This document shows, piece by piece, positions 1 to 64,000 of a stretch of DNA of 64,000 nucleotides. Source of the DNA: an uncultured Erysipelotrichaceae bacterium (GTDB lineage: Bacteria > Bacillota_I > Bacilli_A > Erysipelotrichales > Erysipelotrichaceae); assembly GCA_945875435.1 (NCBI GenBank), contig CAMCKH010000001.1, positions 62,001 through 126,000 of the forward strand, given 5' to 3'. A model generated the notes under the pieces. That model was not told where the DNA came from. It made no database searches and worked only from the letters and a program-made list of their open reading frames with translations. The position numbers were made by a program, and so were the translations under genes. How positions within the stretch are numbered: position 1 is the stretch's first letter; every line of letters starts with the position of its first letter.

Positions 1-279
1 ACTTGGATAGTACCAAATGCCCAAAAAAATGAAATGGAGCCTATTATATTAGAGTTAAAACCTAATGGCACTTCTAAAGAAATACTATCTCATGAAGGAG
101 AAGAGTTTGGTTATTGTTTGAAAGGCTCGCTAGTTATTTTAAATAACAATACTAATGAAAAAAATATTTTAAAAAAAGGTGATACATTTTATTTTAAAGG
201 AAATTTTCCACATACTATAATCAATGAATCAAATAATGATGCAGCGATTTTGTGGGTATGTAGTCCACCTATATTTTAG
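1..279 (+). CDS. HTH/cupin transcriptional regulator, C-terminal part (5' end outside window)
   Basis: The reading frame is open to base 1, so this is the tail of a longer protein rather than a gene starting at the ATG at 34. The visible part is a small beta-barrel cupin domain with the usual SHEGEEFGY, a GDTFYF turn and FPHTIIN near the end. This matches the sensor half of XRE-cupin regulators of the PuuR type, which control polyamine genes. It ends 11 bp before potA in the same direction, so it probably regulates and is co-transcribed with potABCD. The DNA-binding half is not in the window; family assignment is inferred from the cupin and context. Confidence 0.75.
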
Positions 280-290
280 AAAGGGTAGAT

Positions 291-1859
291 ATGAAAAAAA
301 TTATTGAATTTAAAAATATTACAAAAAGTTTTGACAATTCGGTTGTTTTAAAAGGAATAAATTTAGATATTTATGAAAATGAATTTGTAACTTTATTAGG
401 TCCTAGTGGTTGTGGTAAAACAACTCTTTTAAGAATACTAGGGGGTTTTTTACAACAGGATAAAGGAGAAGTTTATTTCAATGGAGAAGAAATTTCTAAT
501 ATTCCGCCACATAAAAGAAATGTGAATACTATATTTCAAAAGTACGCATTATTTCCACATTTAAATGTTTATGAAAATGTTGCTTTTGGATTAAAAATTA
601 AAAAGATTGCTAATGACGTTATTGAACAAAAAGTTAATCGTATGATTGCCTTAGTTGGTTTAGATGGATACCAAAAGAAAGATGTAACTTTACTTTCTGG
701 TGGTCAACAACAACGAGTGGCAATCGCAAGAGCTTTGGTTAACGAACCTGAAGTGTTGTTGTTAGATGAACCTTTAGCTGCCTTGGATTTAAAACTTAGA
801 AAAGAAATGCAAAGTGAACTTAAAAGGATTCAAGAGGAAGTTGGGATTACTTTTATTTTCGTAACACACGACCAAGAAGAAGCCTTGACAATGTCGGATA
901 AAATAGTGGTAATGAAAGATGGTAATATTCAACAAATAGGAAATCCAACTCAAATATACAATGAGCCGGAAAATGTATATGTAGCTAATTTTATAGGGGA
1001 ATCTAACATTATTGATGGTGTAATGAAAGATGATTATTTGGTTAAGTTTGATGATATGGAATATAAGTGTGTTGATTTTGGATTCGCAAAAAATGAACCT
1101 GTTGATATCATGATTAGACCAGAAGACATTAAAATAAATAAAAATAAAAATGGAAAATTAAACGGAGAGATAAAATCGGTATTATTTAAAGGTGTTCATT
1201 ATGAAATGATAGTTAATACTAAAATCGGTACTTCAAAAACAGTAACTATGCATGTTTTAGCTGAAAGAGACGTTTTTAATGAAGAGGCTAAAGAAAAAAT
1301 GTCTGCAAGTGATTTTACAATGGACCTAGAAGATGTTAAAGAACTTACTGATTCTGATATCATAGCTAGGGCAAATGCACAAGTTTGGAATAGCGAAAAT
1401 AATAGCGATATTGGTATTAAAGAAGTTGTGCATGAAATCAAGGAAACACCTGGTAAATATCCAGTTACCTTTAAGTCTTCTGCAGGAACGTCAATAACCA
1501 TTAATGTTACAGTAATTGAACCTAAATTTATTCAAGATAAAGAATCAAATATAGGTATTCAAGCGTTTGATTTTTATAAGACAGTAGATGAAATTAAAGA
1601 ATCTATGGCTATAAGTGTTGACTTAAAAACTTGGGCTGATGCTTTTGCTTGGAACTTAGATAATGATAAAAATATTGAAATCACTGATGTTTGGTATGAT
1701 TTTGATCCTGATGAGATAGTTGAAGGTGATTATGAAATTACCTTTAGTACAAAAGGTAGAGAATTTAAAGTTCATAGCACTAAAAGATTTGAAGTTGATG
1801 ACGAAGTTTCTTTAGAATTTGAACCAGAAGATATTCATATTATGAAAAAAATGAGGTAG
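291..1859 (+). CDS. potA: Spermidine/putrescine ABC transporter ATP-binding protein PotA, with large insertion in its C-terminal domain
   Basis: This is the ATPase that powers polyamine import with PotB, PotC and PotD, at the inner face of the membrane. Residues 1-235 are a standard ABC domain: Walker [10 protein letters not shown] (37-45), signature LSGGQQ (135-140), Walker B LLLDEP (156-161). A TOBE domain starts near 245. Family members are usually about 350-380 aa; this one is 522. The extra 170 or so residues (about 311-480) lie inside the TOBE domain and contain two beta-rich stretches resembling Ig-like folds ([12 protein letters not shown] and [11 protein letters not shown]), after which the normal PotA ending ([11 protein letters not shown]) resumes. 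A ribosome site aaagggt precedes the ATG. The insertion looks in-frame and clean. Confidence 0.92.
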
Positions 1860-1861
1860 CT

Positions 1862-2641
1862 ATGAAAAGTTTTAGTAGACTAGTATACCCTTATATCATA
1901 TGGTCATTTCTATTAGTGTTATTACCATTGATTTTAATAGCTTTATATGCGATTGTTGAAGGTGGTTCAGGAATTATAACATTTAAGTTTACTTTGAATA
2001 ATTTCATTAGATTTTTTAAAGATCCAATATTTATTGAAGTGTTATTAAGATCTTTAAATATAGCTTTTATAACCACTATAATTTGTATTTTAATCGGATA
2101 TCCAGCTGCATATATAATTGCAGGATTTAATGATCGCAGTCAAAAAATATCTATTTTATTAATAACTTTACCTATGCTTATTAATATGTTGGTAAGAACA
2201 TATGCTTGGAGAGGAATTCTTTTGATTAGTGATTTTAATCCTGAAATAAAAGTGTTTATAGGTATGGTTTATAATTTTTTACCATTTATGATTTTACAAA
2301 TATACACTTCTTTAACAAAAATGGATCCTAAATTAGTAGTAGCCGCACAAGATCTTGGTTGCGATAAAAAAGAAGCCTTTTTAAGAGTAACTTTTCCATT
2401 AAGTATCCCTGGAATAATTAGTGGAATTACCTTGGTTTTCTTACCTGCAGTTTCTAGTTTCTTTATACCTAAATTATTGGGAGGAGGATCGTTTGTAGTT
2501 ATTGGTAATTTAATAGAATCATATTTTGTAACTGCTGGTAATTGGAATTTTGGTTCAGCAATAAGCATTATAATGACCATAGTTATATTAATATCTATGT
2601 ATTTTACAAGAAGATTCGATTACAATAAGGAGGTGAGATAA
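1862..2641 (+). CDS. potB: Spermidine/putrescine ABC transporter permease PotB
   Basis: One of two membrane channel subunits of the polyamine importer. The 259-aa protein has about six hydrophobic segments and the cytoplasmic EAA-type coupling loop (AAQDLG at 161-166, followed by a conserved proline-glycine turn) that contacts PotA. It starts 2 bp after the potA stop, and potC follows directly at its stop codon, so translation is probably coupled. Length and topology are normal for the family. Confidence 0.93.
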   Translation: MKSFSRLVYPYIIWSFLLVLLPLILIALYAIVEGGSGIITFKFTLNNFIRFFKDPIFIEVLLRSLNIAFITTIICILIGYPAAYIIAGFNDRSQKISILLITLPMLINMLVRTYAWRGILLISDFNPEIKVFIGMVYNFLPFMILQIYTSLTKMDPKLVVAAQDLGCDKKEAFLRVTFPLSIPGIISGITLVFLPAVSSFFIPKLLGGGSFVVIGNLIESYFVTAGNWNFGSAISIIMTIVILISMYFTRRFDYNKEVR

Positions 2642-3433
2642 TTGAAAAATTCATCAAATATAATTTCAAAAATATATTTTTATTTAATAATGGCTTTCTT
2701 TTATCTGCCGATAATTTATGTAGTTTTATTTTCTTTCAATAACACAAAAAGTTTAACTAATTTCAGTGGTTTTTCATTGGAATGGTATATTAAAATGTTT
2801 GAAAACCGAACTATGATGGAATCTATATACTACACAATCACAATCGCAATAATTGCTACGATTGTAAGTACTATTATAGGAACAATTTCCGCAATCGGTT
2901 TAAGTAAATCAAATAGAGTAGTTAAGGAAATTATAGGTCAAATAAATAATTTGTCTATGCTTAATCCTGATATTATTACTGCAATTGGTTTGATGTTACT
3001 GTTTTCATCATTAAATATTGAAACTGGTTTTTTTACATTACTATTGGCACATATCATCTTTTGTATACCTTATGTAATGCTTAGCATTACTCCTAAATTA
3101 AGACAATTAGATGATAATTTGGCTGAAGCTGCTTTAGATTTAGGTTGTACACCTTTTCAAGCACTTTATAAAGTTATTATCCCTCAGATAATGCCGGGTA
3201 TTATTAGTGGTGCATTAATTGCCTTTACAATGTCGTTTGATGATTTTGTAATAAGTTATTTTGTTACAGGTCCTGGTATTAATAATATTTCTACTTATGT
3301 TTATTCGAGTGTAAAAAGAATAAATCCTAGTGTTAATGCCCTAAGTTCAATAATTATTGTAGCGATAACGATAATATTGATAATTGCTAATGCTGTTCCA
3401 ATTATCGCAGAAAAAAGGAGAATTAAAAAATGA
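2642..3433 (+). CDS. potC: Spermidine/putrescine ABC transporter permease PotC
   Basis: The second membrane subunit of the polyamine importer, 263 aa, with about six transmembrane segments and the EAA loop (EAALDLG at 162-168). The start is a TTG directly after the potB stop; it is supported by the strong ribosome site aaggaggtgag just upstream, and no ATG gives the full first helix. The 3' end overlaps potD by 4 bp (ATGA), which implies translational coupling. Confidence 0.93.
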   Translation: MKNSSNIISKIYFYLIMAFFYLPIIYVVLFSFNNTKSLTNFSGFSLEWYIKMFENRTMMESIYYTITIAIIATIVSTIIGTISAIGLSKSNRVVKEIIGQINNLSMLNPDIITAIGLMLLFSSLNIETGFFTLLLAHIIFCIPYVMLSITPKLRQLDDNLAEAALDLGCTPFQALYKVIIPQIMPGIISGALIAFTMSFDDFVISYFVTGPGINNISTYVYSSVKRINPSVNALSSIIIVAITIILIIANAVPIIAEKRRIKK

Positions 3434-4491
3434 AAAAATTATTATCTATTCTAGTTATTTTGTTGGTTGTAGTAGGTTGTGGAAGTAAAGAAAATATTTC
3501 GACAACAGAAAATTCTTGCCAAATTTTAAATGTATATAATTGGGGAGAATATATAGGTGAAGATGTTATAGCTAAATTTGAAGATGAATATAAAGTTAAA
3601 GTTAATTATTCTTTATTTGATTCAAACGAAGCTATGTATACTAAAATCATGAGTGGAAGTTTATACGATATAATTATTCCTAGTGATTATACTGTTGAAA
3701 GATTAATTAACGAAAAATATCTTTTAAAATTAAATAAAGATTTAATCCCTTCATATTCATTATTGGATAAACAAACCTTAAATAGAGATTTTGATCCTAA
3801 TAATGACTATTCAATCCCTTATTTTTGGGGGAATATCGGAATTGTTTATAATTCTGCTGTAATTGATCAAAAAGATGTAGAAAGTCAAGGTTGGGAAGTT
3901 TTAAGAAATCCTAAATATAGCGGAAAAATATACATGTATGATTCTGAAAGAGATTCATTTATGGTAGCTTTTAAAGCACTTGGTTACTCTATGAATACGG
4001 AAGATGAAAATCAAATTAATGAAGCGTATAATTGGCTGCAAGAATTACACAACACCATGAAACCTGCCTATGTTACTGATGAGGCTATTGATGGATTAAT
4101 AAATAATGAAAAAGAAATGGGATTTATGTATAGTGGTGATGCTGCTACAATTACTGCTGCAAATCCTAATATGAAGTTTTTTGTCCCTGCTAATCAAGGT
4201 ACAAATTATTGGTTAGATGCTATGGTTATTCCAGCAAATTCTAAATGCCCTGAATTAGCTCATAAATTTATCGATTTTATGCTTAGAAATGAAAATGCTT
4301 ATGATAACAGTCTTACAGTAGGTTATACTTCTTCAAATGCTGAAGTTGTAAAAGAGCTTTCAGAAACTGAATTTAAAGGAAATGATGCTTACCTTCCAAA
4401 ACCTATGGGAGATAAGGATGAAGTGTTTAAATTTAATGAAGTTTTAAAAGAAAAACTTTCTGAACTTTGGATAAAAGTTAAAAATCAATAA
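3430..4491 (+). CDS. potD: Spermidine/putrescine-binding lipoprotein PotD
   Basis: Extracellular substrate-binding protein of the polyamine importer. The first 17 residues form a lipoprotein signal peptide (charged MKK, hydrophobic core, lipobox VVGC with Cys17 as the lipid anchor). The mature part has hallmarks of PotD/PotF: LNVYNWGEYIG near the start, YDIIIPSDYTVERL, and YWLDAMVIP in the second lobe. At 353 aa it is of normal length. It is the last gene of the potABCD operon and is followed by a strong hairpin terminator. Confidence 0.93.
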   Translation: MKKLLSILVILLVVVGCGSKENISTTENSCQILNVYNWGEYIGEDVIAKFEDEYKVKVNYSLFDSNEAMYTKIMSGSLYDIIIPSDYTVERLINEKYLLKLNKDLIPSYSLLDKQTLNRDFDPNNDYSIPYFWGNIGIVYNSAVIDQKDVESQGWEVLRNPKYSGKIYMYDSERDSFMVAFKALGYSMNTEDENQINEAYNWLQELHNTMKPAYVTDEAIDGLINNEKEMGFMYSGDAATITAANPNMKFFVPANQGTNYWLDAMVIPANSKCPELAHKFIDFMLRNENAYDNSLTVGYTSSNAEVVKELSETEFKGNDAYLPKPMGDKDEVFKFNEVLKEKLSELWIKVKNQ

Positions 4492-4500
4492 ATAGCAAAA

Positions 4501-4534
4501 TAAAATGCAGTATTAACTGCATTTTATTATTTTT
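4501..4534 (+). terminator. Rho-independent terminator after potD (likely bidirectional)
   Basis: A perfect 10-bp stem (taaaatgcag pairing with ctgcatttta, loop tattaa) is followed by a T-rich tract on the + strand. The other strand also ends in T residues, so it may serve the convergent membrane-protein gene, whose stop codon lies inside the T tract. Confidence 0.85.
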
Positions 4535-5051
4535 TTCTTAAAGAAAGAGTAAGGTTTATAGCATAATATAATACTAATATCGCTAGTATCACATTTATCC
4601 CTATATAAATATTCAAATCATTCGATTTTATTCCTAATGGAAGTAAAAATCCATTAACAATCAAAATCAAAGCAATTACATAATAAATAATACTTTTTTT
4701 AAACATTTCTTTTTTAACTTCTTCACTTAATTCTTGTTTTTGGAATTTATTGATATTAAAATTAGAAATTATTGTATATGAGTTTATTAATTTGTAAAAT
4801 CTATATTCAATTATTGCTAGTGATGCTAGTGTTAGTCCGATTGCCACATATATTTTTAATTCGAATAAAATATATGTAAAAATGAACGTTATTATAGGCA
4901 ACATAATTCTTGATTGATACCTTTTAAATTTTTCTTCATCTTTTTTTGGTATAATATATCCTTTTTTAGTGAATAAATTATAGTAAATTTTTTGTCCTTT
5001 ATTATCGACAAATATATTTTGTCCGTTTACTGGAAGATCTTTATATTTCAT
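4527..5051 (-). CDS. Predicted membrane protein, unknown function
   Basis: A 174-aa protein I do not recognise. The first 45 residues are hydrophilic and lysine-rich with an odd short beta-like start (VNGQNIFVDNKGQKIYYN); then come two transmembrane segments (about 49-65 and 68-86), a charged cytoplasmic-type linker, and two more segments (about 122-140 and 148-168). The ATG has a ribosome site agagagg 7 nt upstream, and a candidate promoter lies at 5067-5095, so the gene is likely real. It stands alone, convergent with potD and divergent from agaS. Confidence 0.7.
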   Translation of the reverse strand: MKYKDLPVNGQNIFVDNKGQKIYYNLFTKKGYIIPKKDEEKFKRYQSRIMLPIITFIFTYILFELKIYVAIGLTLASLAIIEYRFYKLINSYTIISNFNINKFQKQELSEEVKKEMFKKSIIYYVIALILIVNGFLLPLGIKSNDLNIYIGINVILAILVLYYAINLTLSLRKK

Positions 5052-5066
5052 ATATACCTCTCTTAA

Positions 5067-5111
5067 ATTATATGAATAATTACTTAAAAAGTAAATTATT
5101 TATGGTATAAT
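5067..5111. promoter_or_regulatory. Divergent promoter region (membrane gene / agaS)
   Basis: On the + strand an extended -10 (TGG TATAAT, TATAAT at 5106-5111) sits 24 nt before the agaS ATG, with ribosome site gaagggaagg between. On the - strand TATAAT at 5067-5072 and a -35-like TTTACT at 5090-5095 (17-nt spacing) lie before the membrane-protein gene. The + strand -35 is weak, which fits an extended -10 promoter. Confidence 0.6.
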
Positions 5112-5135
5112 TTTATTAAAGAAGGGAAGGATAAA

Positions 5136-6314
5136 ATGATTTTTAATTATAAAAAAGAAAATTTAGAACAACTAAAGGCTTATTTTACTGCTAGTGAAAT
5201 TTTCCAACAACCATCTACTTGGAAAAAAACTTTTGATCAAATTAAAAAAGAAAAAGATAATATTCAAAAATTTATAAACCAAGTAATAAAAGAAGAGGAT
5301 TATGATGTTATACTTACAGGTGCAGGAACTAGTGAATTTGTAGGAAATGCATTATATTCATATTTAAATAATTTTACCAACCATAAGACAAAATCTTATG
5401 CAACTACTGATATTGTTGCTTATCCAACTAATTTTTTATCGAAAAAGAAAAAAACATTATTAATTTCTTTCGGTAGAAGTGGAAATTCTCCTGAATCGGT
5501 AGCAGCAGTTGAGGTTGCGAATATTGTTTGTGAAAACATTTATCATTTATTTGTAACTTGCAATCACGAAGGTGCTTTAAGCAGATTTGCGGTAGGAAAA
5601 AATAATTGTCTTGCAATAAACTTAACACCAGAAACTCATGATCAAAGTTTTGCGATGACAAGCTCATTCTCTAATATGTATTTAGCTACTTTATTAGCTT
5701 TTAACTTAGATAATTTAGATGAAATTGAAAAATATTTATTAGAAATTAATAAAAATACATTAAATTTCTTAGAAAATAGATATGATTATATTAAAAAAAT
5801 AATTAATGAATTTGATTTTAAAAGAATTGTTTATCTAGGTTCTAACAGCAATAAAGGTATTGCCCAAGAATCTGCTTTAAAAATGTGTGAATTAACAGCT
5901 GGTATTATCGTAACTATGTACGATACACCGATGGGATTTAGACACGGTCCTAAATCGATAGTTGATGATACTACACTTACTGTTGTTTATATGAGTGATA
6001 ATCCTTATACCAGACAATACGAAGTCGATTTAATTAAAGAAATGTCAATTCAAAGAAAACAAAATAAAATTTTAGTATTAAGTTCTAAAGAAGATGAAGA
6101 AGTTAAGGGACTAGTTGATTATTTCATTAGTTTTAATAATAATATTGATTTAGACAATATTTTCCTAGGATTAGAATATATTATGGTAGCACAATTAATA
6201 TCATTGTTTAAATCATTAAGTATGAATATCACACCTGACAACCCATGCCCTACAGGTGAAGTCAATAGAGTTGTTAAGGGTGTAAATATTTATAAATATG
6301 AAGGGGTTAAATAA
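5136..6314 (+). CDS. agaS: SIS-domain aldose-ketose isomerase/deaminase, AgaS family
   Basis: AgaS proteins convert galactosamine-6-phosphate (or a related amino-sugar phosphate) to tagatose-6-phosphate in the cytoplasm. The 392-aa sequence has the family layout: WKKTFDQIKKEK near the N-terminus, first SIS domain with LTGAGTSEFVG and SFGRSGNSPESVAAVE, THDQSFAMTSSFSNM, then a second SIS domain with YLGSNSNKGIAQESALKMCEL and a GFRHGPKS substrate loop. The ending, CPTGEVNRVVKGV, is also typical. It is coupled to a PTS EIIA gene directly downstream. No EIIB, EIIC, EIID or tagatose kinase gene is present nearby, so the exact substrate is inferred from family only. Confidence 0.85.
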   Translation: MIFNYKKENLEQLKAYFTASEIFQQPSTWKKTFDQIKKEKDNIQKFINQVIKEEDYDVILTGAGTSEFVGNALYSYLNNFTNHKTKSYATTDIVAYPTNFLSKKKKTLLISFGRSGNSPESVAAVEVANIVCENIYHLFVTCNHEGALSRFAVGKNNCLAINLTPETHDQSFAMTSSFSNMYLATLLAFNLDNLDEIEKYLLEINKNTLNFLENRYDYIKKIINEFDFKRIVYLGSNSNKGIAQESALKMCELTAGIIVTMYDTPMGFRHGPKSIVDDTTLTVVYMSDNPYTRQYEVDLIKEMSIQRKQNKILVLSSKEDEEVKGLVDYFISFNNNIDLDNIFLGLEYIMVAQLISLFKSLSMNITPDNPCPTGEVNRVVKGVNIYKYEGVK

Positions 6315-6315
6315 A

Positions 6316-6744
6316 ATGGTAGGTATTATAATTTCAGGACACGGAAAATTCGCAACAGGTCTTAATAGTTCTGTTGAATTAATAGCAGGAGCTCAAGATA
6401 ATCTACAATTAGTTGATTTTTTACAAGAAGATACATTAGAGACATTAACTATTAAATTAGAAAATGCTATGAAAAAATTAAGTGATTGTAACGGCATTAT
6501 TGTATTTACTGATTTACCAGGAGGATCTCCTTTTAAAACAGCTGTAGAAGTTTCAATTAATTTTGATAATGTAAAGGTAATTGGTGGCACTAATATGCCT
6601 ATGCTTTGCGAAATAGCTATGGCTAGAAATTTCATAGACGATATTGATAGTTTAGTAAATATGGCTATTAATACCGGAAAAGAACAAGTTGTTAAATTCG
6701 AACAAATCAAGCGTAAACAAGAAATTTCTGACGAAGGAATATAA
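6316..6744 (+). CDS. PTS system mannose/N-acetylgalactosamine-family EIIA component
   Basis: A 142-aa cytoplasmic phosphocarrier of the mannose-class phosphotransferase system. The start is placed at the ATG at 6316, one base after the agaS stop, because ggggt lies just upstream and the core fold begins at once (VGIIISGHG; the His of SGHG is the phosphorylation site). The TDLPGGSP loop is characteristic of EIIA-Man. It probably shares the agaS transcript. Membrane and EIIB partners are not in the window, so it must act with components encoded elsewhere or have a regulatory role. A 6-codon longer form starting at 6298 is possible but less likely. Confidence 0.85.
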   Translation: MVGIIISGHGKFATGLNSSVELIAGAQDNLQLVDFLQEDTLETLTIKLENAMKKLSDCNGIIVFTDLPGGSPFKTAVEVSINFDNVKVIGGTNMPMLCEIAMARNFIDDIDSLVNMAINTGKEQVVKFEQIKRKQEISDEGI

Positions 6745-6757
6745 AAAATATTTAATG

Positions 6758-6795
6758 AATAAACCCCAAATTATATAATTTGGGGTTTATTATTG
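6758..6795 (+). terminator. Rho-independent terminator after the EIIA gene
   Basis: A long stem (aaaccccaaattat with its complement, extended by 3 bp to positions 6758-6791) ends in a T-rich tail. It is AT-rich except for the central CCCC/GGGG. Confidence 0.85.
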
Positions 6796-6848
6796 ATAAA
6801 AAATAATTAAATGAAATTTTATCTAATGAATATATTAGAGATTTGTTT

Positions 6849-6870
6849 GTGGTGTTTGATAAACACGCAA
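6849..6870. repeat. Short inverted repeat upstream of the M18 aminopeptidase
   Basis: gtgttt gat aaacac (6852-6866) is a perfect 6-bp inverted repeat with a 3-nt centre, and flanking bases nearly extend it to 11 bp. It lies 28 bp before the -35 of the aminopeptidase promoter, so it could be an operator. No T tract follows, so it is not a terminator. Confidence 0.4.
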
Positions 6871-6893
6871 CTGATAAGGTTTATTTAATTAAT

Positions 6894-6922
6894 TTGTAAA
6901 AATTAGTTAATATAGTTATAAT
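6894..6922 (+). promoter_or_regulatory. Sigma-A promoter of the M18 aminopeptidase operon
   Basis: TTGTAA, 17-nt spacer, TATAAT. The start site would lie about 14 nt before the ribosome site. Confidence 0.65.
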
Positions 6923-6942
6923 TATTTGAAAAAGGAGTGTAT

Positions 6943-8211
6943 ATGATAAATAAATTCTTAACTTTTTTAGATAAAAGTCCTACTAGCTACAATGCTGCTT
7001 TAAATATTGTTGATGAATTAAAGAAACATAACTTTATAAAAATTGAAAAAAATACTAAAATTAAACCAAACAATAAATATTATATAACTAAGAATGATTC
7101 TACAGTTATCGCCTTTGATATTGGTGATGTAGATGAAAATAGTGGTTTTAATATAATAGCTAGTCATTTAGATTGTCCAACTTTTAAAATAAAACCTAAT
7201 CCTATTATTAAGGTAGATGGCTATAATAAATTAAACGTTGAAGTATATGGCGGTGCTATAATGTCGACTTGGTTAGATAGACCTCTTTCTTTTGCGGGCA
7301 GAGTTATTGTTAAAGAAAATGGTGTTTTAAAAAGCAAAATCGTAAATATTGAAGAAAATATTGCCATCATCCCTAATGTAGCGATACATATGAATAGAGA
7401 AGTTAATACAGGATATCATTTTAATGTTAAAAATGATATGACACCTATAATTTCACTTAAAAAGAACATTGATTTTAAAGAATTTTTAAAAGAAAAAACT
7501 AAAATAACAGGAGAAATTTTAACCTATGATTTATTTCTTTATCCAAGAATAAATGCATATAGTTGGAATGATGAATTTATATCAAGTTTTCATATTGATA
7601 ATCTTGGTTGTGCATATTCTACTTTTAACGGATTTTTAAATGCTAAAAATAGTAAAAATATTAATGTTTATGCTAGTTTTGATAATGAAGAAGTTGGTTC
7701 TTTAACACAACAAGGTGCAGATTCTAATTTTTTATACGATATTTTATTTAAAATTTCAAACAATTTAAATTTAGATTATTTAAACTTGATTGATAATTCC
7801 TTTATGATAAGTGCGGATAATGGTCACGCAATTCACCCAAATCACCCAGAATATACTGATGTTAATAATAAATGTTATATCAACGAAGGTATTGAAATAA
7901 AATACAATGCCGCTCAAAGTTATACCAGTGATGCGTTTTCGTCTGGAGTATTAATTGATATATTAAACGAAAATAAAATTAAATATCAATTCTATACTAA
8001 TAGATCTGACCTTAGAGGCGGAGGTACTTTAGGTAATTTATCTAACGGACACGTTTCTTTACCTACCGTTGATATCGGTCTTCCTCAATTAGCTATGCAT
8101 TCTAGTTTAGAAACTTGTGGAATAAATGATTATTTAGATTTGATTGAAATATCTAAAGTGTTTTATGAAAAAAAATTAAAAAAAGTAACTGAGGGGTATG
8201 TTTTAGAATGA
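6943..8211 (+). CDS. apeB: M18 family (aspartyl-type) metalloaminopeptidase
   Basis: A 423-aa cytoplasmic zinc aminopeptidase of the dodecameric M18 family, which removes N-terminal acidic and other residues. Metal and catalytic motifs are all visible: ASHLDCP (His75), FHIDNLG (Asp), SFDNEEVGS (Glu pair), SADNGHAIHPNHPEY, and MHSSLETCG (last zinc His). The start is the ATG at 6943, 5 nt after aaaggag; the upstream in-frame GTG at 6937 is part of that ribosome site. The 3' end overlaps the next gene by 4 bp. Length is close to the family norm of about 430 aa. Confidence 0.88.
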   Translation: MINKFLTFLDKSPTSYNAALNIVDELKKHNFIKIEKNTKIKPNNKYYITKNDSTVIAFDIGDVDENSGFNIIASHLDCPTFKIKPNPIIKVDGYNKLNVEVYGGAIMSTWLDRPLSFAGRVIVKENGVLKSKIVNIEENIAIIPNVAIHMNREVNTGYHFNVKNDMTPIISLKKNIDFKEFLKEKTKITGEILTYDLFLYPRINAYSWNDEFISSFHIDNLGCAYSTFNGFLNAKNSKNINVYASFDNEEVGSLTQQGADSNFLYDILFKISNNLNLDYLNLIDNSFMISADNGHAIHPNHPEYTDVNNKCYINEGIEIKYNAAQSYTSDAFSSGVLIDILNENKIKYQFYTNRSDLRGGGTLGNLSNGHVSLPTVDIGLPQLAMHSSLETCGINDYLDLIEISKVFYEKKLKKVTEGYVLE

Positions 8212-9002
8212 AATTGTTTTTTATGGACATTGATGGAACAATGGTTTCAAAAGGAAAAAAAATAGATTCTAAGTTAATATATGCGATAAAAAATCTTCAA
8301 TCAAAAGGCGACAAAGTTATTGTTGCGACAGGCAGACACATGCCACTTATCAATAAAGAAATTATAGATATTGGCTTCGATGGTTTTGTTGCAGCAAATG
8401 GAGCTTATATCAAAATAGGGAATGATGAAATTTTTAATGCAAAATTTGATAAAAAATTAATTGAAAAGATTATTGATTTAACTAAAAAAAATAATTTTAT
8501 TTACTATTTAGAAGATAAAAATATAATTTATGTAAATGATCAAAATCATCCTATACACACTAATTTTTTAGCTAATTGGGATATTGAAAGTAATTTTTTA
8601 GAAGATGATAAAAAAGAAAAAGTAATTAATATAGCTATGATTGCTTATAATGAACCATCAGATTATGAGTTAATTAAAACCGAATTTTCTGAGTTTTTAG
8701 ATGTAGTTTCACATCACGGTTATAATTCTTGTGATTTGAATATTAAAAATATAAATAAAGGAATTGGTGTTCAAAAAGTTATTGATTATTTTAAACCAGA
8801 AATTTCATATGCTTTTGGAGATGGTTATAATGATCTTGAAATGTTTAATGTCGTAGATAAAAAAATCGCAATGCAAAACGCTGTTCAAGAACTTAAAGAA
8901 ATATCAAGCGAGATTACCGATAGTGTATTTGATAATGGTATTTACAATTATCTTTTGAAAGAAAAATTAATTGATAATAAAAATAATGGTATAATTAAGT
9001 AG
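8208..9002 (+). CDS. HAD superfamily (Cof-type, class IIB) phosphatase
   Basis: Motif I FFMDIDGTM at the N-terminus (nucleophile Asp in DIDGT), motif II VATGR, and the C-terminal motif IV AFGDGYNDLEMF identify a Cof/YidA-type sugar-phosphate or flavin-phosphate phosphatase of 264 aa. It is translationally coupled to the aminopeptidase upstream (ATGA overlap), with ribosome site aggggt. Its 3' end carries the probable promoter of murG. Substrate cannot be told from sequence. Confidence 0.85.
   Translation: MKLFFMDIDGTMVSKGKKIDSKLIYAIKNLQSKGDKVIVATGRHMPLINKEIIDIGFDGFVAANGAYIKIGNDEIFNAKFDKKLIEKIIDLTKKNNFIYYLEDKNIIYVNDQNHPIHTNFLANWDIESNFLEDDKKEKVINIAMIAYNEPSDYELIKTEFSEFLDVVSHHGYNSCDLNIKNINKGIGVQKVIDYFKPEISYAFGDGYNDLEMFNVVDKKIAMQNAVQELKEISSEITDSVFDNGIYNYLLKEKLIDNKNNGIIK
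8990..8995 (+). promoter_or_regulatory. Extended -10 promoter for murG, probably leaderless
   Basis: TGG TATAAT ends 7 nt before the murG ATG, and no ribosome site precedes that ATG. A start site at the normal 7-nt distance would fall on or next to the A of ATG. A weak -35-like TTAATT lies 17 nt upstream inside the HAD gene. Confidence 0.5.
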
Positions 9003-10055
9003 ATGAAGATATTGATTTGTGCTGGCGGAACTGGCGGTCATATTTACCCAGCTCTAACACTAGCTAGAAAATTAAAAGAATTAGGTCATGAAATTGATTT
9101 TATCGGATCTAATTACCGTTTAGAAAAAGAAATTATCACAAAGACAGAATTTAATTTTATAGGTTTGAATATTAAATCATTTGGTAAAAATCCTATTTCT
9201 ATTGCGAAAGGAATACTTAATTTTTTTATAAATCTATCTCTATCTTTTAAAATTGTAAAAAAATACGATTTAATATTTGGGTTTGGAAATTATATAAGCA
9301 TACCAGTTTTAATAGCCGGAAAAATTGCTAATAAAAAATTAGCAATACATGAACAAAACGCCATTCCTGGAAAAGCTAATATACTTTTAAGTAAAATAGT
9401 GGATATTGTTTTTTGTTCTTTTGATGAAAACCTTAAATATTTTAAAAACAAAAATATTGATGTGGTAGGTAATCCACAATCATCAGTAGCCTATGAAATT
9501 AATGATGAAGAATATATTAAAAGTTTTAATTTAGATAATAATTTAAAAGTTGTATTGATTTTTTTTGGCTCTTTAGGAAGTATGTCTATGGATAAAATTA
9601 TGCAAGAATACCTTGCTGATTTTAATGAAAATTTCCAAGTAATCTATGTAACAGGTGAAGAATATTATCAAAATTACCAAAATTATCACAACGATAAAGT
9701 CATTATTAGGAAAAGGGTAGAGGCATATAAACTTATGAATGTTGTTGATTTGTTAGTTGTAAGATCTGGAGCAACCACAATATCAGAAATTACATCCATA
9801 GGTATTCCTAGCATTTTGATACCTAGCCCTTATGTTGCGAATAATCATCAGTTTTATAATGCAAAAGCACTTGTGGATAAAGATGGTGCAGTTATTTTAG
9901 AAGAAAGAAATATTGATAAAAAAATCTTAGCTTCAATGATAAAAAATACTATTAATAATGATGAATTATTAGCTAAATTAAAATCTAACTCTTTAAAAAT
10001 AGGAAGCAAAAATGCATCTAAATTAATTATAGAAAGGATAGAAAAACTTTGTTAG
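9003..10055 (+). CDS. murG: UDP-GlcNAc--lipid I N-acetylglucosaminyltransferase MurG
   Basis: Peripheral membrane GT28 glycosyltransferase that makes lipid II for peptidoglycan. The N-terminal glycine loop GGTGGH (8-13), HEQNAIPG, and the donor-site region (VVRSGATTISEI, then PSPYVANNHQFYNA) are all present; 350 aa is typical. ATG follows the HAD stop codon with no gap and no ribosome site, so it may depend on coupling or on the promoter at 8990. murB overlaps its end by 7 bp. Confidence 0.93.
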   Translation: MKILICAGGTGGHIYPALTLARKLKELGHEIDFIGSNYRLEKEIITKTEFNFIGLNIKSFGKNPISIAKGILNFFINLSLSFKIVKKYDLIFGFGNYISIPVLIAGKIANKKLAIHEQNAIPGKANILLSKIVDIVFCSFDENLKYFKNKNIDVVGNPQSSVAYEINDEEYIKSFNLDNNLKVVLIFFGSLGSMSMDKIMQEYLADFNENFQVIYVTGEEYYQNYQNYHNDKVIIRKRVEAYKLMNVVDLLVVRSGATTISEITSIGIPSILIPSPYVANNHQFYNAKALVDKDGAVILEERNIDKKILASMIKNTINNDELLAKLKSNSLKIGSKNASKLIIERIEKLC

Positions 10056-10939
10056 AACTAGAAATATTAAAAACATTTGGTGATGTAGATACAGAATCAT
10101 CTTTTAAAAAAATCACAACAATTAGAATTGGTGGTAAGATAAAATATTTAATTAGTCCACATACCTTTGAAGATTTAAAAAATTTACTAGCATATTTAAA
10201 AGAAAAAAATGCAATTTTTAAAGTTGTTGGTAGAGGGAGTAATATTTTAGCTAGCGATAAAGATTATGATGGGGTAGTAATTAGATTAAATAAACTAGAT
10301 AATTGCTATTTCCAAGATGAATACGCAATATGTGAAGCTGGTTTAAGTGCTGTTAGACTTTCAACCCTTGCTATGAATAATGGATTATCAGGGATTGAGT
10401 TTATGAGTGGTATTCCTGGTAGTATGGGTGGACTTGTTTATATGAATGCCGGAGCATACAAAAGTGAAATAAAAGATGTTTTAGATAGCGTTTTTGTTTT
10501 AAAAGATAATGAACTTGTATGGTTGGATGCATCGGAATGTGATATGTCATATCGTCATTCAATTTTTATGGAAAATAAAGATTGGATTATTATAGGTTGT
10601 AAATTAAAGTTAAATAAAGGTGTTAAAGAAGAAATAAAAGAATTAATAAACGATAGATTGAACCGCAGAAAAGAAACTCAACCAATAAATTTCCCAAGTT
10701 GTGGTTCTTGTTTCAAAAATCCAGAAAATAATTTTGTTTGGAAGTTGATTGACGGAATTGGACTTAGAGGTTATCGTTTAAATGATATTCAGGTTAGCGA
10801 AAAACACCCTAATTTTATTATCAATAATGGAAATGGTAAAAGTGAAGAGTTTTTATCAATAACTAATAAAATTAAAAAAGAAGTTAAAGAAAAATACGAT
10901 ATAGACTTAAATTTAGAGGTAGAGATTTTTGAATGGTAA
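10049..10939 (+). CDS. murB: UDP-N-acetylenolpyruvoylglucosamine reductase MurB
   Basis: FAD- and NADPH-dependent enzyme making UDP-MurNAc. The FAD-binding half has GRGSNIL and GIPGSMGGLVYMNAGAY; the active-site loop SCGSCFKNP holds the proton-donor Ser, and the last residues (NLEVEIFEW) hold the catalytic Glu. The 296-aa length fits the short type II form found in Gram-positives. The start is a TTG overlapping the end of murG by 7 bp, with aaagga upstream; no other start keeps the N-terminal helix. Confidence 0.93.
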   Translation: MLELEILKTFGDVDTESSFKKITTIRIGGKIKYLISPHTFEDLKNLLAYLKEKNAIFKVVGRGSNILASDKDYDGVVIRLNKLDNCYFQDEYAICEAGLSAVRLSTLAMNNGLSGIEFMSGIPGSMGGLVYMNAGAYKSEIKDVLDSVFVLKDNELVWLDASECDMSYRHSIFMENKDWIIIGCKLKLNKGVKEEIKELINDRLNRRKETQPINFPSCGSCFKNPENNFVWKLIDGIGLRGYRLNDIQVSEKHPNFIINNGNGKSEEFLSITNKIKKEVKEKYDIDLNLEVEIFEW

Positions 10940-11744
10940 TGAATTAAGCAGTTCTTATGTTTTTGATAAAAGAATTATAGCTAAAGAAAATAAAAAGAAA
11001 CAAAAATATCAAGGAATTGTTCTTGTGGTTGCTATTATAATTTCTTTAACATCAATACTTTTGATTTATTTCCAGTCTGACAGAAGCAAAGTTTTTGGTT
11101 ATAATATAGTAGGAAATAACCTCATAGTTAAAAATGATTTAATTTCTTATTTATCATTAAAGAATAAAGAGAATTTTATATTTTTCAACACTAACGGTCT
11201 TAGAAAAAAAATATTAAAACATCCATTGATTAAAAATGCAAAGGTTGAAAAAGACAGCTATAATATAATTACAATAACTATTGAAGAAAAAGAAATATAT
11301 GGATATGTATACGACAATAAAGCTAGTTTTATAACCTTTGATGGAGAAAGAATTGATATTGATATTGAAACTCAAAAAAATATTAATAAAGTTGCTTATA
11401 TTTATGATTTTAACGATGAAGAATTAAAAATAGTATCACCTTATTTTAAAAAAATAAATCATAAATATATTAATGAAATAAGTGAGATTAGAAAATATAA
11501 ATTTTCATACGATGAATTGGGTTTAATGATTGTGTATCGTGATGGTAATTATATTTTTACAACAAAAGAAGACTTACACCTTTTAGAAAATATTCACGAT
11601 ATTATTTCTAACTTAAAAACTAAACCAAGTTGTATATATCTAGATTCAAATACAAATAGTGCTTATAGTTCTAAATGCCCTTGGCAAATTCAAGCAGAAA
11701 ATATTCAAACAGATGTTAAAGATGAAAACTCAACAACAGAGTAA
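10929..11744 (+). CDS. divIB: Cell division protein DivIB/FtsQ
   Basis: Single-pass membrane protein of the divisome that bridges the FtsL/DivIC complex. The 271-aa product has a basic cytoplasmic tail (residues 1-29), one transmembrane helix (about 30-48) and an external POTRA domain starting at VFGYNIVGNN, followed by KHPLIKNAKVEK, which is typical. The start is TTG at 10929, inside the end of murB, with agaggt 7 nt upstream. The murG-murB-divIB order is the common division and cell wall order of Bacilli, although ftsA and ftsZ do not follow here. Confidence 0.85.
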   Translation: MNGNELSSSYVFDKRIIAKENKKKQKYQGIVLVVAIIISLTSILLIYFQSDRSKVFGYNIVGNNLIVKNDLISYLSLKNKENFIFFNTNGLRKKILKHPLIKNAKVEKDSYNIITITIEEKEIYGYVYDNKASFITFDGERIDIDIETQKNINKVAYIYDFNDEELKIVSPYFKKINHKYINEISEIRKYKFSYDELGLMIVYRDGNYIFTTKEDLHLLENIHDIISNLKTKPSCIYLDSNTNSAYSSKCPWQIQAENIQTDVKDENSTTE

Positions 11745-11753
11745 GGAGGAAGT

Positions 11754-12101
11754 ATGAGTTTAAAAAGAACAACAAATTTCGGCAGCATTAATATCAACGA
11801 CCAAACTGTCGCAACACTAGTTGCGAATACTTTGAGTGAGTGTTATGGTGTTGTGGGTATGGCTTCTAAACATAATATTTTAGATGCTTATTATGAAATA
11901 TTGAAATTAGAAAACATTTCTAAAGGTATTGAAATTAGAAATAAAGATGGTTTAGAGGTTGATGTTTTTATAATTGTTTCATATGGAGTTAAAATTTCTG
12001 AAGTGTTATCGGAAGTTCAAAAACGTTTGAAATATGAAATTGAACAATGTTTTAGTGTTACTTTAAATAAAGTGAACATTTATGTACAAGGGGTAAAATA
12101 A
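11754..12101 (+). CDS. Asp23/Gls24 family envelope stress protein (YloU-like)
   Basis: A 115-aa Asp23-domain protein. Members with this size and place (YloU) sit before the DAK-phosphatase gene in Bacilli. The sequence has the family features INDQTVATLVANTLSECYGVVGM near the start and the amphipathic segment VDVFIIVSYGVKISEV. A strong ribosome site aaggagg precedes the ATG, and the stop overlaps the next start by one base (TAATG). Molecular role is not known for certain; link to fatty-acid or envelope metabolism is inferred from the partner gene. Confidence 0.88.
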   Translation: MSLKRTTNFGSININDQTVATLVANTLSECYGVVGMASKHNILDAYYEILKLENISKGIEIRNKDGLEVDVFIIVSYGVKISEVLSEVQKRLKYEIEQCFSVTLNKVNIYVQGVK

Positions 12102-13711
12102 TGTATAAATTAAATGGTAATTTATTAAAAAAAATGGCACTTAGTGGTGCAGCTAACTTAAAAAATAACCAAAAAAGAATAGATGCTTTAAATGTTTTTC
12201 CTGTTCCTGATGGAGATACAGGAACTAATATGTCGATGACTTTTTCAATAGGTGCTAAAAATGCTAGTGAAGTTTATAGTGATAATCTAAATGATGTTGC
12301 TAGAGCTTTATCAAAAGGTTTATTGATGGGAGCAAGAGGTAATAGTGGTGTAATTACTTCGCAAATATTTAGAGGATTTTATCAACATTTAGAAAACGAT
12401 TATGAAGCTGATGTCATGAAGGTTGCTGAAGCGTTTGTCAATGGTAATAAAGTCGCTTATAAAGCTATAATGAAACCAGTTGAAGGAACTATTTTAACTG
12501 TTATTAGAGAAGGTGCTGAAGAAAGTTATAAATATTTACTACAAAATCCAAAAATTGATTTATGTCAATATTTTGAAAAATTATTAGAGTGTATGGAAAT
12601 ATCATTAAATAATACTCCTAATCTTTTACCAATACTTAAAGAAGTTGGTGTTGTGGATAGCGGAGGTAGTGGTATTGTTGAAATCATTAAAGGTATGCTT
12701 GAAAGTTTAAAAGGCAATGATATTCCTTTAAATGATGAAGAAAAGGAAATTTCTCATAGTGTTGCTTTAGATGTTGAAAATCAAGAATTTGGTTATTGCA
12801 CTGAATTTATTATTGAATTAAATGATGAATTTAAAGAAAAATTCAAAGAAGAAAAATTAAAAAAATCTCTCTCTGGTATTGGTGATTCGCTTGTGGTCGT
12901 TAGAGATGATGATTTAGTTAAAGTGCATGTTCACACATTAAAACCTGGAGATGCTTTGAATATAGGTCAAAGATATGGTGAATTTATAAAATTAAAAATA
13001 GAAAATATGCAACAACAACACAACAACATCAAAGAAACTCAAACTAAAAAAACTAAGTACGGTATTATTTCAGTAGCTGCAGGTGAAGGGTTAATTAAAC
13101 TTTTCAAAGATAATGGTTCTGATATTGTGGTTAGTGGTGGGCAAACAATGAATCCATCAACAAACGATTTTGTTTCTGCTATAAATAAATTAAATGCTGA
13201 AAATATAATTATTTTACCTAATAATTCAAATATTATTCTAGCCGCTAAACAAGCTAAAGATTTATTAAACGAATTAAATATTTATGTTTTAGAAACTAAA
13301 TCTATTCAAGAAGGTCTTAGTGCACTTTCAGTTTTCAGCAAAGAAAATGATATTAACGATAACCTTGCTTTAATGAATGAAACATATCAAAATATAATTA
13401 CTGGATCTATCACTTATGCTATTAAAGACACAACATTTTACGGAATTGAAGTTAAAGAAGGGGATTTTATAGCACTAGGTTCTAAAAAAATAATTTCTTC
13501 AAACAAAGACAGATTTGTAGTAATTAAAGACTTAATTGACGAAATGATTAAAAACGAAGAAAAAGAAATCTTTACAATTTATGTTGGTGAAAATACCGAT
13601 ATTGAAGAAGTTAAACAAATAGAAAATTATTTGAATGAAAACAGTGAATTTGAAGTTGAGGTTATCGAATCAAATCAACCAGTTTATTTATATTTCTTTA
13701 GTTTAGAATAG
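12101..13711 (+). CDS. fakA: Fatty acid kinase catalytic subunit FakA (DAK2/DegV fusion, YloV-like)
   Basis: A 536-aa protein with an N-terminal DhaL/DAK2-type kinase domain (PVPDGDTGTNM at about 35-45 binds Mg-ATP; MGARGNSGVI follows) and a C-terminal half with DegV-like fold (GIISVAAGEG). In Firmicutes FakA phosphorylates fatty acids presented by FakB proteins of the DegV family; a DegV gene is present here at 35343-36182. Start at 12101 overlaps the Asp23 stop. Its own stop codon is the beginning of a terminator hairpin. Confidence 0.88.
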   Translation: MYKLNGNLLKKMALSGAANLKNNQKRIDALNVFPVPDGDTGTNMSMTFSIGAKNASEVYSDNLNDVARALSKGLLMGARGNSGVITSQIFRGFYQHLENDYEADVMKVAEAFVNGNKVAYKAIMKPVEGTILTVIREGAEESYKYLLQNPKIDLCQYFEKLLECMEISLNNTPNLLPILKEVGVVDSGGSGIVEIIKGMLESLKGNDIPLNDEEKEISHSVALDVENQEFGYCTEFIIELNDEFKEKFKEEKLKKSLSGIGDSLVVVRDDDLVKVHVHTLKPGDALNIGQRYGEFIKLKIENMQQQHNNIKETQTKKTKYGIISVAAGEGLIKLFKDNGSDIVVSGGQTMNPSTNDFVSAINKLNAENIIILPNNSNIILAAKQAKDLLNELNIYVLETKSIQEGLSALSVFSKENDINDNLALMNETYQNIITGSITYAIKDTTFYGIEVKEGDFIALGSKKIISSNKDRFVVIKDLIDEMIKNEEKEIFTIYVGENTDIEEVKQIENYLNENSEFEVEVIESNQPVYLYFFSLE

Positions 13712-13732
13712 CTGATAATTCAGCTATTTTTT
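13707..13732 (+). terminator. Rho-independent terminator overlapping the fakA stop codon
   Basis: aatagctga taat tcagctatt forms a perfect 9-bp stem followed by TTTTTT. The TAG stop of fakA lies within the left arm. Confidence 0.85.
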
Positions 13733-13734
13733 GT

Positions 13735-13740
13735 TATAAT
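13735..13740 (+). promoter_or_regulatory. -10 element of an smc promoter
   Basis: TATAAT directly after the terminator, 17 nt before the smc ATG, with ribosome site aggtgagg between. The -35 candidate at 13712-13717 (ctgata) is weak and overlaps the terminator stem. Confidence 0.5.
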
Positions 13741-13757
13741 AAATAGGTGAGGTTTAA

Positions 13758-16688
13758 ATGTTTTTAAAAAAGATTGAAATGTATGGTTTTAAATCATTTG
13801 CTGATAAAACTACAATTGATTTTAATCAACAAATAATAGGAATAGTTGGTCCTAATGGTTGTGGTAAATCTAATATAAGCGATTCAATAAGATGGGTTCT
13901 TGGTGAACAAAGTCCTAAATCTTTGCGTGGGGATAAGATGTCGGATGTAATATTTAGTGGAACGACTAAAAGAAAAGGTATGAATTTTGCTGAAGTTAGT
14001 TTATATTTTGATAATACTAAAAGATATTTTAATTATGATCAAGATGAAGTAGAGCTTAGTAGAAGGGTTTATCTTGAAAATCAAGAAAGTGAATATTTAA
14101 TAAATAAAAAATTAGTAAGGTTAAAAGATGTTCAGGACTTAATATTAGATAGTGGTTTAGGGAAAGATACTTTAAGTATAATTTCTCAAGGTAATGTGAA
14201 TGCTTTTGCGGAGGCAAAATCACAAGATAGAAGATCCCTTTTTGAAGATGCTGCAGGTGTTTCAAAATATAAGAAGAAAAAGATAGAAAGTATTTCTAAA
14301 TTAGAAAGAACTCAACAAAATTTAGAAAGAACTTTAGATATAGTAAAAGAACTAGAAAATCAATTAAAACCTTTAGAAAAACAAGCTAAAAAAGCTGAAC
14401 TTTTTTTAGCTAAAAAAGAAGAATTATCAAAAATAGAAATTAGTTTTCTTATCAACGAAATCAATACTTTAAAAAATGAAATTGTTGATTTAAAAAAAGA
14501 AATTGCTGAAATAGAATTAAAAAATTCTATATTAGAAACCACACTTCAAGTAAATGAAAACGATATTTTTATATCAAAAGAAGAAATAAATAAATTAGAT
14601 ATCAAGATAAATAAAAATCATGAAGATTTAATTAATATTGTAAATAAAATAAATTCATTAGAAAAAGATAAAATCGAAATAAATGAAAAAAGAAAATATA
14701 TACTTTCAGAAGGTAATAGAATTGAAAAAATTAAAACTTTAAACTCTATTATTAATGATATAACATCTGAAATATCATATATTGAACAAAAATTAATTGA
14801 AAATAATAAAAATATTGAAATTTTAAATAAAAATTATTCTGATATTTCATATAAAATTGCTGAAGAAGAGTTTAAAAGAGAAGAGTTATATCACAAAATT
14901 AGAAAATTAGAAAATAGAAAAGAAATTTTAGAAGAAAAAATTAAAAATCCTTTTGATAATCATGGACTTTTTGCTGTAAAAACTATTATTGAAAATAAAG
15001 ATTCACTTTATGGAATTATGGGAGTAGTGGGGCAAGTTTTAATTGCTCAAGAAGGTTATGAAGAGGCGCTAAAAGAAGCACTATCATCTGCCACTAATCA
15101 TATCGTGGTAAAAGATGATTTTTCAGCCAGAAATGCAGTTGATTTTTTAAAGAAAAATAAATCTGGTAGAGCTACTTTTATTCCTTTAAATATTTTAAAA
15201 AAACATAATTTAAGCGAAGAACATCAAATAATTTGTGAAAATTTTGAAGGTTATTTGGGTATTCTTAGTGATTTTGTGAGCTGCGATAATGAATTTGAAA
15301 TATTAAAAAAATCATTTTTAGGTAACATTATTTTGTGTGATAATTTAGAAAATGCTAATAAATTAAGTGATTTAATTAAAAGAAATTATAAAATTGTTAC
15401 ATTGGACGGTGATGTTGTAAACAAAGGTGGTTCAATTACTGGTGGTAAAAATAAAAATGATTTTTCGATAATTTCTGCTAATAGAGATTTTTCAAACATT
15501 AATAAAGAAATTGATATTAATAAAACTATTTTTAATAATATAAATAGTTACTACAATCAATTGTTAAAAGATAGAGAAGAAATAGAAAAAAATATAACCA
15601 ATTTAAAAATTTCTAATGCAACAATAGAAAATAGTATCAGTAATAAGAAATTAAAATATAAAGAACTTAAAAATGATTTTGATTTTTATAATGAAGAAGA
15701 AGATAGTTTAAATGAAAATAATCTTAATTTGGATAATCAATTAGAAAACAGTATTTTAAGAAAAGAAGAATTACTTTTGATTAATAAAAATTTAAGAGAA
15801 GATAGAATTAAGTTAAATAATGAATTAGATAGAAAAGAAAATCAAAATAAAATACATAGAAAAGAATTAAATATTAATAAAAATACAGAAAAAAATTTAG
15901 TAACCAATTTGACTAAAAAACAAACACAAACTGAAACTCATCTTCAAAGACTTGCGAATGAATATAATATAACTTATGAATATGCAGTAAGTAATATTGA
16001 AATATCTAATATCATTGATAAAGACACCATTAATAAATTAAAAAATGAAATTGATTTATTAGGTAATGTTAATTTAAATGCACAGGAAGATTTTAAGTTG
16101 ATAAATGAAAGATATAATTTTATGAAATCAAATTACGATGAACTGCTGGTGTCTAGAGATAAAATTTTAGAAATAATTGATGATTTAGATAAAACTATGA
16201 AAAAACAATTTCAAGATACTTTTGATGCCATAAATCAAGAATTAGATAAGGTGTTTAAAATTCTATTTGGTGGAGGAAGTGCTAGATTGGTTTTGGAAGA
16301 TAGTAATAACATTTTAGAATCAGGAATAGATATCGATGTTCAACCGCCAGGGAAATCAATAAAATCAATTAAATTATTTTCGGGAGGAGAAAAAGCATTA
16401 ATTGCGATTTCAGTTTTATTTGCGATTTTAAATGTAAAAACTGTTCCTTTAATTGTATTTGATGAAGTTGAAGCGGCATTAGATCAAGCGAATGTAGTTA
16501 GATTTGCTAATTATATTAGAGATAATTCTAAAAATACGCAATTCATAATAATAACTCATAGACCAGGAACAATGGAAAAATGTGATTATTTATATGGTGT
16601 TACAATGCAAAAACAAGGAATTTCTCAATTATTAAGCGTAAAATTAGTTGATGCAATAACTTACGGTAGTGATAAGGAGAGTGTGTAA
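13758..16688 (+). CDS. smc: Chromosome segregation/condensin ATPase SMC, short-armed
   Basis: SMC forms the ring of the bacterial condensin with ScpA and ScpB. Head motifs: IEMYGFKSFADKT, Walker A GPNGCGKSN (31-39), signature LFSGGEKALIA, Walker B IVFDEVEAALD. The hinge lies mid-protein (about 415-530, from LYGIMGVVGQVL on) between two coiled-coil arms of Lys/Glu/Asn-rich repeats. It is 976 aa, about 200 shorter than usual bacterial SMC (about 1170-1190); both arms look shortened, while heads and hinge are complete. ftsY overlaps its stop by one base, as in the Bacillus-type smc-ftsY order. Confidence 0.93.
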   Translation: MFLKKIEMYGFKSFADKTTIDFNQQIIGIVGPNGCGKSNISDSIRWVLGEQSPKSLRGDKMSDVIFSGTTKRKGMNFAEVSLYFDNTKRYFNYDQDEVELSRRVYLENQESEYLINKKLVRLKDVQDLILDSGLGKDTLSIISQGNVNAFAEAKSQDRRSLFEDAAGVSKYKKKKIESISKLERTQQNLERTLDIVKELENQLKPLEKQAKKAELFLAKKEELSKIEISFLINEINTLKNEIVDLKKEIAEIELKNSILETTLQVNENDIFISKEEINKLDIKINKNHEDLINIVNKINSLEKDKIEINEKRKYILSEGNRIEKIKTLNSIINDITSEISYIEQKLIENNKNIEILNKNYSDISYKIAEEEFKREELYHKIRKLENRKEILEEKIKNPFDNHGLFAVKTIIENKDSLYGIMGVVGQVLIAQEGYEEALKEALSSATNHIVVKDDFSARNAVDFLKKNKSGRATFIPLNILKKHNLSEEHQIICENFEGYLGILSDFVSCDNEFEILKKSFLGNIILCDNLENANKLSDLIKRNYKIVTLDGDVVNKGGSITGGKNKNDFSIISANRDFSNINKEIDINKTIFNNINSYYNQLLKDREEIEKNITNLKISNATIENSISNKKLKYKELKNDFDFYNEEEDSLNENNLNLDNQLENSILRKEELLLINKNLREDRIKLNNELDRKENQNKIHRKELNINKNTEKNLVTNLTKKQTQTETHLQRLANEYNITYEYAVSNIEISNIIDKDTINKLKNEIDLLGNVNLNAQEDFKLINERYNFMKSNYDELLVSRDKILEIIDDLDKTMKKQFQDTFDAINQELDKVFKILFGGGSARLVLEDSNNILESGIDIDVQPPGKSIKSIKLFSGGEKALIAISVLFAILNVKTVPLIVFDEVEAALDQANVVRFANYIRDNSKNTQFIIITHRPGTMEKCDYLYGVTMQKQGISQLLSVKLVDAITYGSDKESV

Positions 16689-17659
16689 TGGGTTTATTTG
16701 ATTATATAAAAAAGGCATTAAATCAAAATAAAGATAAAAATAAGTATTTAAGTGGTTTTAAAAGCACTAATAATAAAATTGAAGCAACTTTAAATAAAAT
16801 TGATGTTTTATCTAAAGAAAAACAAGAAAGTTTCATGGAAGAACTTATGATTACTTTACTTGAAGCTGATGTTGGTTATGAAACTAGTAAAATTGCTTGT
16901 GATTTATTTTATGGAAAAATTCAAGAATTAAATTTTGTAACTAAAAGAGATATTAAATATAAATTATATGAAACTTTTTATGAAATATACAAAGATAGAG
17001 AAGTTGATGATTTAAAAATTACAAAAGGTGAAGTTAATGTAATTTTAATGAGTGGTGTTAATGGAGCTGGTAAAACAACCACATCCGCAAAAATAGCTCA
17101 TCAATTAAAGAATCAAGGGTATACAATTTGTTTAGTTGCTGCCGATACTTTTAGAGCAGGTGCTGTTAAACAATTAGAAGAGTGGTCTAAAATTGTAGGT
17201 GTTGATTTTTTTAAAGGAAAAGATGGGGAAGATCCTAGTTCTGTTTTGATAAGTGCAGCCAGATATTGTAAGGAAAAAAACATTGATGTTATGATTTGTG
17301 ATACCGCAGGAAGACTTCAAAACAAAGTTAATTTAATGAATGAATTAGATAAAATGATAAGGGTTATTAAAAAAGAAATCCCTAATGCTCCAAGTGAATC
17401 ATTGTTGGTTATCGATGCTAATACTGGTCAAAATGGAATTAATCAAGCTAAATTATTCAATGAAATAACTAATTTAACTGGTGTTATTTTAACTAAAATG
17501 GATGGAACATCAAAAGGCGGTATTATTTTAGGAATTAAAAATACAATTAATGTTCCAGTAAGGTTTATTGGTTTAGGTGAGAAAATAGACGATTTAAGTA
17601 AATTTTCAATCGAAATGTATTTATACAGTTTGATAGGTGAAGTTAGTGAATATCAATGA
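16688..17659 (+). CDS. ftsY: Signal recognition particle receptor FtsY
   Basis: SRP GTPase at the membrane that receives Ffh-bound ribosomes (ffh is at 36201). It has an N domain and a G domain with GVNGAGKTT (123-131), DTFRAGAVKQLEEW, DTAGRL and TKMDGTSKGG. The 323-aa form has only a short basic N-terminal region instead of a long acidic A domain, as in many Firmicutes. Start overlaps the smc stop (TAATG); ribosome site ggagagtg. Confidence 0.93.
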   Translation: MGLFDYIKKALNQNKDKNKYLSGFKSTNNKIEATLNKIDVLSKEKQESFMEELMITLLEADVGYETSKIACDLFYGKIQELNFVTKRDIKYKLYETFYEIYKDREVDDLKITKGEVNVILMSGVNGAGKTTTSAKIAHQLKNQGYTICLVAADTFRAGAVKQLEEWSKIVGVDFFKGKDGEDPSSVLISAARYCKEKNIDVMICDTAGRLQNKVNLMNELDKMIRVIKKEIPNAPSESLLVIDANTGQNGINQAKLFNEITNLTGVILTKMDGTSKGGIILGIKNTINVPVRFIGLGEKIDDLSKFSIEMYLYSLIGEVSEYQ

Positions 17660-17963
17660 TAAAATATACATAAATTCATTACTTGATTTTTATGAAGGTT
17701 TATTGACCGATAGACAAAATGAAATATTAGAAATGTATTATCGTAAAGATTATTCTATGATTGAAATTTCAACAGAACTTAATATAAGCAAAGCAGCAGT
17801 TAGTGATATTGTTAAAAGAACTGTAAAACAATTAGAAAATTATGAGAAAAAATTAAAAAATTTTCACAATTATAATCAAAGAATGAAACTTTATGGTAAA
17901 CTTGAAATGTTAGATATAAAAGAAATATTATTGATTATCAAAGAATTAAAGGAGTGTGAGTGA
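17646..17963 (+). CDS. ylxM: YlxM-family putative SRP-associated DNA-binding protein
   Basis: A helix-turn-helix protein of about 105 aa, recognised by LLDFYEGLLTDRQNEILEMYY and a sigma-70 region-4-like HTH (DYSMIEISTELNISKAAVSDIVKR). It usually sits between ftsY and ffh; here ffh is elsewhere. I prefer the GTG at 17646, which has taggtga 5 nt upstream and gives the standard N-terminus; the GTG at 17637 would add three residues. It overlaps the end of ftsY by 14 bp. Confidence 0.85.
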   Translation: MNINDKIYINSLLDFYEGLLTDRQNEILEMYYRKDYSMIEISTELNISKAAVSDIVKRTVKQLENYEKKLKNFHNYNQRMKLYGKLEMLDIKEILLIIKELKECE

Positions 17964-17964
17964 T

Positions 17965-19161
17965 ATGACAAAAATAATTTCCGTAAATGCTGGTAGTTCA
18001 TCATTGAAATTTAAATTATTTGAAATGCCAACAGAAGATGTTTTAATTAGTGGTATAGCTGAAAGAATAGGTTTAGCTGATGGTATTTTCAAGATAGAAA
18101 TCAATGGCGAAAAGAAGGTTATTAATATACCGATTCCAAATCATAAAGTTGCTGTTGAACTTTTAATGAAATCATTAATTGAAAACAACATTATTAAAAA
18201 ATTTGATGAAATAGAAGGGGTGGGGCATAGAGTAGTTCAAGGTGGCAGTCATTTTGATAAAACCGCTGTTGTAACTCCAGAAGTGGAAGAGATTGTAGAA
18301 TCTTTATGTAATTTAGCACCTTTACATAATCCGGCTAATTTATTATGTTATAGAGAATTTAAAAATGTATTACCAACAGCATTACATACATTTGTTTTTG
18401 ATACTGCATTTCATCAAACCATAGAGCCAGAAACATATTTATATCCTGTTCCTTACGAATGGTATAGTGAACATAAGGTTAGAAAATATGGAGCTCATGG
18501 TACAAGTCATCAATTTGTTTCAAAAAGAGTTGCTGAAATTTTAAATAAACCCTTAGAAGATGTAAATACTATTACTTGTCATTTGGGTAATGGTGCTAGC
18601 ATTTCTGCTATTAAAGGTGGGAAATCAATTAATACTTCTATGGGATTTACACCTCTAGGTGGAGTTATGATGGGTACAAGATGCGGTGATTTAGATCCTT
18701 CGGTTGTATTTTATATGCAACAAAAATTAGGATTAACACCTCAAGAAACAGATTTTATTTTAAATAAAAAATCTGGTATGTTAGGAATTTCTGGTTTTTC
18801 AAGTGATGCAAGGGATATTCAAGATAAAGTTGACGAAAATGATGAAAGAGCAATTTTAACTCAAAAAATATATGTAAATAGAGCTATAAATATTATAGGT
18901 GGATATTTTGTGCAATTAGGAAGATTAGATAATATTGTTTTTACTGCTGGAATAGGTGAAAATGATGCTACTATTCGTGAATTAATTTTAAAAAGTTTGG
19001 AAGAAGCACTAGGATTAGAAATTGATTATGAATTAAATTCAAAAATAAGAGGTAAGGAAATTAAAATAAGCAAAGACAATTCTAAAGTTGCTGTTTATAT
19101 CATCCCAACAAATGAAGAATTAGTCATTGCTTACGATACTTATTCATTATTAAAAAAATGA
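17965..19161 (+). CDS. ackA: Acetate kinase
   Basis: Converts acetyl phosphate and ADP to acetate and ATP at the end of fermentation. The 398-aa sequence has both acetokinase signatures: VNAGSSSLKFKLF near residue 7 and the segment around HGTSHQFV, plus TCHLGNGAS and FTAGIGEND. Start is the ATG at 17965 with aaaggagtg 8 nt upstream; two upstream in-frame starts lie within the ylxM end. No pta gene is adjacent. nrnA overlaps its stop by 4 bp. Confidence 0.94.
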   Translation: MTKIISVNAGSSSLKFKLFEMPTEDVLISGIAERIGLADGIFKIEINGEKKVINIPIPNHKVAVELLMKSLIENNIIKKFDEIEGVGHRVVQGGSHFDKTAVVTPEVEEIVESLCNLAPLHNPANLLCYREFKNVLPTALHTFVFDTAFHQTIEPETYLYPVPYEWYSEHKVRKYGAHGTSHQFVSKRVAEILNKPLEDVNTITCHLGNGASISAIKGGKSINTSMGFTPLGGVMMGTRCGDLDPSVVFYMQQKLGLTPQETDFILNKKSGMLGISGFSSDARDIQDKVDENDERAILTQKIYVNRAINIIGGYFVQLGRLDNIVFTAGIGENDATIRELILKSLEEALGLEIDYELNSKIRGKEIKISKDNSKVAVYIIPTNEELVIAYDTYSLLKK

Positions 19162-20093
19162 AACATATTGAAATATTAGAAAAAATAAAAAAATATAACA
19201 CCATAACTATATTTAGACATATTAAACCAGACGGGGATGCGATGGGGTCAGTTATGGGTTTGAAAACATTTTTAAATGATAATTTTAAAGATAAAAATGT
19301 TTATGTTTTAGGTTATGATAAATACGATAAAATAATTTACAGCGACAATGTAGATGATGAAATTATCAAAAATTCTCTTGCGATTGTTTTAGATACTGCA
19401 AATTCATTAAGAATTGATGATAATAGAGCTATGGAAGCTAGTGAAATTATCAAAATTGATCATCATCCGAATTTAGATGAATACGGAAATATTAATTTAG
19501 TTCAAGAATTTTCTGCAGCAACTTGTGAAATATTAACTTTTGTGTTTAAAAAATATGAAGAATTAGGGTATATATTTTCTCAAAACACCGCAAAATATCT
19601 TTTTACTGGTCTTTTTACGGATACTATGTCTTTTAAAACAACAAATGTTACAAAAGAAACTTTTATGGCAGGATATATTCTTAAAGAAAAAGATATCAAT
19701 ATTAATGAAATTACTAATTATATTTTAGAAAAAAATATAGATGATTTTAAAACAACAAATAAAATTAGAGAGTTAATGCAATTTGACGACAAATTAGCAT
19801 ATTTAATACTTGATGAAGATGATTTAAAAAAAATAAATATCAAAGATGATATCGCAAGAAATCAAATAAGTGAATTTTCTAATTTAAAAGATATTGAAGT
19901 GTGGTGTATTTTTACTCAAAGTGAAAATCATTTATATCAAGGAACTTTAAGATCTAAAAAAGTACAATTAAATACAATTGCTAACAAATATAATGGTGGC
20001 GGTCATAAAAACGCTTCTGGCGTTAATAATTTAACAAGAGAAGAAGTTGAAAGATTATTATTAGAATTAAAATCAAATATATACAATAAATAA
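19158..20093 (+). CDS. nrnA: Bifunctional oligoribonuclease/PAP phosphatase NrnA (DHH family)
   Basis: DHH-DHHA1 phosphoesterase degrading nano-RNA and 3'-phosphoadenosine-5'-phosphate. Metal-site motifs: FRHIKPDGDAMGS (20-30), LDTAN, KIDHHPN and GLFTDT; the C-terminal DHHA1 domain has the RNA-binding GGGHKNASG. Length 311 aa is typical. No ribosome site is visible before its ATG, which overlaps the ackA stop (ATGA), so translation should be coupled. Confidence 0.9.
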   Translation: MKHIEILEKIKKYNTITIFRHIKPDGDAMGSVMGLKTFLNDNFKDKNVYVLGYDKYDKIIYSDNVDDEIIKNSLAIVLDTANSLRIDDNRAMEASEIIKIDHHPNLDEYGNINLVQEFSAATCEILTFVFKKYEELGYIFSQNTAKYLFTGLFTDTMSFKTTNVTKETFMAGYILKEKDININEITNYILEKNIDDFKTTNKIRELMQFDDKLAYLILDEDDLKKINIKDDIARNQISEFSNLKDIEVWCIFTQSENHLYQGTLRSKKVQLNTIANKYNGGGHKNASGVNNLTREEVERLLLELKSNIYNK

Positions 20094-20102
20094 AAAAAAT
20101 GT

Positions 20103-20108
20103 TATAAT
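20103..20108 (+). promoter_or_regulatory. -10 element of HU promoter
   Basis: TATAAT 30 nt upstream of the HU ATG; the -35 region is AT-only and unclear. Confidence 0.45.
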
Positions 20109-20138
20109 TTAAAAGCTGAAAAGCAAATGGAGGTTAAA

Positions 20139-20423
20139 ATGGCAAACACATTAAGCAAAAAAGAGCTAATTAATGCACTTTACGAAAAATTAGATGTTAC
20201 CAAATCAGTTGCGACTGAAGTTGTAAATACACTTTTAGATATTATTGCTGAAGAACTTAAAAAAGGAAACAAAATCGATCTTAAAGGTTTTGGTAAGTTC
20301 GAAGTAAAAGAAAGAAGTGCTAGAACTGGAATAAATCCTTTAACAAAAGAAGCAATTAAAATTCCTGCTACTAAAGCACCAACATTCAAGGCTTCTAAAG
20401 GTTTAAAAGAACTTGTTAAATAA
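20139..20423 (+). CDS. hup: HU-family DNA-binding protein
   Basis: A 94-aa nucleoid protein. The helical dimerisation region (LSKKELINALYEKL) is followed by the beta-arm signature GFGKFEVKERSARTGINP, with the intercalating proline of GINP, and the standard ending. Start at 20139 is set by ggagg 5 nt upstream; the ATG at 20127 overlaps that site. Monocistronic, with two hairpins after it. Confidence 0.95.
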   Translation: MANTLSKKELINALYEKLDVTKSVATEVVNTLLDIIAEELKKGNKIDLKGFGKFEVKERSARTGINPLTKEAIKIPATKAPTFKASKGLKELVK

Positions 20424-20447
20424 GAACTATTAAGTTCTTATTTTTTA
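20419..20447 (+). terminator. Rho-independent terminator of HU gene
   Basis: aataagaact atta agttcttatt, 10-bp perfect stem, followed by T6. The left arm includes the HU stop codon. Confidence 0.88.
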
Positions 20448-20455
20448 TATTATTT

Positions 20456-20487
20456 AGTTCGCATAATGTATATTATGCGACTTTTTT
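20456..20487. terminator. Second hairpin terminator between HU and the convergent recombinase gene
   Basis: cgcataat gtat attatgcg, extended by agt/act around a bulge, then a T tract on the + strand. On the - strand the run of T is poor, so it may be only partly bidirectional. Confidence 0.7.
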
Positions 20488-21388
20488 ATTTCAATTTTTT
20501 ATTAGCTAAAGGATGTGCTTTAAGATACTTATCCTTTATTGTATTTTTATTTATATGGGTATAAATTTGTGTAGTTTTAATATCACTATGACCCAAAAGC
20601 TCTTGAATAGATCTTAAATCAGCACCATTTTCTAATAAATGTGTTGCATAAGTATGTCTTAATTTATGTGGTGTTAAATTTTTATTGATATTCAATTCTT
20701 GAATTTTATCTTTTAAAATAACTTGTATATATTTTGTAGTAGTTTTTTTACCTAAATGATTTATAAAAAATAAATCTTTATCACTATTTTTATTAATATA
20801 AACATTCCTTATATTGTTAAAATAATAAGATAATATTTTTAAAATTTTATTAGGTATAGGTATCAATCTGATTTTATTACCCTTCCCTGTTATTTTTGCT
20901 AATTTATTTTCAAAATCGATATTATTTATTTTTAATTGACTACATTCATGAACTCTAAGCCCTAAACCATATAAAGAAACAATTAAAGCATAATGAAAAT
21001 AATCTTTATTATCATTTAAGTTAAAATTATTTAAAATATCATTCATTTCTTCTTTATTAGCGTAAATAGGAAGATTTAATTCACTTTTTCTAACCTCTAT
21101 ATTAATTGCAGGATTTTCAATTTCATATTTAAATTCTAAAAAATTATGAAATGATTTAATACTACTTTTCTGTCTGTTTATAGTATTTTTATTATTATTT
21201 TCAATATTTTTTAAAAAATTTAAGATATCTATTTTTTTTACATCCTCAATATTTAAAATATTATTTTCTTTTAAAAAATCTATGTATTTATTAAGATCAT
21301 TTTTATATGCCTTAATAGTATTTATACTTTTATTTTCATTAATATTTATAAAAATTAAAAATTCAGTTAGAGCCTTATCAATTTTCAT
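20486..21388 (-). CDS. xerD: Tyrosine recombinase, XerC/XerD family
   Basis: A 300-aa site-specific recombinase with an N-terminal SAM-like core-binding domain (FLIFININENKSINTIKAY) and a catalytic domain with the full set of residues: Arg in GLGLRVHEC, HxLRH in LTPHKLRHTYATHLL, and His and the nucleophilic Tyr in LLGHSDIKTTQIYTHI. Size and lack of mobile-element neighbours suggest the chromosomal dimer-resolution enzyme rather than an integrase; XerC versus XerD cannot be decided. The start chosen (MKIDKALTEF) overlaps the recN end by 11 bp; a 22-residue extension exists but reads through recN. Confidence 0.85.
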   Translation of the reverse strand: MKIDKALTEFLIFININENKSINTIKAYKNDLNKYIDFLKENNILNIEDVKKIDILNFLKNIENNNKNTINRQKSSIKSFHNFLEFKYEIENPAINIEVRKSELNLPIYANKEEMNDILNNFNLNDNKDYFHYALIVSLYGLGLRVHECSQLKINNIDFENKLAKITGKGNKIRLIPIPNKILKILSYYFNNIRNVYINKNSDKDLFFINHLGKKTTTKYIQVILKDKIQELNINKNLTPHKLRHTYATHLLENGADLRSIQELLGHSDIKTTQIYTHINKNTIKDKYLKAHPLANKKLK

Positions 21389-23021
21389 ATATTTTTTGAC
21401 TTTCCTGGTAAAGTTGTTTAGCAGCATTAATGCTAACTTCATTAACAATAGCACTTTGCATTATTGCGATTTCTCTTATTATTTCGTCATTTTTTAATTT
21501 TGTTATATCAGAAATAGTATTGTTGTTACTCATAGTCTTTTTAACAAAATAAATATCATTCGCAAAAGAAATTACTTGAGGACTGTGGCTTATTAATAAA
21601 AGTTGGGTATTTTTAGAAATAATTGCCATTTTTCTACCTATAGCAGCACTAACCTTACCGCTAACTCCCACATCTATTTCATCAAAAATAATTGTTTTAA
21701 TCCCAAATTTATTTGAAAGTATGACTTTTAATGATAATAAAATTCTAGAAAGCTCACCTCCTGATGCGATTTTGTTTAAAGGTTTAGGATTTTCTCCAGC
21801 ATTCAATGATATTAAAAATTCGACATCATCAATACCGTCTTCATTAAGTTCTTTTTCTTTAAATTGAATAATAAAATCATTCTTTTTAAGTTCTAAATCA
21901 CTGAGTTCATTTTTGATTAAATTTTCAATTATAGAAGCATTTTCCTTCCTTAAATTCGATATGTATTTAGCCTGAGTAAGACAAGTATCATACATTTTTT
22001 TAATCTCTTTTTCTAGCTCTGTTAAATGACTTTCTTTATTATTATAAATCTCTACTTTTTCTTTATTTTTTAAACAATAATTAAGAACTTCTTCAACATT
22101 AATTCCATATTTTCTTTTTAATTTATTATATATAAAAAGCCTTTCTTCTATTTTATCTATTTCACTATCAGTTAAATTAAAATTATTGTAATATTCTTTA
22201 ATATTATCAATGTTATCTATTAAATTATAGTATAATTCTTTAATATTATTTGAAATTTTTTCTAAATATTCGTTGTTTATGCTTAAGGTTTGATATAATT
22301 TATAAAGTGGTGTATTTATATTATTTTCAAATAATTCAATAGCTTCAGTTAAACTGCTATTTATTTTAATAAAATTTTTAATATTTTTACTTTTATCAAT
22401 TAATTCATTTTCTTCATCAATTGATAAATTAGCTTTCTCGATCTCATCAATTTCATTAATTAAATATTCAATTTCTCTTTCGTTGTATTGAGTCTCTAAT
22501 AATTCATTTTTTTTAATAATTAATTTTTTATAATTATCATAATCATTTTTAAACTTTAAAATATGACTTTCTATGTCAGAAAATTTATCGATTAACTTTA
22601 AATGGTTTTTATTCTCTAATAAATAATTACCTTCTTTCTGTGAGTGAATATCGATAAAATTTTTCATTAAAGAATTTAAAAAAACAATAGTTACACCTAC
22701 CCCATTTATTTTAGTAATTGATTTTTTATCTTTACTTATAATTTTAGTAACAATAAGATAATCATCAAATTCTATATTATTATCATTTAGAATATTTTTT
22801 ATTTCATCATTTAATTGAAAATAACCTTCAATTATAGCTTTATCTTTAAATTTCCCAACAACCTCCTTATCTATTTTATTTCCTGTCAAATAACCAATCG
22901 CATCGATTATGATAGATTTACCAGCACCAGTTTCCCCTACAAATGCAGCGAAATTGTTATTTAGTTCAATCTCTGCTTTTTCAATTAAGATAAAATTTTC
23001 TAAATATATTTTTTCAATCAT
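21378..23021 (-). CDS. recN: DNA repair protein RecN
   Basis: SMC-like ATPase for double-strand break repair. Walker A GETGAGKSI is near residue 30, coiled-coil arms fill the middle, and the C-terminal half has the signature SGGELSRILLSLK and Walker B TIIFDEIDVGVSG. Length 547 aa is normal. The start (MIEKIYLENF) overlaps the end of the dxs-like gene, as expected in the conserved ispA-dxs-recN region; gaggtggg lies upstream. Confidence 0.92.
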   Translation of the reverse strand: MIEKIYLENFILIEKAEIELNNNFAAFVGETGAGKSIIIDAIGYLTGNKIDKEVVGKFKDKAIIEGYFQLNDEIKNILNDNNIEFDDYLIVTKIISKDKKSITKINGVGVTIVFLNSLMKNFIDIHSQKEGNYLLENKNHLKLIDKFSDIESHILKFKNDYDNYKKLIIKKNELLETQYNEREIEYLINEIDEIEKANLSIDEENELIDKSKNIKNFIKINSSLTEAIELFENNINTPLYKLYQTLSINNEYLEKISNNIKELYYNLIDNIDNIKEYYNNFNLTDSEIDKIEERLFIYNKLKRKYGINVEEVLNYCLKNKEKVEIYNNKESHLTELEKEIKKMYDTCLTQAKYISNLRKENASIIENLIKNELSDLELKKNDFIIQFKEKELNEDGIDDVEFLISLNAGENPKPLNKIASGGELSRILLSLKVILSNKFGIKTIIFDEIDVGVSGKVSAAIGRKMAIISKNTQLLLISHSPQVISFANDIYFVKKTMSNNNTISDITKLKNDEIIREIAIMQSAIVNEVSINAAKQLYQESQKIYEN

Positions 23022-24744
23022 CTTTTCCCACCTCTTCCAAAAAGTTTTCAATTAGATTTTTATTGTGATTAATATTTTTTAATAAAAAATTATTTTCACC
23101 ATAATATTTAAGATTAAAATTTAATTGGTTTTCGTTTATAAATTTTAAAATATTAGGGTATAAACAACTATTTTTGTAATCTTTTGTGAATATATAATTA
23201 TTAGCTTTATTTTTAGAAATTTCCTTGATTATTTCTGAATCGATTTTAGATAAGTTAGTGGCATTTATTAAATTAATTTTTAAATTATTATCTTTGATAA
23301 TTTTTTCAATTCTAATTAATGATTTTCCATAAGTTATAATATTTTTGTTATAATCACTATCTTTAATAAGGTAAGACCATTTAAAATCTTCAGATATTTC
23401 ATAGTATTTATCGCAAGTAAAAACATCTTCAGTTTTAAAAACAACTAAATTTTTTAAATAGATTGATTTTTCTATATTTATGCATAAGTTATAAAAAGTT
23501 ATTATTGATAAGATATCAACATTTTCATAAATATTAATTCTATTAAAATAGTCTGTTCTATTGTAAGTGTTGTAAAGTGAACCACAATTATTATAATCGA
23601 TTATTAAGATAATGTTTGAGATATTAATATCTTCAATATCTATTCTATCAAATATATAATTTATATTTTTTTCATTTAAAATTATTATTTTTTTTCTATC
23701 GTTTTCTAATGTTAAAAGAGAAAATAACTCTTCCTTGCTTAAAATCTCTCCGATATTATAAAATAATTCAGAATCTTTATAATCTTTATCGACAATTATA
23801 GGGATATTATAAGTTTTTGCTAGACTATATAATTGATTAATATTTTTTAATTTTATTTTTTTTAAATCAAGTATTAATTCTCCGTTTTTTATATTAAAAC
23901 TTTCAGTAAAATTATATTTATTTCTTAAATCTAAAAATCTATATTTAAAACCTTGGGATTTATTAACTAAAATATCAACAAATTGAAATGAGAAACTTTT
24001 AATTTTTTTAAAAACATTATTTAATTCACTAATATCATGTCCGTTTTTTACAAATAAATAATTAATACCAATATTATCAAATTCTTTTTTTAAAATTATT
24101 GAGTTTCTAATATTATCTTTAAGATTTTTAATTCCATCAGAAAAATTTTTGCTGATGTCATTCTTATCGAGATTATTTTTAATAATATTTTTAATGTTAT
24201 AATAAAAATTACTAGTTCTTAATTTATTGATGTTTGAGGTTAAAATGTTAGTTTCTAAATCTTTAGTTTGAAGATTTATTATTGTTACAGGATAGTTATT
24301 GTTAGAAAATAAGTTAATTAACTCTATTTCTTCTTTTGAATATTTATGATTGTATAAATAAAAGTAGATATGTTTATTATTTTTTATAATAAAATTTTTA
24401 ATATATAATAAATTTTCATAAACACTACCCTTTAATATTTTAGTGTTATTTAATTCGATATCATAATTTTCAATCTTGTTTATTTTAAACAAATCAAATT
24501 TATTTTCTAAAAGCAATTGTGTTAAAAAAGCATGGTTATTATTATAAAAAAATAAATTATTTTCAGAAATATTTAAAAATAATGAAGTTATAACTTCTGT
24601 ATTGGCTAAATTTTCAGCTAAAAACCCGCCATTTTTACTGATTTTATCAATAATTAAATTTCTAATATCATTAATAAAAATTGATAATTCCTCATTATTT
24701 AAACTATTTAATTCAGATATATCGCTATAATTAAAAATCCTCAT
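23014..24744 (-). CDS. Degenerate DXS-like protein (1-deoxy-D-xylulose-5-phosphate synthase homologue without thiamine-diphosphate motifs)
   Basis: An uninterrupted 576-aa frame between ispA and recN, exactly where dxs lies in Bacilli. Homology to DXS is visible in order: SKNGGF (36-41; DXS has SKTGGH), NNNHAF (68-73; VGHQ), NKLRTSNFY (173-181; RTSPFY), and FDNIGINYLFVKNGHDISEL (222-241; GxNYIGPxDGHD). The GDGA and NDN Mg-thiamine-diphosphate motifs are gone: the matching stretches read HIYFYLYN (125-132) and IINLQTKD (155-162). The first catalytic His is Phe, and the pyrimidine-domain Glu region (DIGIAEQH type) cannot be found. It is therefore unlikely to make DXP. A pseudoenzyme or a slowly decaying relic are both possible. 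Asn- and Ile-rich composition points to fast drift. Confidence 0.7.
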   Translation of the reverse strand: MRIFNYSDISELNSLNNEELSIFINDIRNLIIDKISKNGGFLAENLANTEVITSLFLNISENNLFFYNNNHAFLTQLLLENKFDLFKINKIENYDIELNNTKILKGSVYENLLYIKNFIIKNNKHIYFYLYNHKYSKEEIELINLFSNNNYPVTIINLQTKDLETNILTSNINKLRTSNFYYNIKNIIKNNLDKNDISKNFSDGIKNLKDNIRNSIILKKEFDNIGINYLFVKNGHDISELNNVFKKIKSFSFQFVDILVNKSQGFKYRFLDLRNKYNFTESFNIKNGELILDLKKIKLKNINQLYSLAKTYNIPIIVDKDYKDSELFYNIGEILSKEELFSLLTLENDRKKIIILNEKNINYIFDRIDIEDINISNIILIIDYNNCGSLYNTYNRTDYFNRINIYENVDILSIITFYNLCINIEKSIYLKNLVVFKTEDVFTCDKYYEISEDFKWSYLIKDSDYNKNIITYGKSLIRIEKIIKDNNLKINLINATNLSKIDSEIIKEISKNKANNYIFTKDYKNSCLYPNILKFINENQLNFNLKYYGENNFLLKNINHNKNLIENFLEEVGKDD

Positions 24745-25571
24745 CTATGCTCCATTTTATAAATTATTTCTTTTAAATATGAAATATCAAATTTTTGATT
24801 TTCTAAAAGTTTATACACCTTAGAAAATTCAATCGCTATAATTTCCTTAAGTTCATCAACACTGTAGAAATTTAAAATTGTATTACGATTATTTTTAATA
24901 TCATTATCAGCGGTTTTTCCAGTTTCTTCTTTACTTCTAGTAACATCAAATAAATCATCTTGCATTTGAAAAATTCTACCAATCAAAATACCCAATTTTT
25001 CATAAAATTTTCTATTTTTATAATCTTTAACTATATGCATCCCGATTAAAAGTGAACATTTAAAAAGTGCACCAGTTTTAAAATCTTCAATTTTATGAAT
25101 TTCAGTTTCATTTTCTATAAGATAATTATCGGTATCTAAAGATTGACCATAAATCATACCATTAATTCCAGAATGATAACTAAGTTCTTTAATAACTGCA
25201 AGTTTTTCTTTGACAGATCTTTTAGCACTAGCTGCTATTAAAAAAGAATGAGTAAGTAATGCATCTCCGGTAAGTATAGCATCAATTTCACTATATTTTT
25301 TATGTACAGTAAGTTTACCTCTTCTTAAATCCGCATTATCCATACTAGGTAAATCATCATGTACTAAAGAATAAGAATGAATCATTTCTAATGCTAAAGC
25401 ATAACTATATGCTATTTTCTCAGGTAGATTAAATCCTTTCACAATAGAAAAAATAAGTTCAGGTCTGAATCTTTTCCCCTCTTCAATAGCGTAGTATAAA
25501 GTTTCTTTTAAGCGATAATCTTTAATATTTTTGAGTCTATTTTTAAGATAAAATTCAAAAGATTTATTCAT
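24741..25571 (-). CDS. ispA: Polyprenyl synthetase, farnesyl diphosphate synthase type
   Basis: All-alpha prenyltransferase condensing IPP with allylic diphosphates. Both Asp-rich motifs are present: HDDLPSMDNADLRRGK (first, with the two-residue insertion of bacterial FPP synthase) and QMQDDLFDV (second). About 276 aa, near the usual 290. I place the start at 25571, where ATG overlaps the xseB stop by 8 bp and gaggaag lies upstream; ATG 25577 is an alternative. Its 3' end overlaps the dxs-like gene by 4 bp. Confidence 0.9.
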   Translation of the reverse strand: MNKSFEFYLKNRLKNIKDYRLKETLYYAIEEGKRFRPELIFSIVKGFNLPEKIAYSYALALEMIHSYSLVHDDLPSMDNADLRRGKLTVHKKYSEIDAILTGDALLTHSFLIAASAKRSVKEKLAVIKELSYHSGINGMIYGQSLDTDNYLIENETEIHKIEDFKTGALFKCSLLIGMHIVKDYKNRKFYEKLGILIGRIFQMQDDLFDVTRSKEETGKTADNDIKNNRNTILNFYSVDELKEIIAIEFSKVYKLLENQKFDISYLKEIIYKMEHR

Positions 25572-25740
25572 TAACATCTTCCTCAATATTTTTAATTACA
25601 ATTTCTATTTCTTTTAAAAGCTCATCGCAAAGATTACTACCTTTTTTATAAAGTTTCAATGATTCATCTAAATCTAGGTCTTTATTTTCCATTTTATCGA
25701 CTATTTCATCTAATTTTTTAATTTTTTCAGAAAAATTCAT
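25564..25740 (-). CDS. xseB: Exodeoxyribonuclease VII small subunit
   Basis: A 58-aa gene easily missed for its size. The product begins MNFSEKIKKLDEIVDKMENK and continues DLDLDESLKLYKKGSNLCDE, the classic XseB two-helix hairpin (LExIVxxLExGxLxLEESLxLYEEG). It overlaps xseA by 4 bp (ATGA) upstream and ispA by 8 bp downstream, matching the conserved xseA-xseB-ispA order. Confidence 0.92.
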   Translation of the reverse strand: MNFSEKIKKLDEIVDKMENKDLDLDESLKLYKKGSNLCDELLKEIEIVIKNIEEDVNE

Positions 25741-26987
25741 TCAACTATTTCCTCCACTCTTACTTTCAATTTACCATCATTTAATACTAAATCTAAATTG
25801 TCATTGATTTTTAAATTTTTAGTATTTTTTAAAATTTTATTTTCTTTATAAATCAAAGCGTATCCTTTTGATAACACATTTTTAGGGTTATAAGCATTTA
25901 AAATTATGTAAAATCTATTTACTAAATTTTTTTGTTTTACTAAAATATTCATAATCTGATTTTTTAAAGTTAAATTCTTATTTAAAAATTCTTTTCTTCT
26001 GGTTTCTAAGTTATTTAAAAGTTTTAATTTCAATAACATTTTTGTTTTATTTACTTTGTTTTTTAAATTTAAAATATTTTCTTTTTTAGTTTGGATTATT
26101 AATTTATAATTTTTAACATCCAATATAAATTTTGAAAGATTATTATTAATATTTTTATATATTCTGATTTTTTGATGTTTAATGTTGTTGATAATATCAT
26201 TTATATCGATAGTTATATTTTCTACAGCTGCAGTAGGAGTAATTGCTCTAAAATCAGAAACATAATCTGCGATTGTATAATCTTGTTCGTGACCAATACC
26301 TGTAATTATAAATGTTTTTAAATTAAAAATAGTTATAGCTAAATCTCTATCATTAAAAGCCCATAAATCTTCGCTGCTACCACCACCTCTTGCTAAAATA
26401 ATAGCATCATAACCTAACGAATCAATTTTTTTTAAATTTTTTATAATATCTTTAGCAGCTTCATTTCCTTGAACTAAACTGAAATAATAATCAACCTTAG
26501 CTATAGGATATCTTTTGTTAAAACTTTTTTTAATATCTGAATAAGCGGCACTATTTTCACCCACCACAACTGCTATTTTTGAAGGTAAAAAAGGAATTTT
26601 TTGTTTTAAATCTTCGCGAAAATATCCAAGTTCACTAAGTTCTTTTTTTAATAATTCAAATTTATAATACAAATCACCTAAACCTAAATGTTTAAATTCC
26701 TTAACGTTGATTTGGATTTTAGTTAGAGGAAGATATACCGATACATCACCTTTTAATATAATTTCATCACCATTTTTATATTTATCAATATCTTTTTTAT
26801 ATCTATAATCTAAAAAACAAGATATTTTACTATAGTTATCTTTTAAATCAAAATAAATATGATTTTTAATGCTAAGATTACTTATTTCTCCTTTAATTTG
26901 AATATCTTTTAAATTAATATTATTTTCCAAATTTCTTTTTAAATAACTTGTTAATTGAAAAATAGTAATAACATTGTCATTTTGCAT
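25737..26987 (-). CDS. xseA: Exodeoxyribonuclease VII large subunit
   Basis: Large subunit of the single-strand-specific exonuclease used in repair. N-terminal OB fold (IQIKGEISNLSIKNHIYFDLKD), central catalytic domain with KIAVVVGENSAAYSDI, LARGGGSSEDLWAFNDRDLA and TGIGHEQDYTIADYVSD, then a long coiled coil and the C-terminal LSKGYALIYKE segment. 416 aa, slightly shorter than E. coli. Overlaps nusB by 11 bp and xseB by 4 bp. Confidence 0.93.
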   Translation of the reverse strand: MQNDNVITIFQLTSYLKRNLENNINLKDIQIKGEISNLSIKNHIYFDLKDNYSKISCFLDYRYKKDIDKYKNGDEIILKGDVSVYLPLTKIQINVKEFKHLGLGDLYYKFELLKKELSELGYFREDLKQKIPFLPSKIAVVVGENSAAYSDIKKSFNKRYPIAKVDYYFSLVQGNEAAKDIIKNLKKIDSLGYDAIILARGGGSSEDLWAFNDRDLAITIFNLKTFIITGIGHEQDYTIADYVSDFRAITPTAAVENITIDINDIINNIKHQKIRIYKNINNNLSKFILDVKNYKLIIQTKKENILNLKNKVNKTKMLLKLKLLNNLETRRKEFLNKNLTLKNQIMNILVKQKNLVNRFYIILNAYNPKNVLSKGYALIYKENKILKNTKNLKINDNLDLVLNDGKLKVRVEEIVE

Positions 26988-27354
26988 AGTTGTCTAATAG
27001 TGCATTCACAAATTTGTAATCATCATCAGAACAATAAATTTTAGTGAGTTCAACAGCTTCATTTATTATTATAGCATTATCGTTTTTTGAATGTTTAAAT
27101 TCACTTATTGCCAATACTAAAATAGCTTGAACCACATAATTCAAACGATCAAATTCCCATTTGTTTAAAAAAGGGTTTATTTCTGTAATGATACTATTTT
27201 TATTTTTTATTATATAAGATAGTATTTTTTTAAAATAAATATCTACCGGTATTTCTGCTAAATTATCCTGTATTAGAATATTAAAATCTTTTTTCAGTAA
27301 TAAATTTTGATAAATAATTTCTATTAATTTAATGCGATATTCTCTTCTGTTCAT
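26977..27354 (-). CDS. nusB: Transcription antitermination factor NusB
   Basis: Small all-helical RNA-binding protein (125 aa) of the rRNA antitermination complex. The typical ending is clear: AILVLAISEFKHSKNDNAIIINEAVELTKIYCSDDDYKFVNALLDNY, starting near residue 78, which matches the conserved NusB core. The ATG has no ribosome site, but TGG TAAAAT ends 6 nt before it (27361-27369), so it may also be made from a leaderless mRNA. Confidence 0.9.
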   Translation of the reverse strand: MNRREYRIKLIEIIYQNLLLKKDFNILIQDNLAEIPVDIYFKKILSYIIKNKNSIITEINPFLNKWEFDRLNYVVQAILVLAISEFKHSKNDNAIIINEAVELTKIYCSDDDYKFVNALLDNYAK

Positions 27355-27360
27355 AATAAT

Positions 27361-27369
27361 ATTTTACCA
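27361..27369 (-). promoter_or_regulatory. Possible extended -10 directly before nusB
   Basis: On the - strand, TGG TAAAAT lies 6 nt from the nusB ATG with no ribosome site between. This is the same layout as before murG, ktrB and the WYL regulator. Confidence 0.4.
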
Positions 27370-27372
27370 CAT

Positions 27373-27837
27373 TCATTTAATTATTAATTCAAAAGTTTTA
27401 TCAATTTGAATTAATTCAACACCAGCACTGATAAACATTTTTTTACTAGCTTTAACAATATCGGTATCACTATATTTATCACTTTCATAATAAACTTTTT
27501 TAATACCGCTTTGAATAATTGCTTTACAGCATTCATTACAAGGAAAAAGAGTTACATAAATTGAAGTATTTTTTAATGATTTATTACTATTTAAAATTGC
27601 ATTTAACTCCGCATGAACAACATAAGGATATTTTGTTTCCAAAAACTCCCCGTCCCTTCCCCATGGATAAATATTATCATCGCATCCTTTGGGAAAACCG
27701 TTGTAACCGATAGAAACAACTCTGTTATCTTCATCAACAATACAAGCACCAACTTGAGTATTAGGGTCTTTAGATCTTTTAGCACTAATTTTAGCAAGTG
27801 CCATAAAATATTCTTTCCAAGATAAAATTCTATTCAT
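27373..27837 (-). CDS. comEB: dCMP/cytidine deaminase family protein (ComEB-like)
   Basis: Zinc-dependent deoxycytidylate deaminase, 154 aa, feeding dUMP for thymidylate synthesis. Zinc motif HAELNAI holds the His and catalytic Glu, and PCNECC holds the two Cys ligands; [11 protein letters not shown] is the substrate loop. In Bacilli this gene is called comEB because of its position in the comE operon, but it is not itself a competence factor. Start overlaps the rhomboid gene end by 8 bp. Confidence 0.9.
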
Positions 27838-29050
27838 AAAAATTTTGATAATACCTTTCTAATTTACTTAACATTTCTTTTTGTTTATTTTCATTTTTTA
27901 TAATATCAATAACTTCTTTATCTAACTTAATATAAAGTGGCTCTTTTACTTTTATAGTATAAATTTTAATACCAATCCCTATCAATAAAATCAATATCGA
28001 TTTTATTATATTTTTTCTTAATTCATTAATATTTATTTTTAAATTAGGATAAAAATATAGATAATACAAAGAAACCCCTGCTATAAATCCTCCTATAATA
28101 TTAAAGAATATTACAATATGTGCATAAACATTAATAAAACTTAATAAATTGATAACTAAATTGAAAGCTATAAGCATCATCATGTTTTTATTTTTTAAAA
28201 GCACCCCTTCATTAAACATTTTTACAACAATTAAAGTGAACAAACCGTAAATAGCTGAGCTAAATCCAATAGAAATAACATTTTTATTAAAAATAAACGA
28301 TAAACTACTTCCTAATAAAATTGATAATAATAATAAAATCGAATATCTGAGATAACCTAATCTTATTTCTATTTCTTTAGCCCAAAAAAGTGAAAATATA
28401 TTTAACATTAAATGTAATAAATTAGAATGCAAAAATGCAGAAGTAATAAATCGATAATATTCTTTAAAAGCTAATATAAAAGTATCATACGATGCACCTA
28501 AATAAATTAATGCAGCAAAATGACTGTTTTCATTCGCAACAGTAGATAAATGATATAAAAAACAACAAATAAACATTATTGAATATGTTATTATTGGTAA
28601 TCTATTTATTTTTAATAGATGTATGATGTTATTATTGTTTTTTAAAATATTAAATTCAATATCTTTTATTAACTGATCATCATCTTTGGTGTTGTAAAAA
28701 ATTTCTTCTATATTTTTAAAATATTTCTTTAACTTTTCAAATGATTCGTAATTATAACCAATATTGATAATATCTCCGTCAACAAACTCTTCGTCATTAA
28801 CGGTAATATTTATAAATTTATTATCGCTAAAATACGCAGTATTTTTAAGTATGTTAAAATTGGTTAAATAAACATTATAATTACTCTTTAAAACATCATA
28901 GCTATATACAGTTAATCTTATTATCGGTAATTTTGAAAAAGGCTTAAATAAATAAACTTCTTTTATTTCTTTATTTATTGGAGTAATCAATTCATAACCG
29001 TAATATCTAATTAAAAATTCAGCAATAACTAAAATTCTATTACCAGTCAC
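27830..29050 (-). CDS. Rhomboid-family intramembrane protein, possibly inactive
   Basis: A 406-aa membrane protein. Residues 1-150 are a soluble N-terminal domain; the rest has about seven transmembrane helices. The rhomboid core is clear: [10 protein letters not shown] (208-217, conserved His-x4-His-x3-Asn) and GFSSAIYG (262-269) with the nucleophile Ser264. The partner His normally reads AHxGGxxxG in a later helix; here the matching GGFIAG (320-325) is preceded by FNII, and the only nearby His (311) is about nine residues before GG. The protease may therefore be inactive or unusual. Start GTG at 29050 has aaggag 7 nt upstream, inside the rluD end. Confidence 0.8.
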
Positions 29051-29945
29051 TATTATACTCCTTAATATACTGGTTAAAATAATCAGGAATTGGAGTTTTA
29101 AATTCCATTCTTTCTAAAGTTTTAGGGTGAATAAAACTTAAAAAATAAGCATGAAGAACTTGACCTTTATCATCAATAGTTTTGTTGCTGTATTTTGGAT
29201 CATTAACCACAGGATGTTTAATATATTGACTATGAACTCTGATTTGATGAGTTCTTCCTGTTTCCAACTGACATTCTACAAGTGTAGTTTTTGAATAACG
29301 ATTAAGAACATTAATTTTTGTAAGAGCATTTTTTGAATTAATATCAGTAACACACATTTTTTGTCTATCTTTATTACTTCTACCGATAGGAGCATCAACC
29401 ACAATATTATTATGTTCCACAACTCCATTTAACAAAGCATAATATTTTCTGTAACAAGTCTTATCTTGTAATTGATTAGCAATAAAATTATGTGCATAAT
29501 CATTTTTAACACAAACTAAAAGACCGCTAGTATCTTTATCAATTCTATGGACTATCCCAGGTCTAAATTCACCATTAACAGCACTTAAATTTTTTGAATG
29601 AAAAAGAAGTGCGTTTACCAAGGTGTTTGAATAATTACCGTTAGCTGGATGAACAACCATTCCTTTGGCTTTATTCACAACAATAATATCATCATCTTCA
29701 TATACAATATCTATCTTAATATCTTCAGGTTCAACATTTTGAGTTTTTACTTCATTTTCCATCAATGTTATTACATCATCTATTTCGATGCGATAACTAG
29801 ATTTTGTTGTTTCTCCATTAACTAAAACTTTAGCTTCCTTAATAAGTTTTTGAATGTTGCTTCTGCTTAAATCAGTTTTTTCAGCTAAAAATTGGTCTAT
29901 TCTAAAAGATACATCTTCAAAATCAACTATATATGTTTTACCCAT
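29040..29945 (-). CDS. rluD: Pseudouridine synthase, RluD family
   Basis: Modifies uridines in 23S rRNA or tRNA. N-terminal S4 RNA-binding domain (about 1-65, ending in SSYRIEIDDVI), then the catalytic domain with HRIDKDTSG (133-141, catalytic Asp136), and ETGRTHQIRVH. 301 aa is typical. It follows lspA with an 8-bp overlap, the usual lspA-rluD pair of Bacilli. Ribosome site ggag before the ATG. Confidence 0.92.
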   Translation of the reverse strand: MGKTYIVDFEDVSFRIDQFLAEKTDLSRSNIQKLIKEAKVLVNGETTKSSYRIEIDDVITLMENEVKTQNVEPEDIKIDIVYEDDDIIVVNKAKGMVVHPANGNYSNTLVNALLFHSKNLSAVNGEFRPGIVHRIDKDTSGLLVCVKNDYAHNFIANQLQDKTCYRKYYALLNGVVEHNNIVVDAPIGRSNKDRQKMCVTDINSKNALTKINVLNRYSKTTLVECQLETGRTHQIRVHSQYIKHPVVNDPKYSNKTIDDKGQVLHAYFLSFIHPKTLERMEFKTPIPDYFNQYIKEYNSDW

Positions 29946-30405
29946 TTAATTTCTCCTTTTTTAAAAAGTCTAACAAAATTAAAAATCCACCTATTGTGAT
30001 TGCAATATCAGCAATGTTAAAAATTGGAAAATTGTAATTAAATATTTTAAAATTAAAAAAATCTATCACATATCTATAATTTAATCTATCATAAAAATTA
30101 CCTAGAGTACCTGCGATAATAAATGAGTAAATAAGTTGATACAACAATCTTTTTTCTTTTGTTAATAAATATATTAAAAATATTAAAACTAAAATGCTAA
30201 CAAGACAAAAAAACCACATTTGCCCTTGAAGAATACTGAAACCTGCCCCAGTATTTCTAACATAGGTTAAAGAAAAAAAATCTTTAATTATTTCATAACT
30301 TTGGTGAAGTTCTAATTTTTTTTCAATCATTGATTTACTTATTCTATCCAACAGAAATATTAAAGCTATTAATGAAATGTTTTTATATGTATTTTTATTA
30401 ATCAT
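29938..30405 (-). CDS. lspA: Signal peptidase II (lipoprotein signal peptidase)
   Basis: Membrane aspartyl protease that cleaves lipoprotein signal peptides such as that of PotD. Four transmembrane segments, with the catalytic Asp residues in GTLGNFYDRL and FNIADIAI, plus RNTGAGFSIL. About 155 aa. The start is uncertain: ATG at 30405 is preceded by taggtg at only 3-4 nt, while GTG at 30411 would add two residues. Confidence 0.92.
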   Translation of the reverse strand: MINKNTYKNISLIALIFLLDRISKSMIEKKLELHQSYEIIKDFFSLTYVRNTGAGFSILQGQMWFFCLVSILVLIFLIYLLTKEKRLLYQLIYSFIIAGTLGNFYDRLNYRYVIDFFNFKIFNYNFPIFNIADIAITIGGFLILLDFLKKEKLNG

Positions 30406-30411
30406 ACTCAC

Positions 30412-31086
30412 CTACTCAAAATCTATTACTTTCTTTAATGAAATATTATCAACTATTATTAATAAATGATCATCTTTTTTAATTGTTTCATTAGGATTTA
30501 CATTTAAGTTTAATTTATCATCAACACTATTTCTAACACCTATTACATTAATGTTGTATTTATTTCTTAAATCCAATTCAATTAAATTTTTATTAACAAA
30601 ACTATTTGGAACTTTTATTTCAACGATATTAAATTCTTTATCAACTTCAATCAAATCAACAATTCCTTCAGAAGATAAATGTTTTGCGATTTTAATTCCC
30701 ATTTCTTTTTCGGGGGTAATAACTTTATCGCATCCAACTTTAAGTAAAACATTAGCATATTTTTTATTTTTAGCCTTACCGATAATCATTGGAACATTTA
30801 ATTCTTTAAGATTCATAACAGCCATAACAACTTCATCTAAATGAGAAGAAGTAGCGATAATGGCACAATCTATTTCATCAATACCGATATTTTTTAAATT
30901 AGTAATATCATTAAAATCACAGCACACACCGTGACTAACAAAATCTACCAATCTGTCAATGCATTTCATGTCTTTATCCACAACAATAACATCATTACCA
31001 TATTTAGCTAATTCTTTTGCGATGGTAGAGCCAAAAATTCCAAGCCCTAGTATTAAAAACGTTTTTTTATTTTTCATATTAACCAA
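30412..31086 (-). CDS. ktrA: Potassium uptake regulatory subunit, RCK/TrkA-N type (KtrA/KtrC)
   Basis: Cytoplasmic gating ring of the Ktr potassium channel. Residues 10-140 are a Rossmann RCK_N domain (ILGLGIFGSTIAKEL, DVIVVDKD) that binds ATP/ADP or NAD; the rest is a TrkA_C domain, a common c-di-AMP target in Firmicutes. 224 aa. The TTG at 31086 is preferred because agaggt lies 5 nt before it; ATG at 31077 lacks a site at the right distance. It overlaps ktrB by 8 bp. Confidence 0.9.
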   Translation of the reverse strand: MVNMKNKKTFLILGLGIFGSTIAKELAKYGNDVIVVDKDMKCIDRLVDFVSHGVCCDFNDITNLKNIGIDEIDCAIIATSSHLDEVVMAVMNLKELNVPMIIGKAKNKKYANVLLKVGCDKVITPEKEMGIKIAKHLSSEGIVDLIEVDKEFNIVEIKVPNSFVNKNLIELDLRNKYNINVIGVRNSVDDKLNLNVNPNETIKKDDHLLIIVDNISLKKVIDFE

Positions 31087-32443
31087 CCAATACCTCTACA
31101 TTTGGTCTTCTAAATTTAGAAGAATTATTTTTTTCCTTTGTCATTGAATAAGCTATGGTGATTGGACCCACCCTTCCGACAAACATTAAAATAATCACTA
31201 TAATTTTACCATAAAACGATAAAAGTGGTGATACATTTATACTAAGTCCAGTAGTACTAATAGCACTTACCGTTTCAAAAACCAAATCAATTAAAGGGAT
31301 GTTTTTTTCAATTAAACTTAACAAAAAAGATGAATTGAAAATAATAAACAGATAAAATGTGAATATTCCAAAAGCTTTTAAAAAATTATCTGTAGAAATT
31401 TCACGATTAAAAATAGTTAAATTGTTATCTTTTTTAGCTTGTGCAATGAAACTTATTAAAACTAAAAATATAGTTGTTGTTTTAATTCCGCCTGCAGTTC
31501 CACCAGGACTTCCTCCGATAAACATCAAAATAATCATTTGGATTTTAGTAGGATTTAAAATTTTATCATAAAATATTGAATAAAAGCCTGCGGTTCTTAA
31601 GCTGGTACTGGTATAAAGGCTAAGTAAAATTTTATTTATCAAACTTTCTCCTGTTAATTGGTTATTGTATTCTAAAATAAACACCATAATCACACCATAA
31701 AAAATTAAAAAAGCAGTTATTAAAAGAGTTAATTTAGTATATACTTTTAATTTTTTTGTATGTTTTGAAATAAAGTGTCTAATATCGAATAAAACAACAT
31801 ATCCTAAACCACCTAAAATTATAAGAAATACAATGGTAATGTTAAAAATTATATCATTTCTCATAGGAACCAAGGATTGACTTCCTAAGGTATCAAATCC
31901 AGCATTATTAAATGCACTAATGCTTAAAAATAACGATTTAAAATAACCGATTAAAATTCCATATTTTTTAATCAAAGAAATTGATAAAATTAATGAACCG
32001 ATAAATTGAATCGACAAACTGTATTTAATAATATTTTTAACATATTTTTTTAAATCTTGAAAATTATCTTTATTTACCGAATCTTTTAAAAGCATTCTTT
32101 CTTTAAATTGCAATTTACCTTTTACAAATAATAAGATTAATGAAACTACTGTCATCAATCCCAAACCACCAAGTTCTATTAAAATCATTATTATAACTTC
32201 ACCATATCTATTAAAGGCTAAATCAATAGGTATTGTGGTAAGTCCAGTAACGCAAGTTGCGGATGCAGCAATAAACAGTGCATCAATATAATTAATTTTT
32301 ATTGCTCCAGTATGAAAAAATGGCATATATAATAAAACACTACCTATAAATATAAGTGAAAAAAAGCCTAGAACTATTATTTTAGCAACTCCTATCTTTT
32401 CAATGAGTACATCTTTTTTTTGATATAAATTAATAACTTTCAT
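31079..32443 (-). CDS. ktrB: Potassium uptake channel subunit, TrkH/KtrB family
   Basis: Membrane pore subunit of the Ktr system, 454 aa, with four M1-P-M2 repeats. The four selectivity-filter loops can be read: TCVTGLT, FNNAGFDTL, LRTAGF and STTGLS. It is the first gene of the long run of - strand genes down to 20486. The ATG has no ribosome site and lies 8 nt from a strong extended -10. Confidence 0.92.
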   Translation of the reverse strand: MKVINLYQKKDVLIEKIGVAKIIVLGFFSLIFIGSVLLYMPFFHTGAIKINYIDALFIAASATCVTGLTTIPIDLAFNRYGEVIIMILIELGGLGLMTVVSLILLFVKGKLQFKERMLLKDSVNKDNFQDLKKYVKNIIKYSLSIQFIGSLILSISLIKKYGILIGYFKSLFLSISAFNNAGFDTLGSQSLVPMRNDIIFNITIVFLIILGGLGYVVLFDIRHFISKHTKKLKVYTKLTLLITAFLIFYGVIMVFILEYNNQLTGESLINKILLSLYTSTSLRTAGFYSIFYDKILNPTKIQMIILMFIGGSPGGTAGGIKTTTIFLVLISFIAQAKKDNNLTIFNREISTDNFLKAFGIFTFYLFIIFNSSFLLSLIEKNIPLIDLVFETVSAISTTGLSINVSPLLSFYGKIIVIILMFVGRVGPITIAYSMTKEKNNSSKFRRPNVEVLVG

Positions 32444-32451
32444 ACAAAACT

Positions 32452-32460
32452 ATTATATCA
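32452..32460 (-). promoter_or_regulatory. Extended -10 promoter of ktrB, probably leaderless
   Basis: TGA TATAAT on the - strand, 8 nt before the ktrB ATG (32443). No ribosome site lies between. It could drive the whole ktrB-to-xer gene run. Confidence 0.5.
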
Positions 32461-32464
32461 TTAA

Positions 32465-32872
32465 TTAAGAAATTCTTATTTTTTTCAAAAACAAATCACA
32501 CCTTTTTATTTGTTTTAAAATAATTCTTTTATTAAAATCAAAGATTTCTTTTTTATTGTTTATAAACTCTATTTCTGTGATGTTACCTTCACCACTAACT
32601 GATTTAATAGAATAATAATTTATTAAAATATTATTTTTTGATTTGATTGAATTTAATGGAATTAATAATTCAGCCTTGATATCACTAATTAAAATACAAG
32701 GTTTTTGTCTGGTGTTTAAAATAAAATTAAAAGATTTCATTCTCCCTTCTAAGGTAGATCCATTGGAAAGACATTTTTCATTTAAAAAAGTTTTAAGATT
32801 TTTGAAATTTCTTGGTTTTGTTTGATCATAATAAATATTTTCTTTTTCTTTTTTTACAATATAATAAATCAT
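32465..32872 (-). CDS. ComK-family competence transcription factor-like protein
   Basis: A 135-aa protein whose middle matches ComK, the competence master regulator of Bacilli: CLSNGSTLEGR (34-44; ComK has CxxFGSSYEGR), a KxLTxxxHKPPI-like NTRQKPCI (53-60), LLIPLNS for the YFFPTxS block, and NYYSI for the HHI block. It is shorter than Bacillus ComK (about 190 aa), mainly at the C-terminus, but close to the small ComK proteins of some cocci. ATG has no clear ribosome site; TATAAT lies about 18 nt upstream. Function in competence is inferred. Confidence 0.65.
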   Translation of the reverse strand: MIYYIVKKEKENIYYDQTKPRNFKNLKTFLNEKCLSNGSTLEGRMKSFNFILNTRQKPCILISDIKAELLIPLNSIKSKNNILINYYSIKSVSGEGNITEIEFINNKKEIFDFNKRIILKQIKRCDLFLKKIRIS

Positions 32873-32920
32873 ATTTAATTATTGGTTTATATTATAATTT
32901 TTCCTAAATATTTCTCTATT

Positions 32921-32946
32921 AAATTAAAAACACCCTAAGGTGTTTT
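32921..32946 (-). terminator. Terminator of the MoaF-like gene
   Basis: aaaacacc ctaa ggtgtttt, followed on the - strand by a T-rich run. Confidence 0.8.
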
Positions 32947-32948
32947 GT

Positions 32949-33296
32949 TTATTCATTAATTATTTTGAAAATTCCTTTTTGTAAAAGAGCTTCTCTATTG
33001 CCTCTCTTGGTTTCATCATTCCAAGTTAAAAAAGCATATACAGAAAAAGTGTTAAAATCTAAAATTTGCGAAACAGTCAACCCCTCTTCTTCGACCCAAT
33101 TTATATTATAAACATTTTCAGAAATTTGATAAGAATAGTAATTTTCAACACCTTCGCTAGCTTCACCTTCAGAAACTTCAAATTGTGCTACCCACTTTAA
33201 TTCTTTTTCTGTAAGATATTTCATTATAAAATGGTAACCAGTCTCTTCATATTTTAATTCTATTTGTTTTCCTTTTGTTTTTTCAAAAATAGTCAT
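32949..33296 (-). CDS. MoaF-like / calycin-fold small protein
   Basis: A 115-aa beta-rich protein. The stretch VYNINWVEEEGLTVSQILDF, then VYAFLTW, and the ending GIFKII resemble the MoaF C-terminal and related lipocalin-like small proteins (family pattern: W-x-E-x-x-G-x-T-V-S-x-V-x-D). Ligand and role are unknown. Own promoter (TGT TATAAT at 33311-33319), ribosome site aggaaa and terminator suggest a single-gene unit. Confidence 0.55.
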   Translation of the reverse strand: MTIFEKTKGKQIELKYEETGYHFIMKYLTEKELKWVAQFEVSEGEASEGVENYYSYQISENVYNINWVEEEGLTVSQILDFNTFSVYAFLTWNDETKRGNREALLQKGIFKIINE

Positions 33297-33310
33297 ATAT
33301 TTTCCTTTCT

Positions 33311-33319
33311 ATTATAACA
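33311..33319 (-). promoter_or_regulatory. Extended -10 promoter of the MoaF-like gene
   Basis: TGT TATAAT on the - strand, with a purine-rich ribosome site aggaaa between it and the ATG at 33296. Confidence 0.5.
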
Positions 33320-33415
33320 ATAATGATGTTATATCTTATTGTTTCCATTTATTTTATCACAAAACAATAATTATATTAATTCATCTTATCAAGGATTGTT
33401 TTAAAAATTTTAAAA

Positions 33416-33440
33416 TTAAAGCACCTTAATGGTGCTTTTA
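33416..33440 (-). terminator. Terminator of the uracil permease gene
   Basis: aaagcacc ttaa tggtgcttt stem, with a T/A-rich tail on the - strand. Confidence 0.75.
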
Positions 33441-33457
33441 ATAAAACAAAATATAAA

Positions 33458-34738
33458 TTATTCTTTAGGTAATATTTGATTTAAAATAACACCCACAATA
33501 CCAGAAAGTGCAGTGCCACTTAAAGAAACTATATTTCCTAAAGGAAGAATTGCACCACCTATACCTATAACAAGCATAGCACTTGCGATAACTAAATTTC
33601 TTTGTTTAGAAAAATCAACCTTATGATCAATTAAAATTTTTAAACCATTAGAAGCAATACAACCATAAAGAATTATTGACATACCTCCAATTACTGCATT
33701 TGGGATTGAAGTTATAAAAGCAGAAATTATTGGTAAGAATGATAATAGTATCGCGATAATCGCAGCACCAGCTGTAACATAAATTGATGCAACTTTAGTC
33801 ATTCCAATAACCCCGGTGTTTTCACCATAAGAAGTATTTGCAGGTCCACCAATCAAAGCACTGAATGATGTTGCGATACCATCTCCAAGAATTGTGCGAT
33901 GAAGTCCTGGATCTTTTAAGAAATTTCTGCCACATATTTTACTTAAAACAGTATGATCCCCTATATGTTCTGCAATAGTTACAATAAAGACAGGAACTAC
34001 AGATAAAGCAACTGCATCTATTTTAAATTCATATTGTTTAAAATTTGCAAATTTAAAAGGTAATAAAAATTCAGGCAATGAAAAAATTTTTCCTTGATTT
34101 AAAACTTCATTAAACGAACTATAATCAACAATATTTAAAGCTACTGCCACAATATAACCAAGAATAATACCAGCAAGGAAAGGTATTAATTTTAAAATTC
34201 CTTTAGCCTTTGTAATAAGTATTGCGGTTGCTACAAAGGTGAATAAGGCTACAAAAATATGCTTTAAATCAGCCCCAACAATTAAACCAGAATTGTTTAC
34301 TGCTACACTTGAAAGTCCTAAACCTATAATCACAACCATCGGACCTATAACAATAGGAGGGAGAATGAAATCAATCCAATTTGTACCAAACAATTTAATT
34401 ATAATAGAAACAAACGCATAACATAAACCAACTAAAACAAGACCACTAAGAGCACTCCCATAATCCCCACCAGAAGCACTCACAGCAGCTATGGTAGCAC
34501 TGATGTAAGCAAAAGAAGAACCTAGATATATCGGAACTTTAAATGCAGTTATAACATAATAAATTAAAGTACCTACTCCAGATGCAAATAAAGCAACAGA
34601 AACTGGAAAACCTGTAAGCAACGGTACTAAAACAGTTGCTCCAAACATAGCAAAAACGTGTTGGAAAGACAATAAAAACCATTGATTAGGTTTAGGTTTG
34701 TCGTGGATATCAAGTAGTAAATCTACTTTTTCACTCAT
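33458..34738 (-). CDS. uraA: Uracil permease, NCS2 family (UraA/PyrP)
   Basis: Proton-coupled uracil importer with 14 membrane segments (7+7 repeat). Diagnostic stretches: LSFQHVFAMFGATVLVPLLTG, KVPIYLGSSFAYI, VTIAEHIGDH (Glu of the substrate site), and GGPANTSYGENTGVIGMTKV. 426 aa with the start at 34738, set by agaggt 5 nt upstream; the ORF extends nine codons further into the leader. Specificity for uracil rather than xanthine is inferred from the TSYGEN loop. A structured leader precedes it. Confidence 0.9.
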   Translation of the reverse strand: MSEKVDLLLDIHDKPKPNQWFLLSFQHVFAMFGATVLVPLLTGFPVSVALFASGVGTLIYYVITAFKVPIYLGSSFAYISATIAAVSASGGDYGSALSGLVLVGLCYAFVSIIIKLFGTNWIDFILPPIVIGPMVVIIGLGLSSVAVNNSGLIVGADLKHIFVALFTFVATAILITKAKGILKLIPFLAGIILGYIVAVALNIVDYSSFNEVLNQGKIFSLPEFLLPFKFANFKQYEFKIDAVALSVVPVFIVTIAEHIGDHTVLSKICGRNFLKDPGLHRTILGDGIATSFSALIGGPANTSYGENTGVIGMTKVASIYVTAGAAIIAILLSFLPIISAFITSIPNAVIGGMSIILYGCIASNGLKILIDHKVDFSKQRNLVIASAMLVIGIGGAILPLGNIVSLSGTALSGIVGVILNQILPKE

Positions 34739-34819
34739 ATTAGACCTCTTTCTAATAAAGTCCATTATTATTTTATTAACCTTTTCAAAATCACAGTTTT
34801 GAATTAAAGGACTTTACTA
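34739..34819 (-). promoter_or_regulatory. Structured 5' leader of uraA, possible attenuator or RNA switch
   Basis: An 8-bp perfect pairing joins the ends (taaagtcc at 34756-34763 with ggacttta at 34809-34816). An inner hairpin (caaaa/ttttg at 34786-34801) can extend by pairing 34780-34784 with 34806-34810, which takes away two bases of the outer stem, so two exclusive folds exist. Near the gene, ttaga and tctaa flank the ribosome site and can place it in a loop. I do not recognise a PyrR loop or a purine riboswitch core. Confidence 0.4.
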
Positions 34820-34825
34820 CGAATT

Positions 34826-34853
34826 ATTATAGCACATTTTATTAATTTGACAA
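34826..34853 (-). promoter_or_regulatory. Promoter of uraA
   Basis: TTGTCA, 16-nt spacer, extended -10 (TGC TATAAT). Its -35 overlaps the -35 of the divergent marR promoter. Confidence 0.65.
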
Positions 34854-34903
34854 ATAAAATATAAATGTTAAAATATAGTTAAAATATTTTAATTAAATAT
34901 TTT
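34847..34903 (+). promoter_or_regulatory. Promoter and palindromic operator of marR-degV
   Basis: TTGACA (34847-34852), 16-nt spacer, extended -10 TGT TAAAAT (34866-34874). Immediately after the expected start site lies a 23-bp palindrome (aaaatatt, 7-nt centre ttaatta, aatatttt; 34881-34903), a plausible operator for autoregulation by the MarR protein. The -35 overlaps that of uraA, so the two promoters may compete. Confidence 0.6.
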
Positions 34904-34919
34904 TAATTAAGGAGGTATA

Positions 34920-35339
34920 TTGGAAAAAGAATTTGAACACACTTATAGGTTGTTTAGATTAGAATTTTTTAAAAATATGTATCTGCATTTAAAAAACAAT
35001 AAAGAGGCTAATGCATCTTCCCTTTTAGATGCTGAGATAATCTATATTTTAAATCAACCCACAATAAGTGAATTCGCACGTTTTGTAAACATATCTTTAC
35101 CAAACGCAACATATAGAATTAAAAAATTAATTAAATTGAATTTTATTGAAAAAATACCCGAAACTTCTGACCATCGTGAGTATAATTTAAAAATCACAAA
35201 TAATTTTTTAAAAATATATGCTAAAAATGGTGGTTATGGTGATTTTATTTTAAATAAATTTAAAAATAAACTAGAAAATGAAGAATATCAACTAGTATTA
35301 AAAGCTATTGAAATAATTAGAAAAAATTTAAAGGAGTAA
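34920..35339 (+). CDS. MarR-family transcriptional regulator
   Basis: A 139-aa winged-helix protein. The HTH reads TISEFARFVNISLPNATYRIKKLIKLNFIEK, with the wing in SDHREYNLKIT, which is the MarR pattern of a DxR-type salt bridge in the wing. Start is TTG at 34920 with a perfect aaggaggt. It is 3 bp upstream of degV, a common pairing in Firmicutes, and probably controls it together with itself through the palindrome at 34881. Confidence 0.85.
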   Translation: MEKEFEHTYRLFRLEFFKNMYLHLKNNKEANASSLLDAEIIYILNQPTISEFARFVNISLPNATYRIKKLIKLNFIEKIPETSDHREYNLKITNNFLKIYAKNGGYGDFILNKFKNKLENEEYQLVLKAIEIIRKNLKE

Positions 35340-35342
35340 AAA

Positions 35343-36182
35343 ATGAAAAGAATAGTAATTACTGACACATCTTCTTCTTTCACATTAGAAGAAGCAAATC
35401 AAAAAAATATTAAATTAATACCATTAAATATCTTAATAGATGATAAAAGTTACAATGATTTATATGAAATTTCTTATAATGAAATATATTCAGCTTTAAA
35501 AAATGGTAAAATGCCTTCAACTTCTCAACCTTCAATTGGAATTATATACGAAATTTTTGAAGGTCTTAAAAAAGAAAATTACGATCATATTTATGTTCCT
35601 GTAATTTCTAGCCACCTTTCAGGAACTTATCAAACTATAATTTCTGTTAAAGAAGACTTACAAATGGGTAATGTAACAATTATAGATTCAAAAAGTGCTG
35701 GTGAACCGTTAAAAAATCTTGCTTTATTAATTTCTGATGCGATTGAAAAAGAAAAACAGCACGATGAAATTATTTCGTTAGTTAATGATAAAATTTCAAA
35801 AAATTTAAGCTTAATTTATCCTACCGATCTTAATCATTTAAAAAGAGGTGGTAGAATTTCACCGTTAGTTTACCCTTTCGTTTCATTATTAAAAATTAAA
35901 ATATTATTATATCTAGATAATAGTGTTGAAAAAATAGAAAAACTTTCTACTTGTAAAACTGATAAAAAATTATATGAAACTGTTTTTGAAAAACTATCAG
36001 AAGATTTTGATGAAACAAATAATAAGTTAGCTTTTTTACACTCATATAGCGATGAAGAAATTAAAGAAATTATTGAAGTATTTAAAACTAAATATCCTAA
36101 CTTAAAATATGAAGTTAGAAACTTACCATCTATCTTACTTTGCCATATAGGTTTAAATTCATTAGTAATACAAAAAATATAA
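35343..36182 (+). CDS. DegV family fatty-acid-binding protein (FakB-like)
   Basis: A 279-aa DegV protein. Ligand-site motifs: TDTSSSF at the N-terminus, TSQPSIG, SSHLSGTYQT and the DSKSAGEPLKNLA loop. DegV/FakB proteins hold a fatty acid in a closed pocket and present it to FakA for phosphorylation; fakA lies at 12101-13711. Co-transcribed with the upstream MarR gene (4-bp gap, ribosome site aaggag). Chain preference cannot be told. Confidence 0.9.
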   Translation: MKRIVITDTSSSFTLEEANQKNIKLIPLNILIDDKSYNDLYEISYNEIYSALKNGKMPSTSQPSIGIIYEIFEGLKKENYDHIYVPVISSHLSGTYQTIISVKEDLQMGNVTIIDSKSAGEPLKNLALLISDAIEKEKQHDEIISLVNDKISKNLSLIYPTDLNHLKRGGRISPLVYPFVSLLKIKILLYLDNSVEKIEKLSTCKTDKKLYETVFEKLSEDFDETNNKLAFLHSYSDEEIKEIIEVFKTKYPNLKYEVRNLPSILLCHIGLNSLVIQKI

Positions 36183-36203
36183 AAACCTCATTTGAGGTTT
36201 TTA
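36181..36203. terminator. Bidirectional terminator between degV and ffh
   Basis: aaaaacctca tt tgaggttttt, a 10-bp perfect stem with T runs on both strands; the two stop codons lie at its edges. Confidence 0.85.
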
Positions 36204-37526
36204 TTCTTCATCGATATTGTAGTTAGAAAATAATGAACCCATTCCCTTCATCATTTTCTTTGTTTTTTCAAATTGTGCAATCAATTTATTAACATCCGCA
36301 ACACTAGTTCCGCTACCAGAAGCTATTCTTCGCTTATGTGAATTTCTAAGTTCTTCAGGATGTTGTTTTTCATACGCTGTCATTGATTGAATGATAGCCT
36401 TTGAAATTTTAAAATGTGAATCAGTGTCTACATTTTCTAAAGCCTTAGCCATATCATTCATTCCAGGGATCATTTTGATTATAGATTGTAAAGATCCCAT
36501 TTTTTGTGTTTGTTCAATCTGGATTAATAAATCATCTAAAGTAAATTTACCGCTAATAAGTCTTTTAGCACTATTTTTAGCTTGTTTAATATCTAGTTCG
36601 CTTTGAGCTTTCTCAACCAAACTAACAATATCACCCATACCTAGAATTCTAGATGCATATCTATCAGGGTAAAAAAGTTCAATATCACTTATTTTTTCAC
36701 CGATACCTACAAATTTTACAGGAACATTTGTTTCTGCTTTAACAGATAAAACTCCTCCACCTTTTGAATCACCATCAAATTTAGTAACAACCAAGCCAGT
36801 AACATTTAATAAATCATTAAATTTTTTAGATACATTTAAAATATCTTGCCCAGTTAAAGCATCCACCGTAAGTAAAATTTCGTCAGGGTTGATACGATTT
36901 TTAATGGTTACTAATTCGTTCATTAAAATTTCATCAATTTGTAATCTACCTGCGGTATCTATGAGTAAAACATCATATCCTTTTTCTTCTGCATAAATTA
37001 ATGATTTTTCAACAGTATCAACTGCATTATAGTTTAATCCTAAAGTAAAAACTTCAACTTCTATTTCTTTACCTAAAGTTTGAAGTTGTTCTATTGCCGC
37101 AGGTCTTTGTAGATCCGCTGCTACTAATAATACTTTTTTATTATCTTTTTCTTTAATTAATTTAGCAATTTTAGCAATAGATGTTGTTTTACCACTACCT
37201 TGAAGACCAACCATCATCAATTTGGTAATCTTATTATTATAATTAATGCCTTTATTTTCATCACCAAATAATGAAATAAGCTCATCATTTACAATTTTTA
37301 CAAGCATTTGTGCCGGTTCAACTGAATTAATAACATCTACACCTAATGCTTTTTCTTTAATTTTATCAAGAAAATTTTTCGCTACTCTATAATTGACATC
37401 AGCCTCAAGCAAAGCAACCCTAATTTCATTAAGGGTTTCTTCCATATTCTTTTCGCTTAATTTCCCTTTTCCTTGAATATTTTTAATAGTCTGACTCAAT
37501 CTATCTTGCAAATTCTCAAAAGCCAT
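36201..37526 (-). CDS. ffh: Signal recognition particle protein Ffh
   Basis: SRP54 GTPase that binds signal peptides and 4.5S/6S RNA. NG domains: LQGSGKTTS (P-loop), DLQRPAAIEQL, DTAGRL, TKFDGDSKGG; the C-terminal M domain is methionine-rich (GSLQSIIKMIPGMNDMAKAL, SKAIIQSMTAYE). About 441 aa. Start at the ATG at 37526, with ggag 10 nt upstream. It lacks the usual ylxM neighbour (that gene is at 17646) and instead follows two M16 peptidases. Confidence 0.94.
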   Translation of the reverse strand: MAFENLQDRLSQTIKNIQGKGKLSEKNMEETLNEIRVALLEADVNYRVAKNFLDKIKEKALGVDVINSVEPAQMLVKIVNDELISLFGDENKGINYNNKITKLMMVGLQGSGKTTSIAKIAKLIKEKDNKKVLLVAADLQRPAAIEQLQTLGKEIEVEVFTLGLNYNAVDTVEKSLIYAEEKGYDVLLIDTAGRLQIDEILMNELVTIKNRINPDEILLTVDALTGQDILNVSKKFNDLLNVTGLVVTKFDGDSKGGGVLSVKAETNVPVKFVGIGEKISDIELFYPDRYASRILGMGDIVSLVEKAQSELDIKQAKNSAKRLISGKFTLDDLLIQIEQTQKMGSLQSIIKMIPGMNDMAKALENVDTDSHFKISKAIIQSMTAYEKQHPEELRNSHKRRIASGSGTSVADVNKLIAQFEKTKKMMKGMGSLFSNYNIDEE

Positions 37527-37531
37527 TTTTT

Positions 37532-38782
37532 TCACTCTCCATTTATACTTACAATTGAATAATTAGAAAAATCAATTTTATTTACAATTTCTATAATTTC
37601 TTCAATTTTTATCTTCTTAACTATATCATAAATTTCATACATATTTCTATCATTAATAATAGATTTTATAAATTCAAACCCGTATTCTTCAATAGAATCA
37701 AATATTTCATAATGTTTATTTATAAATCTATTTTTAAGTTGAATCAATTTATGTTCATCGAATTTGAAATTTTTTAAATTATATTCAATAAAATTATTTA
37801 AATCAGTTATTTTATCGTTTTCAAAATAAAAAATCATTTCTTGATGAACTTTATTAAAATTAACATCATAAGAAAAATAATCATTAATAATCTTTTTGTT
37901 TATCCACTTTTCATACTCACTATTCAACTCGCTAAAAACCATTTCTAAAGCGAACTTAAATAATAATTCCAGATAAAAATAGTTATTTTTATCAAAGTTA
38001 TCTAATCTATAACCAATGCTTCTTTTAAAACTAGAATTATTTATTGTTATTTTTTTATTTTTGATACCAATTTTTTGGTCATTATATTTAAATTCATTAA
38101 AAATATTTTCTTTTTTAACAACAAAATCAAATTCCTCAATGATATTTAAAATTTTTTGATATTTAAATGGTGAAATTATCAAAACATTTGAATTATTATA
38201 GGTATAATACGAATTAAAAAACATATATAACTCATCAAGATCAATTTTATCTATACTAGAATCATCTCCACCTATATCGTATCTAATGGTGTTTTGATTA
38301 TAAAGTTCTTTATAACTTTCATTTATTAATTTATTTTCACTATTTTGATACATTAAAAGTTCTTGTCTTATTATTTCTCTTTCAGCATCTACATCATCTT
38401 TATTAATAATTAATGAATTGGTAAAAGATAAAAGTAAATTTATAGCCTTTTTTATTTTATTTTTAACACCGGTAAAATAATATACAGTTTCATTAGTAGA
38501 GGTATACGCATTAACATCATAACCGAAATTAGAAAATTGACTTATAACATCTCCTTTTTCAGTCTTAAATAATAAGTGTTCTAAAAAATGTGCGATTCCA
38601 CTATTAAAATTTAATAATTTATTATCGAAATAACCTTTTAAATCTAAAGATCCCGCTTTAACAAAATAAGCTGCAAAAACTGTTTTGAAATTAGGTTTTT
38701 CTACTATATATAAATTAAGTCCATTTTTTAATTTAAAACTATAATATCTTTCGTTGCTATATTTATCATTTATTACATTCAT
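37532..38782 (-). CDS. M16 family zinc peptidase, catalytic-type (YmfH-like)
   Basis: An insulinase-family protein of about 416 aa with the inverted zinc motif intact: HFLEHLLF (HxxEH) near residue 65 and the downstream Glu in EREIIRQELLMY. This is the active member of a YmfF/YmfH-type pair; the partner gene just upstream lacks HxxEH. Starts at ATG 38782 or 38788, both inside the end of the partner gene. YmfH-like peptidases often sit near nucleoside ABC transporter genes in Bacilli; substrate unknown. Confidence 0.85.
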   Translation of the reverse strand: MNVINDKYSNERYYSFKLKNGLNLYIVEKPNFKTVFAAYFVKAGSLDLKGYFDNKLLNFNSGIAHFLEHLLFKTEKGDVISQFSNFGYDVNAYTSTNETVYYFTGVKNKIKKAINLLLSFTNSLIINKDDVDAEREIIRQELLMYQNSENKLINESYKELYNQNTIRYDIGGDDSSIDKIDLDELYMFFNSYYTYNNSNVLIISPFKYQKILNIIEEFDFVVKKENIFNEFKYNDQKIGIKNKKITINNSSFKRSIGYRLDNFDKNNYFYLELLFKFALEMVFSELNSEYEKWINKKIINDYFSYDVNFNKVHQEMIFYFENDKITDLNNFIEYNLKNFKFDEHKLIQLKNRFINKHYEIFDSIEEYGFEFIKSIINDRNMYEIYDIVKKIKIEEIIEIVNKIDFSNYSIVSINGE

Positions 38783-39971
38783 AACCATCACCACTTAAAA
38801 AATAATTAAAGAAATTATTAACTTCCATAAATATTTTTGAAATATCATCTTTAGTAACCGTATTAATACTATTAATTATTGTTTCTTTATTTCTTTTAAA
38901 AAATTCTTCATTAAATTTTCTTTCTAACGATAGATACTGTTTATCTTCCTCTAAAATGATAGATTGAATTAAAGATTTTTTAATTCTTTCAAGAATTATT
39001 TTAGGATATTTTTTATTTTTTATTCTAGTTATCTGTTTATTCAAAACCTCTTTATATTTTTCGTAACAATTATTTGAAATACTGCTGTATATTATAAAGA
39101 TACCTTCATTTTCTAATAAAATATTTGAAACGCTATAACAAAGATTTTCTTTTTCTCTAGCTTCTAAAAACATCAAAGAATTATGATCAAACGCTAAAAG
39201 ATTAATAGCAACATAAAATTTTAAATAATAATCACTATCAAAAAGAATATTGCTTTTAAAAAAAGAAAGTGTGATAGATTGATCAAATTGTGATGATTCT
39301 TTAATATCTTGAATTTTAACAACATCAATATTTTTAAAATTAAAATTATAATCGTTTGAAAATACATATTTTTGATAGTACGGATTTTCCCCATCCACAT
39401 CCCCATAAATCATTAATTTTTTTTCTTTGTTTAAAAATAAATCTAATTCCATTAAATAATCATTATATTTAAAATTAATGATATTTTCATAAATACCGTA
39501 ATTATATTTTTTTAAACCGTATTTATCATCTATTTTTTCAAAAGCATTTTTGATGGCTATATTTAAAGGTTTTTCTGATTTTCTTCTTATAACATCCAAA
39601 ATTTTACTTTTAGCATATTCGAATTTATCAATATTTACAATTGGGTTATTTAATATTTCTTCAATAAAATTATGATAATCGTTAATTTTTAAATTGGTGT
39701 ATTTTGGGTTTAAAAAATCTATTCTTATTGTCGATATTATTTTATCTGATCTTAATTTTTGGTAATACTGCACCCCAATATCAAAAAGACGATCTTTTTC
39801 AAGAATCATCTTTTCTTTAGTATCAAAATTATTGCTGAATTCTTTTAATAATATTGAAAATATTTGATAAAAATATAATTTATTAATCGTAAAGTCGTCA
39901 ATAATTTTAAAATTATAAGTTATTTTTTTAAATTTATCATTAATAATTAAATTATCTTTTACTTGCATCAT
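38766..39971 (-). CDS. M16 family peptidase-like protein without zinc motif (YmfF-like)
   Basis: A protein of about 401 aa with M16 fold features, for instance LEAREKENLCYSVSNILLENEGIFIIYSSIS in the C-terminal half, but no HxxEH. Such inactive chains pair with an active M16 partner, here the next gene. Start at 39971, where ggtga lies 6 nt upstream within the nupQ end. Overlaps both neighbours, so the three are translationally linked. Confidence 0.78.
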   Translation of the reverse strand: MMQVKDNLIINDKFKKITYNFKIIDDFTINKLYFYQIFSILLKEFSNNFDTKEKMILEKDRLFDIGVQYYQKLRSDKIISTIRIDFLNPKYTNLKINDYHNFIEEILNNPIVNIDKFEYAKSKILDVIRRKSEKPLNIAIKNAFEKIDDKYGLKKYNYGIYENIINFKYNDYLMELDLFLNKEKKLMIYGDVDGENPYYQKYVFSNDYNFNFKNIDVVKIQDIKESSQFDQSITLSFFKSNILFDSDYYLKFYVAINLLAFDHNSLMFLEAREKENLCYSVSNILLENEGIFIIYSSISNNCYEKYKEVLNKQITRIKNKKYPKIILERIKKSLIQSIILEEDKQYLSLERKFNEEFFKRNKETIINSINTVTKDDISKIFMEVNNFFNYFLSGDGYECNK

Positions 39972-40914
39972 ATATTTCACCAGCAGCTTTTGGTGCAGAA
40001 CCTTTACCACTAAATAATGCAATTACCACAATTGTAATTAAATACGGAAAGAGAGAGAAGAATTGTTGAGGGATAAAACTTAGCATTTTCACATTACTGC
40101 TATATAAACCTAAAGTTTGAGCAAATCCGAAAAAGATACCAGCACCTAAGATTCCCCAAGGATTCCAACGACCAAAAATGAGTGTAGCAATAGCCACAAA
40201 ACCTAAGCCGTGAACAGAGTTAAAATAGAAAAATGTTTGGGTTGTAAGCATTAATGTAGCACCCGCAAATCCTGCAAAAGCTCCACTTAATAAAACCCCT
40301 ATCCAACGCATTTTAACAACATTAATCCCCATAGAAGCACTAGCTTGAGGGAATTCACCGCAACTTCTAAGTCTTAAACCGAATGGTGTTTTATAAAGAA
40401 TAAACCAAGCAACCACAACCATTAAAATCGCAATATAAGTTGTAGGATAAATCTTATCAAATAAAACCCCTATTAAAGGTAAATCTTTTAAAATCGGTAT
40501 TCTAACTTCTTTAAGTGAAGCACTTATATTAAACGCCTTACTACTTTTAGCTCCAAAAATAATCTCGCAAGCATATACCGTTAAACCGGTTGAAATAACA
40601 TTTAAAGCAGTACCACTAATTGTTTGATCTGCTTTTAAATGAATAGATGCTATAGCGTGTAAACTGACAAAAATTGTAGATACAATAACTGCGGCTAAAA
40701 TTGAAATCCATGCTGCAAAAGGAACTTGAGCTTCATATAAAAAATACAATAATGTAGCAGAAACAAAAGCACCTATCAACATACAAGCTTCTAAAGCTAT
40801 ATTTACAATACCACTTTTTTCAGAAAATAAACCACCTAATCCAGCTATAATCAAAGGAGTCGCAAGCATTAGACTAATAGGAGTCATTTCTATTAAACTA
40901 TTCAAAACTTCCAT
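39952..40914 (-). CDS. nupQ: Nucleoside ABC transporter permease (NupQ/YufQ type)
   Basis: A 320-aa membrane permease of the BPD_transp_2 family, as in ribose and nucleoside importers. It has about eight to nine hydrophobic segments and the loops GIVNIALEACMLIGAF and LRLRSCGEFPQASASMGINV, which face the ATPase. The start overlaps the nupP stop by one base. Works with nupO and nupP; deoD in the same operon supports nucleosides as cargo. Confidence 0.9.
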   Translation of the reverse strand: MEVLNSLIEMTPISLMLATPLIIAGLGGLFSEKSGIVNIALEACMLIGAFVSATLLYFLYEAQVPFAAWISILAAVIVSTIFVSLHAIASIHLKADQTISGTALNVISTGLTVYACEIIFGAKSSKAFNISASLKEVRIPILKDLPLIGVLFDKIYPTTYIAILMVVVAWFILYKTPFGLRLRSCGEFPQASASMGINVVKMRWIGVLLSGAFAGFAGATLMLTTQTFFYFNSVHGLGFVAIATLIFGRWNPWGILGAGIFFGFAQTLGLYSSNVKMLSFIPQQFFSLFPYLITIVVIALFSGKGSAPKAAGEIYDASKR

Positions 40915-41990
40915 TATTTAAACTCTCCTTTTTTCTTACTTAATTTTTCTTCTAAATATATAATTATATATTGTGCAGCTACCACAAAAATAATTGCACC
41001 TTGAATCAATTCACCAACTTCTTTCGGGATATTAAATAATTGAAGATTGTTGCTGGTGGTTTTTAATAAACCGAATAAAAGACCGCTAAATAAGATACCA
41101 ATACCATTAGATGCACCTACTAAAGCAACTGAAATTCCGTCAAAACCATAACCATCAAAGCCTTGGAAAGTTCTTCCATAATGATAAACACCTAAGATAG
41201 TTACTGCACCTGCTATACCACTAAAAGCACCAGAAATAAACATAGATGAACAAATATTGAATTTAGTTTTCATACCGGCATATCTTGCTGCCTCAAAATT
41301 TAAACCAGTGGCTCTTAAACTATAACCAAAAGTTGTCTTTTCAATAACTACGTGGAAAATAACTAGAGCTATTACTACAACTATAATTCCATAATTGAAT
41401 TGGCTTGAAGTTCCAAAATTTAATGTAGGAATTATCGCACTTTCTGGAAAATTAATTGAACTAGATCCAGTATTTGGGTTTATTGGAAGATACGCTCTTA
41501 CAAACCAAGAAGTTAAATACCAAGCGATATAATTAAGCATTATACATACCACAACTTCGTGAATATTCTTAAATGCTTTTAAAATACCTGGTATAAATCC
41601 CCAAATTCCTCCAGCTATAAGTCCAGCTAAAATGCATAAAATAGGATGCAATGGGAATGGAGCTTTCACAAATAAAGCAACATAAGCAGCAGCAGTACAA
41701 CCAAGCATATATTGTCCTTCACCACCTATATTGAAAAGTCCTGTTCTAAAAGCAAAAGCGACGCTCAATCCAGTTAAGATAATTGGCATTGTTTCTAAAA
41801 ACCAATTTAAAATATAAAGTACATTTATAGGTTTGTCAGGTTTCAATAGATTAAATCCCGCCATTGATCTAACAAGTGCAACTACTAAATTGTATGGATT
41901 TCTATTAGTTACAGCTATTATCAAAAATCCAGTTAATAAACCAAATACGACAGCGATTAATGATATTTTTAAAGCATTAACCTTTTTCAT
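40914..41990 (-). CDS. nupP: Nucleoside ABC transporter permease (NupP/YufP type)
   Basis: Second membrane subunit, about 358 aa, with GLFNIGGEGQYMLGCTAAAYVAL and YSLRATGLNFEAARYAGMK as family marks. The start at ATG 41990 is set by ggaggtg 6 nt upstream, inside the nupO end (14-bp overlap); a GTG three codons earlier is less likely. Confidence 0.9.
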   Translation of the reverse strand: MKKVNALKISLIAVVFGLLTGFLIIAVTNRNPYNLVVALVRSMAGFNLLKPDKPINVLYILNWFLETMPIILTGLSVAFAFRTGLFNIGGEGQYMLGCTAAAYVALFVKAPFPLHPILCILAGLIAGGIWGFIPGILKAFKNIHEVVVCIMLNYIAWYLTSWFVRAYLPINPNTGSSSINFPESAIIPTLNFGTSSQFNYGIIVVVIALVIFHVVIEKTTFGYSLRATGLNFEAARYAGMKTKFNICSSMFISGAFSGIAGAVTILGVYHYGRTFQGFDGYGFDGISVALVGASNGIGILFSGLLFGLLKTTSNNLQLFNIPKEVGELIQGAIIFVVAAQYIIIYLEEKLSKKKGEFK

Positions 41991-43521
41991 TAATTTCACC
42001 TCCTACCTTATGTAAAGATCCAGACATCATTAAACCAATTTCATTTTCATCAGTATTTTTTCGGTACACTAAACCGCTTATTTCGCCATTATGAATAACA
42101 GCAATTCTATCACTTAAACCCATAATTTCATCAAGTTCCAACGAAACAAGTAAAATAGCTTTCCCATTATCTCTTTCTTTTAAAATTCTGCTATGAATAT
42201 ATTCAATAGCCCCTACATCTAATCCTCTTGTAGGTTGAACTATGATTAAAAGCTCCTTAGCCTCACTTATCTCTCTGGCAATTATTGCTTTTTGTTGGTT
42301 TCCACCAGACATAGAACGAGTTAAAGAATCTTTACCCTTTCCACTTCTAACATCAAATTCAGAAATTAATTTTTCTGCATAGCTATTAACTTTATCGTAT
42401 TTAATAAATCCAGTGCTAGAAAACTCTTTATTATTATATGAATGTAAAACGAAATTTTCTCTTAACTCAAAATCTAAAACTAAACCATGTTTATGTCTAT
42501 CTTCAGGAATATGGCTCATACCTTTTTTAAATCTATCAATGATACTATATTTAGTAATATCTTCGCCTTTTAAATAAACATTACCACTTTCAATTTTAGT
42601 CATACCAGTCAATGCATAAACTAATTCGCTTTGTCCGTTACCATCGATACCAGCAAGCCCAACAATTTCTCCCGCTCTAACATCTAAACTAAAATCTTTA
42701 ACAGCATTTAAACCTTTAAAATTTTTTACAAAAAGATTTTTAATACTTAAAACTACATCTTTAGGATCGCATTCATTTTTATCAATGTTAAAATTAACTG
42801 CTCTACCCACCATCATTTCAGCCATTTCTTTTTCATTAGTTTTAGAGACATCAATTGTAGCGATACCGACACCTTTTCTAATTACAGTACATTCGTCAGC
42901 AACCTCTTTTATTTCTTTCAATTTATGTGTGATTAATAAAATAGTCTTTCCTTCTTTTATTAAATTTTTCATTATTTTCATTAAATCTTGAATTTCTTGA
43001 GGTGTTAAAACAGCAGTAGGCTCATCAAAAATCAAAATATTATTGTTGCGATAAAGCATTTTTAATATTTCAACTCTTTGTTGCATACCTACGCTAATTG
43101 AATCAATTTTTGCGTATGGATCTACTTCTAATCCGTATAACTCAGATATTTCTTTTACTTTTTTTGCAGCACTTTTAATATCTAAAGTTCCAAATTTTCC
43201 TTTTGGCTCAAGTCCTAAAATAATATTTTCAGTAACTGTAAATGATTCAATCAATTTAAAATGTTGATGAACCATACCGATACCTAAATCATTCGCAACA
43301 TTAGGATCAGTAATGCTAACCTCTTTGCCATTAACCTTTATAACCCCACTTGTTGGTTGATAAAGACCAAAAAGTATAGACATTAAGGTGCTTTTTCCTG
43401 CACCATTTTCACCCAAAAGAGCATGAATACTATTTTCTTTAACTCTTAAAGTTATATTATCATTAGCTTTAATGCCAGGGAAAACTTTTGTTATATTTAA
43501 CATTTCTATTGCATAACTCAT
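41977..43521 (-). CDS. nupO: Nucleoside ABC transporter ATP-binding protein, tandem ABC domains (NupO/YufO type)
   Basis: A 514-aa protein with two ABC domains, as usual for ribose/nucleoside importers. Domain 1: GENGAGKSTLM, ISVGMQQRVEI, LIFDEPTAVL. Domain 2: GIDGNGQSELV (degenerate Walker A), SMSGGNQQKAII, and IIVQPTRGLDVG. No BmpA-type substrate-binding lipoprotein gene is in the cluster; it must lie elsewhere. Strand and spacing put it in the ddl-deoD-regulator operon. Confidence 0.92.
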   Translation of the reverse strand: MSYAIEMLNITKVFPGIKANDNITLRVKENSIHALLGENGAGKSTLMSILFGLYQPTSGVIKVNGKEVSITDPNVANDLGIGMVHQHFKLIESFTVTENIILGLEPKGKFGTLDIKSAAKKVKEISELYGLEVDPYAKIDSISVGMQQRVEILKMLYRNNNILIFDEPTAVLTPQEIQDLMKIMKNLIKEGKTILLITHKLKEIKEVADECTVIRKGVGIATIDVSKTNEKEMAEMMVGRAVNFNIDKNECDPKDVVLSIKNLFVKNFKGLNAVKDFSLDVRAGEIVGLAGIDGNGQSELVYALTGMTKIESGNVYLKGEDITKYSIIDRFKKGMSHIPEDRHKHGLVLDFELRENFVLHSYNNKEFSSTGFIKYDKVNSYAEKLISEFDVRSGKGKDSLTRSMSGGNQQKAIIAREISEAKELLIIVQPTRGLDVGAIEYIHSRILKERDNGKAILLVSLELDEIMGLSDRIAVIHNGEISGLVYRKNTDENEIGLMMSGSLHKVGGEINEKG

Positions 43522-43531
43522 ATTGTTTCTC

Positions 43532-44107
43532 CTATTTATCTATCTTTTTTAAAATTGAAAAAATGTATAATTTCAAAACATCTTTGTATACTTTTAAATT
43601 CAATCCGCTTTTCCTCTGTATTCTATCTATATGATATAAAACACTATTGCGGTGCATAAATTCATTTCTTGAAAATTTCGCAACATTTGCTTCATTACGA
43701 TAAAAATCAATAATAAATTTAATATCAAAATCAGTTAATTCAAAATCTCTTAAATTGAAATCTTCAATAATTTTAACTACATCACTTTCTAAAATAAATT
43801 TTTCAAATGAATATTCATCGCAATGAACAAAATTTTCTTTTATTATGTTCATATCTATAAGTTTTAAATAAACATCGGTATCATTTATGCTTTTATTATT
43901 TTTATTTTTAAAATAAAAAGATATTATTTTAAGTCCAAATTCATATTCTAAAATTTGATGCAAACTAAATAAAATATCAAAATTTACATCATTCAATTTT
44001 ATATAATTATTTTCTATAATAAATTCTTTTTTAGTAAAATTATTTATAAACTCTATAATATTATTTTCAATATCTTTAAAAAATAAGATTACTAGTGTAT
44101 TTATCAT
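43532..44107 (-). CDS. PucR/CdaR-type helix-turn-helix regulator
   Basis: A 191-aa protein. The last 60 residues match the PucR C-terminal HTH: FYRNEANVAKFSRNEFMHRN followed by SVLYHIDRIQRKSGLNL (family pattern: N-x-x-x-T-A-x-x-L-x-x-H-R-N-T-L-x-Y-R-L-x-R-I). The N-terminal part (1-125) is not recognised. It lies between deoD and nupO with a 4-bp overlap and a 10-bp gap, so it probably regulates purine nucleoside uptake and use. Confidence 0.75.
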   Translation of the reverse strand: MINTLVILFFKDIENNIIEFINNFTKKEFIIENNYIKLNDVNFDILFSLHQILEYEFGLKIISFYFKNKNNKSINDTDVYLKLIDMNIIKENFVHCDEYSFEKFILESDVVKIIEDFNLRDFELTDFDIKFIIDFYRNEANVAKFSRNEFMHRNSVLYHIDRIQRKSGLNLKVYKDVLKLYIFSILKKIDK

Positions 44108-44814
44108 AATTTAATTGCTGCTTCTAAAGCTATTTGCATCATTTTTGTGAAAGAAGTTTGTCTTTCTTCAGGTGTTGTGATTTCTTCTATTACAAAAGAA
44201 TCAGATATTGTTAATAAACAAGCGGCTTTTTTATTTAAAACATTTGCGTTGTTGAATAATGCAAAACTTTCCATTTCAACAGCCTTACAACCAATTTCTT
44301 TAACTTTTTCAAGATAGTCTGTATTTTGTCGATAAAAAACATCACTAGAATGAATTAAATCAATATGCATTGGGATATTTAATTCTTTAGCAGTTTCAAT
44401 AATTAATTCATTTAATTCTAAACTAGGTTTTAAAATGTTTTTTGTTTCGTTAGATTGTGCTAAAGCATAAGTAGATTCGCTATAAGCTCCGCTAGCTAAA
44501 ATAACATCATATATTTTCATATCTGCTGTATATCCGCCTGCTGAACCAATTCTGATTATAGTTTCAACATCATATACGTTGTATAATTCATAAGAATAGA
44601 TACCTATGCTAGGCATACCCATTCCACTTCCCATTACTGATATTTTTTTACCTTTATACTCTCCGGTAAAACCAAACATATTTCTAACAGTATTAAACTG
44701 TACTACATTTTCTAAAAAAGTATCAGCAATAAATTTTGCTCTTAATGGATCTCCAGGCATTAATACAATTTTTGCGATATCTCCTTTTTTTGCACTTATA
44801 TGTGGTGTTGACAT
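44104..44814 (-). CDS. deoD: Purine-nucleoside phosphorylase DeoD type
   Basis: Hexameric-type PNP (236 aa) splitting purine (deoxy)nucleosides with phosphate. MPGDPLRAKFIA binds phosphate, MGSGMGMPSIGIYSYEL and EMESFAL bind ribose, and TISDS holds the catalytic Asp for the base. Next to a nucleoside importer, it completes a salvage route: uptake, then phosphorolysis. One base separates it from ddl upstream. Confidence 0.94.
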   Translation of the reverse strand: MSTPHISAKKGDIAKIVLMPGDPLRAKFIADTFLENVVQFNTVRNMFGFTGEYKGKKISVMGSGMGMPSIGIYSYELYNVYDVETIIRIGSAGGYTADMKIYDVILASGAYSESTYALAQSNETKNILKPSLELNELIIETAKELNIPMHIDLIHSSDVFYRQNTDYLEKVKEIGCKAVEMESFALFNNANVLNKKAACLLTISDSFVIEEITTPEERQTSFTKMMQIALEAAIKL

Positions 44815-44815
44815 T

Positions 44816-46000
44816 TTATTTTCCTCCTCTTTCTTTATAATTTGCTAAAATATTTGTTTCAAATGTTGAAGTTTTTAATGATTTTAAACGATGTGCTTCA
44901 ATAGCGTTTTCTATCATTATAGTTATTAACTTATCAAATTCAATACCATTTTCCTTCCATAAGTAAAATGCTAAAGAACCAGGAATGTTATTCATTTCAT
45001 TTAGATAAATTTTTTTACTATCTAAATCATAGATATAATCTATCCTAACCACTCCACTCGCATCAATAAATCTATATGCATCTATAGAATATTTTTTAAT
45101 CAATTCACTTAACTCTTCATCTATTTCAGCAGGTATTTTTCTATTAACACTAGCCATTCCGCTATTTTTTAAATTATCAATTTTAGAATTTTTATTTCCA
45201 CTCAAGTATTTGGCATCAAAATCCAAAATTTCTTTTTCTTCTTTATTAACTTCTTCAATAACGCTGGCTTCAATTTCATCACTATAACCATTAACACTAC
45301 AATTTAATTCTTTAAAATTTTTAATAAATTTTTCAACTAGTATTTTATAGTCGTATTTTGCAGCTTCTATAACCTTTTCCTCAAATTCAGATTCATCATT
45401 AACTATTTGAATCCCTATACTTGAACCAAGATTTGAAGGTTTTAAAATCAATGGATAACCTAGACTTAAATTTTTTTCTTTATAATCGATATAATTGCGA
45501 ATAAAATCATAATAATCTAATGAATAACCCGGAACTGTTGGGATATTCAAATGATTCCAAATAATTTTTTGAATAACTTTATCTTGTCCGATAGCACTCG
45601 GAAGAACTTTGCTGCTTGTATAAGGTAAATCATAAAATTCAAAAATTCCTTGAAGCGATCCATCTTCAACACCTACTCCATGTGCAGCGATTAAAGCAAC
45701 ATCAAGAACTATTTGTTTTTTATTAAAAATACCTCTTTTTGATTGAACAAGCAAAACTTTATTATTTGATTTTATTAAATCAACTTTTTGACAATTACTT
45801 ATTAATTTATTTAAATCTTTATAATTATTAATATCTTCCAATTGATCTCCAATATAAAATTCATTATTTTTTGAAATATATACAGGAATGGCATTGAAAG
45901 TATTTCTATCTATCGCTTTTAAAACTTGAGAAGCTGTAATACAAGAAATTTCATGTTCACAACTTTTACCACCAAAAAAGACTCCTACATTAAACTTCAT
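44816..46000 (-). CDS. ddl: D-alanine--D-alanine ligase
   Basis: ATP-grasp ligase making the D-Ala-D-Ala end of peptidoglycan precursors. VFFGGKSCEHEIS holds the first D-Ala Glu; LKPSNLGSSIGI, VEKFI and the Mg-site NEMNNIPG are in order. 394 aa, slightly long because of an insert in the ATP-grasp region (around VNKEEKEILDFDAKYLSGNKN). First gene of the - strand operon down to ffh, with aaaggag before the ATG. Confidence 0.92.
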   Translation of the reverse strand: MKFNVGVFFGGKSCEHEISCITASQVLKAIDRNTFNAIPVYISKNNEFYIGDQLEDINNYKDLNKLISNCQKVDLIKSNNKVLLVQSKRGIFNKKQIVLDVALIAAHGVGVEDGSLQGIFEFYDLPYTSSKVLPSAIGQDKVIQKIIWNHLNIPTVPGYSLDYYDFIRNYIDYKEKNLSLGYPLILKPSNLGSSIGIQIVNDESEFEEKVIEAAKYDYKILVEKFIKNFKELNCSVNGYSDEIEASVIEEVNKEEKEILDFDAKYLSGNKNSKIDNLKNSGMASVNRKIPAEIDEELSELIKKYSIDAYRFIDASGVVRIDYIYDLDSKKIYLNEMNNIPGSLAFYLWKENGIEFDKLITIMIENAIEAHRLKSLKTSTFETNILANYKERGGK

Positions 46001-46017
46001 ATTTTCTCCTTTGTTAA

Positions 46018-46047
46018 ATTATACTATTTTTTAAACACTTTTAACAA
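46018..46047 (-). promoter_or_regulatory. Promoter of the ddl-deoD-nup-M16-ffh gene run
   Basis: TATAAT (46018-46023 on the - strand) with a -35-like TTGTTA 18 nt upstream; the transcript would start about 10 nt later, before aaaggag and the ddl ATG. Confidence 0.55.
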
Positions 46048-46090
46048 GAGAAAAAAGGCTAGAATAATCTTGCAATAATCTCTAGCCTTT
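46048..46090 (-). terminator. Terminator of the msmK-type ATPase gene
   Basis: aaaggctaga pairs perfectly with tctagccttt across a 17-nt loop, followed by TTTTTT on the - strand. Confidence 0.82.
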
Positions 46091-46096
46091 AAATAA

Positions 46097-47194
46097 TTAA
46101 TTTGTAATAACTTCTTCTGTTTCTTGATCGAATACGTGTATTTTTTCTTCATCAAGATATAATGTGATATCATTATCAACTTTTGTATCGTAAATTGAAG
46201 GGATTTTTGCAGTAACATTAATCTTGTGTGAATCAAAATAAATACAAGATTCAGCACCTAAAAGTTCGTAAACATTAACTTTACCAGAAATTAAGCTATC
46301 AGAAACTTTTACTGTCTTTAAATCTTCCGGTCTAATTCCTAATAAAACTTTTTTACCAATATAATTTCCTTGAATTAATTTATCAGCTTTTTCTTTAGTT
46401 AAGTAGAATTTGTGATCAACAAATCTTAGCACTACTCTATCATCTTCTTTTTCAGCAACACAAGGGATTATATTCATTTGTGGGCTACCAATAAAACTTG
46501 CTACAAATAAATTTTTAGGTTTATTGTATAAATTCATAGGTGTATCACATTGTTGAACTATACCATTATTCATAACTATGATTCTAGTACCTAAAGTCAT
46601 AGCTTCTGTTTGGTCATGAGTTACATAAATTATTGTAGTTCCTAATTTATGGTGTAATTTAGAAATTTCTGATCTCATTTGCACACGAAGTTTAGCATCT
46701 AAATTACTTAAAGGTTCATCCATTAAGAATACTTTAGGATTTCGAACAATCGCTCTACCCATCGCAACTCTTTGTCTTTGTCCACCTGATAATTGTGCTG
46801 GTTTGCGATCTAGTAATGTTTCTAAATCTAAGATTTTTGCAGCCTCTTTTACAGCTTTATCAATATCTTCAGGTTTGAATTTTCTAATCTTTAAACCAAA
46901 AGCCATATTATCATAAACAGTCATATGAGGATATAATGCATAGTTTTGGAAAACCATCGCAATATCACGATCCTTAGGTTCAACATCATTAACTCTAACA
47001 TCATCTATTAATAAATCACCTGAAGAAATATCTTCAAGTCCTGCGATCATTCTTAAAGTAGTTGACTTACCACAACCAGAAGGACCTACAAATATTATAA
47101 ATTCTTTATCTTTGATTTCTAAATTGAAATCTTTTACAGCTTCATATCCGTTAGGATATACTTTTTTAACATTCTTTAATTTTACACTTGCCAT
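46097..47194 (-). CDS. msmK: Carbohydrate ABC transporter ATP-binding protein, MsmK/UgpC family
   Basis: A 365-aa ATPase of the sugar CUT1 class: Walker [11 protein letters not shown], signature [17 protein letters not shown], Walker [13 protein letters not shown], and a C-terminal TOBE/MalK-type regulatory domain (IGIRPEDL-like [11 protein letters not shown]). Start at 47194 with ggaggtaatt directly upstream. It stands alone without permease genes, which fits the shared ATPases of Firmicutes that serve several sugar importers. Confidence 0.92.
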
Positions 47195-47256
47195 AATTAC
47201 CTCCATATTTAGTATAACTAATTAAAAAAATAAATATATGGATAAAATATACAAAT

Positions 47257-47288
47257 TTAAAAAATAAAAGCCTAATTTAAGGCTTTTA
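47257..47288 (-). terminator. Terminator of valS
   Basis: taaaagcct, 6-nt loop, aggctttta; T-rich tail on the - strand. Confidence 0.82.
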
Positions 47289-47295
47289 TAAGAGT

Positions 47296-49878
47296 TTATT
47301 TTGTTAATTCAATTAACTTATTGTTATAAATTTCTAATTGTTTTTGGTAATTTAATAATTTTTCCTTTTCTTCATTAATTTTACTAATAGGTGCTTTAGA
47401 AACAAATTTTTCATTACTTAAAATATTATTGCATCTAGCTATTTCAGATTTAACTTTTTCTATATCTACTTTTAATTTAAGCAATTCTTTTTCTTTATCA
47501 ACTATTTGATTTAATTTAAAAATAATTTTCCCACCCTTAATAGTTCTAATTAATGTTTCCTCTTTGATTTTATCTACAATATTTAATTTTACCATTTTAC
47601 TTAAAATAGATTTAATTTCTTCCTCTATTTCAAACTCAATATCTAATTCAGCATCTAAAATTGTGCTAGGTTTTAAATTATTTTCAACTTTTAATTCTCT
47701 AGTTTGTTTAATTATTTCAAGCAAACCATCTATTTTATATGCGTCACTTAATAAAGTTTCATTAAATATTTCTGGCCAACTTTCTAAATTAATAGATTTT
47801 TTAAGGTTTAATTGTAAATATATTTCTTCAGTAACAAACGGAATAAAAGGATGTAACAATCTTAAAATAGCACTCAATACATATACTAAAGTGTTGATTG
47901 TATTTCTTTGGTATTCTAAATTTTCACTATTTAATCCAGTTTTTGAAAATTCAATATAACTACTACAAAAATCGTCCCAAACAAAAGAATATATTTCAGT
48001 TGCTGCAATATTAAAATCATATCTATCGAAATTTAAAGTAGCTTGCTTAATAACAGTATTTAACTTATCTAATATCCACTTATCTACTAAAGTAGGATTT
48101 TTAATTTCAAAACTTTGATAATCATTAGGAATGTTACTTATTACATATCTGCTTGCATTCCACAATTTATTAATAAAATTCCAAGAAGCAATTATTTTTT
48201 CTTCATTATAATTGGTATCTAGACCTGCAGATGTAGAAGATGCTAAATAAAATCTCAAAGAATCTACACCATATTTTTCTATCAATTCAACTGGATCAAT
48301 ACCATTACCTAAAGATTTACTCATCTTTCTTCCTTGAGAATCTCTAATTAATCCGTGAATTAAACAGTCTTTGAAAGGATATTGATTAGTGAAATATCTT
48401 GCACTAAACGCCATTCTAGCTACCCAGAAAAAAATAATATCATACCCTGTAACCATACAAGATGTAGGGTAATATCTATAGAAATCTTCATTTGGGTTAG
48501 GCCAATCAAATACACTAAAAGGCCAAAGAGCACTACTGAACCAAGTATCTAAAACATCTTCATCTTGAATGTAGTTTTCAATATCTTTTGGCTCTTCAAG
48601 TTCACAGTATACTTCTTTAGTATCTTTATGGTAATAAACAGGTATACGATGTCCCCACCAAAGTTGTCTGCTAATACACCAATCTTCAATATTTTCTAGC
48701 CATGTATTAAATGTATGTTCAAATCTTTTTGGATAGAAATTGATTTTAGTTTCTTCATTTTGTTGAGCCTCTAAAACTTTCTCAGCCAATGGTTTCATTT
48801 TTACAAACCATTGTTTTGATAAGTAAGGTTCAACAATACAATCAGTTCTTTCTGAATGACCAACGCTGTGAATTATTTCTTCTATTTTGATTAAATTACC
48901 ATCTTCTTCAATTTCTTTAATCAACAACTTTCTGCATTCAAATCTGTCTAAACCTTGGTATTTTCCACCAAGCTCATTAACCGTTCCATCATCATTTAAA
49001 CATATTGGCATTTCTAAGTTATATTTAATACCTAACTGATAATCATTAGGGTCATGTGCCGGAGTACACTTCATAACCCCGCTACCAAAATCTAAATCAA
49101 TATATTCATCTGCAATAATTTTAATTATTTGATTATTTGCAGGGTTAATAACTTCCTTGCCGATTATATTTAAATATCTTTCATCTTTAGGATTTACAAC
49201 CAAACAAACATCAGCAAACATGGTTTCAGGTCTAGTTGTAGCAACCTCTAAAAATCCACTTCCATCAGCAAAATTATATTTAAAATAATACATTTTACCT
49301 TTTATTTCTTTATGTATTACCTCAATATTGCTCAAAGCAGTTTTAGCTACAGGATCCCAATTTATGATTCTTAATCCTTGATAAATTAATCCATCTTTAT
49401 AGTAATCAACAAAAACCTTTTTAACAGCCTCAGATAAACTTTTATCTAAAGTAAATTTTTCTTTTCTATAATCAACACTATTACCTAAAAGAGCCCATTG
49501 TTTTCTAATAAAATCTGCGTATTCTTCTTTCCATTGCCAAGATTTTTCTAAGAATTTTTCTCTACCTATTTCATATTTGTTTATTCCTTCTTTTCTTAAC
49601 TTTTCTTCAACCTTAGCTTGGGTGGCAATTCCAGCATGATCCATCCCAGGTACCCATAAGACATCATAACCTCTAAGTCTTTTATATCTAGCAAGTAAAT
49701 CTTGAAAAGTATTATCAAAAGCATGTCCTAAATGTAATTTACCAGTAACATTTGGTGGAGGTATTACAATAGAATAAGGTTTTTTAGTTAAATCACCTGC
49801 TTCAAAATAACCCTCAGATATCCATTTATCATACTTTCCACTTTCTACTTCATTGTGAATATATTTATCTTTTAACAT
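47296..49878 (-). CDS. valS: Valyl-tRNA synthetase
   Basis: Class I synthetase, 860 aa. The HIGH motif appears as KLHLGHAF in PNVTGKLHLGHAF, the KMSKS motif in GRKMSKSLGNG; the CP1 editing domain with ATTRPETMFADV lies between, and a coiled-coil C-terminal tail is present (KEKELLKLKVDIEKVKSE). Start at 49878 is set by aggaggag; an 18-residue extension into the T-box terminator is spurious. Controlled by the T-box upstream. Confidence 0.95.
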   Translation of the reverse strand: MLKDKYIHNEVESGKYDKWISEGYFEAGDLTKKPYSIVIPPPNVTGKLHLGHAFDNTFQDLLARYKRLRGYDVLWVPGMDHAGIATQAKVEEKLRKEGINKYEIGREKFLEKSWQWKEEYADFIRKQWALLGNSVDYRKEKFTLDKSLSEAVKKVFVDYYKDGLIYQGLRIINWDPVAKTALSNIEVIHKEIKGKMYYFKYNFADGSGFLEVATTRPETMFADVCLVVNPKDERYLNIIGKEVINPANNQIIKIIADEYIDLDFGSGVMKCTPAHDPNDYQLGIKYNLEMPICLNDDGTVNELGGKYQGLDRFECRKLLIKEIEEDGNLIKIEEIIHSVGHSERTDCIVEPYLSKQWFVKMKPLAEKVLEAQQNEETKINFYPKRFEHTFNTWLENIEDWCISRQLWWGHRIPVYYHKDTKEVYCELEEPKDIENYIQDEDVLDTWFSSALWPFSVFDWPNPNEDFYRYYPTSCMVTGYDIIFFWVARMAFSARYFTNQYPFKDCLIHGLIRDSQGRKMSKSLGNGIDPVELIEKYGVDSLRFYLASSTSAGLDTNYNEEKIIASWNFINKLWNASRYVISNIPNDYQSFEIKNPTLVDKWILDKLNTVIKQATLNFDRYDFNIAATEIYSFVWDDFCSSYIEFSKTGLNSENLEYQRNTINTLVYVLSAILRLLHPFIPFVTEEIYLQLNLKKSINLESWPEIFNETLLSDAYKIDGLLEIIKQTRELKVENNLKPSTILDAELDIEFEIEEEIKSILSKMVKLNIVDKIKEETLIRTIKGGKIIFKLNQIVDKEKELLKLKVDIEKVKSEIARCNNILSNEKFVSKAPISKINEEKEKLLNYQKQLEIYNNKLIELTK

Positions 49879-49895
49879 AAATCTCCTCCTATAAA

Positions 49896-50090
49896 TAAAA
49901 AAGTGATACAAGGGTGCAAAGCACGGTACCACCTTTATTTTAACTTAAAATTTTAACGCTATTTAGCGGATTTATCTAGTATCAACAAATCAACTCCTAG
50001 ATGACTTTCATAAGGTAATGTAAATTCTTTGCATCAACCAGAATCTTTCTAAATATCATTACTTTACTACTCTTCTATTCAAAGTTTTAT
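49896..50090 (-). ncRNA. T-box leader of valS
   Basis: tRNA-sensing attenuator. The conserved T-box aaaggtggtaccgtgc is at 49921-49938 (-), followed by a terminator with caccctt and a U run (to 49896). Stem I is seen with pairing gtaatg/cattac and the distal ctggttgatgcaaag. The specifier is read as GUC (valine) at 50003-50005, just before atctaggag. Uncharged tRNA-Val should favour read-through into valS. Confidence 0.88.
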
Positions 50091-50096
50091 GCAGTA

Positions 50097-50125
50097 ATTC
50101 TATCTTTTTATGGTTTTTTTGTCAA
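50097..50125 (-). promoter_or_regulatory. Promoter of the valS T-box transcript
   Basis: TTGACA, 17-nt spacer, TAGAAT on the - strand, giving a start about 7 nt before stem I. Confidence 0.75.
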
Positions 50126-50163
50126 GTTTTTATACTATAAACTAAAATATTTGAAAATCTAAA

Positions 50164-50394
50164 CTAATCCCTATTTTTACAATCTTTTAATATATTAAAT
50201 AGAAAAGAACTTATGATAACTATCATTAAAATCGGTTTAATCCACAGATTATTATCTAAAAAAACACCAAAAGAAGTACCAAAAGGAAAATTATTTAATA
50301 TCTTGTAATATATGAAAGCTAATAATGGGATAATTAAGTATTTAATGTTTTTTTTATTCATAATTAATTTTATTATTTTTTTCACTGCTATCAT
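50164..50394 (-). CDS. Small membrane protein, unknown
   Basis: A 76-aa protein with a basic N-terminus and two hydrophobic segments (about 19-35 and 52-69), ending KDCKNRD. I do not recognise a family. The strong ribosome site aggagga 6 nt before the ATG argues that it is translated. It sits at the border between valS and the accessory region; no terminator is seen after it. Confidence 0.55.
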   Translation of the reverse strand: MIAVKKIIKLIMNKKNIKYLIIPLLAFIYYKILNNFPFGTSFGVFLDNNLWIKPILMIVIISSFLFNILKDCKNRD

Positions 50395-50479
50395 ATTTCT
50401 TCCTCCTGTTTAATATAAATCGTATTAAATATAACTAAATATTTCTACAATTATATTGTATCAAACGGTAATGTGATAT

Positions 50480-50689
50480 TCAATTAAAATATTTACCTAA
50501 TATATCAACTATATAGTTAAGGGTTAAATGATAATGTAGTTCTTTTTTTATATTTATGCAACACACTTCTTTTTGTTTTAACACTAAAGGATTTGTGGTT
50601 ACAACTTCTTCTATGAAATATTTTCCCACAGGTAAAGTGTCATTAATTTCAATTGCTTGCAAACATTCTATTTTCTTATAATTTATCAA
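50480..50689 (-). CDS. Weak ORF, possibly a remnant, within direct repeat copy 1
   Basis: A 69-residue frame starting with TTG and no ribosome site. The frame directly upstream of the TTG (ending NNLEPNVVVTN) is closed by a single stop, so this could be the tail of a broken gene. Its 5' 60 bp are part of a 112-bp repeat whose second copy (54035-54146) gives a different, truncated frame. No family recognised. I doubt that it is a working gene. Confidence 0.25.
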   Translation of the reverse strand: MINYKKIECLQAIEINDTLPVGKYFIEEVVTTNPLVLKQKEVCCINIKKELHYHLTLNYIVDILGKYFN

Positions 50690-50740
50690 TTAATTTGTTA
50701 CAACAACATTTGGTTCTAAATTATTCTTATACTTTACAAA
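50515..50740. repeat. Direct repeat flanking the ABC operon, copy 1
   Basis: Positions 50629-50740 (112 bp) match 54035-54146 with two mismatches, and 50515-50534 match 53981-54000 exactly; copy 2 lacks about 60 bp and is diverged between these blocks. Both copies are in the same orientation and bracket the three-gene ABC operon, as if the operon arrived with duplication of the target. Confidence 0.85.
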
Positions 50741-50831
50741 CCACTTCATATATAGCATTCATAAAAACATTTATTATATGCTCATCATTTTTTCCGTTAG
50801 ATACATTCCCAAAGTATACTATCTTCTCCAT
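50727..50831 (-). CDS. Small ORF (34 aa) coupled to the ABC operon
   Basis: Begins MEKIVYFGNVSNGKNDEHII and ends EVVCKV. The ATG has gaggaa 5 nt upstream, located inside the stop region of the second permease gene, so it would be translated with it. The last five codons lie in the direct repeat, so the original gene may have been cut by the rearrangement. Function unknown: a small peptide substrate, a leader, or a truncated remnant. Confidence 0.35.
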   Translation of the reverse strand: MEKIVYFGNVSNGKNDEHIINVFMNAIYEVVCKV

Positions 50832-50833
50832 CT

Positions 50834-51502
50834 CTATTCCTCATAAAAACAATTTTTATACCAAATTAACGATGTCCAAAAACTTATAAATGAAATAAAT
50901 AGCCAAATTATTCTTGATAAAAAAATCTGTATCATTTTATCATTAAGCAAATGAATATTCTTTATAGTCATAGGTATTGTAATATAACCATTATTGTATA
51001 CAAGTAACAACAATATTACAGCATAATAGACTGTAAATACGAATAAGTTTTTCTTAAATATCAACAAAAAAGAAATAATTATATAACTCATAGCTATTAT
51101 TTCAAAAATAGTAATCATATGAAAATTAAGATATTTAAGAGACATATTCCCATTATAAACATAATTAATAAAATTAAAAAATAATTGTCCTATAGTATAA
51201 AAAACAACTTCAACAAGAAGAATAAGATTTAATAATTTCTTTATAATTAAAATCTCATCATTTGTGTATATAACCAAATAATTTTTTTGTACTTGAATAA
51301 ATTTTTGGTTCAATACACTTAATATAAACAGTGGAAGCAAAAAGATTAAAAAAACTTGCTGATTTAGTAATCTAAATAACATTGCTTCTTCAGTATTAAC
51401 TACACCTATGGATTTCATATCAATAAAACATAATATTAAAAATGATATAAAAATAAGTGTTATAAATTTTTTGTTTTTAATTAAAATATTTTTATAGCAC
51501 AC
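50834..51502 (-). CDS. ABC exporter-associated membrane protein (second permease)
   Basis: A 222-aa protein with about six transmembrane segments and little else, ending YKNCFYEE. I do not recognise a named family; position after an ABC ATPase and a larger permease suggests the second half of an ABC-2 type exporter. Start is GTG at 51502 (no ATG gives the first helix), 7 bp after the upstream stop. Confidence 0.6.
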   Translation of the reverse strand: MCYKNILIKNKKFITLIFISFLILCFIDMKSIGVVNTEEAMLFRLLNQQVFLIFLLPLFILSVLNQKFIQVQKNYLVIYTNDEILIIKKLLNLILLVEVVFYTIGQLFFNFINYVYNGNMSLKYLNFHMITIFEIIAMSYIIISFLLIFKKNLFVFTVYYAVILLLLVYNNGYITIPMTIKNIHLLNDKMIQIFLSRIIWLFISFISFWTSLIWYKNCFYEE

Positions 51503-51509
51503 TACCTTT

Positions 51510-52925
51510 TCACTCCCTCAACATATCTTCGAAAAAATTATACATATAAGAATCTTGATAAATATTTGGAAACTTTTCCTTTAGCATTTGTATAAATTCT
51601 TTGTCTGTTTCAATATTGGCATCATCAATCATTCTAACCATTCTTACCAAATCCTGCTTGTGGGTATCAGCTACCAAAATACCCACTCTTTTTACATAAT
51701 TATTTTTTGTTATAGGCGACTTTATTATGCTATCCAATTCTTTATTTATAAAATTTGATATTTCGCTATCTTCTCCAAAAGTTTCATTTATAGCTTTTGT
51801 TTTAAAAATTATTCCGCTGCCATCAATAATATGTCTAAAATATCTATTTCCATCAATATAATTTGGAATAGAGCTTTTCCATAACTCAATAATATCATCA
51901 GTATTCTTAGACACAATATCTGGCTCATTAAAATTAAGTTTCGCTAGGCTATATATATTAACTTTTAAGTTGTTTTCTTCTAATATATATTCTTTTTCTT
52001 GAGTTACAAATTTCCACAAAAGAGATGATAAAAAATCTTTCTCTATAAAATATGTTTTCACTTTACTTCCACCAAGGTCTATAAAATAATCTTGCGTTTT
52101 ATCTAAAATCTTAACTCCATCCATATAATCTAAAGAATTGATATTTTTTAAAATCACTTCTCTATTTTCAATGTTTTCAAATTGTAATGGTACATTATTA
52201 GCACCTATATACATTTTGTATTGTATTATTTCTAAAATAAATAATCCTAGAAATAAAAATATAAATAAAGCATACTTACCAAATTTTATGTACAAATGCT
52301 TTCTTTTTAGATATATAGTAAGTATTCCCATTAGTATAATTAATCCAATCTTAAATAAATTGATAATATTTATATGCCTTAAATTAAAAAGATATTCATT
52401 AACTCCTAAAAAATAAGTATATTCAGTCTGTCTATACGGATTAACTAGAAAAAAGTTATACGCAACTATGAGCATTAAGATAACAAAAGAACTTGTTTTT
52501 GATAGTGTATTTCCCAAAAATATTCCAAGCATAATAGAAAATAAATATGATAATATAGATAGTCCTAAACTTTGTAACAAATTTTGTCCAATAAAAAAAG
52601 TTTGAATGTACATACATATAAATAACGGCAAATTAAAAATGACTTGTAATAATATTAATCTACCATATTTAAAAGAGATGGGCGTTTTGTTAATTACAAA
52701 TAAACTTTCTCTTCCATTTTCCGTAAATACCTTAATTCCTACCAAACTCATCAGACTTATCCATATCAAAAGTACCAAATTTGCAGTTATTTTCATACTA
52801 AAATCTTGTAGAAATAAAACGCTTGATAGAAAAATTATCAAAGCATATGAAAATATATACATCTTAATATTTTTAAATATTTCTTGCATTTGAATTTTAA
52901 GAATATATTTCATTTCTGTTCTCAT
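51510..52925 (-). CDS. ABC-2 type permease with large extracytoplasmic domain
   Basis: A 471-aa membrane protein. About seven transmembrane segments lie in residues 1-240; the remaining 230 residues (from NNVPLQFENIENREVIL) are hydrophilic and probably outside the cell. The start overlaps the ATPase stop by 4 bp (ATGA). The ATPase-permease-permease layout resembles bacitracin/lantibiotic or peptide export and self-protection systems, but no specific family can be claimed. Confidence 0.65.
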   Translation of the reverse strand: MRTEMKYILKIQMQEIFKNIKMYIFSYALIIFLSSVLFLQDFSMKITANLVLLIWISLMSLVGIKVFTENGRESLFVINKTPISFKYGRLILLQVIFNLPLFICMYIQTFFIGQNLLQSLGLSILSYLFSIMLGIFLGNTLSKTSSFVILMLIVAYNFFLVNPYRQTEYTYFLGVNEYLFNLRHINIINLFKIGLIILMGILTIYLKRKHLYIKFGKYALFIFLFLGLFILEIIQYKMYIGANNVPLQFENIENREVILKNINSLDYMDGVKILDKTQDYFIDLGGSKVKTYFIEKDFLSSLLWKFVTQEKEYILEENNLKVNIYSLAKLNFNEPDIVSKNTDDIIELWKSSIPNYIDGNRYFRHIIDGSGIIFKTKAINETFGEDSEISNFINKELDSIIKSPITKNNYVKRVGILVADTHKQDLVRMVRMIDDANIETDKEFIQMLKEKFPNIYQDSYMYNFFEDMLRE

Positions 52926-53899
52926 ATATCTAACACCTCTTTTTTTATCCTTAAAAAATAAGCATCTTCTAAATCTGGTGTTACACTATTATCTCTATTT
53001 TCTTCACTGATAACTTTTAAATATATTTTATTTTCAAATCGTCTTATAGATATTACTCTATCCATAATCTCTTCTGGAATATTATCATTTTCATCTATTA
53101 CAAGTGTAGATATCTTCCCTTTAGCTTCATTAATAAGTTCATCTATAGCTCCAGAGTATAAAATCTTTCCATCACTCATTATTCCTATCGTATCGCAAAG
53201 AGCTGATACATCCGATATTATATGCGTTGAAATGATTATTATTTTGTCCTTCTTTATTTCATTTATAATATTTTTAAATCTCAAACGTTCTATAGGGTCT
53301 AATCCTACAGTTGGCTCATCCAAAATCAAAACTTTAGGATTTCCCAATAATGATTGAATAATAGCAACTCTTTGCTTCATACCACCTGAAAGAGATTTCA
53401 TCTGTTCTGTTTGTTTGTCAACAAGATTGAATTTATTAAGCCAGTATATTATTGAATTATTTAGTTCTTCTGATGGTATTTGTTTATTTAAACCTATGTA
53501 ATATAAAAAATCATATACTGTAAGCATTTCAAAAAATTCAAATTTTTGAGGAACATAACCTATCTGCGATCTAATTTTACTCAAATCAAATTTTGCATCA
53601 AAATCCCCTATAAATAAATCTCCATTATCAAATGGCAAAAGAGTTGCAATAATCTTTAACAAAGTAGTTTTGCCTGCTCCATTGGCACCAACTAAACCAT
53701 ATACCCCTTGCTTTATTTCTAATGAAATATTATCAAGTACTTTTCTTGCATTTCTTTTATATTGGTAGTTCAAATTACTAATGCCAATCATATATTCCCA
53801 TCCATCTACCGCACCACGAACATTATCAGCGATGCTCCATATCTTTTTGTGAAGTTCACTTCTTTGTACAGCTTCATTTGAATTATTAAAATTTTCCAC
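52922..53899 (-). CDS. ABC transporter ATPase fused to the first 34 residues of HsdM
   Basis: A 325-aa protein in two parts. Residues 1-34 ([20 protein letters not shown] and on to AVDGW) are the HsdM N-terminus of this same locus with one change (Ala11 to Val). From Met37 (MIGISNLNYQYK) it is a normal ABC-2 exporter ATPase: Walker A GANGAGKTT (71-79), SLSGGMKQR, LILDEPTVGLD, ISTHI. GTG start as in hsdM, ribosome site ggaga instead of ggagg. The native start may be Met37, but the frame is intact, so a chimeric protein is likely made from the captured promoter. Confidence 0.85.
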   Translation of the reverse strand: MENFNNSNEAVQRSELHKKIWSIADNVRGAVDGWEYMIGISNLNYQYKRNARKVLDNISLEIKQGVYGLVGANGAGKTTLLKIIATLLPFDNGDLFIGDFDAKFDLSKIRSQIGYVPQKFEFFEMLTVYDFLYYIGLNKQIPSEELNNSIIYWLNKFNLVDKQTEQMKSLSGGMKQRVAIIQSLLGNPKVLILDEPTVGLDPIERLRFKNIINEIKKDKIIIISTHIISDVSALCDTIGIMSDGKILYSGAIDELINEAKGKISTLVIDENDNIPEEIMDRVISIRRFENKIYLKVISEENRDNSVTPDLEDAYFLRIKKEVLDI

Positions 53900-53976
53900 C
53901 TTATCTCCTATACCATTATCTATTTATAATAAAATTATATCATTTTTAATAAAATAATTATAAAGTTTTATATATT
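53796..53976. repeat. 181-bp direct repeat, copy A (hsdM promoter and start, in front of the ABC ATPase)
   Basis: Matches 61724-61904 with four mismatches and no gaps, same orientation. It contains the hsdM promoter (extended -10 TGA TATAAT; TATAAT at 53934-53939), ribosome site, GTG start and codons 1-34. One mismatch is in the ribosome site, one changes residue 11, two are silent or intergenic. Confidence 0.93.
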
Positions 53977-53980
53977 GAAA

Positions 53981-54146
53981 AGTTAAGGGTTAAATGATAA
54001 ATCTATTTAGAAAGTTCTTTGTTTAAGGGGTTTTCAGGTAAAGTGTCATTAATTTCAATTGCTTGCAAACATTCTATTTTCTTATAATTTATCAATTAAT
54101 TTGTTACAATAACATTTGGTTATAAATTATTCTTATACTTTACAAA
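53981..54146. repeat. Direct repeat flanking the ABC operon, copy 2
   Basis: Partial copy of 50515-50740 (see there), placed directly after the 181-bp repeat. The whole gene-free stretch 53900-54239 holds the captured hsdM promoter, this repeat, and about 90 bp of AT-rich sequence after hsdR in which I see no clear terminator. Confidence 0.82.
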
Positions 54147-54239
54147 ATTGACATAAATAAACTATGTTTAATATTTATCTGGTATTTTATAGTTAAATAT
54201 ATTAATTTGTATTTACAGAAACGACTAATACTATCTTAT

Positions 54240-57239
54240 TTATATACCTACAAAAATATCCACTAATTTTCTAATTTCATCTAACACTTGAGCTTTTTTC
54301 ATTTCTCTAACACCACCCATTCTGCTAGCTTTACCAATAATATTATCTAAATCATCTCCAGCATATTCTAAATATCCTTTATTTATAGCTTTTTCTACAA
54401 ATCTTTTAGCTTCTGGTTTTAATGATTGATTTAAAATTAATTTATTAACCTCTTTTTCTTTAACTTCTTTGGCAAAATTATAAAATTCTTCTACAATATT
54501 ATCGTAATTTTTAAGTTTTAATAAGTCATTTTTATTAATAAAATCAATAATCAATTCTTCTTTAGTTCTAGTTCCAACACTTGATCTTATAGCTCTTCTA
54601 ACTTCAATTTTTAAAAGTTCAATATCATCATATTCTTTAGATTTACTAAGTATTAAATTAAGAATATAGTCTAAATTTATTTCGTTTGTTTTTAATAAAT
54701 CAATATGAAATTCTAAATCCGACATATCTATTTTTGGGAATTTTGAATCATCAGGAGAAGGAGAAGGTTTAAGTTCATCTTTAATCCCTAAATAAACACT
54801 CTTCATATCTTGCATCAATCTATCAGAAATTATTGATTCAAATTTTTCAAACTCATCAAAATTCTTTAAAATATTTTCAGTTTTTAAAAGTTCACCAAAA
54901 AGTTGTACAAACTCTCTTTTATCGCAATCAGTTTTAATTTCTGTTGGGTCAGGGAATTTAGATATTAACTCTTGGCAAATTTCTTTATACCCTTTAATTT
55001 CTTTTCCATCAATGTCTTTAAAACCATTGATATACTCATCATAACTTTTTTCCAAAATAATATTTATACTATTTTTATCACCAAAAGTTTTAATAGCATC
55101 TTCAGTATCCTTTTCAAGATCTCTAAAACAAACAATATTACCAAAAGTTTTAACTTTGTTTAAAATACGATTAGTTCTAGAAAACGCCTGAATTAAACCA
55201 TGATATTTCAAATTTTTATCCACAAACAGAGTATTCATAGTAGGTGCGTCAAAACCAGTTAAAAACATCCCTACCACAATTAATAAATCTATTTCTTTGT
55301 TTTTAGTTCTGATTGTTAAGTCTTTATAATAAGATTCAAAATTCGCGGTTGAAAAGTTAGTTTTAAATTGATGATTGTAATCATCAATAGCTTTATCTAA
55401 AAATTCTTTTGCGGTTACATTTAATAAATTACCATCAAAATTTTCTTCAACTATTTCACCAATTGTTTTAGGTTCTTCATTTGCCACAAAACTATAAATA
55501 GTAGCAATTTTTAATCTATCTTCCTCTGGAAGATCTTTTTGTTGTTTATCTATTTCTTGATAATAAAGTTTAGCAGCTTCAACACTTTGAACTGCAAACA
55601 TAGCATTAAAACCATTAATTCTTCTTTCCTTCAAAACATAATTAATATTTCTGTGTGTTTTAGTATTAAATACTTTTAAAATATGTTTTGTGATTTCGCT
55701 AATTCTTTCTGGTGCCAACAATATTTTGTTTTCTAATTTTAAAAGTTCTTTTTCATCTCTTTCAATTTCTGCACTTTTGAATTTAGGTGCTACATTATTA
55801 TAATCAACTTTAAATTTCAACACCTTACCATCTCTAATAGCATCAGTTATTACATAACTGTGCAGTTGAGGTCCAAAAATACTAGTCGTGGTTTCTACCC
55901 CTAATGCATTTTCTGAAAAGATAGGAGTACCAGTGAATCCAAATTGATAATATTTTTTAAATGATTTTCTGATATTTCTTTGTGCATCACCAAATTGAGA
56001 ACGATGACACTCATCGTATATCAAAACACAATGCTTATCATAAATTGGATGATTAGGATTCTTTTTAACAAATTCATTTAATTTTTGAATAGTAGTTACT
56101 AAAATTCTATTATCATCTCTTTCAATACACTCTTTAAGCTCTTTTGTATCTTTAGTGCTATTAACACTGTTTTCATCAAATTTTTTATATTCTAACATTG
56201 TTTGATGATCTAAATCTTTTCTATCTACTACAAAAAATACCTTATCAATAAAACTTAAAGATGTTGCGAGTCTAGCAGTTTTAAATGAAGTTAATGTTTT
56301 CCCAGAACCGGTAGTGTGCCAAATAAACCCACCAGCTTCAATATTTCCAGCTTTTTTATTTTCATAACTAGATTTTATTTTCCATAATATTCTTTCAGTA
56401 GCAGCAATTTGATACGGTCTCATTATAAGTAAGGTTTTATTGCTATCAAAAATACAATATTTAATCAACACTTCAAGAAGTACTCTTTTTTCAAAAAATG
56501 TTTTAGTAAAATCTTCTAAATCATTTATTACTTTATTTTTAGCATCAGCCCATTCACAAGTAAATTCATAATTTCCTTTACCATTTAAAGTGGTATTCGC
56601 AAAGTATCTAGTATATGTGCCATTTGATATCACAAATATTTGTACATATTTATATAAAGAATTTTCACTATTAAAACTTTCTTTTCTGTATCTTTGAATT
56701 TGATCAAAGGATTCTTTTAAATTAACCCCTCTTCTTTTAAGTTCAACATGTACTAAAGGAAGACCATTAACTAAAACAGTAACATCATATCTATTATTAT
56801 GAGTACCAATTTGTTTAACTTGGTTAGTTACTTGAATAATATTATTGTGTATATTATTTTTATCAATAATTTTAATATTTTTAACATATCCACTATCAAA
56901 AACAAAATCATAAACATAATCTTCTTGTATCTTATGAGTTTTTTCAATTACACCGTCATTTGCAACATCTAAATATTCAGATAAAAACCTTCTCCATTCA
57001 GTATTATTGAATTGTATTTGATTTAATCTTTCTATTTGTTTTCTTAAATTAAGATATAGTTCTTCATTTGTTCTGACAGTTATTCTTTCATAACCTTGAG
57101 ATTGTAAATTTTTAAGCATGCTTTCTTCAAGCTCTGCTTCGCTTTGGTATGTTTGGGGTTTTTCAATGTTATTTTTTTCAAAACTTGCTAGAATAATACC
57201 ATTTGTCATTTCAGCAACTGTTCCGTAATTATTATTCAT
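54240..57239 (-). CDS. hsdR: Type I restriction endonuclease subunit HsdR
   Basis: Motor and nuclease subunit, 999 aa. The N-terminal PD-(D/E)xK nuclease has Asp152 and VELKRR (Glu166, Lys168). The helicase has HTTGSGKT (308-315), a DEAD-like IYDECH, FTGTP, and later motifs TGFDAPTMN and QAFSRTNR. A helical C-terminal domain binds the HsdM2S core. Start ATG with aaaggaggag 2-8 nt upstream, 10 bp after the last hsdS frame. Complete, so restriction depends on whether a working HsdS is made. Confidence 0.94.
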   Translation of the reverse strand: MNNNYGTVAEMTNGIILASFEKNNIEKPQTYQSEAELEESMLKNLQSQGYERITVRTNEELYLNLRKQIERLNQIQFNNTEWRRFLSEYLDVANDGVIEKTHKIQEDYVYDFVFDSGYVKNIKIIDKNNIHNNIIQVTNQVKQIGTHNNRYDVTVLVNGLPLVHVELKRRGVNLKESFDQIQRYRKESFNSENSLYKYVQIFVISNGTYTRYFANTTLNGKGNYEFTCEWADAKNKVINDLEDFTKTFFEKRVLLEVLIKYCIFDSNKTLLIMRPYQIAATERILWKIKSSYENKKAGNIEAGGFIWHTTGSGKTLTSFKTARLATSLSFIDKVFFVVDRKDLDHQTMLEYKKFDENSVNSTKDTKELKECIERDDNRILVTTIQKLNEFVKKNPNHPIYDKHCVLIYDECHRSQFGDAQRNIRKSFKKYYQFGFTGTPIFSENALGVETTTSIFGPQLHSYVITDAIRDGKVLKFKVDYNNVAPKFKSAEIERDEKELLKLENKILLAPERISEITKHILKVFNTKTHRNINYVLKERRINGFNAMFAVQSVEAAKLYYQEIDKQQKDLPEEDRLKIATIYSFVANEEPKTIGEIVEENFDGNLLNVTAKEFLDKAIDDYNHQFKTNFSTANFESYYKDLTIRTKNKEIDLLIVVGMFLTGFDAPTMNTLFVDKNLKYHGLIQAFSRTNRILNKVKTFGNIVCFRDLEKDTEDAIKTFGDKNSINIILEKSYDEYINGFKDIDGKEIKGYKEICQELISKFPDPTEIKTDCDKREFVQLFGELLKTENILKNFDEFEKFESIISDRLMQDMKSVYLGIKDELKPSPSPDDSKFPKIDMSDLEFHIDLLKTNEINLDYILNLILSKSKEYDDIELLKIEVRRAIRSSVGTRTKEELIIDFINKNDLLKLKNYDNIVEEFYNFAKEVKEKEVNKLILNQSLKPEAKRFVEKAINKGYLEYAGDDLDNIIGKASRMGGVREMKKAQVLDEIRKLVDIFVGI

Positions 57240-57249
57240 ACTCCTCCTT

Positions 57250-57942
57250 TTACAACTTAAAACCTAAAAGTTTTTCGCGATAATATTCATATTGTTTTTG
57301 TCTTAATTCTATTTCTTTTGGTAAACCTTTTGATATGTCATTTACTAAAGCATCAAAAACATCAAGTTTAGAAACGATGTGTTCTTGAACTTTTAGTGGT
57401 GGGATGGGGATTTGGATTTTTTTCATTAATTCTTTTGATACATTAAATCTAGTAACTCCCGATGCCGTTTTTCCAATTTTTACCCTAAGAGCATCCGACC
57501 TGAATAAGTGCTTTGAAAAATCTGGCAACAACAACTCTGAATCGTTTAGTCTAAGAAAAAAGCAAAAGCTGTTCAAATATATATCTTCCGTAAATTTAGC
57601 AGTAATAACAGATGACATTCCACATTCATCTGGTGTTTCTGATGACCCTGTAAATAATATATCTCCATACATTAGTTTTCTCTGATTTTCTTCTGCTTTA
57701 ATCTTAACTTTATCTTTTACGTTTATATCAGTAGCTGGATTTAAATATACATTTTTGTATGTAATAAATTTTGCGTTACCATCATTAAAGTCTTGCTTTG
57801 ACTTTCCAGTTATTCCACCATAAAACTCTCCAATATCCCCCAACTTCTTCCACTCAACTTTTTCAAATAATGAAATTCCTACAATATCAGCAGCTTCTTG
57901 TAGTAATAGTATATATTCTTTAGGTATTATCGTGCGTGCGTG
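57250..57942 (-). CDS. hsdS: HsdS specificity module 3 (one target-recognition domain plus coiled coil, separate frame)
   Basis: A frame open from 57942 to 57250. Translation reads IPKEYILLLQEAADIVGISL, then FEKVEWKKLGDIGEFYGGIT, a TRD, and the conserved coiled-coil region IQIPIPPLKVQEHIVSKLDV, ending in a YEYYREKLLGFKL tail. It is a half-size HsdS with one TRD. The only obvious internal start is the TTG of LGDIGEF (57843) without a ribosome site, so it may need frame joining from module 2 through the GCAC repeat: one more 4-bp unit would fuse both. A translated half subunit is also possible, since half HsdS can dimerise. Confidence 0.75.
   Translation of the reverse strand, partial: HARTIIPKEYILLLQEAADIVGISLFEKVEWKKLGDIGEFYGGITGKSKQDFNDGNAKFITYKNVYLNPATDINVKDKVKIKAEENQRKLMYGDILFTGSSETPDECGMSSVITAKFTEDIYLNSFCFFLRLNDSELLLPDFSKHLFRSDALRVKIGKTASGVTRFNVSKELMKKIQIPIPPLKVQEHIVSKLDVFDALVNDISKGLPKEIELRQKQYEYYREKLLGFKL
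57269..57304. repeat. 36-bp direct repeat in hsdS coiled-coil region, copy in module 3
   Basis: Identical to 57970-58005 and encoding the QKQYEYYREKLL helix in both modules. Recombination between the two would delete module 3 and leave module 2 with an intact end. Confidence 0.85.
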
Positions 57943-58556
57943 CTAGCATATACATCGGTGAATGTCAATAGTTTTTCGCGATAATATTCATATTGTTTTT
58001 GTCTTTGTTCAATTTCCTGTGGCAGTAAACCTTTTGTATCAGAAAGTAAAGATTGAAATTTATCTAGGATTTCTGCTATTTTCTTTTGCAAACCTTTATC
58101 TATTATAGGAACAGGTAATGAGCGTATTATTTCTGAATTTAAATTACTAACTGAAGAGCTATTAATTTTCGCTTTCCAATAATTCTGAACAGTTGATGAA
58201 CTTAAAAAATGATATAAAAAATCAGAATCTAAGTATTCATCAAAATCACTTATTGATGCCCACCCATCGTGAATTGCTCCTTTTATATTTAATATATACG
58301 GTCGTCCATAACTCATTGAATTAGAGATTATAAAATCACCTTCTTTTAAAACTCTTGATTTTTTCGCTCCTTCAACTGTTATTTTTTGTGCTGTTTTGAT
58401 GACATATTTAGAATGTAATTCTATATCCCCAATCTTAATCCACGATATTCCGTTCTCATCATCAGTTAAATACTTTGAAATTGGTCTTGGTGATGCCCCT
58501 CTGTTAATTTGAGCAACTTCACCTAATGTAGTTACCCTTAATCTATACCCCCCCCG
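57927..58556 (-). CDS. hsdS: HsdS specificity module 2 (second target-recognition domain, out of frame with module 1)
   Basis: Open frame continuing module 1 after the G tract: YRLRVTTLGEVAQINRGASP starts a second TRD, followed by SYGRPYILNIKGAIHDGWAS and the coiled-coil end IAEILDKFQSLLSD and QKQYEYYREKLL. I checked every codon from the tract to the stop: none is a stop in this frame. With 9 (or 6) G instead of 8, modules 1 and 2 form one subunit of about 441 aa, normal for HsdS. In the sequence given it is separate and has no good start before the ATG at 58316. Confidence 0.8.
   Translation of the reverse strand, partial: RGGYRLRVTTLGEVAQINRGASPRPISKYLTDDENGISWIKIGDIELHSKYVIKTAQKITVEGAKKSRVLKEGDFIISNSMSYGRPYILNIKGAIHDGWASISDFDEYLDSDFLYHFLSSSTVQNYWKAKINSSSVSNLNSEIIRSLPVPIIDKGLQKKIAEILDKFQSLLSDTKGLLPQEIEQRQKQYEYYREKLLTFTDVYASTHAR
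57931..57943. repeat. GCAC tetranucleotide repeat between hsdS modules 2 and 3
   Basis: Three full GCAC units plus one base on the coding (-) strand, directly before the module 2 stop codon. Unit length 4 means each gain or loss shifts the frame; four units would join module 2 (ending in AST) to module 3 (from TIIPKE). Confidence 0.65.
57970..58005. repeat. 36-bp direct repeat in hsdS coiled-coil region, copy in module 2
   Basis: Identical partner of 57269-57304. Confidence 0.85.
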
Positions 58557-59251
58557 AGGATTTCTGGGTTTTCAGACAATTTATTCAAATATTCTTCACT
58601 TAATAATAAATTTCTATAATATTCATATTGTTTGGTGCGTTGCTGTAATTCAGCCTGTAATTCAGCCTGTAATTCAGTAACATAACTTGTGAATTTGTCA
58701 AGTATTTCTACTATTTTTTGTTGGGTTTCTAATGAGGGGATGGGGATTTCTAACTCCTCAAGTTTATTCTTTCTTATTCCTGCTAATGTACTGCCTTTAA
58801 GTGATTTTTTTATTTCATTCTGTATAAAATCAGACCTTAAATAATAAACTAAATATTTGGGTACTATGTTTTTTTTATTTGGCTTTAACACAAATGTAGA
58901 CTCATTCACATCAAAATTATTTGGTTCAACTTCTACAAATGCTATTTTTCCTACTGTTCCTACAGCAGAAAACAAAATATCGTTTATTTGAAGTTTGCTT
59001 CTTTTATTTATAAGGTTTCTTGCTTTTTCCGTTATTCTAGCAGTTTTACCATCAATAAATTCTATAACTTCATTACTAGAATAATCTTTAGTTGTAATGT
59101 ACCACGAAGTTAATTCTTCGTCGCTTGAATCATTTAGTTTAAAATTTTTTCTTGGGTTTAAACCAGTCGTAACAGATATACAAACATCTTTTTCTCCAAG
59201 TTTTCTCCACTCAACTTTTTCATTTTTCAATAATTCATCTATCTTACTCAT
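58538..59251 (-). CDS. hsdS: HsdS specificity module 1 (first target-recognition domain; truncated by frame at the G tract)
   Basis: 237-aa half of a type I specificity subunit. Start ATG 59251 overlaps the rhuM stop; [20 protein letters not shown] is the usual HsdS N-terminus. One TRD follows, then LEIPIPSLETQQKIVEILDK and a coiled coil with the ELQA repeats (TELQAELQAELQQRTKQYEYY). The frame ends GGGID just after the G8 tract. As given it encodes only one TRD; with one more G it continues through module 2. A half subunit may still form a dimer with a palindromic target. Confidence 0.85.
   Translation of the reverse strand: MSKIDELLKNEKVEWRKLGEKDVCISVTTGLNPRKNFKLNDSSDEELTSWYITTKDYSSNEVIEFIDGKTARITEKARNLINKRSKLQINDILFSAVGTVGKIAFVEVEPNNFDVNESTFVLKPNKKNIVPKYLVYYLRSDFIQNEIKKSLKGSTLAGIRKNKLEELEIPIPSLETQQKIVEILDKFTSYVTELQAELQAELQQRTKQYEYYRNLLLSEEYLNKLSENPEILGGGID
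58548..58555. repeat. Homopolymer tract G8 (coding strand) between hsdS modules 1 and 2
   Basis: Eight C on the + strand, i.e. eight G in the coding strand, in a genome region where G runs are rare. It lies exactly at the joint of the two modules and sets the frame between them. Confidence 0.9.
58643..58678. repeat. 12-bp tandem repeat (three units) in the hsdS spacer, encoding ELQA
   Basis: ctgtaattcagc twice, then ctgtaattcagt on the + strand. Each unit adds four residues (ELQA) to the spacer helix between TRDs, without frame change. This parallels the TAEL repeats of EcoR124-type HsdS, where repeat number sets the spacing of the two half sites. Confidence 0.88.
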
Positions 59252-60257
59252 CTTTTTTTCCACCCTTTTTAGCAAGTTGCTCTATGCTTTTAATTTCTGC
59301 TAAGTAGTCTTTTTCAACAGGAGAAAGATTTTCATCCTGATATTTTCTATATTCAAAAAGAGCCTTTTCCATTGCTTGTTTATGACTGATTTTACCTGCA
59401 TCTTTTAATACATCTTCCCCTGTAGATGTAAGGATTTTATCCAAAGTTTCCACATAATCACTCATGTACATAGGCTTATGTTTCATGGCTTGCATTTCTG
59501 CAATTTCAAAGTAACCTGATACAAGTTTGTTTAGTATCTTTAATTCATCTTCCGTAAGATAGTTTTTGGCAACTCCTATATCTTTCTTTGTAGGAAAAGC
59601 TCCTGAAAAAGTAGTAAGACCCATAAATTCTTTAGTGCTATCTGCTCTTTTATAAATTAATTCTGCTGATGTTTGTCCATGTGCTGCATAATGTAATTTA
59701 TTTTGCACTGTCTTGAAAAATGCTATGGATTCTCTACTCTTGGGGTCATAATCTATACTGGTTGCATACAAGTCCAAAACCTGTCTATACATAACTTTTT
59801 CACTTGAACGAATATCACGAATTCTATCTAAAAGTTCTTTAAAATAATTGCCTCCTCCAAGATTTTTGAGTCTTTCATCGTCCATAGAAAAACCTTTGAT
59901 TAAGTATTCTTTTAATATCGTTGAGGCATAGTTTCTGAATTGTACCCCACGAACAGAACGCACTCTGTACCCGATTGCCAAAATCATATCCAAATTGTAA
60001 TAAGCCAATTTTCTTGTTTGAGTTTTTGCCAAAATGGCACCATGTTCAGTGGTATGCAACTTATAGTTGCATACCATATTCTCGTATAATTCACCGTCAT
60101 CGAATATATTTTTAATATGTTTAGCTATATTTTGTCTTGTGCTCTGAAAAAGCTCAGCAAGCTCCTTTATGTTTAACCAAACTGTTTCATCTTCTACATG
60201 AAGTTCTATTTTTGACTTTCCATCTTCCGTATTGTATATAATAAACTCATTACTCAT
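59244..60257 (-). CDS. rhuM: RhuM family protein
   Basis: A 337-aa protein of the RhuM (virulence protein/KilA-related) family: [20 protein letters not shown] and [20 protein letters not shown] form an N-terminal DNA-binding-like part, then [21 protein letters not shown] and [16 protein letters not shown], which are typical. RhuM genes are frequent inside type I R-M loci, but their job is not established. It overlaps hsdM by 8 bp and hsdS by 8 bp, so it belongs to the operon. By eye this gene is richer in G+C than the flanking core genes, suggesting transfer. Confidence 0.88.
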
Positions 60258-61827
60258 CTTCCAGCTCCTTTACTATTTCGTTTATGGATGCTCTAAGATT
60301 ATCTATTTTCTTGACAGTTTCTTCAATTTCTTTATTTAAAACTTTAATATCTATGATTTCTCTTGTATCTTCTTTTTCTACATAAGTTGATACCGAAAGA
60401 TTATAATCATTTTCTTCTATTTCACTATTATCTACATATCTTGAGAAATACTGAATACCTTCTCTATTTTTAAATTCTTCTATAATATTTAAAATATTCT
60501 TTTCTTCTAAAATATTATTGTTAGTCTCTTTTTTAAATTCTTTGCTGGCATCAATGAAAAGAACTTGATTTGAAATTTTATTTTTTGCTAGCACTAAAAT
60601 ACATGTAGCAATAGAAGTTCCAAAAAATAAATTTTCTGGCAACTGAATAACACAGTCCACAAAGTTATTATCTACCAAATACTTACGAATCGTTTGTTCT
60701 GCACCTTTACGATAAAAAATACCAGGGAAACATACTATCGCAGCTCTTCCCTTACTAGAAAGATGGTTTAAAGAATGTAAAATGAAAGCATAATCAGCAT
60801 AAGATTTAGGAGCTAATTTACCTGCTGGTGCAAAACGATCATCATTAATCAAAGTTGGATCATCATCTCCAATCCATTTAATTGAATATGGTGGATTAGA
60901 TACGATCGCATCAAATGGTTTTTCTTCTTTATGAAGTGGATTTAATAAAGTATCACCTCTTTTAATTGAAAAGTTATTATAGTTTATATTATGCAAAAAC
61001 ATATTCATACGAGCTAAGTTGAAATTAGTCATATTAATTTCTTGTCCATAAAATCCTTCTTCAATTATATTTTCGTCAAATTGTTTTTTCATTTGAAGCA
61101 ATAAAGATCCACTACCACATGTTGGATCATATACTTTGTTAATATTACTTTGTCCTTCCACAACTAATCTAGCTAATAATTTAGATACACTTTGAGGAGT
61201 AAAAAATTCTCCACCAGATTTTCCAGCATTACTTGCATAATTAGAAATTAAATATTCATACGCATCTCCAAAAGCATCAATATCATTATTTTTAAAATCT
61301 TTAAAGTTGATTGATGCTATTCCAGTTAAAATATCAGTCAATCTTTTATTTTTTTCTGCTACTGTACCACCTATTCTACTGCTAGTAGTATCAAGATCTT
61401 CAAATAAACCTTTAATATCTGCTTCTGAAGAAAAACCCACAGCACTAGCTTCAATGTCTTTAAAAATAGCAGCAAGGTCAGTATTTAAGTTTTGATTATC
61501 TTTAGCATTTTTAACTACATTAATAAATAATTGACTTGGAAGTATGAAAAATCCCTTATCTTCCACTGTATTTGGTCTAAAGTATTTATTTGCATCTTCA
61601 TCACTAATATCTGCATAATCAAACTCTTCATTACCAGCTTCTTTTTCGGCTTTATTAAAAAATTCGGTTATATTTTCTGAAATAAAACGATAAAACAATA
61701 TCCCTAATATATATTGTTTAAAATCCCATCCATCTACCGCACCACGAACATTATCGGCGATGCTCCATATCTTTTTGTGAAGTTCACTTCTTTGTGCAGC
61801 TTCATTTGAATTGTTAAAATTTTCCAC
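60250..61827 (-). CDS. hsdM: Type I DNA methyltransferase subunit HsdM
   Basis: N6-adenine methyltransferase, 525 aa. N-terminal helical domain ([20 protein letters not shown], then [16 protein letters not shown]), SAM site DPTCGSGSL (234-242), catalytic NPPY (311-314), and a C-terminal coiled coil that joins HsdS. The start is GTG with ggaggtaag upstream; the N-terminal 34 codons and promoter are duplicated before the ABC ATPase. First gene of the operon hsdM-rhuM-hsdS-hsdR. Confidence 0.94.
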
Positions 61828-61904
61828 CTTACCTCCTATACCATTATCTATTTATAATAAAATTATATCATTTTTAATAAAATAATTATAAAGTTTTATA
61901 TATT
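61724..61904. repeat. 181-bp direct repeat, copy B (native hsdM promoter and start)
   Basis: Original copy of the repeat at 53796-53976. It includes the hsdM promoter: extended -10 TGA TATAAT (TATAAT at 61862-61867 on the - strand), with no good -35. Direct repeats 7.9 kb apart allow excision of nearly the whole R-M locus. Confidence 0.93.
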
Positions 61905-61944
61905 TAAAAAATCATCAAAATTTTAAAATCAGTGCAATTCTTTC

Positions 61945-62433
61945 TCATAACAATATATTTTTTACAATTTTATTGAAATAAAAACTTAAAATATATGGTA
62001 CAAATAACACATTTATTTCTGCAATCACACTTAATTTACCATAAACAAAATTTATATTATCTATCAAATCATTAGGGAAAATAATAGCCACAAAAATAAA
62101 TATAATAAATACAAGCATCATTGATATTATTAAAAAATCCATACTCTTCTTAATTATAATTTTAGTAAAAATAATACTCTCAATAGCTATCAACAAAATT
62201 AATAAACTTCTAGCTAAATTAAAATTCAATGAAATGTTTGAATATATTATTATAAAAAATGATAAAACTATCCACTTAACACATAGCGATATGTTAAAAA
62301 ACTTTCTAAATTTTAAAAGCAAACTAAATAAAATAAAAACTGAAAGCAATAATGAAACTTTAATTTCATTCAATAAAAAATAATTGTAACTAATAAATGT
62401 AAAACTTAATAATAAATAAATGTATCTTTTCAT
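61945..62433 (-). CDS. Predicted membrane protein, unknown
   Basis: A 162-aa, very hydrophobic protein with about five or six transmembrane segments and few charged residues. No family recognised. The ATG is preceded by gaggt at a suitable distance. Divergent from the WYL regulator with a shared 77-bp control region, so it may be that regulator's target. Confidence 0.6.
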   Translation of the reverse strand: MKRYIYLLLSFTFISYNYFLLNEIKVSLLLSVFILFSLLLKFRKFFNISLCVKWIVLSFFIIIYSNISLNFNLARSLLILLIAIESIIFTKIIIKKSMDFLIISMMLVFIIFIFVAIIFPNDLIDNINFVYGKLSVIAEINVLFVPYILSFYFNKIVKNILL

Positions 62434-62477
62434 ATCATTACCTCATAATTATCATAAAATAAAAATTATTTAATGAT

Positions 62478-62504
62478 GTCCATTTTTTTGGACAATGATA
62501 TAAT
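62478..62504 (+). promoter_or_regulatory. Promoter and inverted-repeat operator of the WYL regulator, probably leaderless
   Basis: gtcca tttttt tggac (62478-62493) is a perfect 5-bp inverted repeat with a 6-nt centre in the -35 region. Extended -10 TGA TATAAT (TATAAT at 62499-62504) ends 6 nt before the ATG, with no ribosome site. Confidence 0.55.
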
Positions 62505-62510
62505 TATGTT

Positions 62511-63398
62511 ATGAATAACACATACAGAATTTTCAAAATTTTAGAAATACTGGTTAAATACACTAATGAAAATAAACCATTAAATACCAATCAAATTATT
62601 GATCATCTAAATAATAAATATGATATTTATGTAGAGAGAAAAACTGTTTATAGCGATATAAAAACATTAATAAATTTAGGTTATAATATTGAAAAAACAA
62701 ATAAAGGATATTATATATACGATTACTTTTTTAATATAAATGAAATCAAAATATTATTGGACGCATTAATGGATATTAATTTTTTAGATACTGATTTTAT
62801 CAATAAAATAAAAGATAAATTATATAATTTTATTGATTTTGAAAATCAAAAATTATTAAAAAAATATGATTTTATAAACCATAAAAAAGTAGATGATAAA
62901 TTAAAGTACTATATAGCTATAATTATAGACAGTTTAATTAAAAATACTTCTTTAATAATGGAAGAAAATATTATATTCCCCCATCACTTACACAGAAATA
63001 ATAATAAATACTACTTAATTTACCAATACGAAAATAATAATAAAATCTATTTCAAAAGAATAGACAGGATTAAAAATTTAAATTATTCAGATAAAGTTAA
63101 AAATTCTGAGGTAAATAAAGATTTAATAATTAAAATTTTAAAAAATCAAATAAATATGTATCAAGATGAGTTTATCAGAATAACTATTAAATTAAAAAAT
63201 TTAAAGTTAATTGAATTATTTTATGATGAGTTTGAAAATATAAACAAAGTATCAGACGATTTATTCGTAGTTAATGGATATGACAATAAATTGTTTTATA
63301 GTAAATTGTTGTTGTTTAAAAATGATATTGAAATTCTAAAACCATTGAATTTAAAGGAAAATTATCTAAATTATTTAAAAGATATTATAACTGCTTAA
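62511..63398 (+). CDS. HTH/WYL-domain transcriptional regulator
   Basis: A 295-aa regulator. The N-terminus is a winged HTH of the HTH_11/DeoR type (LNTNQIIDHLNNKYDIYVER, then KTVYSDIKTLINLGYNIE), followed by a WYL domain (FPHHLHRNNNKYYLIYQYEN, then FKRIDRIKNL, where YYL stands for WYL). WYL domains bind nucleic acid or small ligands and are common regulators of defence loci, which fits its place 0.7 kb from the R-M locus, though it may only control the divergent membrane gene. Convergent with the aminotransferase, overlapping it by 14 bp. Confidence 0.82.
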   Translation: MNNTYRIFKILEILVKYTNENKPLNTNQIIDHLNNKYDIYVERKTVYSDIKTLINLGYNIEKTNKGYYIYDYFFNINEIKILLDALMDINFLDTDFINKIKDKLYNFIDFENQKLLKKYDFINHKKVDDKLKYYIAIIIDSLIKNTSLIMEENIIFPHHLHRNNNKYYLIYQYENNNKIYFKRIDRIKNLNYSDKVKNSEVNKDLIIKILKNQINMYQDEFIRITIKLKNLKLIELFYDEFENINKVSDDLFVVNGYDNKLFYSKLLLFKNDIEILKPLNLKENYLNYLKDIITA

Positions 63399-64000
63399 TT
63401 TTTTCTAACATTCTTTTAATTCTAACAAGACCTTCTTTTATTTCCTCAATACTATAGGCGTAAGAAATTCTAATATAATTTTTAAAAGGTTTTCCATAAA
63501 ACTCACCCGGAACAACAAGTAAATTTTCTTCTTTTGCTAATCTTTTGGCAAATTCTAAACCATCAATCCCTAAACAAGAAACGTTAGGAAAAACATAAAA
63601 AGCACCTTCTGGATAATGAGTTGAAAGTCCTATTTCATTTAAACTTTCCACCAAATAATTTCTTCTTCTTTCAAACTCATTTTTCATTTTATAGACTTCA
63701 TTTTGACAATATTTAACTGCTGCAATTCCTGCAAATTGAGAAATACTGTTAGCAGAAATAGCACTGTAACTATGAATTAAATTAATAGCTTTTATAAGTT
63801 CTAAGTCAGCACAAAGATACCCCAATCTCCATCCAGTCATTGCAAAAGCCTTACTAAAACCTGAAATTAAAATTACATTATTTTTTATCATCTCGTTATT
63901 AGCAACACTATAATGATTTTTTTCGTATGTTAATTCAGCGTATATTTCATCAGCTATTACTAAAATATCATTTTCTTTAATTATAGATGCGATTTCATCA
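63385..64000 (-). CDS. PLP-dependent aminotransferase class I/II (5' end outside window)
   Basis: The frame is open to base 64000, so the N-terminal part is missing. Visible: IADEIYAELTYE (Asp that holds the pyridine N), SGFSKAFAMTGWRLGY (PLP Lys in SGFSKAF), and the ending NYIRISYAYSIEEIKEGLVR with the substrate Arg. This matches the aspartate/aromatic aminotransferase or PatA group. About 205 of roughly 390 residues are present. The internal ATG at 63891 is not the true start. Confidence 0.88.
   Translation of the reverse strand, partial: DEIASIIKENDILVIADEIYAELTYEKNHYSVANNEMIKNNVILISGFSKAFAMTGWRLGYLCADLELIKAINLIHSYSAISANSISQFAGIAAVKYCQNEVYKMKNEFERRRNYLVESLNEIGLSTHYPEGAFYVFPNVSCLGIDGLEFAKRLAKEENLLVVPGEFYGKPFKNYIRISYAYSIEEIKEGLVRIKRMLEKIKQL

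Follow-up and report, generated by a model that had tools for sequence, protein, structure and literature searches.

A copied hsdM start in front of an exporter ATPase gene: probable promoter capture at a duplicated type I restriction-modification locus

The stretch of DNA analysed here (64,000 nucleotides, referred to as the window) contains an ABC exporter whose ATPase gene opens with the upstream region, ribosome site, start codon and first 34 codons of hsdM, the gene for the methyltransferase subunit of a type I restriction-modification (R-M) system. A preliminary description of this DNA had proposed such an hsdM-derived start, and the repeat shared with hsdM supports the proposal. The arrangement is probably the outcome of promoter capture by in-frame fusion inside an R-M locus that was duplicated, gutted and littered with mobile-element remnants. 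This reading is supported by the doubling of both edges of the locus, by the IS30-like end at the junction and by the truncation of a fourth gene of the exporter operon; the second duplicated edge, the IS30-like end and the truncated gene had previously been overlooked. The exporter-hsdM fusion is best read as a natural case of a known accident, promoter capture, and not as a new regulatory system. The features discussed are listed in Table 1.

Table 1. Features of the R-M and exporter units, given as window positions
Feature	Position	Strand	Basis
D1, intact hsdM upstream region, ribosome site, GTG start and first 34 codons	61724..61909	-	reference copy of repeat
hsdM, 525 aa, EcoR124II-like type I methyltransferase subunit	60250..61827	-	PF02384, HsdM_N
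RhuM-family gene within the R-M operon, between hsdM and hsdS	59244..60257	-	PF13310, E 1e-104
hsdS region, three ORFs (245, 129, 197 aa) with stops between	57250..59275	-	Methylase_S in each
hsdR, 999 aa, EcoR124_C type	54240..57239	-	
D2a, 112-bp edge past hsdR, with a short Cna-B gene fragment at its end	54035..54146	-	98.2% to 50629-50740
IS30-like element end, outer end CCCTTAACTTTTCA, last A at 53976, touching D1'	53977..54034	-	recurs elsewhere in genome
D1', copy of hsdM upstream region, ribosome site, start and 34 codons	53796..53976	-	97.3% over 186 bp, E 2e-85
Fusion ATPase, 325 aa; leader residues 1-36, ABC domain from Met37 (53791)	52922..53899	-	PF00005, homologue starts, structure model
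Membrane protein, 471 aa; 7 hydrophobic segments in N-terminal half, then soluble part; overlaps ATPase stop	51510..52925	-	
Membrane protein, 222 aa; 6 hydrophobic segments	50834..51502	-	
Start of fourth operon gene (MEKIVYFGNVSNGKNDEHIINVFMNAIYEV), broken off at D2b	50741..50831	-	
D2b, second copy of 112-bp edge, after exporter operon	50629..50740	-	sequence comparison
Remnants: Cna-B fragment 50653-50577; IS30 transposase fragment 50583-50531; truncated IS end about 50532-50514	50513..50653	-	

The shared segment is a repeat of 186 bp on the minus strand (53796-53981 against 61724-61909) that is 97.3% identical, with five mismatches (E = 2e-85, 314 bits in the within-window comparison). 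Since direct repeats scored no more than 42 bits in five copies of the window generated by a first-order Markov model, this repeat is not due to chance. The outer border of D1' is better placed at 53976, the TTTT past this position being shared with the IS end, and up to that border the 181-bp match with four mismatches that was originally reported is confirmed (53796-53976 against 61724-61904). The match spans the GTG at 53899, 34 codons and two further nucleotides. Its coding changes relative to hsdM are two silent substitutions and one Ala12Val, and the ribosome site reads GGAGA in place of GGAGG (53904), an alteration that had also been pointed out correctly. Within-window comparison of the exporter unit gave no remnants of hsdS, of hsdR or of the part of hsdM past codon 34.

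Along the minus strand the order is D1, hsdM, the RhuM-family gene, the split hsdS, hsdR, D2a, the IS end and D1', followed by the ATPase gene, the genes of the 471-aa and 222-aa proteins, the cut-off fourth gene, D2b, a Cna-B fragment and an IS30 fragment (50583-50531), past which lie an IS-end fragment, a small ORF and valS. The R-M genes stand between one pair of D1 and D2 edges and the exporter genes between the other. D2a and D2b differ at 2 of 112 positions (1.8%) and D1 and D1' at 5 of 186 (2.7%), and this similar divergence is as expected if the edges were duplicated together. Among the remnants after D2b, the Cna-B piece is 94.8% identical to C11:21926-22002 and the transposase piece 90.6% identical to C12:9335-9387, and the IS-end remnant matches the IS end exactly over 20 bp.

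The sequence that separates D2a from D1' is found again in the genome at C1:206027, at C12:8846 and in part at C6:9204. In the C12 copy the IS end lies about 190 bp past the stop of an IS30-family transposase gene (NF033563, 209 bits, cut-off 80), and fragments of IS30 transposase also occur at D2b and at C1:206 kb. A related IS30 in another genome, G125, is present in four near-identical copies with a similarly long tail after the stop that ends in CTTGAAATTTTCC or similar, and an IS30 relative in genome G017 has TTGACATTTTCA within its 3' tail. Only one end of the element is recognisable; a possible left end of the C12 copy, TGAAAGGGGG, is a weak match.

The R-M locus encodes HsdM and HsdR of the EcoR124II-like type I kind, with hsdS in three ORFs, and the hsdM product scores 705 bits against EcoR124II M over 11-523. 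Of the three hsdS ORFs, that of 245 aa corresponds to an N-terminal half, that of 129 aa to a C-terminal fragment and that of 197 aa to a second C-terminal half, and a 70-bp repeat is found at both C-terminal ends (57266-57332 and 57967-58036). Decay of an S gene would explain the split, as would an array of alternative half-S genes. The RhuM-family gene (59244-60257) corresponds to PADLOC PDC-S05.

The exporter operon combines a complete nucleotide-binding domain with two membrane subunits of 7 and 6 hydrophobic segments. The predicted export function is taken from the type of the ATPase, as the membrane proteins had no family match in Pfam, NCBIfam or PADLOC. For the 471-aa protein there was no match at E 1e-3 in samples of the family (196 genomes) and the class (395 genomes), the best match in the order sample (316 genomes) lay only near E 3e-3, and the viral contigs and plasmids searched held no relatives; the 222-aa protein gave weak partial matches only. 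The exporter DNA opens directly at the start of the ATPase gene; at its other side, the fourth gene begins a few bases past the stop of the third and ends after about 30 codons at D2b. The ATPase alone, on the other hand, has thousands of matches among ABC proteins, with identities of up to about 40%. At about that identity stand the DrrA/GldA-like ATPases of plasmid ABC operons in Priestia and Geobacillus, where the ATPase gene likewise has two companions, a large gene and one of about 215 codons whose product is close in size to the 222-aa protein. The gene order differs, the ATPase being first here, and the neighbours of those ATPases share no sequence similarity with the membrane proteins of this exporter.

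The claim that the hsdM start is fused in frame to a complete ABC domain just before Met37 is borne out, the frame being open for 325 aa from the GTG at 53899 through a complete ABC domain (PF00005, E 3e-31). GTG1 and ATG37 are the only in-frame starts within the first 40 codons. A Zymomonas homologue has its first residue aligned exactly with Met37, and those from Priestia and Geobacillus begin no more than a few residues away; because homologues begin at or near Met37, leader residues 1-36 are an addition. The leader represents the start of an EcoR124II-like HsdM. In a structure model, the ABC fold is confident from residue 38 (pLDDT about 90) and the leader is a helix outside the ATPase fold at low confidence (pLDDT mostly 48-69). 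The simplest outcome at the protein level is an ATPase that would carry the leader as a passive tail of 36 residues.

The best sigma-70-like match at the ATPase gene, TTAACT-18-TATAAT (10/12), has its -35-like hexamer (53986-53981) within the IS end and its -10 (53962-53957) within hsdM DNA, and the intact hsdM upstream region has no such -35. An outward -35 in an IS end, 16-18 bp from a resident -10, is the layout of an IS hybrid promoter, and the consensus match has it. Such matches come from consensus scoring in AT-rich DNA, where they are common (7 found against 5.2 expected). The ATPase gene is probably transcribed from this predicted hybrid promoter, from other -10 sites in the copied segment, or from both. 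The preliminary description had the exporter driven by the R-M promoter; this stands for the -10, the ribosome site and the start codon, which come from hsdM, but not for the -35, which sits in the IS end and is absent at hsdM, and for that reason the promoter may be a hybrid and not simply the R-M promoter. The predicted Shine-Dalgarno (SD) duplexes are -7.3 kcal/mol at GTG1 of the ATPase (AGGAGA), -11.5 kcal/mol at hsdM and -6.0 kcal/mol at Met37. An adjustment of expression level through the altered ribosome site, as had been suggested, is unsupported, the change being one SD substitution in a segment with few changes.

How the arrangement may have arisen can be set out as follows. The R-M unit or its flanks would have been duplicated beside mobile-element sequences, after which the interior of the second copy would have been lost, with an exporter fragment in its place. 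One of the junctions would have joined codon 34 of hsdM to the ATPase gene just before its own start, in frame by chance, so that the exporter operon would have come to follow a ribosome site and start codon already in place, that is, in a state of promoter capture. Small independent deletions may then account for the different Cna-B and IS30 continuations of D2a and D2b. The order of these events can only be inferred, because a single genome represents the genus and the genomes searched contain no clear relatives of the permeases. Some observations fit less well: the absence from the second unit of traces of hsdM past codon 34, hsdS and hsdR means that full duplication and replacement are not seen directly, no source was found for the first 85 bp or so of D2, and an intermediate was seen in no relative.

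Another possible, though less probable, account is that R-M and exporter are alternative cassettes, carried between D1 and D2 by different strains, and that exchange between such strains, with crossing over at the common edges or at IS ends, placed both in tandem. This would require no duplication within one genome and is consistent with identical edges flanking different cargo, with IS-end remnants in the same direction after each unit and with the copy divergence of 2-3%, which fits separate strain histories. However, the join between ATPase and hsdM still demands an illegitimate fusion at some time, and the single genome of the genus offers no single-cassette strain for comparison. A chimeric contig, in which exporter and hsdM start were brought together by misassembly, is a very improbable explanation. 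The genome is a draft of 20 contigs and the borders fall at repeats of 112-186 bp, as an assembly artefact might have it, but the copies differ (by 5 and 2 substitutions) where a misjoin via the repeat would leave them identical, the arrangement takes in an IS end as well as two separate edges, and the exporter permease is single in the genome, so there is no other copy to misjoin.

The remaining alternatives concern what the copied segment does. It had been suggested that the fusion coordinates R-M and export, which would mean that an HsdM-derived tail or a shared promoter links the expression of both. The open frame and intact ATPase motifs, retained after about 3% divergence of the leader, point in this direction, as do the ribosome site and -10 region common to hsdM and the ATPase gene. 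Nevertheless, this is highly unlikely: the 34 residues fall far short of the 135 model positions of HsdM_N and include no folded HsdM domain, the isolated helix is of low confidence, it is the IS end and not hsdM DNA that lies further upstream, and there are no relatives from which conservation could be read. An in-frame join is in itself no evidence of function, as it arises by chance in one case out of three. With regard to translation, the start is most likely the GTG at 53899, as judged from the predicted signals, with Met37 a possible second start. A start at Met37, so that the leader is not made and the hsdM-derived DNA serves only as promoter and 5' untranslated region, agrees with the start position of the homologues and with the possible SD at that codon but is rather unlikely, given the stronger SD of GTG1 at good spacing and the presumable use of the equivalent start by HsdM.

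Promoter capture by gene fusion has been described in Pseudomonas fluorescens wrinkly spreaders (PMC4395868), and duplications at the Salmonella his locus with activation of transferred genes are discussed in PMC11111574. What these have in common with the present case is that a silent or foreign gene gains the promoter and start of another gene, sometimes in frame, by deletion or tandem duplication; here, the donor upstream region and first codons are in frame with an acceptor whose own start lies inside the fusion. The present case differs in that it occurs in a natural genome with an IS30-like end adjoining and both edges of the donor locus doubled, and in that it is read from sequence alone. 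Hybrid (fusion) promoters of the IS30 family, for example those of ISAba125 (PMC9330008), likewise join an outward -35-like hexamer in the IS end to a resident -10, whereas here the IS is a remnant, the resident -10 comes from the copied hsdM fragment and activity is only predicted. In deletion-born fusion genes (PMC12803068) the start of one ORF is also joined to another ORF through loss of the intervening DNA; in contrast, the genome here still has an intact copy of the donor hsdM, and essentially the whole of the acceptor ATPase is present. Most known cases of promoter capture by fusion come from laboratory evolution, and a natural case that keeps both doubled edges, the in-frame join and the IS end at the border makes the route readable. 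It also calls for caution in naming such genes by an N-terminal match and in reading regulation into a shared leader.

The IS-end motif ATCATTTAACCCTTAACTTTTC has five exact copies, mostly shortly upstream of the promoter-like sequence of a gene in the same direction, and the genes downstream of it are tRNA-His, a MetN-like gene, an ORF before valS, two C6 genes and the exporter. When up to three mismatches are allowed, seven of nine matches lie upstream of a gene in the same direction. A promoter-upstream target preference or a regulatory role is possible, and promoter-upstream targeting of the TnGBS kind was considered as a parallel for these positions. As a regulatory site the motif was set aside: the sequence common to three of its copies reaches further upstream by about 30 bp or more, and one copy lies 3' of an IS30 transposase gene.

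A comparable copy was found at C1:206303-206745, where 443 bp repeat C11:19401-19843 at 99-100% identity and comprise the promoter, ribosome site and about 118 codons of a gene for a CHAP-like secreted protein (a name given from the sequence only). Its start is separated by about 4 bp from a preceding TTAACTTTTCA, an 11-mer that forms the outer part of the IS end and has only two occurrences on the two strands of the window, and the copy is followed by pieces of Cna-B and IS30 and by an IS end. Two promoter-plus-leader copies beside sequence that resembles an IS end may point to a recurring process, for which two cases are a lead only. It is quite doubtful that an IS30-like end moves or copies DNA one way, carrying with it the promoter, ribosome site and first codons of the adjacent target. 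If it did, the hsdM leader at the exporter and the CHAP-like leader on C1 would be two products of the same kind of transfer, and the genome would be seeded with ready-made promoter-plus-leader modules that activate any gene at the landing site.

The mosaic at C1:206019-206745 consists of the CHAP-like start, a 63-bp Cna-B fragment, a 139-bp fragment of IS30 transposase and the IS end, and stands before a T-box-like leader and the MetN-like ABC gene. On C11, the region from about 12800 to 25000 holds Rep-, ParA- and ParB-like genes, followed by the CHAP-like gene and a very large gene for a surface protein with Cna-B-like repeats, and by eye it looks like an integrated or free plasmid-like element.
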